From Pirellulales bacterium (GTDB lineage Bacteria; Planctomycetota; Planctomycetia; Pirellulales; JAEUIK01), in NCBI GenBank assembly GCA_019745975.1, contig JAIESQ010000060.1, forward strand, positions 1 through 64,000: a stretch of DNA of 64,000 bases, read 5' to 3'. The position numbers and the translations under genes are program-made. Positions 1 through 64,000 of the stretch are shown here, piece after piece. The notes below the pieces were generated by a model. The model made no database searches. It saw nothing but the letters and a program-made list of their open reading frames with translations, and was not told where the DNA came from. The first letter of the stretch is position 1, and every line of letters starts with the position of its first letter.

Positions 1-427
1 TCATTCTGTGGTGCGTTTCACGCACCCTACAAGCTGCGGCACCCCGATGAGCTCGGGGCCACCCAGGAAGCACGGGCCGAGCCCATTGGCACACGGAGGG
101 AAGAGGCCAGAGGTGAGCGGCAAGAGGTCAGAGGAGATGCGGAGCAGAAGACCTTCATTCTGTGGTGCGTTTCACGCACCCTACAAGCTGCGGCACCCCG
201 ATGAGCTCGGGGCCACCCAGGAAGCACGGGCCGAGCCCATTGGCACACGGAGGGAAGAGGCCAGAGGTGAGCGGCAAGAGGTCAGAGGAGATGCGGAGCA
301 GAAGACCTTCATTCTGTGGTGCGTTTCACGCACCCTACAAGCTGCGGCACCCCGATGAGCTCGGGGCCACCCAGGAAGCACGGGCCGAGCCCATTGGCAC
401 ACGGAGGGAAGAGGCCAGAGGTGAGCG
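1..427. repeat. 154-bp tandem repeat, about 2.8 units
   Basis: A 154-bp unit is repeated head to tail. Units begin at 1, 155 and 309, and identity breaks at about 427, so the array may continue upstream of base 1. Each unit contains an inverted repeat GGTGCGTTTCACGCACC followed by CTACA, and a second hairpin CCCCGATGAGCTCGGGG followed by GCCACCC. Both hairpin types recur elsewhere (31842, 58696 and 63222 for the first; 57068-57100 for the second). The array therefore looks like an amplified composite of dispersed palindromes. 154 is not a multiple of three, which argues against a coding repeat. Confidence 0.95.
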
Positions 428-545
428 ACGACGCGCACCGCAAATCGGGACAGTCCCCGGGCACTGCTGGGCAAGCCCAATACGGTAGTTCACGACGCGG
501 ATCATCCGTCAGACAAGCTGCTCCCGATCGTGCCGCGCGAAAAGG

Positions 546-590
546 CGCGATAAGGCGCCGGATGTCGGCTGCGCCAGCGGCCTTATCGCG
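546..590 (-). terminator. possible hairpin terminator of the metallopeptidase gene
   Basis: An 11-bp perfect stem (546-556 pairs with 580-590, CGCGATAAGGC and its complement) encloses a 23-nt loop. On the minus strand the stem contains the TAA stop of the metallopeptidase gene and is followed by a short TTTT. The long loop and weak T run make a classical intrinsic terminator uncertain. Confidence 0.4.
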
Positions 591-1371
591 GAACTTCCGC
601 CTGCCGGTTCAGTTGCCACAACTTGCCGAGCAAGTCGTACATCGCCGGATCGTGCCGCTGCAACTGCGCGCGGTTGAACGGATAGAAGTCGTTCACGCCG
701 AAATACGCCTCGGTCAGCTCAGCGAAGAACTCCTTGTGATCGGTCAAGGCGTACGCCTTCTTCACGGTACCGCTCGACGATTCTTGCACCCGGTCGTACT
801 TGCCCGACTTCACAGCTTGCTCGTAGGTCCGCATGATCTCGGGATTCTCGAAACCCAACACGCGATCGTGGTAGGCGTGCGCCAATTCGTGCAGCACCAT
901 CATCGGCATCCGCTTGATCTCGGCCGCGAATTTCGGAATGTTGGTGAACTGAATCGCCTTCGCCATGGCCGGGTCGCGGTGGTGCTCCTTCAGCCAACCG
1001 ACGTCGGGATGATACTCCCCTTTGGGTTCAAACCCTTGCGGGAGCGGCGACAACCAGATCGGCACTTTGCGCAATTGAGAGAGCGGCTCCGGCGGAATCA
1101 CGCGCGCCACTTCCTGCAATTGCTCGCCGAGCAACCGCAGTGCTTCGTCGGTCTTGTCCGCAGCGCTACGACGCAGCTCATCGCTCACGTGGATCGTCCA
1201 GCCCTCGAGTTTGAGTGTGCGATGTCCTGGCACGTCGGCATGGTCACTGCGCGAAGCAGTCTCGACAGCGGGCCGCGCGGTGGCCGGTGTGGTCTCCGCG
1301 CATCGCCCCAGGCCGGCAACCGCGCCGAGCATCAGACAACAGGCCAGCGTCGAAATCAGCGTAGTCCGCAC
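583..1371 (-). CDS. exported zinc metallopeptidase-like protein
   Basis: 262 residues from a GTG start at 1371, chosen because GGAG lies 9 bases upstream and the signal peptide (TTLISTLACCLMLG) then sits at the N-terminus. A TTG at 1431 would add 20 residues. The zincin motif HELAHAYHD (about residues 161-169) gives two histidine ligands and the catalytic glutamate. EFFAELTEAYFG (about 214-225) probably supplies the third, glutamate, ligand. The distance between motifs and the late AEL-x-EAYFG block resemble small secreted metallopeptidases common in planctomycetes. Substrate unknown. The gene stands alone and diverges from the VCBS-like gene at 1594. Confidence 0.75.
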   Translation of the reverse strand: MRTTLISTLACCLMLGAVAGLGRCAETTPATARPAVETASRSDHADVPGHRTLKLEGWTIHVSDELRRSAADKTDEALRLLGEQLQEVARVIPPEPLSQLRKVPIWLSPLPQGFEPKGEYHPDVGWLKEHHRDPAMAKAIQFTNIPKFAAEIKRMPMMVLHELAHAYHDRVLGFENPEIMRTYEQAVKSGKYDRVQESSSGTVKKAYALTDHKEFFAELTEAYFGVNDFYPFNRAQLQRHDPAMYDLLGKLWQLNRQAEVPR

Positions 1372-1593
1372 GACATGATGCTCCGCAGCAGATCGATAGT
1401 ACCCTTGCGGCCGAGCTTGATTTCCAATCAATCATTACCTCGCGACATCCAAAAGCCTACGTCGGACTCGCGGGCCTGTCGCCCACATCGTTCACTGGCT
1501 GGTTTCTCCCGCGGAGAGCATAATCGCGCCGGGCCAGTTCGCGTCCCTGGCCGACCCACTCAATCCCCCGCATGAACCTCGTCAAAACTTGAA

Positions 1594-2175
1594 ATGAACA
1601 CGTCACGATGTTGGCTTTGCTTGGTGGTTGCAGCCTGGGGTGCCGCCGCGACCGCCGGAACTACCGCCGACCAGCTCGCACCGCTCAAATACAACCATCC
1701 GGGGCTGGTCGTCGATCTGGGAGTCGGACTGTGGGCGTGGCCCGTTCCGTGCGACGCCGACGGCGACGGCGACTTCGACCTCATCGTCTCCTGCCCGGAC
1801 AAACCCTCCAACGGCGTTTGGCTGTTCGAGAACGCGACAGGCGATACGGCGCGCGACAAGTTCCCCGTGTTCCTCCCTGCGCGGCGCTTGAGCGCGGCGG
1901 CGCATTACGTCATGCCGAGCTACGTCGACGGGCAGTTGCGCGTGCTCACGCCTGGATTTGAGCATCCAGGCTTCGAGCGGACCGGCTTGACCGAGCGCAT
2001 CAAGCTCTCCATCTCGCCGAAGTTCTATCAACCAATCGGCACGCAGCCCAAAGGCCCCAAGGTGCGCCACAACCAGTGGCGCTACGTCGACTTTGACGGC
2101 GATGGCGTGCCCGACTTCGTGGGCGGAGCGGAAGACGGCCGCTTCTATTTCTTGAAGAACCCGCGCGAGAAGTGA
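1594..2175 (+). CDS. short exported VCBS/FG-GAP-like protein, possibly truncated
   Basis: 193 residues with an N-terminal signal peptide (CLVVAAWGAAATAG). It carries two FG-GAP/VCBS-type calcium loops, DADGDGDFDLIVSC (about residue 54) and DFDGDGVPDFVGG (about 168), each followed by the usual aromatic/aliphatic strand. Proteins of this type usually have many more repeats, forming a beta-propeller of several hundred residues. This one ends just after its second clear loop, and its TGA (2173-2175) is only 5 bp before a palindromic element (2181-2319). I infer that the 3' part may have been lost when that element inserted or recombined. A complete small protein is the alternative. Confidence 0.6.
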   Translation: MNTSRCWLCLVVAAWGAAATAGTTADQLAPLKYNHPGLVVDLGVGLWAWPVPCDADGDGDFDLIVSCPDKPSNGVWLFENATGDTARDKFPVFLPARRLSAAAHYVMPSYVDGQLRVLTPGFEHPGFERTGLTERIKLSISPKFYQPIGTQPKGPKVRHNQWRYVDFDGDGVPDFVGGAEDGRFYFLKNPREK

Positions 2176-2180
2176 TTGCA

Positions 2181-2319
2181 GAAGCAGTTTCAAAACCAGA
2201 ATTGAACCGACGTCGGGTGCCACTGCAAGAAGCGTCTAGCAGTGCTGTGATGAGCTTTTCACTGCTGGACAAGCCAGCAGTGGCACCCAAACAGGTTTTG
2301 AAACTGCTTCTTTACAAAC
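2181..2319. repeat. two-hairpin palindromic element, GAAGCAGTTTC type
   Basis: Perfect 17-bp terminal inverted repeats, GAAGCAGTTTCAAAACC at 2181-2197 and its complement at 2294-2310, enclose a second inverted pair, GGGTGCCACTGC (2215-2226) and its complement (2277-2288), with two small hairpins inside. The right end TGAAACTGCTTCTTTACAAAC (2299-2319, split here only for reading) matches 19219-19239 at 19 of 21 positions. A second full copy lies inside a gene at 57857-57985. The element sits between two converging genes. Confidence 0.9.
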
Positions 2320-2320
2320 G

Positions 2321-3415
2321 CTACGGCCTTGGCGCGGTTGCGACCGGCGCAACAGGATTCGCCGCCGCTTGCGCCGCCGCGGCTTGGGCGGCTGCTTCGG
2401 CTTCGGCAGCGGTGCGGCGCGATTGTTCACGAGCGCCTTCTTGCGAAGTTATCACGCCGTCGCGATTCGCATCGAAGGCCTCGAACTCCAGCGCCAGCTC
2501 GGGCCGCGCGTCGGGCGCGAACTCAGCCAGCGTCAACTGGCCGTCGCCGTCGGTGTCGCGCTCGTTGAACCACTCGGGCAGGCCCCCAGGCAGCCGGCCG
2601 GCTGGCACAAAATACCGCCGCGCCGGTCGTGGCGGTGCCGATGCCAAGCCGCCGCTTCCCGATGCCGCGTTGCCAGACGTTGTCGGGCTGGCCGCCGCGA
2701 TTTCGGCCGGCGTCGGCGCCGCCAGGGGCATCGAATGCAGGGTTCGGCGGCGCGCATAAGCGGCGATTCGCCGCGCGACTTCATCGACGGTGATCACGCC
2801 ATCGCGATCCAAGTCCGAGACACGAAAGCTCTCGCCGAACGGCTGCCACTCCGCCTCCGAAAGCTGTCCATCCTGATCTTCGTCGTACTGCTGAACGAGC
2901 CGCTCGGCGTAGCGTACCACTTTCGGCGAAACCGCTTCGAGCGGTACCGGAACCACCGCCCCACTCGGGGGCAGCATCGCCCGTAGCGGCGACTGGATCG
3001 AGCCGGCTTTCGGCGGATCGTCGAGGACTGGCGATGAGCTGACCGCGGCTTGCGTGGCTTCGGTCGCCGTCGCGGTGGCGTCGGATCGAGGCACGGTCGC
3101 TTGCGCCGGCGTTGAGGAGACGGAGCTTTCGGGCACGGCAATCGGGCCCCCGGCCCCTGGCGCCGGTGCCGTCGGCGGCGATGACTCTACCGAATCGGCC
3201 GGGGACGGCTTCCGGTCGGCACTTACCGTCGCCGAAGCGGTTGGGGGCGCCTTCGCCTGGCTGACAGCAGTCGCCTCGGCTCGTCGGGTGCGCTTGGGCA
3301 GAGCCGCCGAAGGGGGCTCGGGCTCGTCGCCGATCCAGGCCCAAGCCCCCAACAGACCGGCGATTACCATCGCCAGCGCTAGTGGACGGACCAGGGATCG
3401 ACGCTTTGACGACAT
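2321..3415 (-). CDS. secreted or membrane-anchored EF-hand protein
   Basis: 364 residues. The N-terminus has a basic stretch and one hydrophobic segment (LALAMVIAGLLGAWAW, about 12-27), either a signal peptide or a membrane anchor. A long Ala/Pro/Ser/Thr-rich low-complexity linker follows. Four EF-hand loops come in two pairs: DEDQDGQLSEAEW and DLDRDGVITVDEV (about 180-220), then DTDGDGQLTLAEF and DANRDGVITSQEG (about 285-330). All four have acidic residues at loop positions 1, 3, 5 and 12 or near equivalents. The C-terminus is Ala-rich and coiled-coil-like. Calcium binding outside the cytoplasm is likely; function is otherwise unknown. The gene ends next to a palindromic element. Confidence 0.75.
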   Translation of the reverse strand: MSSKRRSLVRPLALAMVIAGLLGAWAWIGDEPEPPSAALPKRTRRAEATAVSQAKAPPTASATVSADRKPSPADSVESSPPTAPAPGAGGPIAVPESSVSSTPAQATVPRSDATATATEATQAAVSSSPVLDDPPKAGSIQSPLRAMLPPSGAVVPVPLEAVSPKVVRYAERLVQQYDEDQDGQLSEAEWQPFGESFRVSDLDRDGVITVDEVARRIAAYARRRTLHSMPLAAPTPAEIAAASPTTSGNAASGSGGLASAPPRPARRYFVPAGRLPGGLPEWFNERDTDGDGQLTLAEFAPDARPELALEFEAFDANRDGVITSQEGAREQSRRTAAEAEAAAQAAAAQAAANPVAPVATAPRP

Positions 3416-3911
3416 TTCGTATTCCAGGTCACGCGACCGTTAGCGAGCCTGCCAGCGTTTACCGCTCCGGGCGCGCTCCGCACCATGCTGCGAATCGATC
3501 ACGCCGGATCATTATAACTGCTTAGCTGGTAAGCGTGTACAGCACGACCTCCCAGCTTGCAAACGAGCCCTCCGCGGGCCCCAAAAGTCGCTTGACTCTC
3601 GACTTACGCATCAACTAACCTGAATGGGTCTCGGGGGAGACAAGAGCAGGGCTTCCCCCCCCGATGGCGAGCGGTCGGCCTGGCCACCGATCCTCGCTCC
3701 TGTTTTCCCACCCACTTTGGCCACCCGCCACACGCCTGAAGGCTTTGCCTCCGCGGTAGGTTCGCCGGACTGGCGGACCGTTTGGTCACGGGATGACCGC
3801 GTTGTTAATTGGGTACGCAGCACGCTGACCGTCCAGTTCACCCGGGCAACGGACGCGCCCCCCAACGCTGGCTCCTGCCCGCCCGCCAGCCGCCGATCCA
3901 CGAGACGCACC
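3416..3911. other. intergenic region upstream of the secretion operon
   Basis: This gap separates the divergent EF-hand gene from gspE and must hold both promoters. TTGACT (about 3592) is followed 17 bases later by CTAACC, a weak match to a vegetative promoter. From 3624 to 3911 the gspE frame stays open without a stop, but the translated extension has no family similarity I recognise, so I treat it as untranslated. Confidence 0.4.
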
Positions 3912-5606
3912 ATGGAAGCCGGTGACATTCTCCTATCCAAGGGATTGCTCGACGAGCGGCAACTGCGCGTCCTGCGGGAAAACTCGCAGGCTGGCACCCG
4001 TCCCGATCAGGTTGCCGTGCAACTGGGTTTCGTCACCGAGGAGCAGGCCCTGGAAGCGCTGGCCGACGCCCTGGGAATGACCTTTGTCGACCTGACCACC
4101 GCCGAGCCCGACCTCGCCCTGCTGGCCGACTTTCCGGCCAAATTGATGCATCGGCACGGGCTGTTCCCGCTCCGCCGGGATGGGGAATCGCTCGTCGTCT
4201 TGACCAGCGATCCTTTCGATCTGTACGCCATCGACGCCGTGGCCGCGGCGACCGGACAGAGCATCCGCCCGGCGCTGGCCGTCGGCGAGGAGATCGGCAA
4301 GCTCATCAAGACCCACTTGGGGATGGGGAGCGAGACGATCGACCATCTGCTGGCGCAGCGCCAGGCCGAAGGTCAGGTCGAAGTCCTCGATGAGCTGGAA
4401 CTCGATGGCTCGGAGGACTCGCAAGCCGCTCAAGAGGCCTCCGTCGTCCGGCTCGTCAACGAGATCCTCGTCGAAGCGATCCAAGCCCGTGCCAGCGACA
4501 TCCATATCGAAGCGCACGCGACGGGCATGAAAATCCGCTACCGCATCGACGGCGTGCTGCAACCTCAGCCCACGCCACCAGAGATCAACCACTTTCAGGC
4601 GGCGATCGTCAGCCGCTTGAAAATCATGGCGCACCTCAACATCGCCGAGAAGCGGCTGCCGCAAGACGGCCGCATCAAGCTCAAGGTGGCCGGCCGCGAA
4701 GTCGACGTCCGCGTCTCGATCATCCCCATGCTGCATGGCGAAGGGATCGTCATGCGCGTCCTCGACAAAGACCGCATGCAGTTCAATCTCCGCGGCATCG
4801 GCATGGACGAGGATATTTACGAGCAGTTTCACCGCCTGATCCGTTTGCCGCACGGCATCGTGCTGGTGACCGGCCCGACCGGTTCGGGCAAAACCACCAC
4901 GCTCTATAGCGCCTTGGCCGAAATCAAGGACGAAGAAACCAAGATCATCACGACCGAGGACCCTGTCGAGTATCAGCTCGCCGGCATTAACCAGATTCAG
5001 GTGCACCATAAGATCGGACTGACCTTCGCCGCGTCGTTGCGAGCGATCTTGCGCCACGACCCCGATGTCGTGCTCGTCGGCGAAATTCGCGATCTCGAAA
5101 CGGCGGAAAACGCCGTGCAAGCCTCGCTCACGGGCCACCTCGTGTTTAGCACGCTGCACACCAACGACGCGGCCGGCGCCTACATGCGCCTGGTCGACAT
5201 GGGCGTCGAGCCGTTCCTGGTCGCCAGCACCGTCGAAGGGGTGATGGCGCAGCGGCTCGTGCGAACGCTGTGCGCCAATTGCAAAGAGGAGTATCGCCCC
5301 GACAGCGACGACGTGCCCGCCGACTTTCCGCTCGATGACTGCCTGGCGCAAGACGAACCGATCTATCGGCCCGTCGGCTGCAAAGAGTGTCGGCAGACAG
5401 GCTACCGCGGTCGCGTCGGTTTGTACGAACTGCTGACTTCCAACGATGAGATTCGCGAGCTGGCCAACCAGCGCATCAGCTCGCACAAGCTCAAGGAAGT
5501 CGGCATCCGTCACGGCATGGTGACGTTGCGCCACAACGGCTGGCGCAAGGTGCTCGAAGGACGCACCAGCATCGAAGAAGTAACCTCGGTCGCCAAGGCC
5601 GACTAG
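3912..5606 (+). CDS. gspE: type II secretion / type IV pilus assembly ATPase GspE (PilB family)
   Basis: 564 residues, the usual GspE/PilB length. The hexameric cytoplasmic ATPase powers pseudopilus assembly. An N-terminal GspE-N/MshEN-like domain (about 1-150) precedes the catalytic core. The Walker A motif GPTGSGKTTT is at 321-330, and the Walker B region DVVLVGEIRD starts at D385. The His box follows around STLHTNDAAGAY. A zinc-binding tetracysteine is complete: C454-x2-C457 and C490-x2-C493. The start at 3912 (MEAGDILLSKG) is where family similarity begins. It is the first gene of a nine-gene plus-strand run ending at 14008, with 11 bp to gspF. Confidence 0.95.
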   Translation: MEAGDILLSKGLLDERQLRVLRENSQAGTRPDQVAVQLGFVTEEQALEALADALGMTFVDLTTAEPDLALLADFPAKLMHRHGLFPLRRDGESLVVLTSDPFDLYAIDAVAAATGQSIRPALAVGEEIGKLIKTHLGMGSETIDHLLAQRQAEGQVEVLDELELDGSEDSQAAQEASVVRLVNEILVEAIQARASDIHIEAHATGMKIRYRIDGVLQPQPTPPEINHFQAAIVSRLKIMAHLNIAEKRLPQDGRIKLKVAGREVDVRVSIIPMLHGEGIVMRVLDKDRMQFNLRGIGMDEDIYEQFHRLIRLPHGIVLVTGPTGSGKTTTLYSALAEIKDEETKIITTEDPVEYQLAGINQIQVHHKIGLTFAASLRAILRHDPDVVLVGEIRDLETAENAVQASLTGHLVFSTLHTNDAAGAYMRLVDMGVEPFLVASTVEGVMAQRLVRTLCANCKEEYRPDSDDVPADFPLDDCLAQDEPIYRPVGCKECRQTGYRGRVGLYELLTSNDEIRELANQRISSHKLKEVGIRHGMVTLRHNGWRKVLEGRTSIEEVTSVAKAD

Positions 5607-5617
5607 CGAATTGCCCT

Positions 5618-6823
5618 ATGCCCGATTTTGCTTACACAGCCCGCAATTCCATCGGCGAGGAAATCGTCGGTCGGATCAGCGCCGCCACCGAGCGCGAAGC
5701 GCTCGGGCTGTTGAGCGAGCGGGCACTGTTTCCCTTGCGGGTGGCGCGCGACAAGCCGGCGCGCGTCGCCTGGACCAGGCCTCAGAAGGTCAAGCCGTAC
5801 GTCCTGGCTACCACACTCGGTCAGCTCGGCGATTTGCTCAAGAGCGGCGTGCCGCTGTTGCGTGCCTTCGAGCTTTTGGGCAAGCAGGCCGCCAACCCGG
5901 TGCTGGCCGACGTGCTGGCCGACGTCCGCAATCAACTTTCCGAAGGCACCCCGCTCGATGCCGCGTTGGCCAAGCATCCCGCGGTCTTCAACGAGCTGAC
6001 CATCAGCATGGTCCGCGCCGGTGCCGAAGGTGGCTTCCTCGAAGAAGTGCTTGAGCGCACCTCGGCCTTCATCGAACAGCAGGAAGATCTCAAGAGCCGG
6101 GTCGTGGGGGCAGCCACGTACCCCGTGCTGCTGGCGATCGTGGGCTTCGTCGCCGTCACCTTGATTATCGTCTTCATGGTTCCCAAGTTCGCCGAGCTGT
6201 TCGCGCGGCTTGAGGAACGCGGCGAGCTCCCCTCGCTCACTACCGGCTTGTTGTGGACCAGCGCGGCGATGAAGAACTACGGGCTCTTCCTGCTGGCCGG
6301 CGCGATCGGCGGATTCGTGTTCGCCCGTCGGCAAATGCAAACCGAGCGGGGCCGACTGATCGCTGATCAGTGGAAGATCAAGCTGCCGGCTTTCGGCGGC
6401 GTGATCTTGAGCCTGGCGGTCGCCCGCTTCTGCCGCGTGCTCGGCACGCTGTTGAAGAACGGCGTGCCCATCCTTCGCGCGCTCGAAATTAGCAGCGGGT
6501 CGACCGGCAACAAGGTTCTCGCCAGCGCGGTGCGATCGGCCGCGTCGAACATTTCTTCGGGTCAATCGCTCGCCAAGCCGCTGGCCGCGAGCGGCCTGTT
6601 TCCCCGTTCCGTTGTCGAAATGATCAGCGTGGCCGAGGAAGCCAACAACCTGGAAAACGTGCTGATTAACATCGCCGACGGACTCGAGCGCCGCACGCAT
6701 CGGCAGCTCGATCTTGCCGTGCGCTTGCTCGAACCCGCCATGCTGCTGGTGATGGGGAGCATCATTCTCGTGGTCGTACTGGCGCTACTGCTACCGGTGT
6801 TCCAGATGAGCACGATGGTCTGA
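5618..6823 (+). CDS. gspF: type II secretion inner-membrane platform protein GspF
   Basis: 401 residues, matching GspF/PilC. Two homologous cytoplasmic four-helix domains (about 65-190 and 270-395) are each followed by a membrane segment, with further hydrophobic segments near 170-195, 225-245 and 375-398. The repeated hallmark LKSGVPLLRAFE in the first half and LKNGVPILRALE in the second shows the internal duplication typical of the family. It anchors the GspE ATPase and is thought to transmit its motion to the growing pseudopilus. It follows gspE by 11 bp and precedes the major pseudopilin gene. Confidence 0.95.
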   Translation: MPDFAYTARNSIGEEIVGRISAATEREALGLLSERALFPLRVARDKPARVAWTRPQKVKPYVLATTLGQLGDLLKSGVPLLRAFELLGKQAANPVLADVLADVRNQLSEGTPLDAALAKHPAVFNELTISMVRAGAEGGFLEEVLERTSAFIEQQEDLKSRVVGAATYPVLLAIVGFVAVTLIIVFMVPKFAELFARLEERGELPSLTTGLLWTSAAMKNYGLFLLAGAIGGFVFARRQMQTERGRLIADQWKIKLPAFGGVILSLAVARFCRVLGTLLKNGVPILRALEISSGSTGNKVLASAVRSAASNISSGQSLAKPLAASGLFPRSVVEMISVAEEANNLENVLINIADGLERRTHRQLDLAVRLLEPAMLLVMGSIILVVVLALLLPVFQMSTMV

Positions 6824-6875
6824 GCGACGCTTTGCCAATCAAAATTCACCCAAACTCGTTCACACAACTTTATTC

Positions 6876-6881
6876 AGGAGG
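6876..6881 (+). promoter_or_regulatory. strong ribosome binding site of gspG
   Basis: A perfect AGGAGG lies 7 bases before the ATG at 6889 and fixes that start rather than an in-frame start at 6832. It is clearly the strongest site seen in the operon, fitting the high dose needed for the major pseudopilin. Confidence 0.85.
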
Positions 6882-6888
6882 ACCTCAC

Positions 6889-7356
6889 ATGTCGCGTACC
6901 GGTCGACGCGCCGCCCGTCGCGGCTTCACGCTCATGGAATTGTTGTTGGTGATGGGCATTCTCGTCATCCTGCTGACGATGGTGGTTCCCAAGCTCATCT
7001 CGACCCAGAAGAAAGCCAACGTCAACGCCGCCAAGATTCAGGTCGGCATGTTCCGCAAGGCGGCCGAAGAAGGCTACATGCAGGACATGAACACCTTCCC
7101 CTCGACCGAACAAGGTCTCACGGCGCTGTTGGAAGCCCCCAGCGACGTCGAGAACACGAAGAACTGGAACGGCCCCTACGTCGAGAGCGTCCCCAAGGAC
7201 CCTTGGGGGCACGAGTATCAATATGCCTATCCCGGCACGCACAACGAAGAGAAGGACATGCCCGATATCTGGTCGGTCGGTCCCGACGGCGAGGATGGCA
7301 CCGACGACGACATCGGCAACTGGTCGAACGAAGAGGATGAGGAAACCAACTCGTAA
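6889..7356 (+). CDS. gspG: major pseudopilin GspG
   Basis: 155 residues. A basic leader ends at G12, followed by FTLMELLLVMG, the type III (prepilin) signal with glutamate at mature position 5. The leader peptide would be removed and the N-terminal phenylalanine methylated by a prepilin peptidase, which is not encoded here. The C-terminal half has the GspG signature: FPSTEQGLTALLEAP, then GPYVESVPKDPWGHEYQY, then the SVGPDGEDGTDDDIGNW calcium-binding end. The very acidic C-terminus (NEEDEETNS) follows this. It forms the body of the periplasmic pseudopilus that drives secretion. Confidence 0.96.
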   Translation: MSRTGRRAARRGFTLMELLLVMGILVILLTMVVPKLISTQKKANVNAAKIQVGMFRKAAEEGYMQDMNTFPSTEQGLTALLEAPSDVENTKNWNGPYVESVPKDPWGHEYQYAYPGTHNEEKDMPDIWSVGPDGEDGTDDDIGNWSNEEDEETNS

Positions 7357-7368
7357 CAGGCGACCTAT

Positions 7369-8172
7369 ATGAAGTTGTCGATGTCTACTCACGGCACCGT
7401 TTGGCGCGGCGCAAGTCGCGCGCCGCGCCCTGCCGGCTTCACGCTTGTGGAGCTGTTGCTCGTGATGGCGCTTGTCGTCGTGCTCTTGGGGATGAGTTAC
7501 CCGACGCTGCGCCGCTCGTTGGGGAGCTATCGCTTGCGCGAGGCCGCCAAAACCATGCGCGTGCAGGTCGCCCGCGCGCGGCTGGCGGCCATCGAGTCGG
7601 GAGTGCCGCAGGAGATGCGCTTCATTCCCGGCGAAGGGGTCTTTCGTCTCGGCCCGGCGCGTGGTTATGAACCCGATGCCGACGACCTCTCCGGCGCGAC
7701 CGATCCTGAAGCGGGTCCACGGCTGACCGCCGCCGGCGATCCGCGACGCTGCGGAGCGCCAGCCGACGGCCGCTATCCGTCATCCCCAGCGAGCGGCGTC
7801 GACGAGCAGCTACTCCCCGAGTCGATCATCTTCGCGCACGAGCAACCTCGCGCAGCGGAAGCCAGCTCCGCGAGCGCGCCGTTCGGAGCGGCGAATTCGA
7901 CAAACTCGGCGCCGAGCGCTGCCGGTGACGAGTTGGCCGCGGGCGACGAGCGAAGCTGGTCGTCGCCGATCGTCTTCCGTCCCGACGGCACCACAATCGA
8001 CGCCCAGTTCGTCATCGCCAACGATCGCCAGCAGTGCATCGTGCTGTCGCTGCGCGGGTTGACCGGCGCGCTGGACCAAAGCGAATTGCAGTCGCTCGAG
8101 GAAATGCAGGCCGCGGCCGAAGCCGCCGCGCCCGTCGATCGCCTGGCGCGGCTGCCGGCGACCGAGCGGTAA
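7369..8172 (+). CDS. gspH: minor pseudopilin, GspH-like
   Basis: 267 residues with a prepilin signal: G23 followed by FTLVELLLVMALV, with Glu at mature position 5. A GspH-type pattern follows (LRRSLGSYRLREAAKTMRVQVARARLAAIESG), then a long polar, Ala/Ser-rich loop (about 95-195) longer than in proteobacterial GspH. The late strand WSSPIVFRPDGT with a hydrophobic C-terminal strand fits the GspH/FimT fold. It comes 12 bp after gspG. Assignment to GspH rests on the fold pattern and position between G and I, so the letter is less certain than the pseudopilin call. Confidence 0.8.
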   Translation: MKLSMSTHGTVWRGASRAPRPAGFTLVELLLVMALVVVLLGMSYPTLRRSLGSYRLREAAKTMRVQVARARLAAIESGVPQEMRFIPGEGVFRLGPARGYEPDADDLSGATDPEAGPRLTAAGDPRRCGAPADGRYPSSPASGVDEQLLPESIIFAHEQPRAAEASSASAPFGAANSTNSAPSAAGDELAAGDERSWSSPIVFRPDGTTIDAQFVIANDRQQCIVLSLRGLTGALDQSELQSLEEMQAAAEAAAPVDRLARLPATER

Positions 8173-8202
8173 GCGACGAGTGCTGACCCTGGGATCGCGA
8201 CG

Positions 8203-8682
8203 ATGAAGGCGCTCCAGCCGAAACGTTCGACGCGCCGAGGTTTCTCGCTGCTCGAAGTGCTCTTGGCCACCACGATCCTGTTGGGTTCGGTGGTCGTGCT
8301 CGGCGAGTTGTCGCGGTTGGCGCTGCGCAATGCCACGGCGGCCCGCTTTCACTCGCGCGGCGCCGAATTGTGCGACCGCACGCTGGCGGAGATTGTTGCG
8401 GGCATCCGGCCCGCCGCCTCGTCGAACGAGCAGCCGTTCGAGGATGATCCCGCCTGGCTCTACGCGATTGAGATTCTGCCGAGCGACACGCCGGGAATCT
8501 CGTGCGTCGAGGTGATTTGCCGGCAGGATTTGCCGGAGAACCGCCGCCCGATAGAAGTGCGACTCGCGCGCTTGGTGCGCGACGGCGGGGCCGTGCCAGA
8601 ATCGCCGACGGTCAGCGGTACAGGACAGGGGAGCCGTGCACCGGCGAATCGAAGTTCATCGACGTTGGACCGCCTGCCATGA
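8203..8682 (+). CDS. gspI: minor pseudopilin, GspI-like
   Basis: 159 residues. The prepilin signal is G13 followed by FSLLEVLLATTIL, again with Glu5. The small size, the conserved post-helix stretch and the position between the H- and J-like genes fit GspI, which with J and K forms the tip complex of the pseudopilus. The C-terminal tail (after about 130) is polar and probably disordered. Its TGA overlaps the ATG of the next gene (ATGA at 8679-8682), so the two are translationally coupled. Confidence 0.75.
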   Translation: MKALQPKRSTRRGFSLLEVLLATTILLGSVVVLGELSRLALRNATAARFHSRGAELCDRTLAEIVAGIRPAASSNEQPFEDDPAWLYAIEILPSDTPGISCVEVICRQDLPENRRPIEVRLARLVRDGGAVPESPTVSGTGQGSRAPANRSSSTLDRLP

Positions 8683-10043
8683 CCTCAAGCGCGAGGAATT
8701 TCCGCAGCCGTGCCACCGCCCAGCAGCTTCGGCGGCGGGTCGCCTTTACCCTGCTCGAACTGCTCCTGGCCATGGTCTTGGCGGGCGCGCTGATGGCCGG
8801 GCTATGGGGAATCCTGTCGCTCAACCTCCGCACGTTTGAAGCCGGGCGCGTTAAGACCCAACGTGCGCAGCTCACGCGTGCCTTGGCCGAGCGAATTGAA
8901 GACGACCTGCGCAATCTGGCGCCGCTGGCTGAAGAAACTCGGGCGACTCACGATCGCCTGAACGCTGCCGGCGCGACAGCTTCCTCGTTTGACGCTATGC
9001 CCTCGGCCGCTGCCGCGCCAATCTCGAATCCATCGGCAGTTGTCGCATCGCCTTCCCAGCCCGGGCTCGGCCCAGCAGCGGGCGTCGCGCCGCCAGTCAT
9101 TCCGCCGCCGCCTGCCAATGCGGCCGAATCACCGTCAGCGGTCGATGCAGCAACACCCCCCGCCTATGTTCCTGCGCGTATCGATTCGCTCGTCGGTTCG
9201 TCGCACGCCTTGCAGTTGCGCGTGTCGAACTGTGCCGCCGCGGCCGACGCACCGCCCGCGACCGATGCCAGCGGGCAGCTCGTCAATCCGCTGCCGCGCG
9301 ATTTGCTCGTCGTCGAATACCGACTCGAACAACCTCAATCGGCGCCACAGCCAGTCGAGGGAATCGCTGCTCGCAGCGGGCCGGCTTGGCGCGGCGCGGG
9401 TTTGACGCGTCGACAGCGCGCCTGGTCGATCGAGGCTACCTCGCCCGACGCGTTCGCCGCCGATGACACTGCCAGCTTCTTGACCTCCGATACGGGGTCA
9501 GCAGCCGCCGACAATGCCTTCACGACAGGCGCGGATGGCGTATTGCCTATCAACCCATCGCCGGTTGGCGACTACGATTCGCTCGATCCGACGAACAGGC
9601 CAGGCAGTACGCAGGCTTCGCTGCCGACCGCTCCTGGCAACCCTAGCCAGCAACTCTTTGTACCGGAAGTCACCGGCTGGCAGTTGCGCTACTTCGACGG
9701 CGCTCAATGGCACGCCCAATGGCACAGCGCCCGCAAGGGGCTGCCCGTGGCGATCGAAGTCACGCTGTCGCTGCGAGCAGAAGAACCGTCCACGCGCCGC
9801 CGACCGCGCACAGCCGACTCGAGCTCGACACTTGCTACCGCCGCGATCGACGACCTAGCCGACACTGGCCAGCGCGACGAGACGCTGCGCCTGGTCGTCT
9901 GCTTGCCGGCGGCGCTGGGACCGGTTTCGGCGCGTGGATCGCGGGAAGCCGCGAGTGCAAGCCTGAACGGGCCCATGCCCGGCGCTGCGGGCGCAATGAC
10001 TTCGCCTGCCCACGATTCACCAACGCCGCGAGGGTTGCCATGA
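8679..10043 (+). CDS. gspJ: minor pseudopilin, GspJ-like, with large Ala/Pro-rich insert
   Basis: 454 residues, much longer than typical GspJ (about 200). The start at 8679 is set by the ATGA overlap with gspI. The N-terminal signal is RRRVA followed by FTLLELLLAM. The residue before the cleavage site is therefore alanine (A22), whereas nearly all prepilins have glycine. A low-complexity Ala/Pro/Ser segment (about 100-165) and further polar insertions split the GspJ-like core (LRVSNCA, VVEYRLEQP, WQLRYFDGAQW, LPVAIEVTL). It ends in another ATGA overlap with gspK. The position and the W-x-LRY-DG strand support GspJ. Confidence 0.75.
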   Translation: MTSSARNFRSRATAQQLRRRVAFTLLELLLAMVLAGALMAGLWGILSLNLRTFEAGRVKTQRAQLTRALAERIEDDLRNLAPLAEETRATHDRLNAAGATASSFDAMPSAAAAPISNPSAVVASPSQPGLGPAAGVAPPVIPPPPANAAESPSAVDAATPPAYVPARIDSLVGSSHALQLRVSNCAAAADAPPATDASGQLVNPLPRDLLVVEYRLEQPQSAPQPVEGIAARSGPAWRGAGLTRRQRAWSIEATSPDAFAADDTASFLTSDTGSAAADNAFTTGADGVLPINPSPVGDYDSLDPTNRPGSTQASLPTAPGNPSQQLFVPEVTGWQLRYFDGAQWHAQWHSARKGLPVAIEVTLSLRAEEPSTRRRPRTADSSSTLATAAIDDLADTGQRDETLRLVVCLPAALGPVSARGSREAASASLNGPMPGAAGAMTSPAHDSPTPRGLP

Positions 10044-11563
10044 CACGGCGCGCGATGGTGCTCGTACTGGTGCTGATTGTCGTCGCGATGATCAGCCTAG
10101 GCGCTTACAGCTTCAGCGAGCTGATGTTCGCCGAGTACCGCGGCGCGCGCTTGCACGAGCGCCGACTGCAGGCCCGCCTGGCCGCCGAATCTGCGGTCGA
10201 GTACGCCGCCGCCCGGCTCGCGCGCACTCTTGAAGATGAGCGCCAAGCCACGCCGACAGCCCCGCTCGATCCCTGGCGCGGCGTGCTCGTCTACGAGTCG
10301 GACGATCCTGCCGCCCGCGCGCGGTTCGCCGTTGTCGCGCCTCCCGTGGCCGGAGACGAAACGTTTAAGCTGCGTTTCGGGCTGGGCAACGAATCGGCGA
10401 AGCTGAATCTGCGGACCTTGTTGGACTGGGATCGCCAGCAACCCGGAGCGGCGCAAGCCGCGTTGATGCGGTTGCCTGGCATGCGCGAGGAACTGGCCGA
10501 CGCACTCCTCGATTGGATCGACGAAGACAACGTCCCCCGGCCACAAGGCGCCGAGGCCGAACACTATCAGTCGCTCGAACCGGCGTATCTGCCTGCCAAT
10601 CGGCCTCCCGCATCGCTGGCCGAACTGCTGCCGGTGCGCGGCATGACGCGGGCTCTGCTATTCGGCGACGACGCCAATCGCAACGGCTATCTAGAAACCG
10701 TCGAGCTCGATACTGCCCGCCGCCGCAGCGAGGGAACGATCGAAGAATCGACTCCCTTTGGCTGGGCGACCTACCTGACGGTGTCGAGCGCCGAAGGCAA
10801 TCTCGCTCCCAATGGTCGCCCGCGCATTGACGTGAATCGCCCCGAGCTTCAGTTGCTGTTTGATGATCTGGTGGCTACTTGCGATGAGAGCTGGGCCACG
10901 TTCATCGTCGCCTACCGGCAGTTCGGTCCCTATTTGGGGCCTGCCGCCAGCGGCGCGCTCCAATCGGCCGGGCTCGATTTCACCACGCCAGCCAAGTTTC
11001 GCATTGCGTCGCTGCTCGATCTGATCGCCGTTCGCGTGCAGATTCCCTCGGCCGGCAGCCGGGCTGCCGTCGTGCTGGCGTGTCCGTTCGAGAACAATCG
11101 CGACATGACGCGGCAGTACTTGCCCAAGCTGTTCGACTGGCTCACGACGACTCCGCCCACCGCGCGGACCGTTGGCCGAGTGAATGTCAATTTGGCGTGC
11201 CGCGAAGTCCTCTCCGCCGTGCCTAAGCTCGATCCCGTGCTGGTTGAAGAAATCCTCAGCAAGCGCGGCGCCGAAGCGGCGCTTTCACCGGACCGCCGGC
11301 ACATCTCCTGGCTCCTGGTCGAGGGGCTCGTGGAACTCGAACCGTTCAAGGCTCTGTTGCCCTATGTCACGACAGGGGGCGACGTTCACGCGGCACAAGT
11401 TGTTGGATTCCTCGACCAGCGCGGGCCGTTGGCGCGGGCCGAGGTGTTGCTGGATGCTACCCGCCGTCCGGTGCGGCTGTTAAGCTGGACAGACCTTACC
11501 CCCCTGGGGCGCGGCTTCGACGCCGAGTTGCTCGGCGCCGAACCAGCCGGCTCCGGACGGTAG
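10040..11563 (+). CDS. gspK: GspK-like pseudopilus tip protein
   Basis: 507 residues. A hydrophobic N-terminal helix (AMVLVLVLIVVAMISLG, about 5-21) comes first, without the glutamate 5 of other pseudopilins, as is usual for GspK. The long periplasmic part holds the SAM/helix-hairpin-helix-like region of the family: LMRLPGMREELADALLDWID (about 145-165), then the P-rich ANRPPASLAELLPVRGM. An acidic GDDANRNGYLE calcium-like loop follows. A second HhH-like unit is near LACREVLSAVPKLDPVLVEE. Longer than proteobacterial GspK (about 320), apparently through a duplicated C-terminal region. It would cap the pseudopilus with I and J. Confidence 0.8.
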   Translation: MTRRAMVLVLVLIVVAMISLGAYSFSELMFAEYRGARLHERRLQARLAAESAVEYAAARLARTLEDERQATPTAPLDPWRGVLVYESDDPAARARFAVVAPPVAGDETFKLRFGLGNESAKLNLRTLLDWDRQQPGAAQAALMRLPGMREELADALLDWIDEDNVPRPQGAEAEHYQSLEPAYLPANRPPASLAELLPVRGMTRALLFGDDANRNGYLETVELDTARRRSEGTIEESTPFGWATYLTVSSAEGNLAPNGRPRIDVNRPELQLLFDDLVATCDESWATFIVAYRQFGPYLGPAASGALQSAGLDFTTPAKFRIASLLDLIAVRVQIPSAGSRAAVVLACPFENNRDMTRQYLPKLFDWLTTTPPTARTVGRVNVNLACREVLSAVPKLDPVLVEEILSKRGAEAALSPDRRHISWLLVEGLVELEPFKALLPYVTTGGDVHAAQVVGFLDQRGPLARAEVLLDATRRPVRLLSWTDLTPLGRGFDAELLGAEPAGSGR

Positions 11564-11615
11564 GGCGCCCTCCGCAAGCCCCGCCGCCTTCCCGCCTGCC
11601 CTCGCGAGTTGCCCG

Positions 11616-13106
11616 ATGCCCCGCCTCCTGGCCGTCGAATGGGACGCGCAAGAAGCCCGCTTCGTGCTGGCCAACGTGCGCCGCGGCAATGTGCTGCTGG
11701 AGCAGGCGGGCTCGATCCCGCTTCCGCCCGCTCCCGAGGGCGAAAAGCTCCCCCCGGCAACCACGGGGCAGATCATTCGCACGGCGCTCGCCGCGCGTAG
11801 GATCGGCGGCCTGCCGGCGCTCGTGGTGATCGGACGCTCACAGGTCGAACTGCGCCAACTGACCTTGCCCCCCGCTCCCGACGACGAGCTGCCCGAGCTT
11901 GTGCGCAACCTGGCCCTGCGCGAATTGAGCTCAGCGAGCGAATCATCGATTGTCGATTTTGTGCGGCTGGCGGCCGAGCCCGGCGAGCAGCAGTTAGTGA
12001 TCGCCGCGGCACTCGCGGGCGAACAGCTCGCGCAGGACCTCGCGATCGCCAAGGGGGCCGGCTTGCGTCCCCGGCGCGTATTGCTGCGTCCCTATGCTGT
12101 CAGCGGGCTCTTGGCTCGACAGATGCAGCCGCGCGAACGGCTCTGCTTGTTGGTCGACGGCAATTCGCAAGAGGCCGAACTGATCGTGCTGTCCGACGGG
12201 CAAGTGGTCGTGTCGCGCACGGTCCGCTTGCCGCTGCCGGCCGAAGGCGAGCCGCCGCACGCGCCGCTCTTGGCCGAGGTTCGCCGCACGGTGATCGCGG
12301 TGCAGAATCAACCCGGCGGCGGCACCATCGACGCGGTTTATGTTTGCGGCGACTCCGACGAACAACAGGAGCTGGTGCGGGCGCTCGAGGAAGAGTTGTC
12401 GCTGGCCGCCGAGCTGTTCCGACCGCTGACGGGGCAGCAACTTGCCGCGGCCTTGCGCGACGAGCCGCTAGCACATGCGGGGCGCTACGCCGGGCTGATC
12501 GGCGCGCTGGTCGACGAAGCCCACGGTTCGCACGCGTTGGACTTCTTGCATCCCCGTCAGCCCGTGGCTCCGGCCGGCCGCCGCCGCATCGCCATCCTGG
12601 CGGCGAGCTTGTGCGCCGTGCTGGCGCTGGCCGGCTGGTATGCCGCCTGGAGTCGCTTTTCCACGGTCGACGCCGAGATCGCGCGTTACGCGCGCGAGCT
12701 CAAGGATCTCGACGCGACCGTCAAGCGCGCCGTCGAAAAAGAAACCGCGGTGGCCGCCATTGAGGAATGGTCGTTGGGCAATGTCTGCTGGCTCGACGAG
12801 CTGCGCGATCTGTCGGTGCGGTTCCCCAAGCCGCGCGACGCGGTCGTGCTGCGAATGACGTTGGCCGGCCGTCCGACCGGTGGCGGCACGATCGATCTCG
12901 AAGGGCTGGTCCGCGATCATTCGATCGTGCGGCGCATGGAAACCAGCTTGCGCGACGATCACCACGAAGTCGCCACTCGCCGCGTGCAGGAGAGCGTGCA
13001 AGGCGCCACCTACACGCTGCGGTTCGACACCTCGATCGGCGTCGCCACGCGCGACAAGAACGAATACCAAGACCAGTTGAGCACGGCGCGGACCGGCAAT
13101 CCCTGA
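11616..13106 (+). CDS. gspL: GspL/PilM-like assembly protein
   Basis: 496 residues. The N-terminal cytoplasmic part (about 1-310) has an actin-like ASKHA pattern as in PilM/GspL: it begins with LAVEWDAQEARFVLA, and LVDGNSQEAELIVLSDGQ (about 174-190) resembles a phosphate-binding strand-turn. One transmembrane segment (about 324-345, IAILAASLCAVLALAGWYAAW split across the membrane) is followed by a coiled coil and a small PilN/GspL-like periplasmic domain. GspL links the GspE ATPase to the membrane platform. It follows gspK by 52 bp and precedes the M-like gene by 8 bp. The domain mix resembles a PilM-PilN fusion. Confidence 0.75.
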   Translation: MPRLLAVEWDAQEARFVLANVRRGNVLLEQAGSIPLPPAPEGEKLPPATTGQIIRTALAARRIGGLPALVVIGRSQVELRQLTLPPAPDDELPELVRNLALRELSSASESSIVDFVRLAAEPGEQQLVIAAALAGEQLAQDLAIAKGAGLRPRRVLLRPYAVSGLLARQMQPRERLCLLVDGNSQEAELIVLSDGQVVVSRTVRLPLPAEGEPPHAPLLAEVRRTVIAVQNQPGGGTIDAVYVCGDSDEQQELVRALEEELSLAAELFRPLTGQQLAAALRDEPLAHAGRYAGLIGALVDEAHGSHALDFLHPRQPVAPAGRRRIAILAASLCAVLALAGWYAAWSRFSTVDAEIARYARELKDLDATVKRAVEKETAVAAIEEWSLGNVCWLDELRDLSVRFPKPRDAVVLRMTLAGRPTGGGTIDLEGLVRDHSIVRRMETSLRDDHHEVATRRVQESVQGATYTLRFDTSIGVATRDKNEYQDQLSTARTGNP

Positions 13107-13114
13107 TTCCGCTG

Positions 13115-14008
13115 ATGTCGAACATGAAGAAGCGCGAACGCATTCTTGCCATCATCGTTGGTCTGCTGGCCGTGGGAGTCGTCGGCAACTGGGTCTTCTC
13201 GCGCATGCTGCAAGGTCCCTTGGCGCAGCGCCAGGAGCGCGTCAAGAAGCTGAAGTCGGACATCGAAAAGCGCCAGGCTCACTTGCGCCGCGCGCGTCAA
13301 GCTGGCATCAAGCTGGCAGCCTGGCAGCAGCAATCGCTCCCGTCGAATGTCGAAGTCGCCAGCTCGCTCTATCAAGACTGGCTGCTCGAACTGTTGGGCC
13401 GCGCCGGCTTCAAAAGCCCGCACGTCGATCGCGGCGAGCCGCTCGCCCGCAAAGGGGTCTTTCACCGCTTGCCCTTCGCAGTGCGCGGGCGGGCCACGCT
13501 CGGCGAGCTGACCCAGTTTCTCTATGAGTTCTATCGGGCCGATCACTTGCACCAGATCGCGCGGATCGGCATCACTCCGTTGCCGAAGACCGACCAGTTG
13601 GACCTGAGCCTTTCGATCGAAGCGCTCGTCCTGCCGCGCGCCGAAAGTGGCGACCAGCTCTCGACGCGTAAGAGCGACACGCTGGCTTCGGAGCGGATCG
13701 AAGACTATCAGCCGATCGTCGCCCGCAACCTGTTTGGCCAAGGCGCCGGCGGTACCGACCCCGCCGAGTTCGTGCTGCTGACGGCCGTGACCGATGTCGG
13801 CGGCCAGACCCAAGCCTGGCTTTCGTTGCGCGCGACGGGCGAGGTGCTCAAGCTGCGCCCCGGCGATAGCTTCGAAGTCGGCCAGTTTCACGGCACGATC
13901 ACCGAAATCCGCCCCCCCGACGTGGTGATTCAGGCTGAAGATGAACGCTGGCTGCTGACACTGGGCGACAAGCTCAGCCAGGCGACCGCGCTGCCCCCCG
14001 ATTTCTAA
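13115..14008 (+). CDS. GspM/PilO-like protein with a GspC/PilP-like C-terminal domain
   Basis: 297 residues. A short cytoplasmic N-terminus and one membrane helix (ILAIIVGLLAVGVVGNWVF, about 10-28) come first, then a coiled coil (about 35-75) and a PilO/GspM-like ferredoxin fold (about 80-175, including LPFAVRGRATLGELTQFLYE). From about 200 there is a second part: YQPIVARNLFG, then ATGEVLKLRPGDSFEVGQF and a strand-rich end. This is the pattern of the GspC homology region/PilP, which contacts the secretin. A fused M-C protein would replace the missing gspC. It is the last gene of the run; ATGs at 13115 and 13124 are both possible. Confidence 0.65.
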   Translation: MSNMKKRERILAIIVGLLAVGVVGNWVFSRMLQGPLAQRQERVKKLKSDIEKRQAHLRRARQAGIKLAAWQQQSLPSNVEVASSLYQDWLLELLGRAGFKSPHVDRGEPLARKGVFHRLPFAVRGRATLGELTQFLYEFYRADHLHQIARIGITPLPKTDQLDLSLSIEALVLPRAESGDQLSTRKSDTLASERIEDYQPIVARNLFGQGAGGTDPAEFVLLTAVTDVGGQTQAWLSLRATGEVLKLRPGDSFEVGQFHGTITEIRPPDVVIQAEDERWLLTLGDKLSQATALPPDF

Positions 14009-14152
14009 CTGCATGCATCGAGAATCGTTCGCGCCGCTTCACGAGTTTTCCTGGCGATTCCGTGAGATTTGCGCGAACCAAGCGTGAAAAACTCGCGTAC
14101 CGTTGACAAACCAAAACCACGGGTAGAGACTTCCCTCGTTGGGGGTCTCCTT

Positions 14153-14198
14153 AGAGCCTATCCGAGAACCGCTCGCGAGCGGTTCTCGGATAGGCTCT
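14153..14198. repeat. 46-bp perfect palindrome
   Basis: The 23-bp arm 14153-14175 (AGAGCCTATCCGAGAACCGC then TCG) is followed without spacer by its exact complement at 14176-14198. It lies 62 bp before the thioredoxin-like gene and 145 bp after the secretion operon. As RNA it would form a very stable hairpin without a T run. It could be a transcription attenuator or terminator, a protein-binding site, or the joined ends of a deleted mobile element. Confidence 0.95.
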
Positions 14199-14259
14199 TC
14201 GATGGAACCCGCGCTAGTTGCTGTACCCGGTTCGATCCCTGCCGAGGAGAGTGCCAAAG

Positions 14260-14871
14260 ATGATTCGCAAATTCGCCTGCCCTGCGGCCCTGTTCGTGTT
14301 CGCGATCTCGTATGCCGCGGTCGCCGAAGCTGGCAAATTCAACAAAGTTCTCAGCCCGGGCGATCAAGCCCCGGAGTGGACCAGTCTGGTCGGCACCGAT
14401 GACAAGCAGCACTCGTTGGCCGACTACAAGAACGCCGACGTGTTGGTGCTGGTCTTCACGTGCAATCATTGCCCGGTCGCCATCGCCCTGGAAGACCGCA
14501 TCATCGAGCTGCAAAAGGACTACGCCGGCAAGAAGGTGCAAGTGATCGCGGTCAACGTCAACAAGGGTGAGGACGACGACCTCGATAACATGAAGGAGCG
14601 CGTGACGGAAAAAGGCTTCAACTTCCCCTACTTGTTCGACCCCAGCCAGGCGATCGCCCGCGATTATGGCGCGCGCGTCACGCCCGACGTCGTCGTGCTG
14701 AACAAGGCCCGCAAGGTCGTCTATACGGGCGCGATTGACGACAACTGGAAAGACGCGACGAGCGTCGGCCATCGCTATGTTCGCGATGCCATCGACGCCA
14801 CGCTGGGAGGCCAAGAGCCCAAGGTGACCGAGACGCGCGCCGAAGGCTGCGGCATCAGGTACGAGAAGTAA
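14260..14871 (+). CDS. exported thioredoxin-like (redoxin) protein with CNHC motif
   Basis: 203 residues. The ATG at 14260 has GAGGAGAG upstream and a clear signal peptide (CPAALFVFAISYAAVAEAG). A redoxin/AhpC-TSA-type thioredoxin fold follows, with FTCNHCPVA placing the CxxC pair at C68 and C71. The cis-proline is in ARVTPDVVVLN. This C-N-H-C-P-V variant is typical of a TlpA-related family common in planctomycetes and differs from the WC-PC of classical thioredoxins. Thiol-disulfide exchange or peroxide reduction outside the cytoplasm is likely. A second thioredoxin-like gene follows 124 bp downstream. Confidence 0.85.
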   Translation: MIRKFACPAALFVFAISYAAVAEAGKFNKVLSPGDQAPEWTSLVGTDDKQHSLADYKNADVLVLVFTCNHCPVAIALEDRIIELQKDYAGKKVQVIAVNVNKGEDDDLDNMKERVTEKGFNFPYLFDPSQAIARDYGARVTPDVVVLNKARKVVYTGAIDDNWKDATSVGHRYVRDAIDATLGGQEPKVTETRAEGCGIRYEK

Positions 14872-14995
14872 GCGACGCCTGGCTGCTTACACAGAATGAT
14901 CCGTCGCCGTCGGCAACCCTCGGGACGCCGGCGGCGACGTTTTCTTTTCGGGCAACGATTTTCGCCGGTGCAGCCTGCCTGCGGGGGAGCTACCG

Positions 14996-15622
14996 ATGAC
15001 AAACTCGAGTTCCTTGTGCCGAATGGCTGGCTTGCTCTTGACCGGCTTTCTCCTAGCCACGGGCTGCTCCGGGCGATCACCGACGTCAACCGGTGAAGCA
15101 CCGAGCAACCTATCGGACCAAACGACCGATCAAGCAGCTCCTGCGGAAGCCAGCGCCGCCGCGACGAACGAGCCCGCCATCAAAGTGGTCGACGCCCAAG
15201 GGCTCGACGAGATCATCGAGAACAACGAAGGGCGCGTCGTGTTGGTCGATTTTTGGGCCACCTGGTGCAGTCCTTGCAAGAAGATGTTTCCGCATACGGT
15301 CGAGCTTGCGCGCCAGCACGCCGCCGAGGGGCTCTCCGTCGTCACTGTTTCGTGCGACTCCGCCAAGGCGGAGCCCCAAGTGGTGGCGTTCCTGCAGCAG
15401 TTTCCCGCGCAAGAAGCGGCCCTCGAACACGTGCGCGTGGCCGACGATCGCACCTTCGTCGACGATTTCAAGATCGAGAATGGTACGCTTCCCTACCTGC
15501 GCATCTACGGCCGCGATGGCCAGGTGCTGCGCACGTTCGTGCAAGGCGATCCGCAGGGATCCGGCTTCGACGACGCTGACGTCGAAGCGGCGGTCAAAGA
15601 GGCTCTGGCCGCCGGAAAATAG
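14996..15622 (+). CDS. thioredoxin-family lipoprotein (TlpA-like)
   Basis: 208 residues. The lipobox LATGC puts the lipidated cysteine at position 24, followed by a disordered Ser/Thr/Ala linker to about 60. The thioredoxin domain has DFWATWCSPCKKM with the redox pair C91-C94, and the cis-proline in NGTLPYLRIYG. It is predicted to be a membrane-anchored thiol-disulfide oxidoreductase, as in TlpA/ResA-type proteins. The G-x-L-P-Y-L cis-Pro loop is unlike the ITS-P consensus of TlpA but acceptable. RBS GGGGGAG lies upstream. A HEAT/TPR protein follows on the same strand. Confidence 0.88.
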   Translation: MTNSSSLCRMAGLLLTGFLLATGCSGRSPTSTGEAPSNLSDQTTDQAAPAEASAAATNEPAIKVVDAQGLDEIIENNEGRVVLVDFWATWCSPCKKMFPHTVELARQHAAEGLSVVTVSCDSAKAEPQVVAFLQQFPAQEAALEHVRVADDRTFVDDFKIENGTLPYLRIYGRDGQVLRTFVQGDPQGSGFDDADVEAAVKEALAAGK

Positions 15623-15720
15623 CATTCCGGCGTCCCGCGACGCGCGCACGACAAAACACGTTCGTTCTTGCCCAATCAGCCGCGCGGCCAGTATCTTGGA
15701 GTCCAGGCAATTCGTAGTTG

Positions 15721-17586
15721 ATGGGCTATTCCATGATTCGATGCGTTCTCAATCGCGACCACTGCTTGTGGTTGCGTAATATTGCCGCGGCGTGTTTGGC
15801 GCTCTTGGCGACTAGCACCCCTAGCTGGTCCGATGAAACCGGGCAGAAGCCCGCCGAGACCGCCGAGGCGCCCGATGCAGCGGCCGCCGCCGGTGACGAC
15901 GATCAGATCGCCAAGCTCATTCGCCAGTTGGGCGACCAGCGGTTCGCCGTGCGCGAGTCCGCCCAGCAGGAGCTTGCCCGGCTAGGTTTCGAGGCGTTCG
16001 AGGCCCTGACCGAAGCGGAGAACGACGCCGACATCGAAGTAGCGTCGCGCGCCCGCTACCTGGTGCGGCTGATGCGCTTCGAGTTCGCGCGCCCCGACGA
16101 TCCGCCCGAAGTCAAACAGGCCCTGCAAGAATACGAATCGCTCGACGCGGCTGGCCGTCTCGATCGCATTCGTCGCCTGGCGACGCAAGTGGACGAGCCG
16201 CACCTAAGCGCGCTGTGCCGGCTGGTGCGCTTCGAGAAGTCGCAGACCCTCTCCAAGCGCGCGGCCCTGGCGGTCATGCAGCAAAAGCCCGGGGCCTTGC
16301 CGGCGGATAAGCGCGCCGAGATCATTCGCAATTCGTTGGGTAAAAGCCCGCGCCCGGCCGCGGCCTGGTTGCGCTCGTATCTCGATGTCGACGGGCAAGC
16401 GCCCGAGGCCGTCGCCAAATTCGCCGAGCTAGTCAAAGCCGAAGAGCAATTGCTTGCCGACGCGGCCGATCGCACCCAGCCCGATATCGTCATCGCACTG
16501 TTGTGGGTGGAAGCCGATTTGCTCGAACGCCTGGGCCGCGCCGAGGAGTCGGTCGCGGTGATGGAGCGGATCGCGGCGCTCGAGCCGGGCGACACCGCGT
16601 CGCTCTTCACGCTGCTCGATCGCCTCAGCGATCGCAAGGCCTGGACGGTGATCGATGGGCTGGCCACGCGCCTGGCCGAGCGCTTTAATCAAGAGGCCGT
16701 GCTCGGCTACGCGCTGGCGGCCGCGCGTCGCAAGCAAGGAGACGAAACCCGAGCCAAGGAAGCGGCCGATCGCGCGTTTGGTCTCAATCCCAACGAGGCC
16801 AACGCGCACCTGGAAGTCGCTCAGCACTTGCAGCGGCAGGGAGCCAGCGATTGGTCGGAACGCGAGTTCCGCCACGTCATCCAGCTTGGTCCCCCTGAAG
16901 GAATCAACGCCATCTATGCTGGCACGCTGCTGGCCGACCTGCTCCACGACAAAGGTGACGATGAGCAGGCGGCGCAGGTGCTCGAAACCACGCTAGCCAG
17001 CCTGGCGAAGGCGAACCAGGCGGGCGGCGACGCCGTCGATCCACGGGGTTTCTTGAACAAGCACGTCAATACCCGCTTCAACTACTATCGCGCCTGCCAT
17101 CTCGCTAGTGTGCCCGACGAAGCCAAGCAGCTCGAGCACCTGCTCGAGGCAGCCAAGCACGACCCGCAGGATGCCGATGTCTTGATCGCCTTGCACCGCC
17201 TGCAAAACCTCAGTCCCGAGCAGCGTCAGCAGACCGAGGGCTGGATCGCCAGCGCGGCGGCCGAATTTCGCCGGCAGATCGCCGAGAATCCCGGCGATCC
17301 GCTCCCTTACAATCAGCTCGCCTGGCTGTTGAGCAACACCGACCGCGACCAGCAAGAAGCGCTCAAGTGCTCGCTCGAGTCGCTCAAGCTGCGCCCCGAT
17401 TCCGCCGGTTTCATGGACACGCTGGCGCGCTGCTACTTCGCGCTGAAGGACTACGAGCGGGCGGTCGAATGGCAAACCAAGGCGGTCGCCGGCGAGCCGC
17501 ACTCGGGCCTCATGCGCCGGCAGCTCGAATTGTTCCAGAAGACGCTCGCCGAAAAACAAGCCGAAGCTCCCGGCGACAAGTCTTGA
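15721..17586 (+). CDS. exported HEAT/TPR-repeat protein
   Basis: About 621 residues. The ATG at 15721 or 15733 precedes a signal peptide (NIAAACLALLATSTPSWS). A HEAT-like region (about 60-130: LIRQLGDQRFAVRESAQQEL) of the kind that scans along membrane-bound or secreted planctomycete proteins comes first. A helical middle follows, then at least four TPR-like units. These include GDETRAKEAADRAFGLNPNE, GDDEQAAQVLETTLASL, QEALKCSLESLKLRPDSAGF and DYERAVEWQTKAVAGEP. A scaffold or assembly role is likely, with no catalytic motif. It is co-directional with the thioredoxin-like genes (98 bp upstream). Confidence 0.8.
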   Translation: MGYSMIRCVLNRDHCLWLRNIAAACLALLATSTPSWSDETGQKPAETAEAPDAAAAAGDDDQIAKLIRQLGDQRFAVRESAQQELARLGFEAFEALTEAENDADIEVASRARYLVRLMRFEFARPDDPPEVKQALQEYESLDAAGRLDRIRRLATQVDEPHLSALCRLVRFEKSQTLSKRAALAVMQQKPGALPADKRAEIIRNSLGKSPRPAAAWLRSYLDVDGQAPEAVAKFAELVKAEEQLLADAADRTQPDIVIALLWVEADLLERLGRAEESVAVMERIAALEPGDTASLFTLLDRLSDRKAWTVIDGLATRLAERFNQEAVLGYALAAARRKQGDETRAKEAADRAFGLNPNEANAHLEVAQHLQRQGASDWSEREFRHVIQLGPPEGINAIYAGTLLADLLHDKGDDEQAAQVLETTLASLAKANQAGGDAVDPRGFLNKHVNTRFNYYRACHLASVPDEAKQLEHLLEAAKHDPQDADVLIALHRLQNLSPEQRQQTEGWIASAAAEFRRQIAENPGDPLPYNQLAWLLSNTDRDQQEALKCSLESLKLRPDSAGFMDTLARCYFALKDYERAVEWQTKAVAGEPHSGLMRRQLELFQKTLAEKQAEAPGDKS

Positions 17587-17650
17587 GGTCGCGCTGCCTC
17601 GCGCGATCCGCTCGCCCTAACTTTCCACTCCGTTCGGGAGCTCGTTAACG

Positions 17651-18457
17651 ATGGTTCGCAAGCTGCGCGCCGGCGATGTTGAATTGGCCCTTCACGATCA
17701 GGGCTCCGGTCCACCGATCCTGTTTGTGCACGGCTTTCCGCTCGATCATTCGATGTGGCGCGGGCAGCTCGCCGCGAGCCCGCTTGCCGGCCGCTTTCGC
17801 CTCATCGCCCCCGACCTGCGCGGCTTCGGCTCCAGTAGCGTCACGCCTGGAACCGTGGGGATGCACGAGATGGCCGACGACCTGGCGGCGCTACTCGACA
17901 CACTCCAGATCAGAGAGCCCGTCGTCTTCGTTGGCTTGTCGATGGGCGGTTACGTGGCCTGGCGATTCTGGGAGCGGCACGCCCACCGCGTGCGTGCCTT
18001 GGTACTCTGCGATACGCGCAGCGCGCCCGACACGCCGGAAGCCGCCCAGGGTCGACGGCAATTTGCCGCGAGCGTGCTGGCCGAAGGAACGGCGCCCGTC
18101 GCGACGGCGATGTTGCCCAAGCTGTTCGCCGAGCAAACCGCGACCCGCCAGCCGGAAATCGTGCAAGCGATGGAAGATGTTATCGTGCGCACCGCGCCGG
18201 AGGGGATCGCCGCGGCGCTGCGCGGCATGGCCGAGCGCCCTGACGCCACGCCGCTCTTGGCGACAATTCGTGTGCCCACGCTGGTCTTGGTAGGCGAGCA
18301 CGACGCGATTTCGCCGCCGGCCGAGATGCGCAAAATCGCCGACGGCATCGCAGGAGCGCAATTCGTCGAAGTGCCCGACGCGGGTCACATGGCTCCACTG
18401 GAGAACGCCGCCGCGGTCAATGCGGCGCTCGTGAACTTCTTAGAAGCCCCGGTGTGA
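17651..18457 (+). CDS. alpha/beta-hydrolase
   Basis: 268 residues, a complete single-domain alpha/beta-hydrolase. The oxyanion-hole motif HGFPLD is at about 27, the nucleophile elbow GLSMGG places S97, the acid is D218 in VGEHD, and the histidine is H246 in DAGHMAP. The catalytic triad is therefore intact. Overall pattern and length resemble 3-oxoadipate enol-lactonase and related esterases, but no pathway neighbours support that reaction. No signal peptide, so cytoplasmic. It starts 64 bp after the TPR gene and converges with the DUF2617 gene. Confidence 0.85.
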   Translation: MVRKLRAGDVELALHDQGSGPPILFVHGFPLDHSMWRGQLAASPLAGRFRLIAPDLRGFGSSSVTPGTVGMHEMADDLAALLDTLQIREPVVFVGLSMGGYVAWRFWERHAHRVRALVLCDTRSAPDTPEAAQGRRQFAASVLAEGTAPVATAMLPKLFAEQTATRQPEIVQAMEDVIVRTAPEGIAAALRGMAERPDATPLLATIRVPTLVLVGEHDAISPPAEMRKIADGIAGAQFVEVPDAGHMAPLENAAAVNAALVNFLEAPV

Positions 18458-18489
18458 GCTCAGGGTTGCCGCCCGAAGGCACGCGACGG

Positions 18490-19029
18490 CTACGGCACTT
18501 CATACAGCGATTGGCTTTTCACGATCGCGTAATCGTCGGGAAACGTGTGAAACGCCTGCACCAGCAGGCAGCGCGATCGCGTCTCGACGTTCACGTACGA
18601 CAGCGCCCCGACGGCCAACCGTCCGCTCGACGCAAACGTGTGCAACATCCCTTGCCGCTGCCCGTCGAGCGACAGCTCCTGCTGGAACGTCCAAAATACC
18701 TCGGGGTCGACCGATTCGAGTTGAAAGCTCACCTGGTAGACCGCGCCACCCCGGCAGGTGATGCGCTCATTGCGCAGGCCGCGCAGCTTAGCCGACAGCA
18801 ATCGCCGTTTCTGTGGCAGTGGTTGGCCCGCGGCGGCGGCCACCTCGGTCAAGGTCAGGCCGTGGTAGCGCCACGTCACCACGTGCCCCGCCGAAGTGAT
18901 GTCGATCTTGGCCTCGTACTCGCCGCGACGAACCGTGCGTGTCTCGTGCACCTGAAACAGCTCGGGGTGCAAGGCTCGCCCATAAAGCTGAAAGACAAGC
19001 TCATTGACTTTCGGTCGGACAGTCAGCAC
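18490..19029 (-). CDS. DUF2617 family protein
   Basis: 179 residues from a GTG at 19029 with GGGG about 10 bases upstream. The N-terminal block LTVRPKVNELVFQLYGRALH and the following HPELFQV are the hallmark I associate with DUF2617, a family of unknown function seen in planctomycetes and some actinobacteria. The central HVVTWRYHGLTLTEV and late FHTFPDDYAIVKSQSLYE are also distinctive. Mostly beta-strand, no signal peptide or membrane segment. No catalytic motif is evident. It converges with the hydrolase gene, and 343 bp separate it from the caspase-like gene upstream. Confidence 0.75.
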   Translation of the reverse strand: MLTVRPKVNELVFQLYGRALHPELFQVHETRTVRRGEYEAKIDITSAGHVVTWRYHGLTLTEVAAAAGQPLPQKRRLLSAKLRGLRNERITCRGGAVYQVSFQLESVDPEVFWTFQQELSLDGQRQGMLHTFASSGRLAVGALSYVNVETRSRCLLVQAFHTFPDDYAIVKSQSLYEVP

Positions 19030-19372
19030 GGCGGGATGTCCCCTGTGGGTTCTGAGGATGGTCGAATTCGTCGTGGCGGGAGTTTGCAGGCGGTCGCAGC
19101 ACCGCGGCTCGGCATGCGAGCTGCCCGCTCGATCGGGTCCCCGTTGGGTCCGACTGCCACATTATAAAATCGCAGCGGCGTGGCACAAAGAGAGTTTCAA
19201 GAGGTCGCCGACGCGAAATGAAACTGCCTCTTGACAAACCAAGCGCGGTCGACTGCGGAAGTGCTAGCGACGCGCCGGCCCCGGCGACAACTTCGCGACA
19301 CGACGGGTTTCTGCCCTCGCGGCCGATAGCGATCGTGCGCTCGCGTCCCATGCCCTGCCGGCCAACGAACCG
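19030..19372. other. intergenic region with a palindromic-element end
   Basis: No gene seen. Bases 19219-19239 match the right end of the element at 2299-2319 at 19 of 21 positions, with a degenerate GTTTCAAGAGG nearby (19195-19205), so a decayed or partial copy is present. The promoter of the DUF2617 gene should lie here. Confidence 0.55.
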
Positions 19373-20902
19373 CTATTGACCCGCGGCTTCCTTCGCGGGC
19401 GGCTCAGGCAGAATCGACCGGGCCTCCGACTTCGTCAGCGCCTGGTAACGCGCGATGGCGTCGGGCGCGGCCAGGCTCGGCAGATTCGCCGCCAGCGCCA
19501 CGCTCTCGGCGACGTAAACAAACCGCTGCGTCTTCACCCATTTGCGCTCCAGGTCAAGCGCTTCATCGGCCAGCCGCGCGATCTCGTCGTGCAACCGCTG
19601 GCAATCGCTCCACTTCGCGTGCGATTGGATTGCGGCGATCACCGCGTCCGGCTCGCTGGAAAGCACTTCCTGAACTTTGGCGTGCCAGCGATTCTCGAGT
19701 TCGGGCCAGCGCTGCTTGAGCAGATTCACGATCTCGCCGGCCGCGGCGCGGAATTCCTTGTTCTTCTCTCCCTTGCCCTTTTCCACTTCGCCTTTTTGCT
19801 TCTTAAACTGCTCGCCCAGTTCGCGCGCCGCTTTGGCGCGCTCGTTCCCCTCGAGCGCGAGCTTGGCCGAAAGCCCTTCGAGCACTGCCCGCTCGCACGG
19901 CGCGGCCAACGCCAGCAGTTTTTCGTACGTCGTGTCGGGCGTGATCAGATCGGGGTTCTTGTCGTCCTTCGTTTTGCTGAACGCCCGCAGCAAAGCGTCG
20001 GAAGTCTTGATCGAAATGTCGATCGTGTCCGATTCCAACAGCGAGTAGGCATGCGCTTCGGCCAGCGACGTCCGCCCGTCGCCATCGTAGTCGGGTCGCT
20101 CGAGCGGCTTGCCGGTTCGGCTTTGACCTGCCAGCGCCGCCCAGAAGAAGCTGCTGTATTCCTGATAGTTATCCTCGTCGATGTCGGCCGTGCAGCCAGC
20201 CGCGACACGATCGGGCACCGTTGCGAAGAAGCCGCAGCGATCGGCCGGGCTCACGCTGTGCTTGCTGTTGCCTTGCTGAAAAATCGTGTTGGCAAACCCG
20301 CCCGAGTAGCACTGCACCATGACCATCACGACGGGCAGAGTTTGCGGCAGCTTGTCGAGCTGCGCGACGAGCTCTTCGACCGTCATCTTCTCTTTGTTCC
20401 AGAGATGGATGATGTTGTGCTGGATTTCGTTCCCCTTGCCGCCGTGCCCCGTGAAATAAATGAACAGCCGATCCTGGTCGTTAAGCTGCGGGCCGATTTC
20501 GCTGAACCAGCGCTCGATGCTGGCGCGCGTGGCGGGTCCGCGCACCGCCGGCACCAGGTGCGAGCGGAACTGGTCGCGCAGGCCGTCTTCTTGATTGAAC
20601 AGCCGCGCCAGCCAAAGATTGGCTTCCGGCGGCGCGTAGGCGGGGTCGTCGAACTGCAAGTCGCGGCCGGGGTCGTCGCCATCGCTGAACAACACGTCGT
20701 GGCGCTCGAATGCCAGTCCCAGCTCGACGAGCACGCGCTGGAAGAACAACACGTTCTTCTCCAGCGAGACTTGGTTGCCCGGCGGCGAGTTCCCCCCGCC
20801 GATCGTGAGAAAGTAGTCCTTGGCCCGCACACCGGCCGGAGCCAGCATCACGAAGGCCAGCACGGCGCGGCAAGCCCGAGTCGAAAGCATCATCGTAGCC
20901 AT
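19373..20902 (-). CDS. exported caspase-like (clan CD) cysteine protease
   Basis: 509 residues from the ATG at 20902, which places a signal peptide (ACRAVLAFVMLAPAGVRA) at the N-terminus. The catalytic dyad of clan CD is visible: H153 in FIYFTGHGGKG and C198 in VVMVMVQCYSGGF, each after a hydrophobic strand. Between and after them a conserved-looking NIIHLWNKEKMTVEELVAQL and an EF-hand-like DYDGDGRTSLAEAHAY occur. The C-terminal 200 residues are helical and highly charged (KKQKGEVEKGKGEKNKEF), probably coiled coil. It resembles C13/C14 metacaspase or legumain-type proteins of planctomycetes; substrate and activation are unknown. Confidence 0.8.
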   Translation of the reverse strand: MATMMLSTRACRAVLAFVMLAPAGVRAKDYFLTIGGGNSPPGNQVSLEKNVLFFQRVLVELGLAFERHDVLFSDGDDPGRDLQFDDPAYAPPEANLWLARLFNQEDGLRDQFRSHLVPAVRGPATRASIERWFSEIGPQLNDQDRLFIYFTGHGGKGNEIQHNIIHLWNKEKMTVEELVAQLDKLPQTLPVVMVMVQCYSGGFANTIFQQGNSKHSVSPADRCGFFATVPDRVAAGCTADIDEDNYQEYSSFFWAALAGQSRTGKPLERPDYDGDGRTSLAEAHAYSLLESDTIDISIKTSDALLRAFSKTKDDKNPDLITPDTTYEKLLALAAPCERAVLEGLSAKLALEGNERAKAARELGEQFKKQKGEVEKGKGEKNKEFRAAAGEIVNLLKQRWPELENRWHAKVQEVLSSEPDAVIAAIQSHAKWSDCQRLHDEIARLADEALDLERKWVKTQRFVYVAESVALAANLPSLAAPDAIARYQALTKSEARSILPEPPAKEAAGQ

Positions 20903-21126
20903 CTCGAAACATGGCCCAAGGGCGCGGCCGGGCGCGAGCGATAGCGGGTTCCCGGCCATCAGAAAGTACCTTGGGAACACTACCCGCCCCCGCCACGCCG
21001 GTCAACAAAATGGCCGCTTCGGGGGAACTCCCGCACCGGGTGATTGCTAAACTGTATGGATCGTGTCGAACTGGCCGGCAGGCTGGCCAGGTCGAATTCG
21101 CTTCAAGTCGTCGAGCCCTGCAAGCG

Positions 21127-22230
21127 ATGGCCAAGCCTCCGCGAAACTTCGTCGGCCGGGGTTCACAGGTCCGGCCCGACAATCGCTTCGAACGTGACCG
21201 GCTGGAGGCGAGCGAATCTCAGGAAGAGGCCGTCGCCGACGAATCCGCGGCCGCCGTTGACGTCTGCGGCGACGAACGTCGCCGGCTGCCGACGCAGTTC
21301 TTCGCCGACGAGTCGCAGTCGATCCTCGCCTCGAACGACAGCCCCGACGTCGGCTTCCGCTGGAGCGTGAATCCCTACCGCGGCTGCGAGCATGGCTGTG
21401 CCTACTGCTACGCGCGCCCCACGCACGAATACCTGGGCTTCGATTCGGGGCTCGACTTCGAAACCCGCATCATGGTCAAGCACCGCGCTCCCGAGCTCTT
21501 GCGCGCGGCGCTCGCGCGGCCCGCTTGGCGCGGCGAGTTGATCGCCTTCTCGGGCGTGACCGATTGCTATCAGCCGGCCGAACGCGAGTATCGCCTCACG
21601 CGCGCTTGCCTGCAGATTTGTGCTGAGTCGCGCCAGTGCCTGACGATCGTCACGAAGAACGCCCTGGTGACGCGCGACATCGACATTTTGGCGCCGCTGG
21701 CCTCCGAGCGCGTGGCCGACGTGAATATCAGCCTGACGACGCTCGACGCCAACCTCGCTCGGCGGCTCGAACCGCGCACCAGCCCACCGGTCAAACGGCT
21801 CGAAGCGATCGGCCAACTGGCGGCGGCCGGCATCGCCGTGCGCGCGCTCCTGGCGCCGATCATCCCCGGGTTGAACGACGAGGAGATTCCGGCCATCCTC
21901 GCGGCGGCGCGCGACGCTGGAGCGACCGCCGCTTCCTATGTCCTGTTGCGTCTGCCGCACGGCGTGCGACCGATCTTTCTCGATTGGCTCGAGCGCAATG
22001 TCCCCGACAAGCGGCCCCGCATCGAGGCCCGCATCCGCGACACCCGCGCCGGCAACCTGACCGATTCGCAATTCGGCCGCCGGCACCGCGGACAGGGTTT
22101 CTATGCCGATCAGATCGCGGCGACGTTTCGGGTCTTTTCGCAAAAGCTCCGGCTCGATCGCGGCATGTCAGCACTCGACGAGTCGCGGTTTACGCCGCCC
22201 AGCACAGGTGGGCAATTGCGGCTGTTCTAG
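21127..22230 (+). CDS. radical SAM protein, PA0069/SPL-like family
   Basis: 367 residues. The radical SAM iron-sulfur motif C-x3-C-x2-C is in RGCEHGCAYCYARP (C87, C91, C94). It is preceded by FRWSVNPYRG, a signature of the PA0069/Rv2578c-type family related to spore photoproduct lyase-like proteins. VTDCYQPAEREYRLTR, TIVTKNALVTRDID, DVNISLTTLD and APIIPGLND match the conserved barrel strands. The N-terminal 55 residues are polar and probably disordered. Reaction and substrate of the family are not established. The upstream frame is open to 20911, but similarity starts after 21127. Confidence 0.85.
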   Translation: MAKPPRNFVGRGSQVRPDNRFERDRLEASESQEEAVADESAAAVDVCGDERRRLPTQFFADESQSILASNDSPDVGFRWSVNPYRGCEHGCAYCYARPTHEYLGFDSGLDFETRIMVKHRAPELLRAALARPAWRGELIAFSGVTDCYQPAEREYRLTRACLQICAESRQCLTIVTKNALVTRDIDILAPLASERVADVNISLTTLDANLARRLEPRTSPPVKRLEAIGQLAAAGIAVRALLAPIIPGLNDEEIPAILAAARDAGATAASYVLLRLPHGVRPIFLDWLERNVPDKRPRIEARIRDTRAGNLTDSQFGRRHRGQGFYADQIAATFRVFSQKLRLDRGMSALDESRFTPPSTGGQLRLF

Positions 22231-22250
22231 ATTCGGCGTCAGAACTTAGT

Positions 22251-22282
22251 GGGTGCCACTGCTGGCTCGTCCAGCAGTGAGA
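22251..22282. repeat. single hairpin of the GGGTGCCACTGC family between converging genes
   Basis: CACTGCTGG (22257-22265) pairs with CCAGCAGTG (22271-22279) across a 5-nt loop, preceded by GGGTGC. It is the same hairpin found inside the elements at 2181 and 57857. It lies between two converging stop codons, where it could serve as a bidirectional transcription stop, although no T run is present. Confidence 0.75.
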
Positions 22283-22309
22283 CGATCGGCTCGAGACTGG
22301 TAGGGGCTT

Positions 22310-22909
22310 CTACGCCTTCACGCCATCGTCGGCTAGGGCCGTCGCCAACGGCTCGCCCGTCGCGCCGGGCTGACCGAGTGCCGCCCGCGCGACCCAGCTA
22401 CTGGCCAGTCGCGCGAATAACAAGGCAGCCAATGCCCTCAACAGAATTGTCAGCGCGAGAACCTGCCCCGTGGTATCGGCCAGCAGGCGATTGGCAAGCG
22501 CACCTTGTGCTCGCAGCAGCGGCCGCAGCAGCAACATGGCCGCGGCGCCGTAAGCCGTGATCGGACCGACAAACGCCATGGGCGTGACGACGACCGAAAA
22601 CACCGCACGGCGCCACGCGCCGCGAATCCCCCGCCCGTTCAGGCAGCTTAGCGACAGCCACCACACGGCCGCCACGAACGGAAAGACGAGCATCATGGCG
22701 ACGATCGCTTCCCACCCTTCCGACTGCAGGTAGAAATTGCGCAGCAGCATCGACGCGGCCGAGAACATCAAGAAGAAGTACGCCAGGTCCAGCACGGAGT
22801 ATTGGCGATCAACCCGCTGCCGCTCGACCGAACGCAGCATCGGCGCCAAAACCCAGCGGGCGGTGACCGCCGTGACCGGAACCGAGAGAATGACCAGCAG
22901 AAACCACAT
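22310..22909 (-). CDS. predicted multi-pass membrane protein, unknown function
   Basis: 199 residues with about four or five hydrophobic segments: MWFLLVILSVPVTAV (1-15), YFFLMFSAASMLL (about 44-56), IVAMMLVFPFVAAVWWLS (about 69-86), FSVVVTPMAFVGPITAYGAAAMLLL (about 104-128, two halves) and LALTILLRALAALLFARL (about 151-168). No recognised family. Downstream of, and in the same direction as, the CsrA-like gene (149 bp apart). The start at 22909 is the only ATG before the first helix. Confidence 0.6.
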   Translation of the reverse strand: MWFLLVILSVPVTAVTARWVLAPMLRSVERQRVDRQYSVLDLAYFFLMFSAASMLLRNFYLQSEGWEAIVAMMLVFPFVAAVWWLSLSCLNGRGIRGAWRRAVFSVVVTPMAFVGPITAYGAAAMLLLRPLLRAQGALANRLLADTTGQVLALTILLRALAALLFARLASSWVARAALGQPGATGEPLATALADDGVKA

Positions 22910-23058
22910 CTGACGACAGCGTCGCGCGCCGCACGGTGTCCTAGAGCACAGTGTCCTAGAGCGAGGCCGATTCGTTACCGAAAGCCTACCCAGGCGCGCG
23001 ACCGCAAGCCAGCGGACGCGGTGACGGAATTCAACCAGCGCAATGCGCAGGTCAATCG

Positions 23059-23283
23059 TTAGGCGAACTCGACGTAGAACCGCGACTCCGAATCGTCGGC
23101 GCTGCGGCTCTCGCGCTCGGCGGGCGCATCTCGGCCGACGCGGGCGCTACGCGGCAACACGGGTGGAGCCGCTTCTTCGACAAGTTCGAGTTCGACCTGG
23201 TCGTCGGTTACTCCCACAACTACCAGCTTGAGGTTGGGGGCAAATGAGAAGTGCTGGCCTTCGCGGAGCTTGATCCGTCGCAT
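23059..23283 (-). CDS. divergent CsrA-like small protein
   Basis: 74 residues; ATG at 23283 with AGAAGGA upstream. The first 34 residues align without gaps to E. coli CsrA as I remember it. G9, G24, V25, Q29 and V30 fall at identical positions, R7 matches, and the alternating strand pattern (KLVVVGVTDDQVELELV) is that of the five-stranded CsrA monomer. The usual V-HRE RNA-binding segment is replaced by PVLPRSARVGRD, and a Ser/Asp/Glu-rich tail follows. It may bind RNA as a post-transcriptional regulator, or be a CsrA-fold protein that lost this role. Family call is by eye. Confidence 0.55.
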   Translation of the reverse strand: MRRIKLREGQHFSFAPNLKLVVVGVTDDQVELELVEEAAPPVLPRSARVGRDAPAERESRSADDSESRFYVEFA

Positions 23284-23672
23284 GATCGTGTCGATCCTTC
23301 TGGCGTGAACGTGAACGTGAAAACAAGAATGCTGGCTCGGGGCCATGGTTCGCTGGTTAGTCGCGCGCGACGCCACCAACTGTGCAGAACGGCAGCAGCG
23401 GTGGTCGGCCGAGCGCTAGTCTGCGCTCCCTGCTTCTTTGGCGCGCCACACAGAGCGAACCAGCAACCTCGAGAACTGTCGGCTGCTGGCTGCGGCGAAG
23501 CCCATCGCTCCCTCATGGGCGAACCGATCCTTGATTAGTTACCAAACGGCCCGAAACCTGTCAAACGCCTGCTAGCATCGCCCAGCGCCAGCAGGATTCA
23601 CCTGTCAGCGACCGGGAGATCGACTCCGTTTGCAGCGTGCGATGCCGCCGGGACGGCCGGGATCCTTGGCGA
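23284..23672. other. intergenic region, no feature recognised
   Basis: This stretch holds the upstream region of the CsrA-like gene and the 3' flank of the enolase-superfamily gene. No gene with family similarity, strong hairpin or named repeat was seen. Confidence 0.5.
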
Positions 23673-25028
23673 CTAATTGAACCCCAGCCCTGGGCCGTCG
23701 AGCACGGCCGTCCCCACCGTGCCGTCAAGGATCTCAAACATGCTCGGGAACCGCTCGGCCCAACCCCGATTTCCAGCCGGGCAATACTGTCGGGCGTTCC
23801 CCTCGATCGCCGCGATCGTCGGCAGCCGCGCCGCCAGCGACGCCGAATGCAAGAACGACGCCCCGGGACAAGTGAGATCCTGCACGCACAAAAACATCCC
23901 GTACTTCTGCGCGGCGGCCCCCATCAAGAGTGCCTCGGTGTGCCCCTTGCAGGCCTTCAACGCCACGCCCGAGTAGCCCAGTTCCCGCGCGGCCAGCAGG
24001 CTGTCGAAGTCAACCAGCGACTCATCGATCACCACGGGCTTCAACCGCGCCGCGCGGTGCATGTGGTTTTCGGGGTTCGCCCGCAGGTCGCGGTGCGTCG
24101 GCTGCTCGATGTATTGAATGCGGTCGAGCGCCAGCGGCGCGAGCTCATGGACCTTCGCAAGGAACTCGAGCACGTAGTCGACCGACGCGCACTTCTCGTT
24201 GAAGTCGACCGAGTATTGCCACTGCGCGCAGCCGCGGCGGGCCTGCGTGGCGCTGGCGACCCGTTCGACGGCGGCAACGCGCTCGGTGTCCCACTTCAAA
24301 TCATCCCCCGCCAGCTTGATCTTCAGATGCGTCAGACCATCGGCCACGATCCAGTCTGCGAGTGTCTCGGGCAAGCCGTCGCCGACAGGCGTGGCGACGT
24401 CGGCAGGCGCCAAGGGATCGAGCGCGCCGACGAGATGATAAAGCGGTAAACTCGGCTTTGGCTGGCGCGTGGTGTATTCATCGAGATACTCGCCACGGAA
24501 GTCCGGCCCGAGATACGCTTCCAAATCGCGATCGACAAACTCGCGGCCGAGCAGGTTGTAAGAATTGACTCCCAAGGCAATGCCCTGGGCATCGTGCAGC
24601 GCGGCCTCAAGCGGGCTGGCCGCCAGAAGCTGCGCGAGCTTCGGGATCGCTTCGGCCAACTGCAGCTCGCCGCGGACCTGCTCGGCAAGTTCGTCGTGCC
24701 GCTCGGCCAGAAGCTGCGTGATGTCGAGCGGGTGCCCCGCTTCGTCGCAGCGCCGGGCGTCGTCGACCGTCAGTTCGGCCAGTCGCTGGATTGCCGCCAA
24801 GGTTGCCTCCGGCGGGAGCACCTTCGAAGGCCAGGCCCACACGTTCCCCAGCGGCATCGACCCGCGACCCAGGCCGCGGCGGCCGCCGAGGGTTTCAACT
24901 TCCACGTCGACGTGCCAGAGCAGCGCGTCGGTCACTACGCGCCCGCCAAATTTGATCGGCGTGCGGTAGCCGATGCGCTCCGATCGGCTATCGACGCGGC
25001 GGATGCGAATGTCAGTCGGGCGGGGCAT
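23673..25028 (-). CDS. enolase-superfamily enzyme (mandelate racemase/muconate lactonizing type)
   Basis: 451 residues. The capping domain (about 1-150) is followed by the modified TIM barrel. Active-site features: KIK (K236, K238) on strand 2, metal ligands D275 (SVDFNEK), E309 (YIEQP) and D335 (VVIDES), and a strand-6 lysine K358 (GVALKACKGHTE). Lysines on both faces indicate the MLE-like subgroup, which uses abstraction of a proton alpha to a carboxylate. The GLGRGSMPLGNVWAWP block near 55-68 and the long C-terminal GNARQYCPAGNRGW region are unlike well-known members. The substrate cannot be told from context. The gene is isolated, between the CsrA-like gene and a divergent gene. Confidence 0.82.
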   Translation of the reverse strand: MPRPTDIRIRRVDSRSERIGYRTPIKFGGRVVTDALLWHVDVEVETLGGRRGLGRGSMPLGNVWAWPSKVLPPEATLAAIQRLAELTVDDARRCDEAGHPLDITQLLAERHDELAEQVRGELQLAEAIPKLAQLLAASPLEAALHDAQGIALGVNSYNLLGREFVDRDLEAYLGPDFRGEYLDEYTTRQPKPSLPLYHLVGALDPLAPADVATPVGDGLPETLADWIVADGLTHLKIKLAGDDLKWDTERVAAVERVASATQARRGCAQWQYSVDFNEKCASVDYVLEFLAKVHELAPLALDRIQYIEQPTHRDLRANPENHMHRAARLKPVVIDESLVDFDSLLAARELGYSGVALKACKGHTEALLMGAAAQKYGMFLCVQDLTCPGASFLHSASLAARLPTIAAIEGNARQYCPAGNRGWAERFPSMFEILDGTVGTAVLDGPGLGFN

Positions 25029-25334
25029 GCGATCGTGCGATCCGGAGTACGACTTCCCAACAAGACTGGCCGGCCGGCGCTTGGCGACCTTCGCACGATT
25101 CTAGCGTGACGAATCCGGCCGCGCCAGAAATACTCGTAGCACCGCGCTTGGTTTGCCACTCGTCGACAAACCGGATACGATGCGATTCTGTTGCCGATTC
25201 CCAACGCTGGTCAGCACTTCTTGTCACGACCACGTTTGGGGGCAACTCCACGCTCGGGCGAGCGAGTTTTCTGGCTGGTACGCAAGGTTGGCAGGCTGGG
25301 CGTTCAAGCGCAGCGTAACCAGGGGACAAGCGAG

Positions 25335-27992
25335 ATGCGCCGTTCTGCGTTCGTTCGACGTCGATCAACCCGTAAGCCAATCGCGATTTATTCACGGCGA
25401 TTGCTTCGTGTCGGGTTCGCCATGCTGCTGACCGTCGGTTGCCTGGGCTTGCTGAGCCTGCAGTTGGCCGCCGCGCCGGCCACGAAAAAGAACGCCAAGC
25501 CAGCCGCCAAGCCCGCGACCGCCAAGGTCCCTAAGTCGTTCGTCGCGCCAGTGCGCGTGGTGCTCTCCGGCGACACGTTTCAAGTCAATTTCAACGGCCG
25601 GCGCGTGATCGTGCAGTTCGACGCGGTCGATGCCCCCGAGCGCGGGCAGCCCCACGCCGAAGCAGCCCGCAACAGCCTGGCCGCCAAAATCCAGGGCAAG
25701 GTGGTGCGCATCGAGCCGGTGCGGGGAGACTTTGACGGCGGCTTTATCGCGCGCATCTGGCTCGACAAGCGCTCAGTCAATAAGCAGATGGTCGCCGATG
25801 GTTTGGCCTGGCACGTTCCCGATGTCGCCTCCAAAGCGCTCGACAAGGCCGAAGCGCGCGCCAAGGAAACGCGTGCGGGATTGTGGCGTGGCGACTCGCC
25901 GCTGCCCCCCTGGGAATACCGCGCGAAGCAGATTGCCGACGCGGTGGCCAACGGCGAAACGGTTGGCGAAGGAGAAATCGACGGCGAAACACGCGTCAAG
26001 CCGTTGCCCTTGGCCAAGAACCGCCGGCGGACGAAAGCCGGCGGCGCCGTCGAGGCCGAAGTCCGCGAGGCGGCGGAGAAGTTCCTGGCGGCCGCCAAGA
26101 AAGGGGACAAGGCCAAGATCAAGGAGGTTTTGACAGCCAAGGCTCGTCAGTCGTTCGATTCGCAACCGTTTGCCTTGGAGCAGGGGGCCAACTCGTCGTA
26201 CGCGATCGACCAGGTTGTGGTCGATAGTCAACTCGCTCAAGTGGCGGTGCGGTTCGAGGCCGAAGGCACCTCAGACAATGCCCATCTGCACCTCCGCCGC
26301 GAAGAGGGGAAGTGGCGCGTGTTCGGTTTACAGATCGCCGCCCGCGGCAATGAGCAGGCCCTCGCGGTGAATTTCGAGCAGCCGGGCGCCGCGCTCGATG
26401 ACCTGTCCGACGGCGCGGCCGAAGTGGCCCTCGCTTCGGCGGGCGACAACTCGGCGCCGGTGCGGCTCGACAGCGATACGCGCAAACGGCTGGAAAAGCG
26501 CGGCATGCTCGAGAAACTCGACTCGCGCGTCGAGCAACTCGTGACAGAGTATCGTCGCTCGCTCGAAGAATTCGCCGTCGTCATTCGTTCGGCCCGCGAC
26601 GAAGACACCTTGCAGGCCTTGTTCGACTCGCCGCAGAATCCGGCGACGCGGTTCGCCCCGCAGTTTCTCGAGATCGCCCGCGGCGCGCCAAAGTCGACTG
26701 CCTGCTTTCAGGCCTGCACGATCGTCTGCGAGATGATGCTCTACGATCGCAGCCGCAAGGGGCCCGAGCACCTGGCCGAAGCCCGAGATTTGCTCGCGTC
26801 GAATCATGTCAAGGCCGAGGAATTATTGCTGCCCGTGTTGTTCCTGTTGTTTAGTCCGCACGAGGCGAATACCCCGTTCTTCGAACGCGTGCTCGCGGAT
26901 AGTCCGCACAAAGACGTGCAAGGCTTTGCCTGCCTGGCCGTGGCCACGACGCTGGTCGCCACCGAGAAGGAAGGGCCCGACGCGTATGCCGACGCCGCCG
27001 AGATGATCCGCCAAGCGCAAGAGCGCCGCCAGCGCGACGATCGGATCGTCGCCATGCTCGAGCGCACGACCAGCGAATTCGGCAAAGTCGAACTTGGCGA
27101 CACGACGCTGGGCAAGGTCGCCGAACCGCTGTTGTTCGAACGCAAGTTCCTGGTCGTCGGCAAGGTCGCGCCCGAGATCATCGGCAAGGACATCGACGGC
27201 AAGCCGCTCAAGCTGAGCGATTTCCGCGGCAAGGTCGTCATCCTCGATTTCTGGGCGGATTGGTGCCCGTACTGCGCCCAGATGTACCCGCACGAGCGCG
27301 TGATGCTGCAGAAGTTCGCCGACAAGCCGTTCGCGATCGTCGGCGTCAACAGCGACACGCGCGAGCGCTATCAGCAGGTCTTAGCGCAGAAGAAGGTCAC
27401 CTGGCCATCGTTCTTCGATGGGCCAGATGGACCGATCCGCGAGCGCTGGAACGTCTCGAGCATTCCCGAGATCTACGTGCTCAATGCCGACGGCGTGATC
27501 TGCTACAAAGAGCTGCGCGGTGAAAGCCTGGAGCGCGCGGTGGAAAGACTGCTGCGCAACCCGAAAGCGACGCCGGGAGTTCCCGTCGAGAAACCGGCGC
27601 CGCCTGCGACTCCTGGTAGTCCTGCCGCGCCGGCGACACCTGGCGCCGCACCGCCGACACCTGGCGCCGCACCAAGCCCATCGACCGCCACACCGAGCCC
27701 ACCTGGCGCAACACCCCCTCCGCCGCCTCAACCGCCGGCGGCGAACCCGGCCGTTCCAGGTGACACAACGGGCGCCGCGCTCCATTCGGTGAAGGCGAAT
27801 CTGCGGGTTCCGGATGAAGGTCGCGACAGGGTTTTGTCAGCATTCGTGCCGGAATTCCCGCACTGCGAAACACGAGAGTTAATGTGGCAATTGCCAAGAG
27901 CTTTCGACGCCAACGAGTGCTTGCTTAATCGAAGAATTTTGTCAATTTTTTCATTGACACTTTTTGTGGGTCGGCATACTCTAAGACGCTAG
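25335..27992 (+). CDS. thermonuclease-like domain fused to a TlpA-like thioredoxin domain
   Basis: 885 residues; the ATG at 25335 (AGGGGAC upstream) precedes a signal peptide (FAMLLTVGCLGLLSLQLAAA). A staphylococcal-nuclease-like domain is at about 73-200 (VVLSGDTFQV, VDAPERGQ, VNKQMVADGLAW). E102 of the active site is kept, but the two catalytic arginines appear replaced by Q94 and G136, so nuclease activity is doubtful. Next come a small NTF2/DUF4878-like region (about 240-345) and a helical region. A TlpA thioredoxin domain (about 610-745) has WADWCPYC with C644-C647. Then a Pro/Ala-rich tail. The last about 65 residues look like untranslated sequence read through. Confidence 0.75.
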   Translation: MRRSAFVRRRSTRKPIAIYSRRLLRVGFAMLLTVGCLGLLSLQLAAAPATKKNAKPAAKPATAKVPKSFVAPVRVVLSGDTFQVNFNGRRVIVQFDAVDAPERGQPHAEAARNSLAAKIQGKVVRIEPVRGDFDGGFIARIWLDKRSVNKQMVADGLAWHVPDVASKALDKAEARAKETRAGLWRGDSPLPPWEYRAKQIADAVANGETVGEGEIDGETRVKPLPLAKNRRRTKAGGAVEAEVREAAEKFLAAAKKGDKAKIKEVLTAKARQSFDSQPFALEQGANSSYAIDQVVVDSQLAQVAVRFEAEGTSDNAHLHLRREEGKWRVFGLQIAARGNEQALAVNFEQPGAALDDLSDGAAEVALASAGDNSAPVRLDSDTRKRLEKRGMLEKLDSRVEQLVTEYRRSLEEFAVVIRSARDEDTLQALFDSPQNPATRFAPQFLEIARGAPKSTACFQACTIVCEMMLYDRSRKGPEHLAEARDLLASNHVKAEELLLPVLFLLFSPHEANTPFFERVLADSPHKDVQGFACLAVATTLVATEKEGPDAYADAAEMIRQAQERRQRDDRIVAMLERTTSEFGKVELGDTTLGKVAEPLLFERKFLVVGKVAPEIIGKDIDGKPLKLSDFRGKVVILDFWADWCPYCAQMYPHERVMLQKFADKPFAIVGVNSDTRERYQQVLAQKKVTWPSFFDGPDGPIRERWNVSSIPEIYVLNADGVICYKELRGESLERAVERLLRNPKATPGVPVEKPAPPATPGSPAAPATPGAAPPTPGAAPSPSTATPSPPGATPPPPPQPPAANPAVPGDTTGAALHSVKANLRVPDEGRDRVLSAFVPEFPHCETRELMWQLPRAFDANECLLNRRILSIFSLTLFVGRHTLRR
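27954..27982 (+). promoter_or_regulatory. candidate promoter for the PEP-CTERM gene pair
   Basis: A perfect TTGACA (27954-27959) is followed 17 bases later by TACTCT (27977-27982), in an AT-rich patch that stands out from the high-GC surroundings. It would give a leader of about 360 nt before the first PEP-CTERM gene. It overlaps the last codons of the upstream open frame, which supports the idea that those codons are not native coding sequence. Confidence 0.45.
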
Positions 27993-28350
27993 ATCGCGTG
28001 GCTTGGATTAGCCGCTCGGCCTGACGTTTCTAGTTCGCAAGAGGATCGCTAATGCACGCGTGGTGAGCTTTGAGCCGGAGGATTCCGGTTAGCTCACGAC
28101 ATCTCTGTGTATGCGGTCCGTAGTTCTCGCGATGCTTCCTGCTCGGCTCGGACGTTGATGGTGCGCGTTGCCGCGCGCGATCTCTCGTCACTAGTCGGCT
28201 GAGGTTTCTTCTCGCGACGACTCCGCCCGGTCTGATTGCGCTTGGCGGGTTTTCGCTCGCTTGGTGCCAGCCCGGGAGGTGCTATCGACGCATCGACAGT
28301 CGGTGTCCTCAACGCGTGCCTTGTTAGCCAGAACAGCAGAGAGGAGCCTA
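27993..28350. other. leader region of the PEP-CTERM genes
   Basis: No gene recognised. If the promoter at 27954 is used this is a 5' untranslated leader. It contains several short G/C stems, but I could not assign it to a known riboswitch class. GAGAGGAG just before 28351 is the ribosome binding site of the first PEP-CTERM gene. Confidence 0.4.
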
Positions 28351-29028
28351 ATGATGACTGTCCGACAATCGCTTGCCTTGCGCGCAGCCAAAGCCGTGCG
28401 CAGCTTGGTACCCTGTGTCGCTCTGGTTGCCTTGTTTGGAGCGACCGCGCAAGCGAGTTTATTGCCACCTGGCGTTACCGCGCTTGCCGTGGGCGAAGCC
28501 GAGCCAGGGCCATCGGCCATCGTGGCCACGCTCACCGTGCCGGTCGTCGCCCCGACGTTTACCGGCTCGCTTACCTCGACGGTTCTTTCAGGCGACCCCA
28601 CAAATCCCTTCCCCGGTGGGTTGACGTTCATTTACGACCTGTCGAACGACCCCGGCAGTCCGCACGCGGTTCATCGCCTGACCGTCTCGAACTTCACCGG
28701 CTTTCTGACCGACGTCAGCTATTCGACCCTCACGCCTGGGATCGCGCCGACATTGATGGATCGCGGGCCGCTGGCCGGCGACGTCGTCGGCTTCACGTTC
28801 GTCGGTTTTCCGCTGGGCGCCGGCGCGCTGGTCCCCGGCGGTGTGGCCACCACGTTAGTCGTCCAAACGGATGCGACCATTTTCACCGTATCGAAGGCTG
28901 CCGTGATCGACGGCAGCACTGCCAATGTCGATACCTTGGCGCCCAAGGCGATTCCCGAGCCTGCCACGCTGGTGATGGCTCTGATTGGCGCCGCGCTGTC
29001 CGGCTTTTGGTTCTGGCGCCGGCGATAG
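28351..29028 (+). CDS. PEP-CTERM sorting-domain protein 1
   Basis: 225 residues; ATG at 28351 with GAGAGGAG. A signal peptide (LVPCVALVALFGATAQA) and a C-terminal sorting signal (IPEPATLVMALIGAALSG then FWFWRRR) match the PEP-CTERM layout: PEP motif, membrane helix, basic end. Such proteins are exported, cut by an exosortase and often found with extracellular polymer. No exosortase gene is in this window. The mature part is beta-rich with no enzymatic motif. It shares TVLSGD, GGLTF-Y, NDPGS, TDVSY and LMDR blocks with the next gene, showing tandem duplication. Confidence 0.88.
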   Translation: MMTVRQSLALRAAKAVRSLVPCVALVALFGATAQASLLPPGVTALAVGEAEPGPSAIVATLTVPVVAPTFTGSLTSTVLSGDPTNPFPGGLTFIYDLSNDPGSPHAVHRLTVSNFTGFLTDVSYSTLTPGIAPTLMDRGPLAGDVVGFTFVGFPLGAGALVPGGVATTLVVQTDATIFTVSKAAVIDGSTANVDTLAPKAIPEPATLVMALIGAALSGFWFWRRR

Positions 29029-29115
29029 CGTTGTTCGAAAAAACATCGGGGCAAATCCAAGCGTGTGAATCAATCTGGCAACCCCGAACCACATCGAAAT
29101 AGGCGGGAGGAGCTC

Positions 29116-29796
29116 ATGAGAAGTACGAATTCGCATTGCGTTCTTAAGTTCGTTCGTTTGGCAGTCGTGGCCTTGGTTGCCACCACCAGCGCGGGACAAC
29201 TGGCCCAGGCCGTCCCCATGGTCCCCGGCGACTCCGTATTGGGATCGCCTGAAGCCAAGCCCGATCCCCTCTCGACGATCGTCGATTCGCTCACGTCCCC
29301 CTTTGCCACGACGAACTACACCGGCAGCGTCGTCAGCACGGTGCTCAGCGGCGATACCACCAACAAACTGGGCGGTCTGACCTTTACCTACCTGGTCTAC
29401 AACGACCCTGGCAGCGTCAACGTCCTCGAACGCTTGAGCGTGCTGGGCTTCGCGGGATTAGCGACCGACGTCAGCTATAACCCAACCGTTCCCGCCCTGG
29501 GCGTCGCCCCCAGCCTCATGGATCGCAGCTTTGGTTCCGGCGATACCATCGGCTGGCAGTTCGTCGGACCTCCGCTGTCTCCGGCCGGCGTCATCGCGCC
29601 CGGTACGAACAGCTATCTGCTCGTCGTGCAGACCGGTGTTTCGGGCTACACCCGTGGAGTCGCCAACGTGATCGACGGGGTTTCCACGTCGGTGGCGGCG
29701 TTGGTGCCGATTCCCGAGCCCACCAGTCTGGTGATGGCGGGCCTGGGAGCAGCCGGCCTGGCTGCGGTCGTCGCGCGTCGGCGCCGCCGAAAGTAG
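29116..29796 (+). CDS. PEP-CTERM sorting-domain protein 2
   Basis: 226 residues; ATG at 29116 with GGGAGGAG. Signal peptide (LAVVALVATTSAGQLAQA) and C-terminal IPEPTSLVMAGLGAAGLAA followed by VVARRRRRK. The core shares the blocks TVLSGDTTN, GGLTFTYLVYNDPGS, TDVSYN, LMDR and LVVQT with the preceding protein, in the same order. The two are diverged tandem paralogues, separated by 87 bp and probably cotranscribed. Function unknown; surface or matrix location is inferred from the sorting signal. Confidence 0.88.
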   Translation: MRSTNSHCVLKFVRLAVVALVATTSAGQLAQAVPMVPGDSVLGSPEAKPDPLSTIVDSLTSPFATTNYTGSVVSTVLSGDTTNKLGGLTFTYLVYNDPGSVNVLERLSVLGFAGLATDVSYNPTVPALGVAPSLMDRSFGSGDTIGWQFVGPPLSPAGVIAPGTNSYLLVVQTGVSGYTRGVANVIDGVSTSVAALVPIPEPTSLVMAGLGAAGLAAVVARRRRRK

Positions 29797-30152
29797 TCGG
29801 CCGCCGAAAGTAGTTCGGCAGCTCGAGCCTGCGACGGTCTCCCCTAGAGAAACAGGAAACGGGAAACAGCGATCTCGATTCGGCTCGCGGTGCCCGCCTG
29901 GCAGAGTGCAAAACCCTGTCGGCCGGCGCCGCGGGCCGTTTTCATTCTGCCACCCCGACAAAGACATATCGTTTCGATCCAGCTCGAACTGCCTGGTGGA
30001 ACTCACGCTCGAGCGATTGTCAGCTAGCTGAGCTGCTTGATCGGGGTGCCATGGCCACTTAGGTACTCCGTAAGTGGCCATGCGAGTTCGATCGTAAGCA
30101 TGCCCACGGCAAGCGTGGGCATGGCACCCGTTCAACTTGCATGAATAGCGCT
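29797..30152. other. intergenic region between PEP-CTERM gene 2 and the acyl-CoA synthetase gene
   Basis: The two flanking genes converge. No gene is seen, and the region holds the palindromic element at 30044-30129. Confidence 0.5.
30044..30129. repeat. two-hairpin palindromic element, GGGTGCCATG type
   Basis: Outer inverted repeat GGGTGCCATG (30044-30053) and CATGGCACCC (30120-30129) enclose two hairpins: CATGGCCACTTA-loop-TAAGTGGCCATG and CATGCCCACG-loop-CGTGGGCATG. The architecture is the same as at 2215-2288 and 58795-58916 (GGGTGCC or GTGTGCC outer ends), with different hairpin arms. It lies between converging genes. Confidence 0.85.
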
Positions 30153-31676
30153 CTAGCCGGCGAGCTCTCGCAGTTTGGCCCGCGCAACCTTGCCCAACGC
30201 ATTGCGCGGCAGTTCGTCGACAAACAGCCACACGCTCGGCCGCTGGTAGTCGACCAGCCTCGTGCGCAGAAACTCTCGCAGCCGCGCCTCGTCAAGCGTG
30301 CCATCGCTGCGCACGATCGCCGCGGCCACGCGCTCGCCCCGCCGCTCGTCGGGCAGGCCAAACACCGCCGCTTCGGCCACGCCCGGGCAGGTGTTCAGCA
30401 CACTCTCCACCACCTGAGGGTAGACATTGAATCCCGAGCTGATGATCAAGTCGTGCTGCCGACCCACCAGCTTCAGAAAGCCATCGCGGTCGAGCCAGCC
30501 GATGTCACCGGTATCGAACCAGCCGCTGGCCCATGCCTCGCGGGTGGCGTCGGGCCGCCGCCAATACTCGCAAAATAGCTGAGCCCCGCGCACCTGCACG
30601 TGCCCGGTTCGCGGATCGCCAGCACTGGCAGCCGAGCACGTGTCGTTCGCCAGCGCCGCTCCTTGGTCGTCGACGATGCGCAGTTCCACGCCCGGCAGCG
30701 AAACTCCGACCGAGCCGTGCGGCCACGGGCCGTCGAGCGGCAGGCTCGTGAGGACGTGCGCTTCGGTCATGCCGTAGCGATTGATGATTGGGCGGCCGAG
30801 AATGCTCTCCAGGCGCGGCAACACATCGGCCCGAATCGGCGCCGACCCGCACGTGAACAACCGCACGTGCTGCCATTGCCGCGCCGCCTCGACGAACTCC
30901 GGGCGCTCGAGCCACGCATAGTAAAACGGCGGCACGCCCATAAAAACCGTTCCGCGCGCCAGGGCGTCGAGCGTGCGCCGCGGATGGAACGACTCTTCGA
31001 GCACCAGGCACGCGCCGCAGAGCAAACTCAACTGCGTCGCGAACGACAGGCCATGAATATGAAATAGTGGCAGCGCGCAGATCACGCGGTCGTCGGGCGT
31101 GACGCGCCACGTCTCGGCCAGAGCCTCGAGTGCGACCGCCAGATTCGCGTGATCGTGCACAACCCCCTTGGGCTGCCCGGTTGTCCCCGAACTGTAAATG
31201 ACGAGTGCCCGATCGCTGGCTTGATAGTTAGGCTCGCGCAGCGGTGCTTGCGGCGGCTCCCAGTCGGCATCCACTTCGAGAACTGCCGTCAGGTCTGGCA
31301 AGTCGTTCTGCAATGGGCGGATCGTCTCGGCCGCCTCGCTGCCGGCGACCACCAGCTTGGCGCCGCTGTCGGCCAGAAAGTACCGCAGCTCCGCCTGCGT
31401 ATAGTGCGGATTCAGCGGCAGCGACACGCCGCCGGCCAAAAGCACGCCCAAGTGCGCCTGCAGCAGCGGCCACTTGTCCGGGGTGACGAGCGCCACGCGA
31501 TCGCCCGGCTCGAGTCCCTGTGCTTGCAGCCAGCCGGCCGCGCGCCGCGCGCGAGATTCGAGCGCGCCGTAGCGGATCGAATGCCCGCGGTGTTCGACTG
31601 CGGTCCGCGCCGAGTGGGCGGCAAAGCTCTCCAGCAGTCGTCGGGCGAAGCCTGATGTCGGGCCTGGCTCAGCCAT
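30153..31676 (-). CDS. AMP-dependent acyl-CoA synthetase, malonyl-CoA synthetase-like
   Basis: 507 residues, an ANL-superfamily adenylate-forming ligase. The P-loop motif YSSGTTGQPKG is at 161-171, and further motifs are ALPLFHIHGLS, RYGMTEAHVL, WFDTGDIGWLDRDG and the C-terminal lysine motif NALGKVARAKL. The FHIHGL block, the short length and the YGMTEA motif resemble malonyl-CoA synthetase (MatB/ACSF3) more than long-chain enzymes, but medium-chain acyl substrates cannot be excluded. It would activate a carboxylate with ATP and CoA. Cytoplasmic, no signal peptide. It stands alone on the minus strand. Confidence 0.85.
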   Translation of the reverse strand: MAEPGPTSGFARRLLESFAAHSARTAVEHRGHSIRYGALESRARRAAGWLQAQGLEPGDRVALVTPDKWPLLQAHLGVLLAGGVSLPLNPHYTQAELRYFLADSGAKLVVAGSEAAETIRPLQNDLPDLTAVLEVDADWEPPQAPLREPNYQASDRALVIYSSGTTGQPKGVVHDHANLAVALEALAETWRVTPDDRVICALPLFHIHGLSFATQLSLLCGACLVLEESFHPRRTLDALARGTVFMGVPPFYYAWLERPEFVEAARQWQHVRLFTCGSAPIRADVLPRLESILGRPIINRYGMTEAHVLTSLPLDGPWPHGSVGVSLPGVELRIVDDQGAALANDTCSAASAGDPRTGHVQVRGAQLFCEYWRRPDATREAWASGWFDTGDIGWLDRDGFLKLVGRQHDLIISSGFNVYPQVVESVLNTCPGVAEAAVFGLPDERRGERVAAAIVRSDGTLDEARLREFLRTRLVDYQRPSVWLFVDELPRNALGKVARAKLRELAG

Positions 31677-31841
31677 GGTCGCGGCAACCCGGGCGGTTCA
31701 GAACATGGACTCGCCCGAAATTGTACCGCAAGCGCTACCGCCGCCGGCCGGGTGATACCACTTGCTGAGTATCGTTTGGCTCTGCCCGTGCTTGGCGCGT
31801 TACTATGCGTGTACCACACGGGGGCTTCCCGAGCCCTCCCT

Positions 31842-31863
31842 GTAGGGTGTGCGAAGCACACCG
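31842..31863. repeat. single GTAG-type palindrome (REP-like)
   Basis: TGTAGGGTGTGCGAAGCACA followed by CC: the tetranucleotide GTAG directly precedes an imperfect hairpin GGTGTGC-GAA-GCACACC. It is the same unit that is found in inverted pairs at 58696-58761 and 63222-63313. Confidence 0.8.
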
Positions 31864-32550
31864 ACTCGCGCGCCGCGCCAGTCTCAGAAGTGAGCAACCT
31901 CGCACCGCGCACTTCACATTTCAGACGTGGGCTTAATGCACTTGGTCACCGCCAAGTCATTAAGGCAGGTCGTTGTCTATAGGACGGATGTATCGGCAAC
32001 TGGAATTAGGCAATTTCGTGCTGTCCGGCCTGATGTCGCCGTTCTCGACAAAATAGGCGACGCGATCGATTGGTCTGCCGAGTGAAGTGATTCGCGGGGA
32101 CGCTCCTGCCCAGGCCTGTGACAGCCCGGTCTAGCAGCGCCTGCCCTTCAGACCGCATCCGGATTTGGCGCCTTCGTTCCTGGGCGGAGAACTGCGGCGG
32201 CGTGCGCAAGTGGCCATTTTTGGCCATGACAAATGTACACAAATGTGAACAGTAATAGGTGCGAGGCTAGAGGCCAGAGACTTGCGGCAATGCCGACATG
32301 CGCTCCCTGCGCGCGTCACGTCCTGCTGAACACTGAATACTGAACACCGAAAACTATTCCCAAACCTGGCTCGCCAGCCTGCGCGCTGAACACCCCGCGT
32401 GCTGCACTGTTCCTGCAGTCTGCAGCCTGCGGACTACAGCCTGATTTCACGCATCTCACCCAGGGACTTCGCGATTCAACCGAATCGTTTGTTTGAGTCG
32501 GAGCGGAGAGCTGCGTCCGACGTGCGCGCCACGTCAACGCTACGATCGAC

Positions 32551-32642
32551 TTGTTAGCCGCGGAGCTTGCTCCGCGCGCTAGCGCGCTCGACGCTGAATT
32601 GAACCACGCGCGAGCTAGCGCGCGGGATAAATCCCGCGGCTA
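32551..32642. repeat. GTTAGCCGCGG palindromic element
   Basis: An 11-bp terminal inverted repeat, GTTAGCCGCGG (32551-32561) and CCGCGGCTAAC (32632-32642), encloses GCGCGCTAGC-type inner palindromes and a spacer GACGCTGAATTGAACCACG. Related copies lie at 54604-54750 (with a larger interior) and, as half elements, at 63174-63209 and 63315-63327. Confidence 0.9.
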
Positions 32643-32650
32643 ACGAATTC

Positions 32651-32779
32651 TTAGGACGCAAAACTGCCGTTAGGACGATCTAGGACGCAAGCGTTTTTGG
32701 ATTTGCGTCCTAAAATAACTCGCTGACAACAAACGACTTAACGACTTTTGACAGCCGCTTAGGACGGTTAGGACGCAAA
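32651..32779. repeat. cluster of TTAGGACG sites upstream of the ABC permease gene
   Basis: TTAGGACG or TAGGACGCAA occurs in direct orientation at about 32651, 32670, 32681, 32759 and 32768, and once inverted as TTGCGTCCTAA (32703-32713). The pair 32681/32703 can form a hairpin. The spacing is irregular, so this is not a CRISPR. The cluster ends about 160 bp before the ABC permease start and could be a multi-site operator or mobile-element end. Confidence 0.75.
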
Positions 32780-32941
32780 TTCCCGGACAATCTTATTCTG
32801 GGGGACCCCCGGGGGAGAGAAGAAGATCGGCACACACCCCTCCCCAAACGGGACGCAAGCCACGCGGCCCGGCGGAGCGAGGCGCCCCAGACTACGTCTA
32901 TACTGCAAGCGACCCGAACGTCTCCGGAACAAGGGGCCCGC

Positions 32942-35233
32942 ATGCTCCGCGCGCTGATCGCCTTGGGCGGTCCTGTCTTTGGTAAAGAGCTCGTCGAGCT
33001 GGCGCGGCGGCGGCGCTATTTCGCCACCCGGCTGTTGTACGGACTGGCGCTGTTGCTGGCGATCTTCATCGCCTGGGAGGGGAGCGGCTTCGTCCTCAGC
33101 TATGCGAGTCGCGCGCCGACGATCGCCGACGTCGCCCGCCTGGCGCAAAACCTGTTTATCGCCGTGGCGCTCGTGCAGTATGCGGCCGTCTATCTGTTCG
33201 TGCCGATCATGCTCTCCGGCACGATCTGCAGCGAGCGCGAAGAGCACACGCTCGAGCTCTTGTTCACCACCCACTTGCGCGATCGCGAGATCGTGTTGGG
33301 CAAGGTCGGCAGCCGCCTGACCGTCGTGTTTCTGCTGTTCGCCAGCGGACTCCCCGTGCTGGCGATCTTGCGGCTGTTTGGCGGGATCGACGGCACGATG
33401 CTGGTGCGCGTGGAAGCCGCCACGCTCTTGGCGATGGTCGTGGCCGGATCGCTGGCGACCTACTTCTCGGTCGTCAGCCCCTCGCCCATGGTGGCGCTGG
33501 TCCGCACCTATTGGTGGCTGGCGCTGTGGCTGCTGCTGGCTCCCGTGGTGCTGCAACTGATCGTCGCCGTGTTGAGCCTGGGCACCGGCTCGATGCAGCT
33601 TTGGATGCGATTGAACGCGATCATGCTCTGGTTCAATCCGCTCTATTTGTTCGCCGCCTCGTTCGAGCCGCTCGTGCTTCAGCAATTGGGCGTCCGTGGC
33701 TGGTGGCTGTTCACGGGCTACTGGAGCATGTACCTGCTGCCGGCGCTCGCCGCGCTATTCTTCTCGTGGCGGGCCGTGCGGCGGTTGCGGTATCCTCCGC
33801 GCCCCTTGTTCAGCCTGCGTCGATTGGTCGCGAACCCGGCCTACGATCGTGGTCCGCTCGACGCGCTCGTGCGACTGGCTCAACCGCCGCCGCTGCCAGC
33901 CACGTTGTCGGCGACTGGCGCCTCGGTTTCATTCGACGATTTTCCTGTGCTGGAAGAATACGTGCCGCACGAAGTGTCGACGGTTGCGGCCGCGGCGCCA
34001 CTCGCGGACGGGAATGCGCCGAATCGCGATGCTGCTGCCGCAGTCGGCGTAAGTGTCGACTCGCCGTTTGCGGGCGAGTCGCGGCCGGTGCCGGATGCGG
34101 CGCGCCCGACGTCGGTGTCGCGGTGGGTCGCGCGCCGCCACCTCGCGGCGCGCAATCCGCTGTGGCGTCGGGCGCGGTTAGCCCGCGTCTACGACCGCGA
34201 TCGCTACTTGTTGCGGATTCAATTCGCCGGAGCGGTCGTATTGATTGGGCTCTTCCTGCTCTTCTTCTTGCTGGCGCTGCGCAACAATTTCCAAGGCCGT
34301 GTGGATGGCGAGTCGGCGCTGGTGTTCCTGATTCCAACCTGGATTGCCACCTGGTTCCTGACAGCGATCGTCGCCGGCACAAGCCTGGTGGGCGATCGCC
34401 GGAGGGGTTTTCTCGATCAGGTGCTGGTGACGCCACTCGAGGCGAGCGAGTTCGTGATCGGCACCTGGCTGGCCGTTTTCGAGCACTTGAAGCTGGCTTA
34501 CGCCTTGCCGGCGCTGATCGCGCTGGTCTATGTGCTGGCGTTCGGCATGCCGCTGGTGCCAGCCGTGCTCTCCTGGCTCTTGGGCGTGGCGTTCGGCGCG
34601 GTGCTGGTTGCGTTGGGAACGACTTGTTCGCTCGTCGCCAGGCAAACTGGTCAGGCGATCGTGGCGGCCCTTGCGCTGCCACTGGTGCTGGCGATCGGCT
34701 GGCCGATGCTCGTGATGAGCGGTATGCCATGGAACGAAAACGACGAATCGACGTGGTACCTGCTGAGCTGCGCGGCCGTGGTGGTCACCACCGGGGCGTC
34801 GTGGGCGTTGACGCGGCTGAACCCCACGCCGCTGCGCGCGGGCCTCCTCTCGCTGTGCGTCTACCAGTTGTTATTGCTGGCGCTCTCGCCGCTCGTGCTC
34901 ACGATGAACGACTCGTTTGTAGGCTTCTATTTCGATTGGACGGATGAGCTCGCCATCGCCGGCAATTGCGTGGGTGTCATGTCGTACGCGGTGGCACAGT
35001 TCTCCGAAGCCCGCTATCACAACGGACTCGCTCAGCCGGACCTGGGCTCGTTGGCCCTGATCTGGTCCGGCCCGTTCCTGGCCGCGGCGGCGGGATATCT
35101 CGTCTGGAGCTACTTTTGGACGACGCGCAACTTCGACCGCCTGACTGGCCGCACGCTCATCAATCCCGACGCCGTGGCACAGAGCGCGCAAGCCGCAATC
35201 GTGCGCGGCAAGCTGGCTCAACCCAAGCCGTAG
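32942..35233 (+). CDS. ABC-2 type transporter permease, two-module fusion
   Basis: 763 residues. Two membrane modules are joined by a soluble, low-complexity linker (about 300-405). The first module (about 1-290) has the ABC-2 signature: GKELVELARRRRYF at the N-terminus, then helices and SGTICSEREEHTLELLFTTH, the conserved coupling region. The second (about 420-735) repeats it: GTSLVGDRRRGFLDQVLVTP. Each module has about six helices. No ATPase gene is adjacent, so the partner must lie elsewhere. Its 3' end overlaps the converging asparagine synthetase gene by 16 bp. Substrate unknown. Confidence 0.8.
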   Translation: MLRALIALGGPVFGKELVELARRRRYFATRLLYGLALLLAIFIAWEGSGFVLSYASRAPTIADVARLAQNLFIAVALVQYAAVYLFVPIMLSGTICSEREEHTLELLFTTHLRDREIVLGKVGSRLTVVFLLFASGLPVLAILRLFGGIDGTMLVRVEAATLLAMVVAGSLATYFSVVSPSPMVALVRTYWWLALWLLLAPVVLQLIVAVLSLGTGSMQLWMRLNAIMLWFNPLYLFAASFEPLVLQQLGVRGWWLFTGYWSMYLLPALAALFFSWRAVRRLRYPPRPLFSLRRLVANPAYDRGPLDALVRLAQPPPLPATLSATGASVSFDDFPVLEEYVPHEVSTVAAAAPLADGNAPNRDAAAAVGVSVDSPFAGESRPVPDAARPTSVSRWVARRHLAARNPLWRRARLARVYDRDRYLLRIQFAGAVVLIGLFLLFFLLALRNNFQGRVDGESALVFLIPTWIATWFLTAIVAGTSLVGDRRRGFLDQVLVTPLEASEFVIGTWLAVFEHLKLAYALPALIALVYVLAFGMPLVPAVLSWLLGVAFGAVLVALGTTCSLVARQTGQAIVAALALPLVLAIGWPMLVMSGMPWNENDESTWYLLSCAAVVVTTGASWALTRLNPTPLRAGLLSLCVYQLLLLALSPLVLTMNDSFVGFYFDWTDELAIAGNCVGVMSYAVAQFSEARYHNGLAQPDLGSLALIWSGPFLAAAAGYLVWSYFWTTRNFDRLTGRTLINPDAVAQSAQAAIVRGKLAQPKP

Positions 35234-37164
35234 CGCTCCTGCAGCACGCAGGCGCTGGCGACGGTGGTGAGAATGTAGCTCACGCCGCTGCGTTTGCTGT
35301 CATCAAGACTCGGCAATTTATCCAACAGTTCGATGATCGCCCGCTGATCAAAAAACGGAAGCGCCCCCAAGGCCGGACCGCGGAGGGTGTCTTGCAACAA
35401 CTGCGTGAACCGCCCCGCGAGATCGAGCGCCGCCGGCGGCGCCAAGAATGGGTGCTTCTGCCGGCGGTAGACCGTGTCGGTGATGTACGGCTTGACCGCC
35501 TCGCGCAGCACGTACTTCTCGGTCAGGCCGCGAATCTTCAGCGACACCGGCAGCCTGGCCACGCGTTCGACCACCTTGTGATCAAGAAACGGCACCCGCC
35601 CCTCGACCGAGTGCGCCATCTCCATGCGGTCGCCGAGGAAATTAAGCAGGTAATTGCACAGCGTCGAACGCGTCCACAGATAAAGCGACTGATTGACCGG
35701 ATCGCGGCCAGCCAGTTGCCCTTCGACGTCGAACTTGTTCAGAAACACCCGGAAGGCGTCGCGCCCGGGAAACTCCGCGGCAAACTGCGGGTGAAACAGC
35801 CGGCGGTAGCGCACGGCGTTGGCGCTGCGCGTTTCCATCCACGAAGGCACGAACCCGAGCGTGTGCTGCACGGTGTCCATCGACAATGGCGACCCCGTCG
35901 GCAAGAGCAGCCCGCGCGAGACTTCGTTCTCGGCGGTGAGCTGTGCCAGCAGGCGATCGACTTCGGCCGGATCTTGACCGCCCGCGTTGTACAACAGCAT
36001 GTCGCGGCGGAAGTGCGCGTAGCCGCCGAGGATTTCGTCCGAGCCTTCGCCGGTGAGCACGACTTTGTACCCCTGGTCGCGCACCATCTGGCTGAGCATG
36101 TACTTGGCCACGCCGTGCGGATTGGCCGTCGGCACCTCGGCGTGCCACACGGCGTCGGAGAAATGATCGGCCAATTGCGTCTGCGTCACCGGGAGCGGGC
36201 AGAATTCGGCGCCGGCGCGGGCAGCCATTTCGCGGGCGACCTCTTCCTCGTTATAGGCCGCCGTATCAAAGCAGAGCGTGAACGCGCGAATCGGATCGGG
36301 ATGATGTCGGGCGGCCAGCCCCAACAGCGCGCACGAATCGATGCCGCCCGAAAGGTAGCAGCCGACCGGCACGTCGGCCCGCAGCCGCAGTCGCACGGCG
36401 TCGTCGAGCTCGGCGCGAAGCGCTTCGACGTGGTCGCGCTCGGCGGCGATGGCCTGCTCGGGGTGCTCCGGCAATCGCGTGACCTCGGCCGGCGGATAGT
36501 CGAAATCCCAGTAGCGGATCACGCGCACCTGCGTCGGCGTGGCCAACAGAAAGCAGCCGGGGGGAACCTGGTAAACGCCTTCGAACAGCGAGCGATCCTG
36601 ATCGAAGTTGACGTGCATCGACTGATAGAACGATTCGTGGTCCCACCGCGCGGGGACACCAGCCGCGAAGATGGCCTTGGCTTCCGACGCCAGATAAAGG
36701 CGCCCGCCGTGCCGCGTCCAATACAAGGGCTTGATGCCGAAGCGATCGCGCGCGGCGATCAGCGTTTGATTGGCTTCGTCCCAAAGCACAAAGGCGAATT
36801 CGCCGCGCAGCCGATGCAAGGCGCGGGTGCCGCATTCCTGGTAGAGGTGCAGCGCGATCTCGCTATCGCTCTTGGTACGCAAGCGGTGTCCGCGCTCGAC
36901 CAGTTCGCGCTGGATCGCCTCGTAACCGTAGAACTCACCATTGACGATGATGTGCAGGTCGTCTTCTTCGCTGGCGATCGGCTGGTCGCCGGTCACCAGG
37001 TCGATGATCGACAAGCGCACGTGGCCCAAGGCCACCCGGCCGTGCGGCGCCACCCAAGAGCGGCGGCCGTCAGGACCGCGGTGGTGGAGCACCTCCAGCC
37101 CGCGCTCCAGCGCCGGCGTCGAAACCGGCTCCTGCGGTGAGAAAATCGCCAGAATGCCACACAC
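35218..37164 (-). CDS. asnB: glutamine-hydrolysing asparagine synthetase
   Basis: 648 residues from a GTG at 37164, chosen because it makes C2 the N-terminal nucleophile (M-CGILAIF) as required for class II glutamine amidotransferases. An upstream start at 37188 would bury it. Glutaminase domain (about 1-210): HRGPDG, GHVRLSI, NGEFYGYE. Synthetase domain (about 240-620): the ATP-pyrophosphatase motif YLSGGIDSCALLG, then LTGEGSDEILGGYAHF and EGRVPFLDHKVVE. It transfers ammonia from glutamine to an AMP-activated aspartate, or to another carboxylate in specialised members. No natural-product neighbours, so asparagine synthesis is likeliest. Confidence 0.9.
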   Translation of the reverse strand: MCGILAIFSPQEPVSTPALERGLEVLHHRGPDGRRSWVAPHGRVALGHVRLSIIDLVTGDQPIASEEDDLHIIVNGEFYGYEAIQRELVERGHRLRTKSDSEIALHLYQECGTRALHRLRGEFAFVLWDEANQTLIAARDRFGIKPLYWTRHGGRLYLASEAKAIFAAGVPARWDHESFYQSMHVNFDQDRSLFEGVYQVPPGCFLLATPTQVRVIRYWDFDYPPAEVTRLPEHPEQAIAAERDHVEALRAELDDAVRLRLRADVPVGCYLSGGIDSCALLGLAARHHPDPIRAFTLCFDTAAYNEEEVAREMAARAGAEFCPLPVTQTQLADHFSDAVWHAEVPTANPHGVAKYMLSQMVRDQGYKVVLTGEGSDEILGGYAHFRRDMLLYNAGGQDPAEVDRLLAQLTAENEVSRGLLLPTGSPLSMDTVQHTLGFVPSWMETRSANAVRYRRLFHPQFAAEFPGRDAFRVFLNKFDVEGQLAGRDPVNQSLYLWTRSTLCNYLLNFLGDRMEMAHSVEGRVPFLDHKVVERVARLPVSLKIRGLTEKYVLREAVKPYITDTVYRRQKHPFLAPPAALDLAGRFTQLLQDTLRGPALGALPFFDQRAIIELLDKLPSLDDSKRSGVSYILTTVASACVLQERYGLG

Positions 37165-37234
37165 AACCGCTTCCCTCGCTCCGATCAACGATGAGTGCTC
37201 AATGCGAATTTCCGAGTTGAGCCCAGCCCCCGGC

Positions 37235-37377
37235 GCGCGTCAAGCAGGAGAACCGCAAAGTCAAAATACGAGGGGGACAGGTACAAGTTTTCGGCCGACG
37301 CGAGTTGGCAAGGAAGGACGTTGACGAGCCGAAAAATGTACCAGTCCCCGACTTTGCTGTTCTCCTGGCGCGTCAAG
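37235..37377. mobile_element. 123-bp MITE-like element with 10-bp direct repeats
   Basis: The element (37245-37367) has terminal inverted repeats CAGGAGAACCGCAAAGTC and CAGGAGAACAGCAAAGTC (complement of the right end), 17 of 18 matching. They continue imperfectly inward through GGGGAC-GGTAC-TTTTCGGC. It is flanked by a perfect direct repeat GCGCGTCAAG at 37235-37244 and 37368-37377, the expected mark of insertion by a transposase making a 10-bp target duplication. It has no coding capacity. It sits in the divergent gap between asnB and the PIN-TRAM gene (37165-37573), where no other feature was found. Confidence 0.88.
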
Positions 37378-37573
37378 CGAGGCGGGTGACAATCGGCGGT
37401 CGCGTCGATAGACTGAAACGGTCCGCGATGTCGGCGGCAAACCCTGGTGTCGCCGTCGGGCCCGGCAATTGCAGGGCCAGCGAATCGCCGTCTTTCGCGA
37501 CGATTTGGTCGATTCGAAACGGGTGCCGGCAGTCGGCGACGCCGCGAACTTCCGCTAACCGAGCGCGTGCCTG

Positions 37574-38638
37574 ATGGCCTTGTGGGTCTTGCGAGTTGTG
37601 TTTGTTGTCGTGGCGGCCGGGCTCGGCATTTGGATCGTCAAGGCGAGCGTCCAGCCGATCCAGTTGCCGGTACACGATCACCCCATCGCCATCTTCCTGG
37701 CGGTGCTGGGGATCGCCGTCGGGGTGATCGGCCTGGATATGGCCGTCCGCCGCAAGCGGCTCGACACCATCTCGGCGGTCTACTTCGGCTTGATCGTTGG
37801 CTTGTTGTTGGCGTACACCTTTCATCTGGCCACGACACCGCTGCCGATCGAGCCCAACGTGCGCGACGCGCTGCAGCTTGTGACCGGAATGGTGCTCTGC
37901 TACCTGTGCATCAGCATGCTGCTGCAGACCCGCGACGACTTTCGTTTCATTATCCCGTACGTCGAGTTCGCCCGCGAAGTCAAGGGACTCAAACCGTTTG
38001 TCATCGACACCAGCGCCATCATCGACGGCCGCATTGCCGATATCATCGAGACGCGGCTGTTCGACAGCCAGTTAATCGTCCCGCGGTTCGTGCTGGCCGA
38101 GTTGCAGGGGATCGCCGACAGCTCCGACCGCCTGCGACGCAGCCGAGGCCGTCGCGGCCTCGATGTGCTCAACCGCCTCCGCTCGACATCGGGCGTCGAT
38201 TTAACGATTTACGAGCGCGAGCCGCAGGAGATTGTCGATCAGCCAGTCGACCTCAAGCTCGTACTCTTGGCCAAGCATCTCAACGCCAAGGTAATCACGG
38301 GTGACTACAACCTGAACAAGGTCGCACAATTGCACGACGTGGGGGTGATCAACCTCAACGACCTGGCCAACGCGCTCAAGCCGATCTTCCTACCAGGCGA
38401 GGCATTGGAGGTCCGCGTCGTTAAGCCGGGCGAGGAGCCAGGACAGGGCGTCGGCTATCTCGACGACGGCACGATGGTGGTTATCGAAGCGGGCCGCGAC
38501 CAGGTTGGTCGCACCGTGCGGATTATCGTCACCAGTGTGTTGCAAACGAGCGCCGGCCGGATGGTCTTCGGACGGTTCGACGCTCCCGCCGCGCGTGAAG
38601 CACCCCCCGCCGCCACGGTGGCCGCCGCGCGCAAGTAG
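37574..38638 (+). CDS. PIN and TRAM domain membrane protein (YacL family)
   Basis: 354 residues. Four hydrophobic segments (about 5-22, 38-54, 68-88 and 98-117) lead into a PIN-like ribonuclease domain (about 140-265). It begins PFVIDTSAIIDGRIADI, with acidic D145 and D151, and continues with KVITGDYNLNKVAQLHDV. A TRAM domain (about 270-335, LPGEALEVRVVKPGEEPGQG, GYLDDGTMVVIEAG) is at the C-terminus. This is the exact architecture of YacL-type proteins. A membrane-tethered RNA-cleaving or RNA-binding role is inferred from the domains and not established. The 116-aa protein gene follows 87 bp downstream. Confidence 0.9.
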   Translation: MALWVLRVVFVVVAAGLGIWIVKASVQPIQLPVHDHPIAIFLAVLGIAVGVIGLDMAVRRKRLDTISAVYFGLIVGLLLAYTFHLATTPLPIEPNVRDALQLVTGMVLCYLCISMLLQTRDDFRFIIPYVEFAREVKGLKPFVIDTSAIIDGRIADIIETRLFDSQLIVPRFVLAELQGIADSSDRLRRSRGRRGLDVLNRLRSTSGVDLTIYEREPQEIVDQPVDLKLVLLAKHLNAKVITGDYNLNKVAQLHDVGVINLNDLANALKPIFLPGEALEVRVVKPGEEPGQGVGYLDDGTMVVIEAGRDQVGRTVRIIVTSVLQTSAGRMVFGRFDAPAAREAPPAATVAAARK

Positions 38639-38725
38639 CGCCGTTCGGCCGGTCGCACGTGTTTGGCGAATAGCTTTGCCGGTTGAGCGCTTGCCGTCTC
38701 GTCCACGCAGGGAGGGTCGTCGACG

Positions 38726-39076
38726 ATGAAGAATCTCGCCCCACTGGGGAAGATGACCGCGTTTTACATACCGTCGCACAAGCTCGACGGACCGGGGTTT
38801 GCCAGCGACGGAACGGCCCGTCAAGCGATCCACGAATTCTTGATCTCCCACTACAAGGCCTACACGCACACCCCTTCACCAGTCAAAGGCTATTGGCTCA
38901 GCGGCCGCGATGTGCTCTTGCACGACGTGATGGAGCGCTTCGAAGTTTCGTTCGATCGCGAGGAGAGTTACGGCAAATTGATCGAGTTTCTCGCCAGCCT
39001 GGCGCAGCGCCTCGACGAAGAATCGATCTATCTGACGCGAGGCGACGAGAGTTTTCTGGTTGCTCGCGCGCCGTGA
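38726..39076 (+). CDS. small conserved-looking protein, unknown function
   Basis: 116 residues; ATG at 38726 with GGGAGGG upstream. No family recognised. The protein is soluble, with mixed alpha/beta pattern: a Gly-rich N-terminal loop (KLDGPGFASDGTARQAIHEF), KGYWLSGRDVLLHDVMERFE in the middle, and a C-terminal acidic strand (SIYLTRGDESFLVARAP). Codon usage is like its neighbours and the RBS is strong, so it is probably a real gene. It is co-directional with the PIN-TRAM gene and converges with the transglutaminase-like gene (24 bp between stops). Confidence 0.6.
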   Translation: MKNLAPLGKMTAFYIPSHKLDGPGFASDGTARQAIHEFLISHYKAYTHTPSPVKGYWLSGRDVLLHDVMERFEVSFDREESYGKLIEFLASLAQRLDEESIYLTRGDESFLVARAP

Positions 39077-39100
39077 CAGTGCCAAGCGTGGAAGAGTCAG

Positions 39101-40000
39101 CTACGCATAGAGCGGATTGGGCAGTTCAGTTAGGCAAGCCACGTCGACCGAAAGCTCGATCGTGTGCTGACCGCCGCCGTGAACTACGCCTTTGATCGGG
39201 TTGACGTCGTCGTAATCGCGACCCCATGCGAGCAGGATGTGCTCGTCGGCCACCACCTGGTCATTCGTCGGATCGACATCGAGCCAGCCATTGTCGGGAT
39301 CATAGACCGACAGCCAGGCGTGCGTCGCGTCGGCCCCCGCCAAGGCATCTTTGCCGGGGGGTGGTACAGTCCTCAAATAGCCGCTGACGTAGCGTGCGGC
39401 CAGGCCGAGCGAACGCAGGCAGGCGATCTCCAAGTGCGCGAAGTCCTGACAGACGCCGCGCCGCTGGGCGAACACCTCGTCGAGTGGCGTCGAAACGGTC
39501 GTGGCCTGCGGATCGTACGTGAAGTCCTCGTGGATGCGCGTCGTCAAGTCGAGCACTGCTTCATACAAATTGGCGCCAGGTTTGAACGAGTGCTCGGCAT
39601 AGGCGGCCAGCTTCGCGCTCGGTTGGCTGTAGCGCGACGCAAACGCGAACTGATACGCCTCGAGCGATTCGCGGCTGCGGTCGGCCCGCAAGCGGTCGCG
39701 AGCTTCTTCCCACGGAACCGACGCTGAGGGCTCCGAGGGCGGTCGCAGTGCCACCTCCACGTAGTGCGTCGCGATCATCGTCAGCTCGCGATGCGGCTCC
39801 TGTACCGTGCAAAACGTCGCTCGGTTGCCAAAGTAATCGTTGTAGCCAAATCGAAGTGCCGGCTCCGGGCGAATGACGAGATCGGTCCGCCAGCAATACT
39901 GCTCGGGCAAGTCGCGCGGCGTCAGATGCGACAGGTTCTGGCAGAGTGTCACCGGTTCGCTGTAGTTATAGGTCGTCTCGTGCGAAACTCGGTAGTACAT
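39101..40000 (-). CDS. transglutaminase-like cysteine protease-fold protein (COG1305)
   Basis: 299 residues. An N-terminal bacterial transglutaminase-like beta domain (YYRVSHETTYNYSEPV, about 1-90) precedes the transglutaminase core. The catalytic triad is complete: C184 in RRGVCQDFAH, H227 in DATHAWLSVY, D243 in WLDVDPTND. DEVFAQRRGVCQDFAHLEI is typical of the family. It is predicted to hydrolyse or transfer amide bonds. It is the last gene of the minus-strand run and lies 63 bp after the ATP-grasp/alpha-E gene. Part of the amidoligase-type cluster. Confidence 0.9.
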   Translation of the reverse strand: MYYRVSHETTYNYSEPVTLCQNLSHLTPRDLPEQYCWRTDLVIRPEPALRFGYNDYFGNRATFCTVQEPHRELTMIATHYVEVALRPPSEPSASVPWEEARDRLRADRSRESLEAYQFAFASRYSQPSAKLAAYAEHSFKPGANLYEAVLDLTTRIHEDFTYDPQATTVSTPLDEVFAQRRGVCQDFAHLEIACLRSLGLAARYVSGYLRTVPPPGKDALAGADATHAWLSVYDPDNGWLDVDPTNDQVVADEHILLAWGRDYDDVNPIKGVVHGGGQHTIELSVDVACLTELPNPLYA

Positions 40001-40063
40001 GGCAAGCTCGTAGTTCTAGAACACGCGTCCGTCGTCAAACTTCGGCCCGTGCCGAATTGTTGG

Positions 40064-42703
40064 CTAAATCGGGGGTGTATCGCCCGTTCGCTCGCGCCGT
40101 CGCGGCGCGCTGCCGCCCGCGAGGTTGCGCGATATCTCCAGATGTCCGAAATAGGTTTGCGTGATCGCATTCGACAAGTCGTTCAGGGAGTCGGTGACTT
40201 GCCCGAGGAGGGCCGTCAGCTTCGGACGCCTGCCCTGATCGTCCGCCTGGCTCAACTGTCCCACGTCGGCAAGTCGCAAGGCGGTCAACGATGCCAGCAC
40301 CAAGCGCTGTTCGGAGCTGCGGCCGGGCTTCGTCGTGTCGCGCGGCAAGTGTTCAACGTCTTCGGCCAGCGCGGCCAATTGAAAGGCCACCGAGCGCGGG
40401 TTCGTCTCATCGGCCAAGAGCAAGTCGACAACCGGCGCCACTTGCAGCTTCCCCTGATAGCGGCGTCGGTAGGTCATCACGCTGTCCGCGATCTCCAACA
40501 ACGCTTCGAGCACTTGCCCGTCCTGCTCGGCGGAATCGGTCAGAGTGTTGCTTAACAGCCCGGCAGTGTGCAGGCAGCGCTCGAGTTTGCGGCCGATATC
40601 GAGGAACCGCCAGCCGTGACCGCGCGTGACGCTTTCCATTGCCAAACCGCCGAAGGCCGCCAGCGTAAGCACGGTTCGATCCAGCAACGCCAATTCATCT
40701 CCCAAGGCACGTGGATCATCGTTGGCGCGGCGGCGATTTGCGCGGCGATCGATGCCCGACGGCGACTCACTGGCTCCGAGCCGTGCCTTGTCGAGTTCGA
40801 CTAGCACCCGCGACATATCCCCCGAAATGCGATCGCGCACCACGCCCGCCAGCCGCGCTAGCGCTGCCAACACCGCGACGAGGCTCCCCGGCCGCCGCGC
40901 GTCGTGAATCACGGCCAGCAGCTCTCCTTCGGGAGCAGCCAGGCGGGCCGCGGCCCCTTCGCCGATGAAGCCCGGCAGGCACTCGCTCTGCGACGTGACG
41001 ACCTTGAGCAACGTCGGCAGCTCGGGCAGGTCGGCCGGTCGCTGCGCTTCGGTCATGCGCAGCAGCACGCTGCGCAAGAGCCGCGTCATTCCCTCGGCGC
41101 GCTCGGCGTAACGCCCCAGCCAATACAAGTTGTCGGCCATACGGCTCGGCAAATCGTGACCGCCGCGCGTCAGTTCCACCGGGGCGTCGTCGGGACGCAG
41201 CAGGCTGAAGTGGCTCACGGGGCCAGGCGAAAGCACCCACGTATCTTTGCTGCCGCCGCCGCGCTGCATCGAGACGACCATCGTGTCGGCCGACGCGCTC
41301 ACGCGCGTCAAGCCGCCGGGCATCACCGTGAACGAGTCGTGGCTGGCCGCCACGTAAGCCCGCAGCACGAGGTGCCGAGGCTCGAAGTGCTCGGCCCCGA
41401 GCACCGGCGCGGTGGCCAGTGCAATGCGCTGCTGTCCGACGAATTGATATGGGAAGGCGCGAATCTTGTCTGTCAGCCGCTGGCGTTCCTCGACCGATAA
41501 TTCGCCGCCGAAGACTGGCTCGAGATTCGTCCCCGGCAGCGCCGGTTTGATCACCAGGTCGGCGAGGTGATCGAGCACGTATTGCCGTTCGCGATCTCCA
41601 CCGCACCACCACGTGGGAGCCGACGGCAGCCGGAGCTCTTCACCCAACAGGTACCGGCACAAGCCCGGCAAAAAGGCCAACAGCGCCGGCGTTTCAAGCA
41701 GGCCGGTCCCCAAGGCGTTGGCGACCGCGACGTGCCCCGCTCGGACCGCCTGCATGAGCCCCGGCACGCCCAAGAACGAATCGGGGCGCAGCTCCAACGG
41801 GTCGCAATAGTCGTCGTCCAAGCGGCGGAAAATCACGTCGACCGGCTGCAAACCACCAAGCACCTTGAGAAACACCCGACAGTCGCGCACCGTCAGATCG
41901 TTCCCCTCGACAAGCGTGAAGCCCAGATAACGCGCCAGGTAGGCGTGCTCGAAGTAGGTTTCGTTGTAGGGACCGGGGGTGAGCAGCACGACGCGCGGGT
42001 TCTCGCGTTTGGCCGGCCCCAGGTTGTAGAGCGTTTCGCGCAGGGTGCGAAAGAACTGCGCGAGCCGCTGCACCTGACAATCGCGAAATACCTCGGGTAG
42101 CATCCGCGACAATACGATGCGGTTCTCGAGCGCGTACCCGGCGCCCGAAGGGCATTGCGTGCGGTCGCCGAGCACCCACAGATTGCCTTCGGCGTCGCGG
42201 CCAATGTTCGAGGCGAACAAGTGCAGGTTGCGCCCGCCTGGCAGGGCAATGCCATGGCACGCCCGCAGAAACGCCGCATTGCCAAAGACCAGTTCGGGCG
42301 GCATCAGCCCCGCCGTCAGGGTGTCTTGCGGGCCGTAGAGATCGGCCAGGATCGCTTCGAGCAGCCGCCCACGTTGGATCAGCCCGGTTTCGATCGTCCG
42401 AGCGTCGTCGGCCGCGATCAGTTGAGGAATCGGATCGAGCCGCCAGGGGCGATGCATGCCGCGGGCGTCGTCGTAGACGTTGTAGGTGACGCCGTTCTCA
42501 CGGATCAGCCGCTGAGCCTCGTTCCAACGATGGCCGAATCGTTCCCGTCCCAGATCGCGCAGCGAGCGAAACAGCGCATGCCAATGAGGCCGTGGCTGGC
42601 GGCTGGCTTCGAGTGCTTCGTCGAAAGCGCCGCCTGGGGGCGAATAGTCGAGCCACGTCTGTTCGGCCGACGTAGCTGCCAGCCCGGGCGAGGTCAATTC
42701 CAT
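40064..42703 (-). CDS. circularly permuted ATP-grasp protein fused to an alpha-E domain
   Basis: 879 residues. The N-terminal part (about 30-500) is the circularly permuted ATP-grasp family (COG2308): NGVTYNVYDDARGMHRPW, LFASNIGRDAEGNLWVLGDR, GLPGGRNLH-like stretch and RVVLLTPGPYNETYFEHAYL. The C-terminal part (about 505-850) is the alpha-E domain (COG2307): LPSRMADNLYWLGRYAERAE and the helical TLAAFGGLAMESVTRGHGWR, LDIGRKLERC. The two are usually separate neighbouring genes, so this is a fusion. ATP-grasp enzymes form carboxylate-amine bonds through acyl phosphate. The alpha-E role is unknown. 41 bp after the DUF2126 gene. Confidence 0.9.
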   Translation of the reverse strand: MELTSPGLAATSAEQTWLDYSPPGGAFDEALEASRQPRPHWHALFRSLRDLGRERFGHRWNEAQRLIRENGVTYNVYDDARGMHRPWRLDPIPQLIAADDARTIETGLIQRGRLLEAILADLYGPQDTLTAGLMPPELVFGNAAFLRACHGIALPGGRNLHLFASNIGRDAEGNLWVLGDRTQCPSGAGYALENRIVLSRMLPEVFRDCQVQRLAQFFRTLRETLYNLGPAKRENPRVVLLTPGPYNETYFEHAYLARYLGFTLVEGNDLTVRDCRVFLKVLGGLQPVDVIFRRLDDDYCDPLELRPDSFLGVPGLMQAVRAGHVAVANALGTGLLETPALLAFLPGLCRYLLGEELRLPSAPTWWCGGDRERQYVLDHLADLVIKPALPGTNLEPVFGGELSVEERQRLTDKIRAFPYQFVGQQRIALATAPVLGAEHFEPRHLVLRAYVAASHDSFTVMPGGLTRVSASADTMVVSMQRGGGSKDTWVLSPGPVSHFSLLRPDDAPVELTRGGHDLPSRMADNLYWLGRYAERAEGMTRLLRSVLLRMTEAQRPADLPELPTLLKVVTSQSECLPGFIGEGAAARLAAPEGELLAVIHDARRPGSLVAVLAALARLAGVVRDRISGDMSRVLVELDKARLGASESPSGIDRRANRRRANDDPRALGDELALLDRTVLTLAAFGGLAMESVTRGHGWRFLDIGRKLERCLHTAGLLSNTLTDSAEQDGQVLEALLEIADSVMTYRRRYQGKLQVAPVVDLLLADETNPRSVAFQLAALAEDVEHLPRDTTKPGRSSEQRLVLASLTALRLADVGQLSQADDQGRRPKLTALLGQVTDSLNDLSNAITQTYFGHLEISRNLAGGSAPRRRERTGDTPPI

Positions 42704-42744
42704 GGTCCTCGGTCGCCGCCTGAGATGACCGCCGCGCTGTGCAC

Positions 42745-45700
42745 TTAACGTTGCGCGGAGAGCTCAGTTTCTGTCTGTACTATACCAAAATGTTCGAGCC
42801 GCGCGAGCGAAGGGTCGCTCCCCGTGTGCGGCTTGGCATGCGCCGCCGAGCGCTCGGCGGCCAGCGGTTGCCGCAAGTCGAGCGTCAACGGGAACTCGCC
42901 ACGGCGCGGCTCGGCGACCACGGGCTGTCGCCCCGGAGTGTGGCCAAACCGAATGAAGCGATTGTAACGGCGGCTCTCCGCTTCGCGCGAATTGACCGGC
43001 AGCACCTCGTACGCCAGCCCGCCGGGATGCGACACGTGGTACTGGCAGCCGCCGATCGAACGCTCATTCCAGGTGTCGTAGATGTCGAAGACCAGCGGCG
43101 CGTCGATGCCGATCGTCGGGTGCAGGCACGAGGGCGGGCACCACGCCCGATAGCGCACTCCAGCCACGAATTCGCCGACCGTGCCGGTCGGGTGCAGCGG
43201 CACTCGGCGGCCGTTGCAGGTGACCACGTGGCGCGTGTCGATCAGGCCGCGCACTTTTACTTGGAGACGCTCCACCGACGAATCGACATAGCGAGCGGTG
43301 CCGCTGCCGGTAACCTCTTCTCCGAGCACATGCCAAGGCTCGATCGCTTGCCGCAGTTCGAACTCGACCCCCTGTTGTGCCACGCTCCCCAGCCAAGGAA
43401 AGCGAAATTCCACGTGCGGCGCGAACCACGCCTTCTCCAATGGATAGCCGGCCGCCCCCAACTCGTAGAGCAGGTCATCGAGATCCTGTTCGACGAAGTG
43501 GGGCAGCATGAAGCGATCGTGCAACTCCGTTCCCCAGCGCACCAATCGCTGGTCGTAGCCGGACTTCCAGAACCGTGCCACGAGCGCCCGAATTAGCAGT
43601 TGTTGCACCAGGCTCATCCGCGCATGGGGCGGCATCTCGAACGCCCGTAGCTCGACCAGTCCGCGGCGGCCGTCGGCCGAGTCGGGCGAGAACAATTTGT
43701 CGATGCAAAACTCGGCCCGATGTGTGTTGCCCGTGATGTCGACCAGCAGGTTGCGGAGCACGCGATCGACGATCCACGGCGGGCAATCGCCGTGATTGGG
43801 CAGTTCGGTGAAGGCCAGCTCCAACTCGTACAAAGCGTCGTTGCGCGCTTCGTCGACGCGCGGCGCCTGGCTCGTCGGCCCGATGAACAGCGACGAAAAC
43901 AAGTACGACAGCGCAGGGTGATTGTGCCAGCAAGCCACCAGACTGCGCAGCAAATCGGGACGGCGCAAGATAGGGCTGAGGGCCGGCGTGGGACCGCCGA
44001 GCACAACGTGATTGCCGCCCCCCGTGCCCGTATGGCGACCATCAAGCATAAACTTCTCGGTGCTCAACCGCGCCAGGCGGGCCTCTTCGTAGAGCACGGT
44101 CGTATTGTGAACCAGCTCGCGCCAATTGTGTGCCGGATGCACGTTGACTTCGATCACGCCGGGGTCGGGCGTGATCTGAAAGTGGTTGAGGCGATGATCG
44201 CTCGGCGGCTTGTACCCTTCGAGTAGTACCGGGGTCTCGAGCTCGGCGGCCGTCGCCTCGATCGCGGCAACCAGATCGAGGTAGTCCTCCAAACGGTCAA
44301 CCGGCGGCATGAAAGTATGCAAGCGCCCCTCGCGCGGCTCGATGCACAAGGCGGTACGCACGATTCCCGACGGCGCGCGGGGCGCCGCGCCATGGGCTCC
44401 GTTCATCGACGGCGCGCGGCGCGCACCGGGCGTGATCCCGGCGATTTGTGGGTGGCGGTCGTATCCCGGCCGTCGCGGCAGCGGCCCGCGCGGTGCCAGC
44501 GGATCGAGCGCCCAAACCTGCTGGCGTTCGTCGGGAACTTCCCAGGGAAGCGAGTCGAGTGGTAGCCGGAGGCCCATCGGCGAATCTCCGGGAATCAAGA
44601 ATACATGCTCACGGCGTAACAGCCATTGACCACTCTCCCAACGCGGCACGCCCGCATAGTACTGTCGCCGTAGCGGCAAAACGTACCCCACGACATGGTC
44701 GAGCCCTTGCTCGAACACCCGCGACAAACGCCGCCGCTCCTCGGGCTCCTCCAGCTTGTTCTCGAGCGGATCGACGTTCGACGGCAACCGCCGCTCGCGC
44801 CACAGGTAGTACCAGATGTCTTCGTAGCTGGGCAGACAAAAGTCGGGATCAACCCCCAGCCGCTCGGCTAGCGCGATCGCAAACTGCTGCGCGCACGCGC
44901 TGTTGTGGCCGTAGTTTGCGTCGGTATCGCCGACCAGCGCGGGGTTCTCCCACAGCGGCACGCCGTCGCGGCGCCAATAGCATCCGTAGACCCAGCGCGG
45001 CAGGGATTCGCCGGGATACCACTTCCCCTGTCCGTAATGCAGCAAGGCACCGGGGGCGAAGCGATCGCGCAGTCGTTTCAAGAGCACACCGGCTTGGCGT
45101 GTCTTGCCTGGGCCTAGCGCATCGAAGTTCCACTCCGGCCCGTCGCGATCGTCGATCGAAACGAAGGTCGGCTCGCCCCCCATTGTCAGGTGGACGTCGC
45201 CTTGGCGCAGCTCTTCGTCGATCCGATTGCCCAATGCGTCGATTGAGCGCCACTGCGCTTCGGTATAGGGGAGCGTGACACGGGGCGTTTCGAAGACGCG
45301 CGCCAGCGACATCTGGAAGTCGAACTTCTCGCCAATCTTGTCGATCTGGCCGTTGTCGCCGCTGGGGAGCCAGTGATAACTGCCGGTGATCGGCGCCGCG
45401 GTGATCGGGTGCGCGGCGCAAGCCAGCGGAATGTGACCTTCGCCGGCGACCAGCCCCGAGGTCGCGTCAAACCCGACCCAGCCCGCGCCCGGCAGATAGA
45501 CTTCGGTCCAGGCGTGCAGATCGGTGAAATCCTGCTCGGGCCCCGACGGTCCATCGAGCGACTTCTCATCGGCCGTCAATTGAATCAAATAGCCTGATAC
45601 GAAGCGGGCCGCGAGCCCCAACTGCCGCAACAATTGCACGAACAGCCAGGCCGTGTCGCGGCACGATCCACTGGCCAGCGCGAGCGTCTCTTCGCACGTC

Positions 45701-46200
45701 TGTACGCCGGGATCGAACCGGATTCCGTACTTGATCGACTTCTGCAAGTGACGATTGATGTCGACCAGAAAGTCGATCGTGCGCATGTCGTGTCGCTCGA
45801 ACGAGCGCGCCAGCTCCGTCAGCCGTGGGCCGGCTGGCTCACACTCGCGATACGGAGCCAGTTCGCCCGCCAACGCCGGTTCGTAAGCAAACGGGTACTT
45901 CTCCACTTCCGGCGCAATGAAAAAGTCGAACGGATTGATCGCCACCATCTCGGCCACGAGATCGACTGTGACCTTGAACTCGCGGGCAGGCTCCGGAAAG
46001 ACGATCCGCGCCTGGTAGTTGTTGTACGGGTCCTGCTGCCAGTTGAGAAAGTGTGGCTCCGGCTCGACGCGCAGCGCGTAGCTCACGATCGGCGTGCGGC
46101 AATGCGGCGCCGGCCGCAACCGAATCACGTGCGGGTCGAAGATCACCGGACGATCGTACTCGTAGCGCGTCGTATGACTGAGGGCAACTCGGATTGGCAT
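42745..46200 (-). CDS. transglutaminase-like protein with DUF2126 domain
   Basis: 1151 residues. A transglutaminase N-terminal beta domain and core (about 1-300) come first, with triad C180 (ASGSCRDTAW), H229 (TDLHAWTEVY) and D245 (VGFDATSGL). A large DUF2126 (COG4196) region follows, from about 320 to 1120. It includes QGDVHLTMGGEPTFVSIDD, GGGNHVVLGGPTPALSPIL, WHNHPALSYLFSSLFIGPT and HPGGLAYEVLPVNSREAESR. Comparative genomics has placed such proteins with ATP-grasp and alpha-E partners in putative peptide-modifying systems; biochemical function is not established. It starts 22 bp after ppc stops. Confidence 0.9.
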   Translation of the reverse strand: MPIRVALSHTTRYEYDRPVIFDPHVIRLRPAPHCRTPIVSYALRVEPEPHFLNWQQDPYNNYQARIVFPEPAREFKVTVDLVAEMVAINPFDFFIAPEVEKYPFAYEPALAGELAPYRECEPAGPRLTELARSFERHDMRTIDFLVDINRHLQKSIKYGIRFDPGVQTCEETLALASGSCRDTAWLFVQLLRQLGLAARFVSGYLIQLTADEKSLDGPSGPEQDFTDLHAWTEVYLPGAGWVGFDATSGLVAGEGHIPLACAAHPITAAPITGSYHWLPSGDNGQIDKIGEKFDFQMSLARVFETPRVTLPYTEAQWRSIDALGNRIDEELRQGDVHLTMGGEPTFVSIDDRDGPEWNFDALGPGKTRQAGVLLKRLRDRFAPGALLHYGQGKWYPGESLPRWVYGCYWRRDGVPLWENPALVGDTDANYGHNSACAQQFAIALAERLGVDPDFCLPSYEDIWYYLWRERRLPSNVDPLENKLEEPEERRRLSRVFEQGLDHVVGYVLPLRRQYYAGVPRWESGQWLLRREHVFLIPGDSPMGLRLPLDSLPWEVPDERQQVWALDPLAPRGPLPRRPGYDRHPQIAGITPGARRAPSMNGAHGAAPRAPSGIVRTALCIEPREGRLHTFMPPVDRLEDYLDLVAAIEATAAELETPVLLEGYKPPSDHRLNHFQITPDPGVIEVNVHPAHNWRELVHNTTVLYEEARLARLSTEKFMLDGRHTGTGGGNHVVLGGPTPALSPILRRPDLLRSLVACWHNHPALSYLFSSLFIGPTSQAPRVDEARNDALYELELAFTELPNHGDCPPWIVDRVLRNLLVDITGNTHRAEFCIDKLFSPDSADGRRGLVELRAFEMPPHARMSLVQQLLIRALVARFWKSGYDQRLVRWGTELHDRFMLPHFVEQDLDDLLYELGAAGYPLEKAWFAPHVEFRFPWLGSVAQQGVEFELRQAIEPWHVLGEEVTGSGTARYVDSSVERLQVKVRGLIDTRHVVTCNGRRVPLHPTGTVGEFVAGVRYRAWCPPSCLHPTIGIDAPLVFDIYDTWNERSIGGCQYHVSHPGGLAYEVLPVNSREAESRRYNRFIRFGHTPGRQPVVAEPRRGEFPLTLDLRQPLAAERSAAHAKPHTGSDPSLARLEHFGIVQTETELSAQR

Positions 46201-46222
46201 CGGTTGGTCTCTTGGTTGCGAG

Positions 46223-49060
46223 TTAACCCGTGTTCTTCAAGCCCGCCGCAATGCCGTTGATGCTCTCGAGCACGCTGGCCAACAGCTCGGAGCTGGGGTC
46301 GGCTTCGGGACTTGCCGCAGCCGCGGCGCGCAGCCGGCCCAACAGCACCAACTGAATGAAACTCAAGGCATCGACGTAAGGATTGCGTAGCTGAATCGAT
46401 CGCTTAAGCACCGGCATCTGATCCAATAACTCGGTCTCACCAGTGATCAGGCAGATCGCTTCGACCGTCCGGCGATACTCCGCGGCAATCCGACCGTACA
46501 CGCGATCGGCCAGCGCCTGGTCGGGCACCAGGTCGGCGTACAATCTGGCGATCGTCAGATCGGCCTTGGCCAGAATCATCTGAGCATTGTCGATCAGCGT
46601 TCGCCAGAAGGGCCACCGCTCGTACATCACGACAAAGGTTTCCCGTTCCTCGGGCTGCTCCGCCAGGAAGTCGAACACTGCACTACCGAACCCGTACCAC
46701 CCCGGCAGCGTGTGGCGGCTTTGCATCCAGCTAAAGACCCACGGAATCGCCCGCAGTTGCTCGATGCTTGTGTACGGCTGGCCGGCGGACTGGCCGCGGC
46801 GCGGCGGCCGCGAAGCGATCTTTAGCTGTCCGATCTCGGCAATCGGCGTGGCTTCGGCAAAGTACGTCAGAAATTCGGGTGTCTCGTAGACCAGCTCGCG
46901 ATAGTGGCGCCCAGCACGCTCGGCAAGCCGCTCGATGAGTCGCTCCCACTCGGGAGGCGGCGGCTCGGCATCGATTCCGAAGCTGCTGCGCAGCACGGCA
47001 TTGATGATCTGGTCGAGGTGTCGTTCGGCGACGCCCGGCGCGCCGTAGCGATCGGCGATCATCTCTCCTTGTTCGGTGAAGCGCAGCCGTCCCGCCACGG
47101 TGCCGGCAGGCTGTCCCAGGATGGCTCGGTTGGCCGGCCCGCCACCGCGGCCGATCGCGCCGCCGCGGCCATGAAACAGTTGAATCGTGATGCCCATCCG
47201 CCTGCCCGTGTCGACCAGCGCGCGCTGCGCCTGATAAAGTGCCCAGGCCGATTGCAGGAAGCCGGCGTCCTTGTTGCTGTCGGAGTAGCCGAGCATCACT
47301 TCCTGCACGTTGCCGCGCAGCTTGAGATGTTCGCGATAGATCGGCAGGTGGAACAATCGCTGCACTATCGTCGCGCCCTGTCGCAGCGGTTCGAGCGCCT
47401 CGAACAACGGCACGACGTTCAGCCGGCTGACCTCTTCGCTTGGGGCGAACAACCTGGCCTCGCGCGCCAACAAGAGCACGCCGAGTACATCGGCCGGTTC
47501 GGTCGCCCCGCTGATGATGTAATTCTCGATCGCCTCGGGGCATTGCTGCTCGAGCAGCGCCGCCACCGTGCGAAACGTCTGCACGACTTCGCGCGTCTCG
47601 GGCGAGAAGGGGAGCTGAACGGGCACCAGTGGCCGCTTCGCCGCCAGTTCGCTTACCAAGAGTTCGAAGCGCTCGTTGGCCGATAGCTTGCGATAGTCCT
47701 GGCAAACGCCCGCCCAAGCGAAGATCTCTTCGAGCGCGCTGCGCAACCGCCCGCTGTGTTCGCGAATGTCGAGCGTGAGCATGTGCAAGCCGAACGTATC
47801 GACCAGGCGGCGCAGGTCATGGAGCAGGCCGCTGGCCGAAGCGTCCGCACCGGCGCGCCGCAGTTCCGTCTCGATGACATCGAGGTCGGCCAGCAGATCA
47901 GCGCGGCGTAAGTAGACGGCTGCCGGCCGGCCATCGTCGTCGGCCGTCCACTGTGGTTCGCACTCGCGAACGTACTGCAGAGTACGGCGCAATCGTCCGG
48001 CAATTGCGCGGCATTTCGCGCGGAAGGGCTCGTGATCGTCGGCAAACTCGAGCTCGGGTAGCAAATCTCGGTCACGCGCCAACGATTTGCGAAACTCGTC
48101 CGACACCGGCAGCACCAGGCTCGAATGGCTCAAGCGGCGTCCAAGCTCGTCGACCCGCGCGAGATATTGCTTGATGATCGTCTCTTGTTGCAGCCGGACT
48201 GTGGCGGCCGTCACGCTGTGCGTGACATTGGGATTGCCGTCGCGGTCGCCCCCGGTCCACGAGCCAAACCGCAGGAAGCTGGCCACGGGCGTCGGCGCGC
48301 CGTCTTGCGCCATGCGGCGCAGGTACAGCTCCAGCTCGCGATAAATATGCGGCGCCACATCCCACAAGCAGCCGACCATAATCAAGCCTTGTCGCACTTC
48401 ATCGAGCACCGTCGGGCGCTTCGAGCGGACCAGCTCCGAGAGCCAGAGGCCCTCGACCTCCTCGTGAATCGCCACCAACGCGGCTTCCTGCTCGCGCGGC
48501 AACAGTTCGCGATACTCGAGTCGATCGAGCTGGCGCGCGATGGCGTCGAGCTTTTCCAGCAACGTGCGGCGCCGTGCTTCGCTCGGGTGCGCCGTGAACA
48601 CCGGCGCTACCAGCGCGTGTTCCAGCAGAGCCGCGATCTCCTTCGCTCCGACGCCGCGCTCGCGCAACTGCTCGAGCGCCGCTTCGAGACTCTCGGGCAA
48701 TGCGCGCTGCTGCTGGGCCCGCCAGCGCAGTGTTCGTAGCCGCGCCCGCTGCTCGGCCAGGTTCGTGAGGTCAAAGTAGATACTGAAAGCGCGCGTGAGG
48801 GTCCGCAGTTCCGTCAGTTCGAGCTTGCCGAGTCGATCGCGAAGGCGGCGCGCATCGTCGACCGACGGCTGCTGACGAATGTTTTTCGTGGCGGCGCGCA
48901 CTTCTTCGACCAGCGCCAGCGCTGGCGCTCCAGCCAGACGGCCGATGGTTTCGCCCAACAGGTCCCCCAGCAGGTGGATGTCGGCGCTCAAGGCGCGCTG
49001 AATGGCTTCGGCCTCGCCCGCGTCAGTCGTGGGTCGCTGGGCTGGTTCGTCGGTCGTCAT
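46223..49060 (-). CDS. ppc: phosphoenolpyruvate carboxylase
   Basis: 945 residues from the ATG at 49060; a TTG at 49099 would add 13. Catalytic landmarks are intact: the histidine motif FTAHPSEARRRT (H158), SWTGGDRDGNPNVT, MLGYSDSNKDAG, FHGRGGAIGRGGGP and the C-terminal NTG that closes the active site. It converts phosphoenolpyruvate and bicarbonate to oxaloacetate, refilling the TCA cycle. The plant-type phosphorylation serine is not apparent. The gene lies directly after pfkA and 22 bp before the DUF2126 gene, so a five-gene operon is likely. Confidence 0.95.
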   Translation of the reverse strand: MTTDEPAQRPTTDAGEAEAIQRALSADIHLLGDLLGETIGRLAGAPALALVEEVRAATKNIRQQPSVDDARRLRDRLGKLELTELRTLTRAFSIYFDLTNLAEQRARLRTLRWRAQQQRALPESLEAALEQLRERGVGAKEIAALLEHALVAPVFTAHPSEARRRTLLEKLDAIARQLDRLEYRELLPREQEAALVAIHEEVEGLWLSELVRSKRPTVLDEVRQGLIMVGCLWDVAPHIYRELELYLRRMAQDGAPTPVASFLRFGSWTGGDRDGNPNVTHSVTAATVRLQQETIIKQYLARVDELGRRLSHSSLVLPVSDEFRKSLARDRDLLPELEFADDHEPFRAKCRAIAGRLRRTLQYVRECEPQWTADDDGRPAAVYLRRADLLADLDVIETELRRAGADASASGLLHDLRRLVDTFGLHMLTLDIREHSGRLRSALEEIFAWAGVCQDYRKLSANERFELLVSELAAKRPLVPVQLPFSPETREVVQTFRTVAALLEQQCPEAIENYIISGATEPADVLGVLLLAREARLFAPSEEVSRLNVVPLFEALEPLRQGATIVQRLFHLPIYREHLKLRGNVQEVMLGYSDSNKDAGFLQSAWALYQAQRALVDTGRRMGITIQLFHGRGGAIGRGGGPANRAILGQPAGTVAGRLRFTEQGEMIADRYGAPGVAERHLDQIINAVLRSSFGIDAEPPPPEWERLIERLAERAGRHYRELVYETPEFLTYFAEATPIAEIGQLKIASRPPRRGQSAGQPYTSIEQLRAIPWVFSWMQSRHTLPGWYGFGSAVFDFLAEQPEERETFVVMYERWPFWRTLIDNAQMILAKADLTIARLYADLVPDQALADRVYGRIAAEYRRTVEAICLITGETELLDQMPVLKRSIQLRNPYVDALSFIQLVLLGRLRAAAAASPEADPSSELLASVLESINGIAAGLKNTG

Positions 49061-49108
49061 GGCCGAAGCATCGTGCAGTTCGAGAGCGGACAACGTCAAT
49101 TCCTTCGC

Positions 49109-50488
49109 TCATTCCAAGAAGCAGATGCGCTTGTTGATGTCGACGTTGATCGAGCGATAGGGCTGCGTGAGGTTGCCCGGGTGGAACAACTGCGTGCGCA
49201 CATAATCCAAATCGTCCATCCCGATGGCATTGGTGAAGATCGGGGTCAGATAATTTACGCCCACCTGCGACAGTTGCAGGGCTTCTCGGTCGTAGAACGA
49301 CGGATGCACCTGCCGTGCGTGGATCAACCCGTAGCGGTCGCGAAAATCGTTGGCATTGACCCGGTCGATGTAGAAACCGCGCTCGCGGTTCCATTGCAAG
49401 ATCGCCACCCCGTTGGCGTGCCCTTCGGTTAATAAATCAACTGCATGCCCGCCCAATTGCAATCCGTAAAACCGGTCGAAATAGACTGGCCGGCCGCCAC
49501 GCTGCGTGTGCCCCACTTTGCGAGTGAAGATCGCCGCCCGCGCCGATTCGTTGCGCCGCTTGGTAGTGAAATAGCTGTCTCCCAGGCGTTCGATGAGGAT
49601 TTGGCGAACCGCTTCGGCCGCGCCCGAGAGCACCTTGTTGCCGGCCGGATCGGTCGACGCCACTTCCGAGCCCAGCTCGCGGCCGCTCTCGTCGACGATC
49701 CCTTCGCCGCAGACGATCACCACGTTCTTTTGCAAGTCGTATACGTCGAGCACGCGCTCCACCAACCGCTCGACGTTCAACGGCGCTTCGGGCAACAGCA
49801 CGATATCAGGTTGGCCGTAGGCGGCTCCCATCGCCAGATAGCCTGAGTGACGCCCCATGACTTCGATGATCGCGATCCGGCGATGGCTTTCGGCCGTGGT
49901 GCGGATGCGCTCCACGCCGCTGGCCGATACGTACACCGCCGTCGCGAATCCCGGCGTCACATAGTTCACCATGTGTTCGAGATCAAAGCGACCGCGAGCG
50001 GGTCCGCGCGTGTAGCGATAACCGGTGCCGCCATCACACGCCTCGCGGACCCATTCGTCGGGCTCTTGCCGGTAGTTCAGCCCGAGGTCGTTATCGATCG
50101 TCTTGGGCGCCAACACCGTGGGCAGGTATTCCGACAAGGCTTGCATGCCGTTAAGCGTGCCGTCGCCGCCGATGCAGATCAGTCCTTCGACCTTCAAGCG
50201 CCGCAAGCGATCGACCACCTCGCCCAGCATCGCCTTGTCGTTGGGGTCGACGTAGTCGCGCGAGGCGCCGATCAGCGTGCCGCCGCGCATGGCGTCGAGT
50301 TCGGGAATCGGACTGAACAACGGGTTCAGCTTGACGTGCGGCACCCGCGGGTTGAACAAGCTGCTGAAGCCTTTGATGAAACCCAACACCTCGATTCGCC
50401 GCTGGCAGGCCCGCAGCGCGACTCCTTGCAACGTGGCATTGAGGGCCGGAGTGTCGCCCCCCGCGGTAAGGATGCCGATGCGGTTCAT
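49109..50488 (-). CDS. pfkA: 6-phosphofructokinase, group with PKTIDND motif
   Basis: 459 residues, longer than E. coli PfkA (320), as in the clade that includes PPi-dependent and long ATP-dependent enzymes. GILTAGGDTPALNATL binds the nucleotide. IGGDGTLNGM has glycine at the position (G110) where PPi-using enzymes have aspartate. PKTIDNDL (K129) is instead typical of the PPi-type clade. G plus K is the pattern known from ATP-dependent members such as the actinobacterial enzyme, so I predict ATP. E-M-GR-HSGYLA and GHTQRGG are also present. It is the first gene of the minus-strand run leading into ppc. Confidence 0.92.
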   Translation of the reverse strand: MNRIGILTAGGDTPALNATLQGVALRACQRRIEVLGFIKGFSSLFNPRVPHVKLNPLFSPIPELDAMRGGTLIGASRDYVDPNDKAMLGEVVDRLRRLKVEGLICIGGDGTLNGMQALSEYLPTVLAPKTIDNDLGLNYRQEPDEWVREACDGGTGYRYTRGPARGRFDLEHMVNYVTPGFATAVYVSASGVERIRTTAESHRRIAIIEVMGRHSGYLAMGAAYGQPDIVLLPEAPLNVERLVERVLDVYDLQKNVVIVCGEGIVDESGRELGSEVASTDPAGNKVLSGAAEAVRQILIERLGDSYFTTKRRNESARAAIFTRKVGHTQRGGRPVYFDRFYGLQLGGHAVDLLTEGHANGVAILQWNRERGFYIDRVNANDFRDRYGLIHARQVHPSFYDREALQLSQVGVNYLTPIFTNAIGMDDLDYVRTQLFHPGNLTQPYRSINVDINKRICFLE

Positions 50489-50885
50489 GCGAATCGACCA
50501 GTCGTAGGTGGCTGCCAGCCGCCGTCGCCGTGCGGCCGACGAAACGTCGCGTGCGCTGCCAGACGACAGCCAGTCGCCCGCTCGGGGACGCTAGGGCGCA
50601 GCGTCAACCGTTGGGCAATCGGTATGCCGTCGCGGATCGATCGAAAGTCGTTTGCCGATTGACGGCAGTTTTCAACTCCAATCGGCGATCGTTGGTGAAA
50701 CGCAACCTATAATTCCGCAATCGTTTGCGCGCAGCGCTAGACATCGCGTCGGGGTCGCAGTGGGCTCTGCGGCCGCTATGATTCTGGCCAGCAGTTGTCA
50801 GCGGGCTGCCTAACGGCGCGGCATCTGCTGGTCGAGCGCCTCGCAGTACCGATTTCGCCAGAAGTTAAAGCTCAAAGTTCGATCG
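50489..50885. other. divergent promoter region between pfkA and the zinc peptidase gene
   Basis: No gene is seen here. This gap should hold the promoter of the five-gene minus-strand run and that of the divergent plus-strand gene. I found no strong hairpin or recognised operator; a purine-rich stretch lies just before each start. Confidence 0.4.
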
Positions 50886-52043
50886 ATGAGAACCTACCAC
50901 TGTTCCTGCGGACAAACCGTATTTTACGAGAACAGCCTGTGCCTGGCCTGTGGAGCCGAGCTCGGCTTTTGCCCCCAGTGCCGAAGCATCGTCTCTCTGC
51001 TGCCGATTGAAGGGGGCCAGTACCGTTGCGGTAACAGCAAGTGCGGCGCAACGCTGGCCAAGTGCGCCAACTACATCGAACACAACGTCTGCAATCGTTG
51101 CGTCGCCGTCCCTGGTTTGGAAACTCTCTGCGACTGTTGCCGCTTCAACGACACGATTCCCGATCTGACAGTCCCCGGCAATAAGGAGAAGTGGTTTCGC
51201 CTCGAAACGGCCAAGCGCCGGCTGTTCTACGATCTCGGCGAACTAGGGCTCCCCTACGGCACCGAGGCCGACGGCATCGAACCGCCGCTCCGCTTCGACT
51301 TCAAGGCGGACGTTATCCCGCAAACCATCTTCTGGCGGCGCATCGGCAAAGGCGAGCGCGTCTACACGGGGCACGCTTCCGGACGCATCACAATCAACAT
51401 CCGTGAGGCCGACGACGTCGCGCGCGAAAAGGTACGCATCGACCTGGGCGAAGCGCATCGCACGCTGATCGGCCACTTCCGGCACGAGATCGGTCATTTC
51501 TATTGGGACGTGCTCGTCAAAGGACGCCGCGAGGAGGAGTGCATCGCCGTCTTCGGCGACCACAATAACCCTACGTATGCCGACGCCCTCGAAGCGCACT
51601 ACAAGAACGGCGCGGCGGCCAATTGGGCCCAAAACTACATCAGCCCCTACGCCACCATGCACCCCTGGGAGGATTTCGCCGAAAGCTGGGCCACGTACCT
51701 CGACATGGCCAGCGTGCTCGATACGGCCGAACACGCCGGCTTCGGCGGCGCCACGCGGATGGTCTACGCCGAGATCGACCCGATGATCGCCCGCTACCAG
51801 GAGCTGGGCATTACGCTCAACGAGTTCAATCGCGGCATGGGCCTCTTGGACGTCGTGCCCGAAGTCTTCGTCCCCGCGGTCGTCGACAAACTGCGCTACA
51901 TTCACCGCCTGGTGCGGCTCGGGCGGGGCGAGAACCGCGCGATCTATCCCGACGGCCCGCCACCAGCGTTGGCCGAGCCATCGGGCGTTGAATCGCAACC
52001 GGCCGCGATTGCCCCGCAACCAGCCGTGGCGGCCGCTACTTGA
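50886..52043 (+). CDS. putative zinc-binding metallopeptidase (COG4307/DUF2248 type)
   Basis: 385 residues. The N-terminal 90 residues are a cysteine-rich zinc-ribbon block: pairs C6/C8, C19/C22, C29/C32, C48/C53, C60, C69/C72 and C82/C84/C85. The catalytic zincin motif is HEIGHFYWD with H200, E201 and H204, and the third ligand probably lies in [15 protein letters not shown] (about 254-268). This layout matches the COG4307 family of uncharacterised zinc peptidases. The C-terminal 40 residues are Ala/Pro-rich and disordered. No signal peptide. It overlaps the converging glnN gene by 8 bp. Confidence 0.85.
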
Positions 52044-54294
52044 TGAACAGCATCTCCTGGTAGGTCGGCAGCGGCCAGATGTCGTCGGCGACCATTCCTT
52101 CGAGTTCGTCGGCGTACTTGCGCACTTCGGCCATCGCCGGCACCACCTCTTCGCAGAAGTGCCGCGCCTCGGCTTCTAGACTGTCGGCGTCGTGATGCGC
52201 CAGAGTTTTGTCGAGCACGGCGATCGCGTCCTGCAGGTTCTTCACCAACTCGGTGATCTTGTCGAGCGTATCGGTGTCGAACTCGTAACCCACCAGCTTG
52301 AGATTGGCACACGTCGAGGCCAGCTCGTTCTGGTAGCGGATCGCCGCCGGGAAGATCAGCGTCCGCGCCATTTCCATCGTTTGCAGACCCTCGACGCGGA
52401 CCGTCTTGCAATACTGCTCGAGATAGATATCCAAGCGGCTTTGCAGCTCGCGGGTCGACAGCACGCCGTACTTGGTAAATAGCGCGTTGATATCCGGCTT
52501 GGCCAGCATCGGCAGCGCGTCGGTCGTCGTCTTCAAGTTCAACAGCCCGCGGGCGGCCGCTTCCTTGTGCCACGCGGCTGAGTAGCCGTCGCCATTGAAG
52601 ATGATCGCCTCGCACTCGTTGATGATCTCGGTCAAGAGCTTCTGCACGGCCGCGTGCAGACTGTCGGCGTCGCTGGCCATCGCCGCCTCGAGCTTGGTGG
52701 CGCAATAGTCGAGCGACTCGCAAACGATGGTGTTCATCGCCACCAGCGGCCCGGCGATCGATTGGTTGGCGCCCACCGCCCGGAACTCGAAACGATTGCC
52801 TGTGAAAGCAAACGGGCTCGTGCGGTTGCGGTCGCCGGCGTCCTTGGGCAGCGGCGGCAGCACGTCGACCCCGACGGTCAGCGTTCCCTTGGCGAGCGAG
52901 GAGTTCGCGCCCCCCGACTTCTTGATCTGCTGAAATACGTCGGTCAATTGATCGCCGAGGAAGATCGAGATGATCGCCGGCGGGGCCTCGTTCGCGCCCA
53001 GCCGATGGTCGTTGCCGGCCGATGCCACCACGGCTCGCAACAGTCCTTGATACTTGAAGACCGCGCGGATCACCGCCGCGCAGAACACGAGAAACTGGGC
53101 GTTCGTGTGCGGCGTATCGCCGGGGTCGAGCAGGTTTCCCTGGCTCTTGCTTCCCAGCGACCAGTTGACGTGCTTGCCCGACCCGTTCACGCCGGCGAAC
53201 GGCTTCTCGTGCGTCAGGCAGGCCATACCGTACTTCTCGGCCACGCGCTTCAACGTGGTCATCATCAACTGTTGGTGATCGGTTGCCAAATTGGCCGATT
53301 CGAACACCGGGGCAATCTCGTACTGGCCAGGCGCGACTTCGTTGTGCCGCGTCTTCACCGGAATGCCCAGCTTGTACAACTCGCGCTCGACTTCGAGCAT
53401 GAAGGCCAATACGCGCTCGGGGATCGCGCCGAAGTAGTGATCCTCGAATTCCTGCCCCTTCGGCGGCTTGGCGCCGAACAGCGTGCGACCGCAAGTGAAC
53501 AGGTCCGGACGCGAGAAGTAAAAGTGCCGGTCGACGAGGAAATACTCCTGCTCGGGCCCGGCCGTCGAAGCGACAAACGCCTCGTCGTCGTGGCCGAACA
53601 ACTTCAAGATCCGATTCGCTTGCTTGTTCAGTGCCTGCATCGACCGCAGCACGGGCGTCTTCTTGTCGAGCGCTTCGCCCGTCCACGAAACAAATGCCGT
53701 CGGAATGCACAGCGTTGTGCCGTTCGGGTTTTCGAGAATGTAGGCCGGGCTGGTCACGTCCCAGATCGTGTAGCCGCGCGCTTCGAAGGTCGCGCGAATG
53801 CCGCCGGTCGGGAAGCTCGAACCATCGGGTTCGCCCTGAATGAGTTGCTTGCCGCTGAACTCGGCAATCGCTCCCCCGTCGCCGTCGGGCGACAAAAAGC
53901 TGTCGTGCTTCTCGGCGGTTAACCCCGTCAGCGGGTAGAACACGTGCGCGTAGTGCGTGGCGCCCTTTTCGATCGCCCAGTCCTTCATGGCCGATGCGAC
54001 AATGTCGGCGATCGATGGATCGAGCTTGGCACCCGATTCGATCGTCTTCATCACCGACTTGTACACCGGCTTCGGCAGCCGGGCTTTCATGACGGCCGAG
54101 CCGAAGACGTTCGAGCTGAACAGCTCATGAGCGGGCGTTTCGTTGAAGTTCAAGGGAGGAGAGATCGGTCGCCAGTTGGTTACCGCCGAGATCGCGGCCA
54201 TCCGCGCCGACATGCTGGTGGGCGCATTGCGACTACCACCCGCGGCTGCCGCCCCATTGGCCGATCCAATACCTGTCGAAAAGCTCGTGCTCAC
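52036..54294 (-). CDS. glnN: glutamine synthetase type III
   Basis: 752 residues, the length of type III enzymes and much longer than GSI (about 470). GTG start at 54294 with GAGGGA upstream. Hallmarks of [22 protein letters not shown] near the N-terminus, [87 protein letters not shown] and [17 protein letters not shown] (catalytic and metal or ammonium-site motifs). It condenses glutamate and ammonia with ATP. Glutamine would feed the asparagine synthetase encoded at 35218. Regulation is not evident; the promoter should lie in the repeat-rich gap upstream. Confidence 0.95.
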
Positions 54295-55280
54295 GATGTT
54301 TCCCTCGCTTCAATCTTGCGACAAGACGTGCATCCCAACCTGCGCGGAGGATACGGGGCGCGACGTTATCCATCGCGGCGCTCCGCACGCGCAGACCGGC
54401 TCGTGCCCTGGCAGAGAGCAACCGGCGTGCCATGCCGAGCGCGTACCCGTCGACTGGACAGTTTCCCGCCGAAATACGCGGCATTTCGGCTGGGCGGCCG
54501 GCATCGGCTGCCCGCGCCTGTCGTCTCTTTGTGCGGCCGCTGCTGAATCGTGCGGCAGGGCGCTCGCTCTGGCGAGCGGTCCCTGGCGTCCGCCGACGCC
54601 GTTGTTAGCCGCGGAGCCTGCTCCGCGCGCTAGCTGGTTCGACGCGGAAGCGCCATACGCGCGAACCGAGTTGGCGGATCGCACGAGCTAGCGCGCGGGG
54701 ACGTTACTGGACCTGGACCCGCGTGCGGTCCACGCGATCACGCGGCTAACAAAACTCCGCGTTCTCCGCGGCTCCGCGCGAGCAATGCGTGTTGCTCGCG
54801 GAGGCGCGGAGGGCACGGACTTTTCGGCGCGCAGACCAACGATCCTCAGATTGCACAGAGTTTCGCAGTTCGGGAATCCCCATCTGCGCAAGCGGCGAAA
54901 TCTGTGGAAAAACGAATTGGCGTGCTTCGCACAACCTACCAATTTCTTCTTTGCGATCTTCGCGGCATCGCGGCGAATTTGTCCGGCGCAGAGGTCTTGC
55001 CAGGAACCGCCCACGATCTGGGGCACTACCTGGTTTCTGTCCGGCGGGCGGCAATCCAGTTCGATCGTTTGAATTCGGGGCCGCGGCCGGGCGTTGGGTA
55101 CCGCGACTCGGTTCATCCTAAGCGCGGGGTGGCTATTTGTCAATAGAATTTAGACCATTTTTTTGTACATATGTTTCGGTCTGGGCCGCTGTGGGGCCGT
55201 GGCCATGGTTGGCGGAGTGGTCGGCGGCGGCGGCCGACCCGAAATCGCCAGACGTTTCGCTCGCGGCTATCCTGAACGGC
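54295..55280. other. repeat-rich intergenic region upstream of glnN
   Basis: No convincing gene. It holds the glnN promoter region (from 54295), the GTTAGCCGCGG element (54604-54750) and a GC-rich hairpin CTCCGCGGCTCCGCG with its partner (about 54760-54815). A G/C repetitive stretch around 54955-54975 follows. Open frames on both strands here are arginine/proline-rich and lack family patterns. Confidence 0.5.
54604..54750. repeat. GTTAGCCGCGG palindromic element, long form
   Basis: Starts with GTTAGCCGCGGAGCCTGCTC, matching 32551-32570 at nearly all positions, and ends with CGCGGCTAAC (54741-54750). The inner GCGCGCTAGC and GAGCTAGCGCGCGGG blocks are the same as in the copy at 32551-32642, but about 55 bp of extra sequence (about 54690-54740) interrupts the right arm. 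This may be a secondary insertion or an older copy. Confidence 0.8.
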
Positions 55281-55649
55281 ATGAATGAGCAGCCCACGAG
55301 ACGGCAAGCCACGGCACGCTGGTTCCGCTTCCGGCTCTCAACGGTCCTGATTCTGACCGCGATCGCGGCCTGGGCGATGGCGACGCGGCCGTTTGTGATG
55401 CTGGTCGAACCCAACGCCCCGAAATCCGTTTATCGCTGGATCACCATTCCGTGGGGAACGATCTTCGTGGAGGTTCAGCGATCACCGGGGGTTGTAGATT
55501 GCATGAGGTTCGAAAAAGTGTTGAATCCGCAACTTGTTTTGGTCGCGGTGATCTTCGCCGCGTTCCTCGCCTGGAAAGCCGCTTGGGCCGTGGTCGAACG
55601 GCGACGGCGATCTGCTCGCGCGACGCCGCCCGGGAGGCCATTGCATTAG
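55281..55649 (+). CDS. small two-helix membrane protein of a planctomycete type
   Basis: 122 residues. The N-terminal RWFRFRLSTVLILTAIAAWA is the familiar RF-LRT-hydrophobic helix of many small planctomycete membrane proteins. A beta-rich extracytoplasmic loop (about 45-80) and a second helix (LVLVAVIFAAFLAWKAAW, about 83-100) follow, ending in a basic tail. The start at 55281 (MNEQPTRRQ) puts the basic region directly before the helix. No function can be assigned. A GTAG-type repeat element begins 22 bp after the stop. Confidence 0.6.
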   Translation: MNEQPTRRQATARWFRFRLSTVLILTAIAAWAMATRPFVMLVEPNAPKSVYRWITIPWGTIFVEVQRSPGVVDCMRFEKVLNPQLVLVAVIFAAFLAWKAAWAVVERRRRSARATPPGRPLH

Positions 55650-55670
55650 CCGCGTTAGCGGCGGCAGCGC

Positions 55671-55818
55671 GTAGCCGTGGGTGCAACCCACGGACGATTC
55701 ACGCGCTACGATCGAAGCCGCGTAGCGGCGACAGCCACCTCGTTGAACGAAGGATGCCGCCGCTGCGCGGCTCTGGTACGTGATGTCACCAATACCGTGG
55801 GCTCGCGCCCACGGCTAG
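55671..55818. repeat. GTAG-type palindrome pair (BIME-like)
   Basis: GTAG followed by CCGTGGG-TGCAA-CCCACGG (55671-55693) faces an inverted copy CCGTGGG-CTCGCG-CCCACGG followed by CTAG (about 55795-55818). Between them are further GCCGCGTAGCGGC-like palindromes. The GTAG tetranucleotide next to a hairpin, in inverted pairs, is the layout of REP sequences in enterobacteria. Confidence 0.8.
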
Positions 55819-55926
55819 GTGATTTCGCCGCGTCGCGGCTAAATGCGGAAGCGCACGATCCGGCGTGTAATTGCCACCGTGGTTCTCCAACCGGAATTCT
55901 CGATTCGCCACCGCTAGAATGGCGCT

Positions 55927-56004
55927 ATGGTCAAGGCCTCGAAGCGCCGTTGGCTTCAGTTCAGCCTTCGCACATGGCTGTTGTTGGCCGCCTTGCTATC
56001 CTGA
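55927..56004 (+). CDS. 25-codon open frame, leader peptide or truncated membrane gene
   Basis: Encodes MVKASKRRWLQFSLRTWLLL followed by AALLS and a TGA 4 bp before the next start. The RW-LQFSLRT-hydrophobic pattern is that of the N-terminal helix of planctomycete small membrane proteins (compare the gene at 55281). It could be a short membrane peptide, a coupled leader for the gene at 56009, or the remnant of a frame-shifted gene. No strong RBS is evident. Confidence 0.35.
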   Translation: MVKASKRRWLQFSLRTWLLLAALLS

Positions 56005-56008
56005 CGGC

Positions 56009-56278
56009 ATGGACGAGAATCCGTATCGAGCGCCAGAAGGGGAAGCGAAGGTCGCGCCGGCGCCTGACTGGCAAGAAGTGCTTTGGCGACGAATGCTGCT
56101 GGGAGGGTTTCTGTCCTTTTCTCTACTCTTCGCCTATGGGGCCTACGTGGGCGTGGGGCTGTGGATCAACTTGGGGCACTGGCAGACATTCGCTCGGTGC
56201 TCGACCTATTCAGCCGCGTGCCTGGCAATTGCGTACTTGCTGCGGAGATGGTGGCGCCGACGAGCAACACACTGTTGA
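56009..56278 (+). CDS. small membrane protein with NPYRAP N-terminus
   Basis: 89 residues. Begins MDENPYRAPEGEAK, the N-terminal motif typical of small planctomycete membrane proteins. Two hydrophobic segments follow: MLLGGFLSFSLLFAYGAYVGV (shared between about 30-50) and STYSAACLAIAYLL (about 66-79), then a very basic end (RRWWRRRATHC). Function unknown. It starts 4 bp after the stop of the 25-codon frame, suggesting translational coupling or a former fusion. Confidence 0.6.
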   Translation: MDENPYRAPEGEAKVAPAPDWQEVLWRRMLLGGFLSFSLLFAYGAYVGVGLWINLGHWQTFARCSTYSAACLAIAYLLRRWWRRRATHC

Positions 56279-56368
56279 GACACTACCCGTCCTGGCCGGG
56301 TCTAGCGATTTCCTGGTGCAACGCGTAAGCTGCCGACAATCCCGTTGCCGTCGTCAAGGAGAGACCCG

Positions 56369-56629
56369 ATGAACAAGGATGAAATTCTCAAGAAACTGGC
56401 CGCCGGCGAGCTGGCCGTCGAAGAAGCCTCGAAGCTCTTGGCCGCCAGCGAGCCGAAGCGCGGGCAGCTCTACTGCAAGGTGAGCGAGAAGGGGGCCGTA
56501 AGCGTGTACGGCCTGCAACGCATGCCGGTCACGCTCTACGTCGAGCAGTGGGAACGGCTGTTGGACTTCGGCGACCAGGTTCGCGCGTTTCTCAAGGAGA
56601 ACGACGCCAAGCTGAAGCGGAAGGAGTAG
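56369..56629 (+). CDS. small protein with SHOCT-like N-terminal helix pair
   Basis: 86 residues; ATG at 56369 with AAGGAGAG upstream. The first 26 residues (KDEILKKLAAGELAVEEASKLL) are a short two-helix SHOCT/YvlB-like oligomerisation motif: a helix, the GE-VEEA turn and a second helix. The remainder is a compact alpha/beta stretch (GQLYCKVSEKGAVSVYGLQR, MPVTLYVEQWERLLDF) and a charged C-terminus. Similar small proteins are common in planctomycetes. Function unknown. Confidence 0.65.
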   Translation: MNKDEILKKLAAGELAVEEASKLLAASEPKRGQLYCKVSEKGAVSVYGLQRMPVTLYVEQWERLLDFGDQVRAFLKENDAKLKRKE

Positions 56630-56671
56630 GGGAGCGAGCGGGGCGGGTAGTGATACGCTCTGGCGACAAGC

Positions 56672-56881
56672 ATGGCTGAAAACGGCATTGCCGAAATGGC
56701 GAGTATGGCTAATCAGATACGAATCCGTCGCCATTGGTCACGCAGGCGGCGGGTTCGTCCAGTCTTGGATACTGTGCTGAGCTGCGTTGGGATGGTGGTA
56801 GCAATTAGCTGGGCTATCGTTTCGGTCATCGTTCCTAGAGTCCGCCCAAAAGCACGACGGTGCAGCAAGCGACTCGACTGA
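56672..56881 (+). CDS. possible small single-helix membrane protein
   Basis: 69 residues, with a basic N-terminal half (RIRRHWSRRRRVRP) and one hydrophobic segment (TVLSCVGMVVAISWAIVSVI, about 34-53). ATG at 56672 or 56708. No RBS of note and no recognised family; positive-inside layout is the only support. It is followed by a repeat element, and could be chance coding. Confidence 0.3.
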   Translation: MAENGIAEMASMANQIRIRRHWSRRRRVRPVLDTVLSCVGMVVAISWAIVSVIVPRVRPKARRCSKRLD

Positions 56882-57242
56882 GAATAGGACCCGCGAGTGG
56901 CACAGGAGTCCTTCCGGTTGGCGCCAGTGCAATCACTAACATTCGAAGGCCGGAACGACTCCAGTCCCCGCAGGGTGGCACCGACCCTGTCGGTGTCGCG
57001 CAGCGATAAGAGGGACTTATGTTGCGCAGCCGCTCGCGATGCTCACGCGTCAACATTTGCCTCTTGTGCCTGCGGCACCCTGACGGGGTCAGGGCCACCC
57101 AAGCGCACCGATAGACAGGGCAAAGGTTACGCGAATTGCCCGGCTCTGCTTGTTCGTCGGCGACGCGAGTGTTCATGAATCGCTCCGTCTCGTGCCGACT
57201 GCCAAGCAGTGGCACACCTAGGTTAGACCGAATTCACCCGCC
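56882..57242. other. intergenic region with palindromic repeats
   Basis: No gene recognised. It contains the GGGTGGC element at 56973-57100 and a single element end GCCAAGCAGTGGCACACC (about 57201-57218), matching the right end of the element at 58795-58916. Confidence 0.5.
56973..57100. repeat. two-hairpin palindromic element, GGGTGGC type
   Basis: GGGTGGC (56973-56979) and GCCACCC (57094-57100) bound two hairpins: CACCGACC-TGTCGGTG at the left and CACCCTGACGGGGTCAGGG at the right. The right hairpin with its TGCGGCA flank resembles the second hairpin of each 154-bp unit at 1-427. The size and plan match the other two-hairpin elements in the window. Confidence 0.75.
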
Positions 57243-58688
<1,446 letters not shown>

Positions 58689-58695
58689 ATTCCTC

Positions 58696-58761
58696 TGTAG
58701 GGTGTGCGCAGCACACCAGTTGTACAAACGCTGCGCATTGATGCGTTTCACGCACCCTACA
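58696..58761. repeat. GTAG-type palindrome pair (BIME-like)
   Basis: TGTAGGGTG (58696-58704) and CACCCTACA (58753-58761) enclose two hairpins, GGTGTGC-GCA-GCACACC and GATGCGTTTCACGCACC. It lies 7 bp upstream of the flavoprotein start, so it is in the 5' leader of that gene. Confidence 0.9.
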
Positions 58762-58794
58762 AATCTCAAGGTTTAGGGCGGAACCACGGAAATT

Positions 58795-58916
58795 GTGTGC
58801 CACTGCTTCGCAGAAGCAGTGCGAACTACGCTGCGCCGCAATCAGCGCGACACTGCTTGCCGACGCTGGATGAGCATAGCGGCGCGCACTGGTCATGTCG
58901 GCAAGCAGTGGCACAC
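58795..58916. repeat. two-hairpin palindromic element, GTGTGCCACTGC type
   Basis: GTGTGCCACTGCTTCGCAGA starts a left hairpin (58795-58826) and CGGCAAGCAGTGGCACAC ends the element at 58916. Its left end pairs with its right end, and CACTGCTTGCCGAC pairs with GTCGGCAAGCAGTG. Same plan as at 2215-2288 and 30044-30129. It lies between glgC and the flavoprotein gene. Confidence 0.85.
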
Positions 58917-58936
58917 CAACGTGACGTGATTCACCC

Positions 58937-60244
58937 TTATCCCGCCGCGGCGGGTGAAGCCGCGTGCCAGCCGTCGAACAGCACGGCGTCCTTCTGCACG
59001 ACGACCACGCCATCGACGACCATCGCCGCGCTTTCCTCGTTCGAGGCCAGCAGCCGGCGATCGTTCATCACGCGCACGTTGCGGCCGATGCGGCAGTTCT
59101 TGTCGATGATCGCCCCTTCGATCACCGAACCTTCGCCGATGCCGATCGGTGGCCGGCCCGCGCGGCGATCGGCCTCGATCTCGGCGGGGGTCTGAAACTC
59201 GTCGGCCCCCATCAGGATCGAATCGCGGATCGTCACGCCGCGGCCAATCTGGCAGCGCAGCCCGATCACGCTGTTCTCGATCACCGCGCCGCTGTCGATC
59301 TGGCAGCCGTCGGAAATCAAGCTCCGTTTGATCGTCGCCCCATCGATGCGCGCGGGCGGCAAGAATCGGGCCCGCGTGTAAACCGGCTGGTCGGGCAAGT
59401 CGAGCCGAAACGGCGGATCGGGAGAGGCCAGCGCCAGGTTCGTCTTGTAAAACGAGCTGATCGTGCCGATGTCTTCCCAGTAACCGTCGAACAAGTACGC
59501 TTGCACGTGCCGCGCGCGGATCGAAGCCGGAAAGACCTCCTTGCCGAAGTCGTGGTAATCGGTTTTAGTCAGCACATCGATCAGCGCGTTGCGGTTGAAC
59601 AGATAGATGCCCATGCTCGCCAGGCAGTCGCGGCCGCGGCTTTCGATGCCGTGCTGGTCGAGCCAAGCCGGCTCGGTGCGGACGTGGGACAGCTCGGCCG
59701 GCGTCTTCGGCTTTTCGAGAAAGCCGATCACGCGTCCGGTGTCGTTGATGCGCATGATGCCCAGTCCGGCCGCTTCCGCCGCGTGCACCGGCAGCGTGGC
59801 GATCGACACATCGGCCCCCGAAGCCTGGTGCGTGGCCAGCATGTGCCGAAAATCCATGTGATAGAGCTGGTCGCCCGAGAGGATCAGCACGTAGTCGATC
59901 CCCGGCTGCTGCAGGTAACGAATGTTTTGCCGCACGGCGTCGGCTGTCCCCTGATACCAGTCGGCCGATTCGAGCGTTTGCTGGGCCGCCAGTAACTCGA
60001 CGAAGCCGCCGCTGAACGAATCGAAGTTGTACGCCCGCCGAATGTGCCGGTGCAGGCTCACCGAGTTGAACTGGGTGAGCACGTAGATGCGGTTGAGCCC
60101 GCAGTGAATGCAGTTCGACAACGGAATGTCGATCAGGCGATACTTGCCGGCTACGGGCACGGCAGGCTTCGAGCGATACTTCGTCAGCGGAAACAGCCGC
60201 GTGCCTCGGCCACCACCGAGCACGAGCGCCAGACAGTTTTGCAT
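58937..60244 (-). CDS. glgC: glucose-1-phosphate adenylyltransferase (ADP-glucose pyrophosphorylase)
   Basis: 435 residues from the ATG at 60244 with GAGGA 6 bases upstream. The nucleotidyltransferase domain has ALVLGGGRGTRLFPLT (about 5-20), KPAVPVAGKYRLIDIPLSNC, ADAVRQN and SGDQLYHMDF. The C-terminal left-handed beta-helix (about 320-410) carries IDGATIKRSLISDGCQIDSG-type repeats. It makes ADP-glucose from glucose-1-phosphate and ATP, the first committed step of glycogen synthesis. In plants and bacteria the enzyme is allosterically controlled by glycolytic intermediates. No glycogen synthase gene is nearby. Confidence 0.95.
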   Translation of the reverse strand: MQNCLALVLGGGRGTRLFPLTKYRSKPAVPVAGKYRLIDIPLSNCIHCGLNRIYVLTQFNSVSLHRHIRRAYNFDSFSGGFVELLAAQQTLESADWYQGTADAVRQNIRYLQQPGIDYVLILSGDQLYHMDFRHMLATHQASGADVSIATLPVHAAEAAGLGIMRINDTGRVIGFLEKPKTPAELSHVRTEPAWLDQHGIESRGRDCLASMGIYLFNRNALIDVLTKTDYHDFGKEVFPASIRARHVQAYLFDGYWEDIGTISSFYKTNLALASPDPPFRLDLPDQPVYTRARFLPPARIDGATIKRSLISDGCQIDSGAVIENSVIGLRCQIGRGVTIRDSILMGADEFQTPAEIEADRRAGRPPIGIGEGSVIEGAIIDKNCRIGRNVRVMNDRRLLASNEESAAMVVDGVVVVQKDAVLFDGWHAASPAAAG

Positions 60245-60396
60245 GAGAATTCCTCGGCCCCAAAGCCGCGAACGCGGCGAATATGACTCGCTCATTTTCG
60301 GTTATCGAGCGAATCGACGCAAGGCGGGGCAGTGGGCGAGATATCGATTGCCGCCTATCCCGCCTGCTGCCATCGCGTGCTACGATTGCCGCTACC

Positions 60397-61986
60397 ATGC
60401 CCGACGAAATCGTCAGTGTAGGTAGCGCCAGCAGCCTGGCGGTGATCGATATCGCGATCATCGTCGCTTACATCGTCGGCATGCAGTTGGTAGGTATCTT
60501 CTACTCGCGCTACGTGCATTCGGCGGGCGATTTTTTTCTGGCAGGCAAAGCGCTGCCGTTCTGGGCGGTCGGCGTGTCGATCGTGGCCAGCGATATCGGC
60601 GCGATCGACCTGATCACAGGTTCGGGCGCCGCCTACAGGCATGGCGTGGCGCAGGCCAATTTCGATTGGATCGGCTCGGTGCCGGCTGTGCTCTTGGCGG
60701 CGTTCATTTTTCTGCCGTACTACTGGCGGGCCGGCGTCTACACCATCCCTGAGTTTCTCGGGCGCCGCTACAACGCCGGCGTGCAATGGCTGCAAGCCGT
60801 GATCTGGCTGGCCTTCATGGCGGTGAACGTTTCGCTGATGCTCTGGATGGCGTCGGTCGTGCTCAACACGGTCCTCGGCTGGAGTCCGCCTGTCGCGATC
60901 GCGGTCACTGCGGTCCTCGTCGGGCTGTATACCGTGACTGGCGGCCTCGCAGCCGTGGTGATGACCGACGTGCTGCAAGTGGTGGTGATGTTTGTTGGCG
61001 CCGGGGCACTCGTGGTGCTGAGCGTGTGGGATGCCGGCGGCTGGTCGCGGATGAGCCAGACGATACTCGATCAGCCGGGGACCACGCCCGACTACTTTAC
61101 CCTCATGGTGCCGCACGGCGCGCAGACTCCATATCCGTGGACCGGCATCGTCTTTGGCCTTGGCATCGTGATGTCGACTGCCTACTTCGTCGGCAACCAG
61201 GCGATTTTGCAGCGCGCGCTGGGAGCCCGCAGCGAGTGGGACGCCAAAGCTGGCATGATCGTCGCCGGCTTCTTGAAGCTCTTGATCCCGATGCTGATGT
61301 TCGTGCCGGGGATCGCAGCCCGGGCCTTGTATCCCGACCTGGCGAAGCCCGATAGCGCTGTCCCTACGTTAGTGCGCGACCTGATGCCTGCCGGGCTGCG
61401 CGGGCTGATGTTCGCGGCGTTTTTCGCGGCGCTGATGTCGAGCGTTGACTCCTATTTGAATTCCTGGACGACGGTCTTCATCTCCGACTTGTACAGTAAG
61501 TTTTACCGCCGCGTGGCCGGTCAGCCGCTGGGCGACTATCACGCGCTGGGTCTCAGCCGCTGGCTGACGGCGCTTTTGCTTGTAGGAGCGGCACTCTTCG
61601 CGCCAGTGATCGGGCGATTCGAAACGATCTACGTTGCCCTGCAGACGATCTTGTCCTTCTTTCAAGGGCCGACACTCGCCATTCTGCTGTTGGGCATCCT
61701 GTGGCGGCGCGCGACTGGTTGGGGCGGGCTCTTCGGGCTCGTGTGCGGTGTTTTTTTGACGATGATGCTGTCGTGGCTCGGCGGTGACGTCTTCCCTTCG
61801 GAGCGGCCCTTCTTGTTCGTGTCGTTCTGGTCGTTTTGGTGTACGCTGGCCGTGACCGTGGTGGTTAGTTTGTTGACGAAGCCCGAGCCACCTGAAAAGC
61901 TGCGCGGGTTGGTCTACGGCGAAGTGCTCCGCGACCCGACCGCGCAAGCCCTGTTGGCCGAAAGGATGCGAACTGGCGATGGCTGA
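60397..61986 (+). CDS. sodium:solute symporter (SSS family)
   Basis: 529 residues with about 13 hydrophobic segments. ATG at 60397. Conserved SSS features: the helix-1 region IIVAYIVGMQLVGIFYSR, then DFFLAGKALPFWAVGVSIVA, the GSGAAYRHG-like turn, TVTGGLAAVVMTDVLQVVVM (about 185-205), FFAALMSSVDSYLNSWTTVF (the sodium-site helix 8, about 348-367) and FFQGPTLAILLLGILWRR. It imports a sugar or other solute with Na+. GH35-like and ADP-glucose genes nearby would fit a sugar, but this is inference. Its end overlaps the following small gene by 8 bp. Confidence 0.9.
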   Translation: MPDEIVSVGSASSLAVIDIAIIVAYIVGMQLVGIFYSRYVHSAGDFFLAGKALPFWAVGVSIVASDIGAIDLITGSGAAYRHGVAQANFDWIGSVPAVLLAAFIFLPYYWRAGVYTIPEFLGRRYNAGVQWLQAVIWLAFMAVNVSLMLWMASVVLNTVLGWSPPVAIAVTAVLVGLYTVTGGLAAVVMTDVLQVVVMFVGAGALVVLSVWDAGGWSRMSQTILDQPGTTPDYFTLMVPHGAQTPYPWTGIVFGLGIVMSTAYFVGNQAILQRALGARSEWDAKAGMIVAGFLKLLIPMLMFVPGIAARALYPDLAKPDSAVPTLVRDLMPAGLRGLMFAAFFAALMSSVDSYLNSWTTVFISDLYSKFYRRVAGQPLGDYHALGLSRWLTALLLVGAALFAPVIGRFETIYVALQTILSFFQGPTLAILLLGILWRRATGWGGLFGLVCGVFLTMMLSWLGGDVFPSERPFLFVSFWSFWCTLAVTVVVSLLTKPEPPEKLRGLVYGEVLRDPTAQALLAERMRTGDG

Positions 61987-62305
61987 CGCACTGGAAACCT
62001 CGGGCGAACCGCAGTTGAACGAAGTCGACTGGGCCGATCGCCTGGAAGACTTGCGGCTGGCGATCGCGGCGCCGCTGCGCGCCCTGCACGCGCCGCTCGA
62101 CCAGTGGCTCGACAGCCTGCCAATGTGGGTGGCGCAGGTGTGCGCGATCGGGCTGTTCGTCGTCGCCGGATTGTGGGTGCTGACATTGTCGCGCGACTTC
62201 GTTTATTTGGGATCGCCGACAAAGTCGCGGTGGCGCGATCTGCGGCTGTGGTCGATCGCGCTCTTGTTGCCGTACATCGCGGTCTACTGGTGGTTGGGAA
62301 GGTAG
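61979..62305 (+). CDS. small two-helix membrane protein linked to the symporter
   Basis: 108 residues. The start ATG at 61979 overlaps the end of the symporter gene by 8 bp, so the two are probably translationally coupled. A polar N-terminus (about 1-48) precedes two hydrophobic segments: VAQVCAIGLFVVAGLWVLTL (about 51-70) and LWSIALLLPYIAVYWWL (about 89-105). No family recognised; perhaps a symporter accessory subunit, by position only. Confidence 0.6.
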   Translation: MADALETSGEPQLNEVDWADRLEDLRLAIAAPLRALHAPLDQWLDSLPMWVAQVCAIGLFVVAGLWVLTLSRDFVYLGSPTKSRWRDLRLWSIALLLPYIAVYWWLGR

Positions 62306-62312
62306 CGATCTG

Positions 62313-62612
62313 ATGGACCGAACCGACTATCGCCAGCGCGACGCCGCGTCGTTCTTAATGCTCGGCGCGTTCTTCGCCGTGATGGGGTCGCTTGTGCTCG
62401 TCGGCACGTTCTGGACTCTCGAGCGCTGGCACGCGATGGTCGTCAATCTCGCGGCCGGGGTGATCCTGCTGGCGATCGGCCTGGCGATGCTGGCCTTGGG
62501 AGCCCGCGCGCGGCGGCGCCTCATAGTTGACGGCAGCTTCCCGTCAAACTCGGCACCGCTGAACAAGCCAGCAGTGGCACACAACGATCGGCCGGGCGCA
62601 TCGCAATCATGA
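62313..62612 (+). CDS. small two-helix membrane protein with a repeat-derived C-terminus
   Basis: 99 residues with two hydrophobic segments (FLMLGAFFAVMGSLVLVGTF, about 14-33, and VNLAAGVILLAIGLAMLALG, about 44-63), then a basic turn and a polar tail. Residues about 80-90 (APLNKPAVAHN) are encoded by half of a palindromic element (62555-62582) and are thus probably a later addition. 7 bp after the previous gene, and 4 bp overlap (ATGA) with the next. No family recognised. Confidence 0.55.
   Translation: MDRTDYRQRDAASFLMLGAFFAVMGSLVLVGTFWTLERWHAMVVNLAAGVILLAIGLAMLALGARARRRLIVDGSFPSNSAPLNKPAVAHNDRPGASQS
62555..62582. repeat. half palindromic element inside a small gene
   Basis: ACCGCTGAACAAGCCAGCAG followed by TGGCACAC matches 2263-2288 (the right hairpin of the two-hairpin element) at most positions. 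Only this half is present. It is read as the C-terminus of the gene at 62313. Confidence 0.8.
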
Positions 62613-63208
62613 CGGCGCTAGTGCCGGCCGTGTCGCGCGACGAAGCGCTGCGCCGCTTGGCGCGCCGCGGTTGGCGACGCTTGTTCGCCCGCGCGCCGCG
62701 CGACGAACACCTCGAGCTGGTCTACCTTCCTCGCTACCAAATCGCCCTCGTGCCCTCGGTGAATGAGGGTGGTCTTCGCCAGGGTGCCGCTGCTGGCTTG
62801 TCCAGCAGTGGTTGTGTGGCATTTGTCGGCGCGTATGAAGGAGATGTCGGGATCTTCGATCTCGCGGGCCTTACGTATCTGGCCGCCGATCCTGCCGAAC
62901 GCTTCGCGCCGCGCTTGTCGACCGACGAGGCGCTGCACTTCGCGCGGCAGCGCGTGCAGCGCGCGGCGCTGGCGTCGACTCGTCCACATGAACGACTGAC
63001 GATCGTCGAGCCACCGCGGATCGAGCTCGTTTACTACCCTTACTGGGCCTACTATTTCCGCCGTTGCGCCGGTATGCTGGACGCCGCGTTGCTCGACGCG
63101 GTCACGGGCTCGCGCGCCGGCCCGCAACTTACGCGTGCCCTCCTGGCGGCGCTGGCCACCAATCAAGGCATCGCTCGAGCTAGCGCGCGGGACAAGTCCC
63201 GCGGCTAA
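62609..63208 (+). CDS. unknown protein, interrupted and ended by repeat sequences
   Basis: 199 residues; start in an ATGA overlap with the preceding gene. Soluble alpha/beta protein with no recognised family: LRRLARRGWRRLFARAPRDE, LVYLPRYQIALVP, then IELVYYPYWAYYFRRCAGML and a helical end. Residues about 58-70 (GAAAGLSSSGCVA) come from a palindromic hairpin (62782-62820), and the last about 11 residues (IARASARDKSRG) with the TAA stop come from half of a GTTAGCCGCGG element. The native protein probably ended elsewhere. Function unknown. Confidence 0.5.
   Translation: MTALVPAVSRDEALRRLARRGWRRLFARAPRDEHLELVYLPRYQIALVPSVNEGGLRQGAAAGLSSSGCVAFVGAYEGDVGIFDLAGLTYLAADPAERFAPRLSTDEALHFARQRVQRAALASTRPHERLTIVEPPRIELVYYPYWAYYFRRCAGMLDAALLDAVTGSRAGPQLTRALLAALATNQGIARASARDKSRG
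62782..62820. repeat. palindromic hairpin inside a coding region
   Basis: GGGTGCCGCTGCTGGCTTGT followed by CCAGCAGTGG and TTGTGTGGC: the GCTGCTGG/CCAGCAGT hairpin of the GGGTGCCACTGC family. It is in frame within the gene at 62609. Confidence 0.8.
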
Positions 63209-63209
63209 C
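63174..63209. repeat. right half of a GTTAGCCGCGG element supplying a stop codon
   Basis: CGAGCTAGCGCGCGGGACAA then GTCCCGCGGCTAAC is the right part of the element at 32551-32642 (bases 32609-32642). TAA within GGCTAAC is the stop of the gene at 62609. A second fragment, CTCCGCGGCTAACT, is at 63315-63328. Confidence 0.85.
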
Positions 63210-63221
63210 TTTCTGAAGCTT

Positions 63222-63313
63222 TGTAGGGTGCGTGGAACGCACCGACGATTTTGCGTGGCGCAACGCACTTTATCTCGCGTGCCTGAACATTGGTGTGCTG
63301 CGCACACCCTACA
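63222..63313. repeat. GTAG-type palindrome pair (BIME-like)
   Basis: TGTAGGGTG (63222-63230) and CACCCTACA (63305-63313) enclose GGTGCGTGGAACGCACC at the left and GGTGTGCTGCGCACACC at the right. It lies between fragments of a GTTAGCCGCGG element (63174-63209 and 63315-63328), as if inserted into it. It is 49 bp before the GH35-like gene start. Confidence 0.92.
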
Positions 63314-63361
63314 AGCTCCGCGGCTAACTTTTCGCTCACTTCGACACACGGCTTTCACACC

Positions 63362-64000
63362 ATGCCTGATATTTCTTATCGCGACGGTCGCTTTTGGCGC
63401 GACGGCTCTCCGTTTTTTCTGATTGCCGCCGACTATCCGTACTTCCGCGATCGGCGCGACAACTGGCAGGATCGCCTCGAAAAACAGCAAGCGGCCGGCG
63501 TCAACACGATCACGTTCTACATTCCCTGGCGGCACCATCTGCGTTTCGACGAGCGGGGGAACCGCTTCTACGATTTCGACGGCCGCACCAAGGACAGCCG
63601 CGACGTGATCGGCTACATGCAACGCATCGAAGCGCTGGGGCTATACATGATCGTCAAGCCAGGGCCGTTCATTCATTCGGAATTGAACATCGGCGGCCTG
63701 CCCGACCTCGTTTCGCCAAGCTTCAACCGGGCGATGCCAGCGGCGCGGCGTCATCACGGCCGGCCGGCGTTCTGGAGCTACGACGCCAGTATTTTGCCGG
63801 CGGCGCTCGAACCGAAGTTCGACGACCTGGCCCGCGAGTGGCTGGAAACGGTGAGCGAAGTGATCCGCCCCTTCGTGCGACCTGGCGGGCCGGTGATCGC
63901 GCTGCAACCGAACGACGAGACGCTTTACTGCACGTCGAACGATCCCCCCTGGCAGATTGGCTACGAACCGTCGGGCGTGCGCTACTATCAGAAATTGTTG
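63362..64000 (+). CDS. GH35-like glycoside hydrolase, 5' part only
   Basis: 213 residues to the window edge; the gene continues beyond 64000. ATG at 63362. The N-terminus has the Glyco_hydro_35 pattern: YRDGRFWRDGSPFFLIAADYP, then DRLEKQQAAGVNTITFYIPW, FDFDGRTKDSRDVI-type turn and LYMIVKPGPFIHSELNIGGLP. The family's acid/base block (Q-ENE) appears as IALQPNDETLY at about residue 180; the aspartate in place of the usual glutamate before the catalytic glutamate is a mild change. Secretion signal absent from the start, so the chosen start may be internal or the protein cytoplasmic. Beta-galactosidase-like. Confidence 0.75.
   Translation, partial: MPDISYRDGRFWRDGSPFFLIAADYPYFRDRRDNWQDRLEKQQAAGVNTITFYIPWRHHLRFDERGNRFYDFDGRTKDSRDVIGYMQRIEALGLYMIVKPGPFIHSELNIGGLPDLVSPSFNRAMPAARRHHGRPAFWSYDASILPAALEPKFDDLAREWLETVSEVIRPFVRPGGPVIALQPNDETLYCTSNDPPWQIGYEPSGVRYYQKLL

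Follow-up and report, generated by a model that had tools for sequence, protein, structure and literature searches.

A 46-bp perfect palindrome in a Pirellulales genome is very probably an IS5-family (IS1031-like) MITE that has lost its middle

The palindrome is intergenic in the window, the 64,000-nucleotide stretch of DNA analysed here, between a reading frame that ends at 14008 and a redoxin/thioredoxin-like gene that begins with the ATG at 14260, with 61 bases between the palindrome and this ATG. The gene (14260-14871) has a neighbour on its own strand (14996-15622), and both are of the thioredoxin fold; together they cover 14260-15622. The first-pass annotation had described a 46-bp perfect palindrome with 23-bp arms and no spacer, and in the assembled sequence it is found exactly so: 14153-14198 reads AGAGCCTATCCGAGAACCGCTCGCGAGCGGTTCTCGGATAGGCTCT, with arms of 23 nt, a complementarity of 100% and a spacer of 0 nt. 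When the spacerless palindromes of the window were ranked it came first by far, followed by arms of 10, 9 and 8 nt, and when the window was simulated 100 times by a first-order Markov model the longest arm was 13 (mean 8.87); arms of 23 bp are far beyond chance. The biological unit is however 44 bp and not 46 bp, 14154-14197, since the outermost A/T pair is part of the flanking TTA and TTC. In this core the end repeat GAGCCTATCCGAGAACC occurs twice, back to back. The features are the following:

14151-14153, plus strand: TTA, left copy of a presumed 3-bp target duplication (from the sequence; TTA/TAA flanks are identical in 28 of 41 family pairs)
14154-14197, no strand: probable collapsed MITE of 44 bp, two 22-nt half-elements head to head forming a perfect spacerless palindrome (from the sequence, the palindrome ranking and the alignment to other copies)
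14154-14170, plus strand: left terminal inverted repeat GAGCCTATCCGAGAACC (same ends in the same genome, in other genomes of the order and at IS5-like insertion sequence ends, exact or with up to 4 mismatches)
14169-14182, plus strand: internal palindrome CCGCTCGCGAGCGG, also carried by left ends of further MITE copies in this genome
14181-14197, minus strand: right terminal inverted repeat, the reverse complement of GAGCCTATCCGAGAACC (from the sequence, the copies in the same genome and the alignment)
14198-14200, plus strand: TTC, agreeing with TTA at 2 of 3 bases and presumably the right copy of the target duplication after decay (from the sequence and the alignment)
14260-14871, plus strand: redoxin/thioredoxin-like gene, downstream neighbour outside the element (Pfam Redoxin and AhpC-TSA)

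The 246 bases surrounding the palindrome have partial matches elsewhere in the genome (6.98 Mb, 204 contigs), most of them running from about the edge of the palindrome to 14182, which is nucleotide 29 of the element, on either strand. Compared with seven left ends of copies in the same genome, nucleotides 1-29 are identical at 24-28 of 29 positions, the nearest left end (on contig C161) differing at only one, and beyond nucleotide 29 the identity to the same seven ends drops to 3-4 of 15. The left end of the long copies reads GAGCCTATCC.AGAACCGCTCGCGAGCGG with small variations and then continues into CGTTTGG, and CCGCTCGCGAGCGG is present without change in four of the seven left ends compared. 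After nucleotide 29 the window element continues for 15 nt, and these are the right terminal repeat; a GG is common to the left end and the right repeat where they meet. This suggests a deletion joint at the GG of 14181-14182, and the break in identity at nucleotide 29 fits what a deletion joint predicts. Since the left end holds the palindrome CCGCTCGCGAGCGG, which overlaps the terminal repeat, such a joint automatically gives a perfect palindrome of 44 bp. Among the copies compared there was no long one with exactly the terminal repeat of the window at both ends.

It was possible to find a family of such elements in the same genome. The first-pass annotation had proposed a search for the arm in the genome and at insertion sequence ends; the 16-nt end GAGCCTATCCGAGAAC was found at 21 places with up to 2 mismatches, as compared to 8 for the reversed control, and similar ends bound insertion sequences in other genomes, but not the DUF4096 element of this one. 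Two of the 21 places are the palindrome itself, and some of the sites with 2 mismatches must be chance. Contig C152 carries two such ends as a facing pair at a distance of 301 bp, and there are similar long copies on C69 (274 bp), C51 (275 bp) and C71 (297 bp). With the 301-bp copy as query, 13 matches were obtained in the genome. The window palindrome, matched once on each strand, accounts for two of them, and four are near full length (C152 itself, C69, C51 and C71). In six other genomes of the family the query had no match. In the complete elements of this genome the flanking bases match at 3 of 3 positions in two of eight, at 2 of 3 in three, including the window copy, and at 0-1 of 3 in the remaining three. 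A second short facing pair, 42 bp with mismatches in its ends and flanked by AAA and TTT, is present on C91, and the collapse may thus have happened more than once. There is also a 78-bp element on contig C203 of G000 (L015:1501-1578) with such ends, 1-2 mismatches in each; inside, it consists of a terminator-like hairpin with a T-run after it (AAAACGGCCGGCAACGCCGGCCGTTTTT).

The ends are also found elsewhere in the order. The pattern TTAGAGCCTATCCGAGAAC, with up to 2 mismatches, gave 78 matches in G034 and 119 in G037, two genomes from other families of the order, and 10 in the genome of the window, against 0, 4 and 0 for the reversed control. At least one match to TWAGAGCCTATCCSAGAAC, with up to 1 mismatch, was present in 47 of the 246 genomes sampled from the order, that of the window included, as compared to 3 of 246 for the reversed control. 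Exact TTAGAGCCTATCCGAGAACC was found in 27 stretches of named records, all titled Planctomycetota or subgroups of it and several of them Pirellulales, 16 of the 27 coming from a single genome (JACQFF). In 114 loci there were 41 facing pairs of ends, and 28 of these had identical 3-bp flanks (15 TTA and 13 TAA); in three pairs (1277, 2696 and 681 bp) other elements or unrelated DNA lie between the ends, and without these pairs the count is 27 of 38. Most of the 114 loci were fetched by patterns containing TTA at one end, so that independent evidence comes from the other flank only. A further 15 stretches gave 14 facing pairs, all except L213, with identical 3-bp flanks in 8 of the 14, one of them TGA/TGA (L214); one element of this set, L207, had already been counted among the pairs of the 114 loci. 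No description of the family was found in the literature searched, a scope that leaves out most subscription journals and does not prove absence, and judging by title none of the papers containing the string GAGCCTATCC concerned bacterial repeats, among the matches listed.

Several other arrangements with the same ends were observed. MITEs of 99-117 bp are abundant, and inside them motifs similar to GGGGACTGTCCCC surround a TTTTGC core (L059, L064, L070, L073 and L076 in G037; L072, L078, L084 and L087 in G034), and interiors resembling theirs occur in G138 and G040, genomes of other families. In G197 (L201-L205, L220-L223) elements of 66-68 bp have exact ends and diverged interiors at a nearly constant length; the idea that these interiors are unrelated was dropped, as by eye they appear related when both strands are compared. 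A different dispersed repeat of about 125 bp adjoins a MITE in L072 (about 1699-1822, on contig C83 of G034), and more copies of it were seen on contigs C111, C93, C108, C3, C199 and C208 of G034.

Candidates for the parent of the family are insertion sequences of about 0.9 kb. L107, 916 bp long, has such ends, TAA/TAA flanks and two reading frames, in which Pfam finds DUF4096 (E 1.6e-21) and DDE transposase domains (E 1.5e-13 and 7.4e-13). A fragment from its C-terminal end had matches in 80 of 246 genomes and none in the genome of the window, where 16 of 22 candidates were scored. Thirty loci matching the L107 transposase were inspected, and at four of them both ends are present, with up to 4 mismatches and at a distance of 903-944 bp: L118 has exact ends and TAA/TAA flanks, L128 has TTA/TTA flanks and a single open frame of 285 codons, and L117 and L119 have TTA on one side, TAA on the other and two overlapping frames. 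Identical TTA or TAA flanks are thus seen in three of the five parent-like elements, and TTA/TAA in two (L117 and L119); in the four besides L107 the transposase is assigned by similarity to L107, Pfam having been applied to L107 alone. Facing ends were found at 8 of the 30 loci, single or non-facing ends at 13 and no such end at 9, and the facing-end loci L122 (233 bp), L124 (545 bp), L135 (614 bp) and L132 (950 and 1806 bp, with unfitting flanks) were set aside. Tails of transposase genes, about 35-46 codons with 76-93% identity, were also seen in G024, G040, G053 and G054 (for instance L133, L137 and L141), beside the same terminal repeat where checked and often at contig ends; they can be partial copies that keep the end of the transposase gene, or repeats that break the assembly.

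The one DUF4096 element in the genome of the window was considered as a parent and rejected, its best surrounding inverted repeat (AGAACAAGTCTTCA) being unrelated. G034 and G037, the two genomes where these ends are most numerous, gave no DUF4096 match and are absent from the genomes that match the L107 fragment. The source of the transposase may be lost, may be in unassembled parts, or may be too diverged for these searches. According to the available part of PMC12016507, ISLrh of the IS1031 group has 17-bp ends GAACCTGTCTAGTATCT (GAACCT...), a TNA target, a 3-bp direct repeat and two overlapping frames. The relatives described here are closely similar in their size of about 0.9 kb, their GARCC-type end of about 17 bp, their TNA-type target and, in three of the five, their 3-bp direct repeat, and, as far as the same part of PMC12016507 goes, also in their DUF4096 and DDE transposase (by Pfam on L107) and in the two overlapping frames of some copies. 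The parent thus appears to be an IS1031-like member of the IS5 family, a group name that is based on the ends, the target and the portion of PMC12016507 available. The window element differs from this group in being 44 bp long and without a transposase gene, and the searches of its own genome gave no transposase that matches.

It is very probable that the palindrome is an IS5-family (IS1031-like) MITE that lost its middle. The terminal inverted repeats are common to several dispersed copies in the genome, there is no transposase gene inside, the element being only 44 bp, and a transposase-bearing element with the same kind of ends is found in other genomes, although not in this one. The suggestion in the first-pass annotation of a dimer of mobile-element ends was right in substance: what forms the arms is the terminal inverted repeat found at the ends of an IS5/IS1031-like MITE family. 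Bacterial MITEs, as described in the accessible parts of PMC3852290, PMC10969869 and PMC5896051, likewise have no ORF, terminal inverted repeats, multiple copies and, in some, a short target duplication, and according to the same portion of PMC3852290 they often have only borders of less than 20 nt in common with the parent. The size is different, 44 bp as compared to the 100-400 bp that the part of PMC5896051 seen gives as typical, and there is no interior, hence the spacerless palindrome. Against the reading of a deleted MITE it should be said that the window flanks, TTA and TTC, differ, and that the full duplication is found in just two of the eight elements of this genome.

We propose that a long non-autonomous element, of which copies of 274-301 bp persist in this genome, would have entered a TTA site. 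An internal deletion in place would afterwards have joined the left end, 29 nt ending in CCGCTCGCGAGCGG, to the right terminal repeat at the shared GG, leaving 44 bp; the right TTA would then have decayed to TTC, and the 44-bp form would have lost its mobility. The order of these events, and that the deletion occurred in place, we infer from the sequences compared. The 44-bp form is an unusual product of an ordinary process. Among 396 genomes, searched with exact 15-nt ends, there were four elements in three genomes with 4-34 nt between the ends and four in one genome with 35-65 nt, and the window copy is the shortest of these eight and the only spacerless palindrome among them.

Another, unlikely, explanation is copy-back, in which replication switched strands at the CCGCTCGCGAGCGG of one left end and made the second arm from the first. 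The arms are exactly identical, as this would give, and the central palindrome would be a natural turning point; the joint by itself does not distinguish copy-back from deletion, the terminal repeat being alike on the left and on the right. Copy-back has however no reason to halt at the boundary of the element, yet the symmetry stops one base past it, and the right flank retains the TT of the expected TTA. It is also conceivable, at a quite low probability, that the end-to-end unit of 44 bp is a minimal transposable substrate, far below the usual size of a MITE and still mobilisable by an IS5-type transposase, perhaps as an extruded hairpin. The 396 genomes, searched with exact 15-nt ends, gave no other copy of the 44-bp form, and the form is probably immobile.

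A hairpin selected for a function in the host, as a bidirectional transcription stop, an mRNA-stability hairpin or an operator for the redoxin gene, is very improbable. Its position is intergenic, 61 bp before the start codon, and the folding is strong (-69.4 kcal/mol, z -5.56, for the 131-nt RNA context; -26.4, z -10.59, for the 46 nt as DNA), but the parts of the palindrome are accounted for by the MITE family, the stem is not followed by a T-run and the site showed no conservation in the relatives compared. No terminator-like site was found on either strand of 13900-14400, which speaks against the transcription stop, in the sense of an intrinsic terminator, of the first-pass annotation; of its protein-binding site we retain only that such ends would be expected to bind a transposase, and nothing observed points to a host regulator. 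A scan of 13900-14400 for sigma-70 promoters gave none. An Rfam family was considered and rejected, the three hits, with two microRNA-precursor models, being far below the gathering scores. If the palindrome affects the redoxin gene, as a hairpin in the leader, this would be incidental.

The palindrome had also been called conserved, and this found no support. The intergenic stretch was compared with 39 relatives, 10 candidates being scored per genome, and gave just short matches to the repeat itself; no relative aligns across the site, and neither an orthologous intergenic region nor an empty site was found among the 39. The 29-nt half-element, with up to 3 mismatches, is confined to one of the 246 genomes of the order, that of the window, with seven matches there. 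In a trial for an empty site, a copy in G034 was compared with the congener G054, and the alignment was too poor to read.

A REP (repetitive extragenic palindrome) moved by a RAYT tyrosine transposase is hardly credible: like the GTAG- and CGTC-tagged palindromes in the part of PMC3733652 at hand, which reports REPs from Planctomycetes, the element is a short intergenic hairpin repeat, but neither GTAG nor CGTC abuts it (the flanks are CCTTA and CATCGAA), its stem is 21-23 bp as compared to the 5-13 bp given there, and the family ends with TTA/TAA flanks are of a kind that fits a DDE transposase.

The palindrome is thus most likely a genomic fossil of an ordinary sort rather than a regulatory signal of some new type, and a striking perfect palindrome is explained by ordinary transposon decay. 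This suggests a simple rule: in an element whose terminal repeat continues into an internal palindrome, one deletion can be enough to yield a long perfect palindrome. The comparisons also outline a MITE and insertion sequence family in Pirellulales, with GAGCCTATCCSAGAAC ends and TTA/TAA flanks, which could serve to mask false 'regulatory palindromes' in these genomes.

Follow-up and report, generated by a model that had tools for sequence, protein, structure and literature searches.

A phosphofructokinase and PEP carboxylase gene pair embedded in a DUF2126-type amidoligase cluster of a Pirellulales bacterium, with recurrent linkage in other lineages

Results

A run of five genes joins a pfk-ppc pair to an amidoligase module

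Within the window (the whole 64,000-nucleotide stretch of DNA analysed here), open reading frame calls define a minus-strand run of five genes spanning 50488-39101, in the order pfk, ppc, TG-DUF2126, a fusion of circularly permuted (CP) ATP-grasp with Alpha-E, and a stand-alone transglutaminase-like (TG) gene. These genes and the features that flank them upstream are as follows.

49109..50488, minus strand: 6-phosphofructokinase (PFK), 459 aa; first gene of the run and upstream half of the pfk-ppc pair; Pfam PF00365, 8.9e-59
46223..49099, minus strand: phosphoenolpyruvate carboxylase (PPC), 958 aa; Pfam PF00311 and NCBIfam NF000584, above cut-off
42745..46200, minus strand: TG-DUF2126, 1151 aa; transglutaminase-like domain fused to a DUF2126 amidoligase domain; PF08379, PF01841, PF09899
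40064..42703, minus strand: CP-ATPgrasp + Alpha-E, 879 aa; circularly permuted ATP-grasp fused to an Alpha-E helical domain; PF14403 (1.6e-152), PF04174, PF04168
39101..40000, minus strand: stand-alone TG (transglutaminase-like), 299 aa; PF08379, PF01841
50886..52043, plus strand: Peptidase_Mx zinc-ribbon metallopeptidase, divergent from pfk; PF15887, 3.4e-84
52036..54294, minus strand: glutamine synthetase type III (GSIII), beside Peptidase_Mx; PF12437, PF00120, PF18318
54417..54432, minus strand: perfect sigma-54 (-24/-12) promoter match, TGGCACGCCGGTTGCT, 122 bp upstream of GSIII

Every domain in the run is supported by Pfam (E-values from 0 to 1e-17), and open reading frames and domains agree on the five-gene run, and on the three-gene amidoligase module within it, that a preliminary description had proposed. 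PFK carries the motifs GGDGT and PKTIDND and matches PFK structures in the PDB, while the start of PPC was called at a TTG codon, with its Pfam match beginning at residue 37. TG-DUF2126 and the stand-alone TG both contain Bact_transglu_N and Transglut_core domains, the latter protein matching PDB entries 3isr and 6g49, and their catalytic triads, earlier described as complete, are indeed intact: C184/H227/D243 of the stand-alone TG is invariant in 79/79 homologues, and C180/H229/D245 of TG-DUF2126 in 129/129.

From pfk to TG the intergenic gaps measure 9, 22, 41 and 63 nt, so that the spacing of about 20-65 bp given previously is accurate for three junctions and too wide for pfk/ppc, and the spacing is operon-like throughout. 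From it we infer that the five genes are probably cotranscribed, with spacing as the sole basis because consensus scans are weak evidence in a genome of 64% GC. Such scans of the five-gene run found no convincing terminator at the junctions and no sigma-70 promoter-like site between genes; the run holds 4 terminator-like minus-strand sites (vs. 10.4 in shuffled sequence), all of them inside open reading frames. No riboswitch or other RNA was found within the run.

The amidoligase module is widespread and moves often

The module formed by the last three genes is already known as an uncharacterised bacterial peptide-ligase cluster: the DUF2126/CP-ATP-grasp/Alpha-E/TG amidoligase module of Iyer et al. 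2009, as relayed in PMC6376114, has the same domains in the same order (TG-DUF2126, ATP-grasp-Alpha-E, TG) as the run. In the literature that we searched we found no substrate or product for it. DUF2126 is present in 210/398 genomes of the class, i.e., about half of those sampled, and the module extends to several other phyla.

We compared the locus with the surroundings of DUF2126 in 30 further genomes from its own family and order, some of these loci ending at contig ends, and with 69 named GTDB loci. The gene order of the trio is retained in nearly all planctomycete loci of sufficient length, many of which have an additional ATP-grasp/Alpha-E copy, unfused, immediately upstream. The amidoligase phylogeny is strongly at odds with taxonomy, with the same-family genomes G002-G005 scattered over different clades (L102-L130, L222-L261), from which we conclude that the module moves often by horizontal transfer. 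The genome studied here has a further ATP-grasp/Alpha-E/TG locus of the unfused form on another of its contigs (C165, 2500-7300; L134), with an IS200-like transposase nearby and no proteasome-family gene in reach.

Neither pfk nor ppc lies near the module in any of the 30 relative loci, including those of all four same-family genomes with DUF2126. We accordingly reject an ancestral conserved five-gene operon, and the linkage, which the preliminary description had called notable and proposed to check by gene order in other planctomycetes, is not a feature of the module there.

pfk-ppc is a conserved pair in its own right

PFK feeds glycolysis, and PPC converts PEP to oxaloacetate, which supplies the carbon backbone of aspartate and, by way of the TCA cycle, of glutamate. 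Among the 398 genomes of the class, a PFK of the run's type occurs in 146 and PPC in 158. In nine other genomes (G340, G404, G306, G287, G162, G072, G024, G049 and G414) PFK immediately precedes PPC on one strand, the paired orthologues being 74-82% (PFK) and about 59-71% (PPC) identical to the proteins of the run. Order and strand are thus those of the run, but elsewhere the pair is usually solitary: at four of the nine (L135, L136, L150, L154) amidoligase genes are clearly absent from the surrounding 5 kb. At three others (G404, G162, G414) the contig ends just upstream of pfk.

The window's PFK falls in a 13-row clade with support of 100/99, and the window is sister to G340 in both the PFK and the PPC tree (95/93 and 86/90), the closest relative of its PPC being the pfk-paired ppc of that genome. 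Since both trees place the window beside G340, pfk-ppc has travelled as a unit. Same-family genomes lack the pair; they have only distant PFKs, and a single PPC was found among them, in G003, at 37% identity. Given a trio that lacks pfk and ppc in all relative loci and a pfk-ppc that forms its own pair, the linkage between them is not ancestral.

The pair is embedded in the cluster

Peptidase_Mx, which diverges from pfk, is also a neighbour of the module in seven further loci, drawn from Planctomycetes and Proteobacteria. Among relative genomes, strong matches to it occur in 18/32 of those that have DUF2126 and in 1/26 of those that lack it (Fisher p = 1.5e-5, uncorrected for kinship), and in the lone DUF2126-negative genome that has it (G009) the gene sits beside an Alpha-E gene. 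Peptidase_Mx is therefore a recurrent partner of the amidoligase module, and because it stands on the far side of pfk-ppc, the pair is embedded in the amidoligase cluster, between Peptidase_Mx and the ligases, which distinguishes the run from the known module. Two conserved modules with a single direction of transcription make up this mosaic run.

Both the amidoligase genes and pfk-ppc of the window group with other families rather than with copies from their own, which suggests old horizontal transfer, and their nearest relatives differ (G340 for pfk-ppc, G374/G404 for the ligases). Tetranucleotide frequencies of the run correlate at r = 0.64-0.77 with other sequence of its own genome vs. 0.37-0.52 with the families that its genes resemble, and this likeness to the rest of the genome indicates a transfer that was not recent and a run that is no obvious contaminant. 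A foreign or chimeric contig is unlikely and unsupported, as the signature fits the genome itself, and a recent transfer with atypical GC was rejected because GC is flat across the run.

Linkage of pfk or ppc with amidoligase genes recurs

Among the matches listed, about 150 per search, with coordinates compared by eye, DUF2126 and a PFK of the run's type adjoin in just two genomes, that of the window and G306 (L152), where the amidoligase trio is divergent from pfk-ppc. Other adjacencies take other forms. In G072 (L156), a genome in which no DUF2126 was found, ppc stands tail-to-tail with TG and ATP-grasp-Alpha-E; in L032, a Verrucomicrobiota MAG, pfk and TG-DUF2126 share one direction, pfk ending 64 nt ahead of TG-DUF2126 with no intervening ppc; and in genus g119 (L033, L036; also G121, G325) ppc is convergent with the trio, about 20 bp from TG. 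The g119 loci additionally show an extra ATP-grasp copy upstream.

In the TG-DUF2126 and ATP-grasp-Alpha-E trees, the window groups with G374/G404 inside a clade drawn from families f21/f23. G306 joins further f22 genomes, G072 joins G177/G144, and L032 falls among Verrucomicrobiota. As these genes belong to different clades, the adjacencies, which occur in three or more lineages besides the window, appear to be of separate origin. Amidoligase genes adjoin two of the nine pfk-ppc pairs (G306 and G072), where chance would place 0.03 within 5 kb; the binomial p is about 4e-4, rising to about 0.03 when the two are conservatively treated as one event. The count is unbiased in that both genomes were retrieved via pfk alone. 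Around pfk-ppc, amidoligase genes are also the only family common to many loci, other shared families being confined to two loci each, mostly in close relatives.

The preliminary description had held that the linkage would be accidental if related genomes carried the amidoligase genes without pfk or ppc. The lack of conservation is borne out, yet accident is too simple an account given recurrences in differing orientations beside amidoligase genes of different clades. Its outline of the module was likewise sound as regards the trio, while it missed the standing of pfk-ppc as a pair, the Peptidase_Mx partner and the literature on nitrogen limitation. We did not find the repeated juxtaposition, or the embedding, described in the literature searched, the coverage of which was limited.

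Nitrogen-related genes surround the run

In one other genus (L239, L254), too, GSIII is a neighbour of the module, and here it may belong to a shared nitrogen context. The sigma-54 match upstream of it is unique in the window at a tolerance of one mismatch; no such site there precedes pfk, ppc or TG-DUF2126, the best upstream of pfk having 4 mismatches. Elsewhere, 9/122 upstream regions of TG-DUF2126 contain a site with at most 2 mismatches vs. 2/122 on the reverse strand, a modest enrichment. Beyond the downstream end of the run, separated from it by two plus-strand genes, an asparagine-synthase-type glutamine amidotransferase gene (GATase_7 + Asn_synthase; 35218-37188, minus strand) adds to the nitrogen-rich neighbourhood. 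AsnB was rejected as a partner of the module, since it occurs near it in only one other locus, at 31% identity.

Published data place homologous clusters under nitrogen control. In Burkholderia cenocepacia H111, according to the excerpted text of PMC5491218, the cluster I35_5080-5083 encodes DUF404/407, DUF403, TG-like and large TG-like (presumably DUF2126-form) proteins like those of the run, is sigma-54 dependent and falls 6-9-fold in an ntrC mutant. It differs from the run, for which no upstream sigma-54 site was found, in this NtrC/sigma-54 control, and pfk and ppc go unmentioned in that excerpt. The Anbu-type genes PP_2686-2688 of Pseudomonas putida rise 11-37-fold under nitrogen limitation (PMC7801951), and in marine metagenomes the domains of the module track those of urea metabolism (PMC3597751).

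Fold comparisons fit two putative ligases

The ATP-grasp part resembles PDB 3n6x (E = 2.8e-97), annotated as a putative glutathionylspermidine synthase. No PDB sequence match was found for the DUF2126 domain, only the adjoining transglutaminase part being matched, and no PDB fold match for Alpha-E. With the AlphaFold model of DUF2126 (mean pLDDT 83.7) as query, Foldseek against the PDB gave a top 50 made up almost entirely of GmaS, YbdK, glutamine synthetases and Dop; the similarity is weak, with a best E-value of 3.4e-3, probabilities of 0.77-0.99 for the top nine and low TM-scores. GmaS is gamma-glutamylmethylamide synthetase and Dop is depupylase. On this modelled structure, the fold points weakly to the glutamine-synthetase/GCS superfamily, and together with the likeness to 3n6x it fits a pair of carboxylate-amine ligases, ATP-grasp and DUF2126.

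Discussion

The reading that we favour, to which we give about even credence, is that the cluster constitutes a nitrogen-stress amide-ligase/hydrolase module that in this lineage has been coupled to carbon supply. One component would be the DUF2126-type set, comprising a probable GS/GCS-fold ligase with a TG-like domain, ATP-grasp-Alpha-E, a second TG and Peptidase_Mx, and would most likely form and break amide or isopeptide linkages, on proteins or a small peptide, in response to nitrogen limitation. Its two predicted ATP-dependent ligases would activate carboxylates for coupling to amines; the cysteine (TG-like) and zinc (Peptidase_Mx) enzymes would cut or transfer amide bonds. The other component, pfk-ppc, would direct hexose carbon to PEP and on to oxaloacetate, the precursor of aspartate and glutamate; given the position of the pair between Peptidase_Mx and the ligases, this supply of carbon skeletons and the ligases would be co-expressed. 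Points in favour are the gene identities and intact triads, the weak fold similarity, the Peptidase_Mx partnership, the recurrent linkage, the nitrogen control of homologues, GSIII with its sigma-54 site, the asparagine-synthase-type gene and the roles of PFK and PPC. The scarcity of recurrences, the bare module of all 30 relatives, the pfk-ppc pairs that have no amidoligase genes nearby, the missing sigma-54 site ahead of the run and the weak Foldseek matches tell against it. A bolder version, in which amidoligase clusters repeatedly captured pfk/ppc as the dedicated carbon supply of a nitrogen-stress peptide or storage pathway whose product derives from PEP/oxaloacetate-derived amino acids such as aspartate and glutamate, strikes us as rather unlikely.

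Two unrelated mobile modules might instead simply abut, with read-through and no functional coupling. That almost all relatives lack the linkage, that the amidoligase genes move as often as their scatter across same-family genomes implies, and that pfk-ppc also occurs by itself would all be expected under such chance juxtaposition, and we regard it as a tenable if doubtful account; the apparently independent recurrences in G306, G072, L032 and g119, and the singular prevalence of amidoligase genes around pfk-ppc, speak against it. An Anbu-type system of protein tagging or peptide turnover, in which ligases tag proteins, an Anbu particle or the TG-like enzymes remove or degrade the tag, and pfk-ppc is incidental, would account for the homologous ATP-grasp, Alpha-E and TG domains shared with the Anbu operon (PMC6376114, PMC5666114), and in several relatives weak proteasome-family matches do lie beside stand-alone Alpha-E genes (e.g., G005 C45, G009 C76, G039 C48, G023 C13). 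The module here, however, is of the fusion/DUF2126 form, whereas ATP-grasp and Alpha-E are separate genes in the Anbu-type form, and no Anbu (proteasome-type) subunit was found in or near the cluster or elsewhere in the genome, its only proteasome-family gene found encoding a 188-aa HslV-like protein on another contig (C162); we think this account improbable.

Least plausible of all, to our minds, is a RiPP-like pathway, with a small precursor peptide of ribosomal origin that is exported after modification by the ligases. ATP-grasp and transglutaminase-like enzymes are present in peptide modification systems, but the gaps of at most 63 nt within the trio leave no space for a precursor, and the search for small precursor peptides that had been suggested earlier brought up no recurring family among open reading frames of at least 80 aa in 74 module loci. 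The sole small open reading frame nearby (116 aa; 38726-39076, plus strand), just downstream of the run, matches nothing in the neighbouring loci searched.

The recurrent and apparently independent PPC/PFK link and the nitrogen-limitation control known from Proteobacteria together narrow the search for a product, for which the substrates may be of amino-acid type, to aspartate- or glutamate-derived amides under nitrogen stress. The recurrent linkage hints that the pathways work together, and natural variants with pfk-ppc in or out of the cluster suit tests of coupling.

Two further features of the window lie outside the cluster: an Acido-Lenti-1 RNA (RF01687, an Rfam sRNA family; 55795-55840, plus strand; 42.4 bits, E = 3.1e-6) and a gene for a 535-aa protein with a Peptidase C13 (legumain-type) domain match (19373-20980, minus strand).
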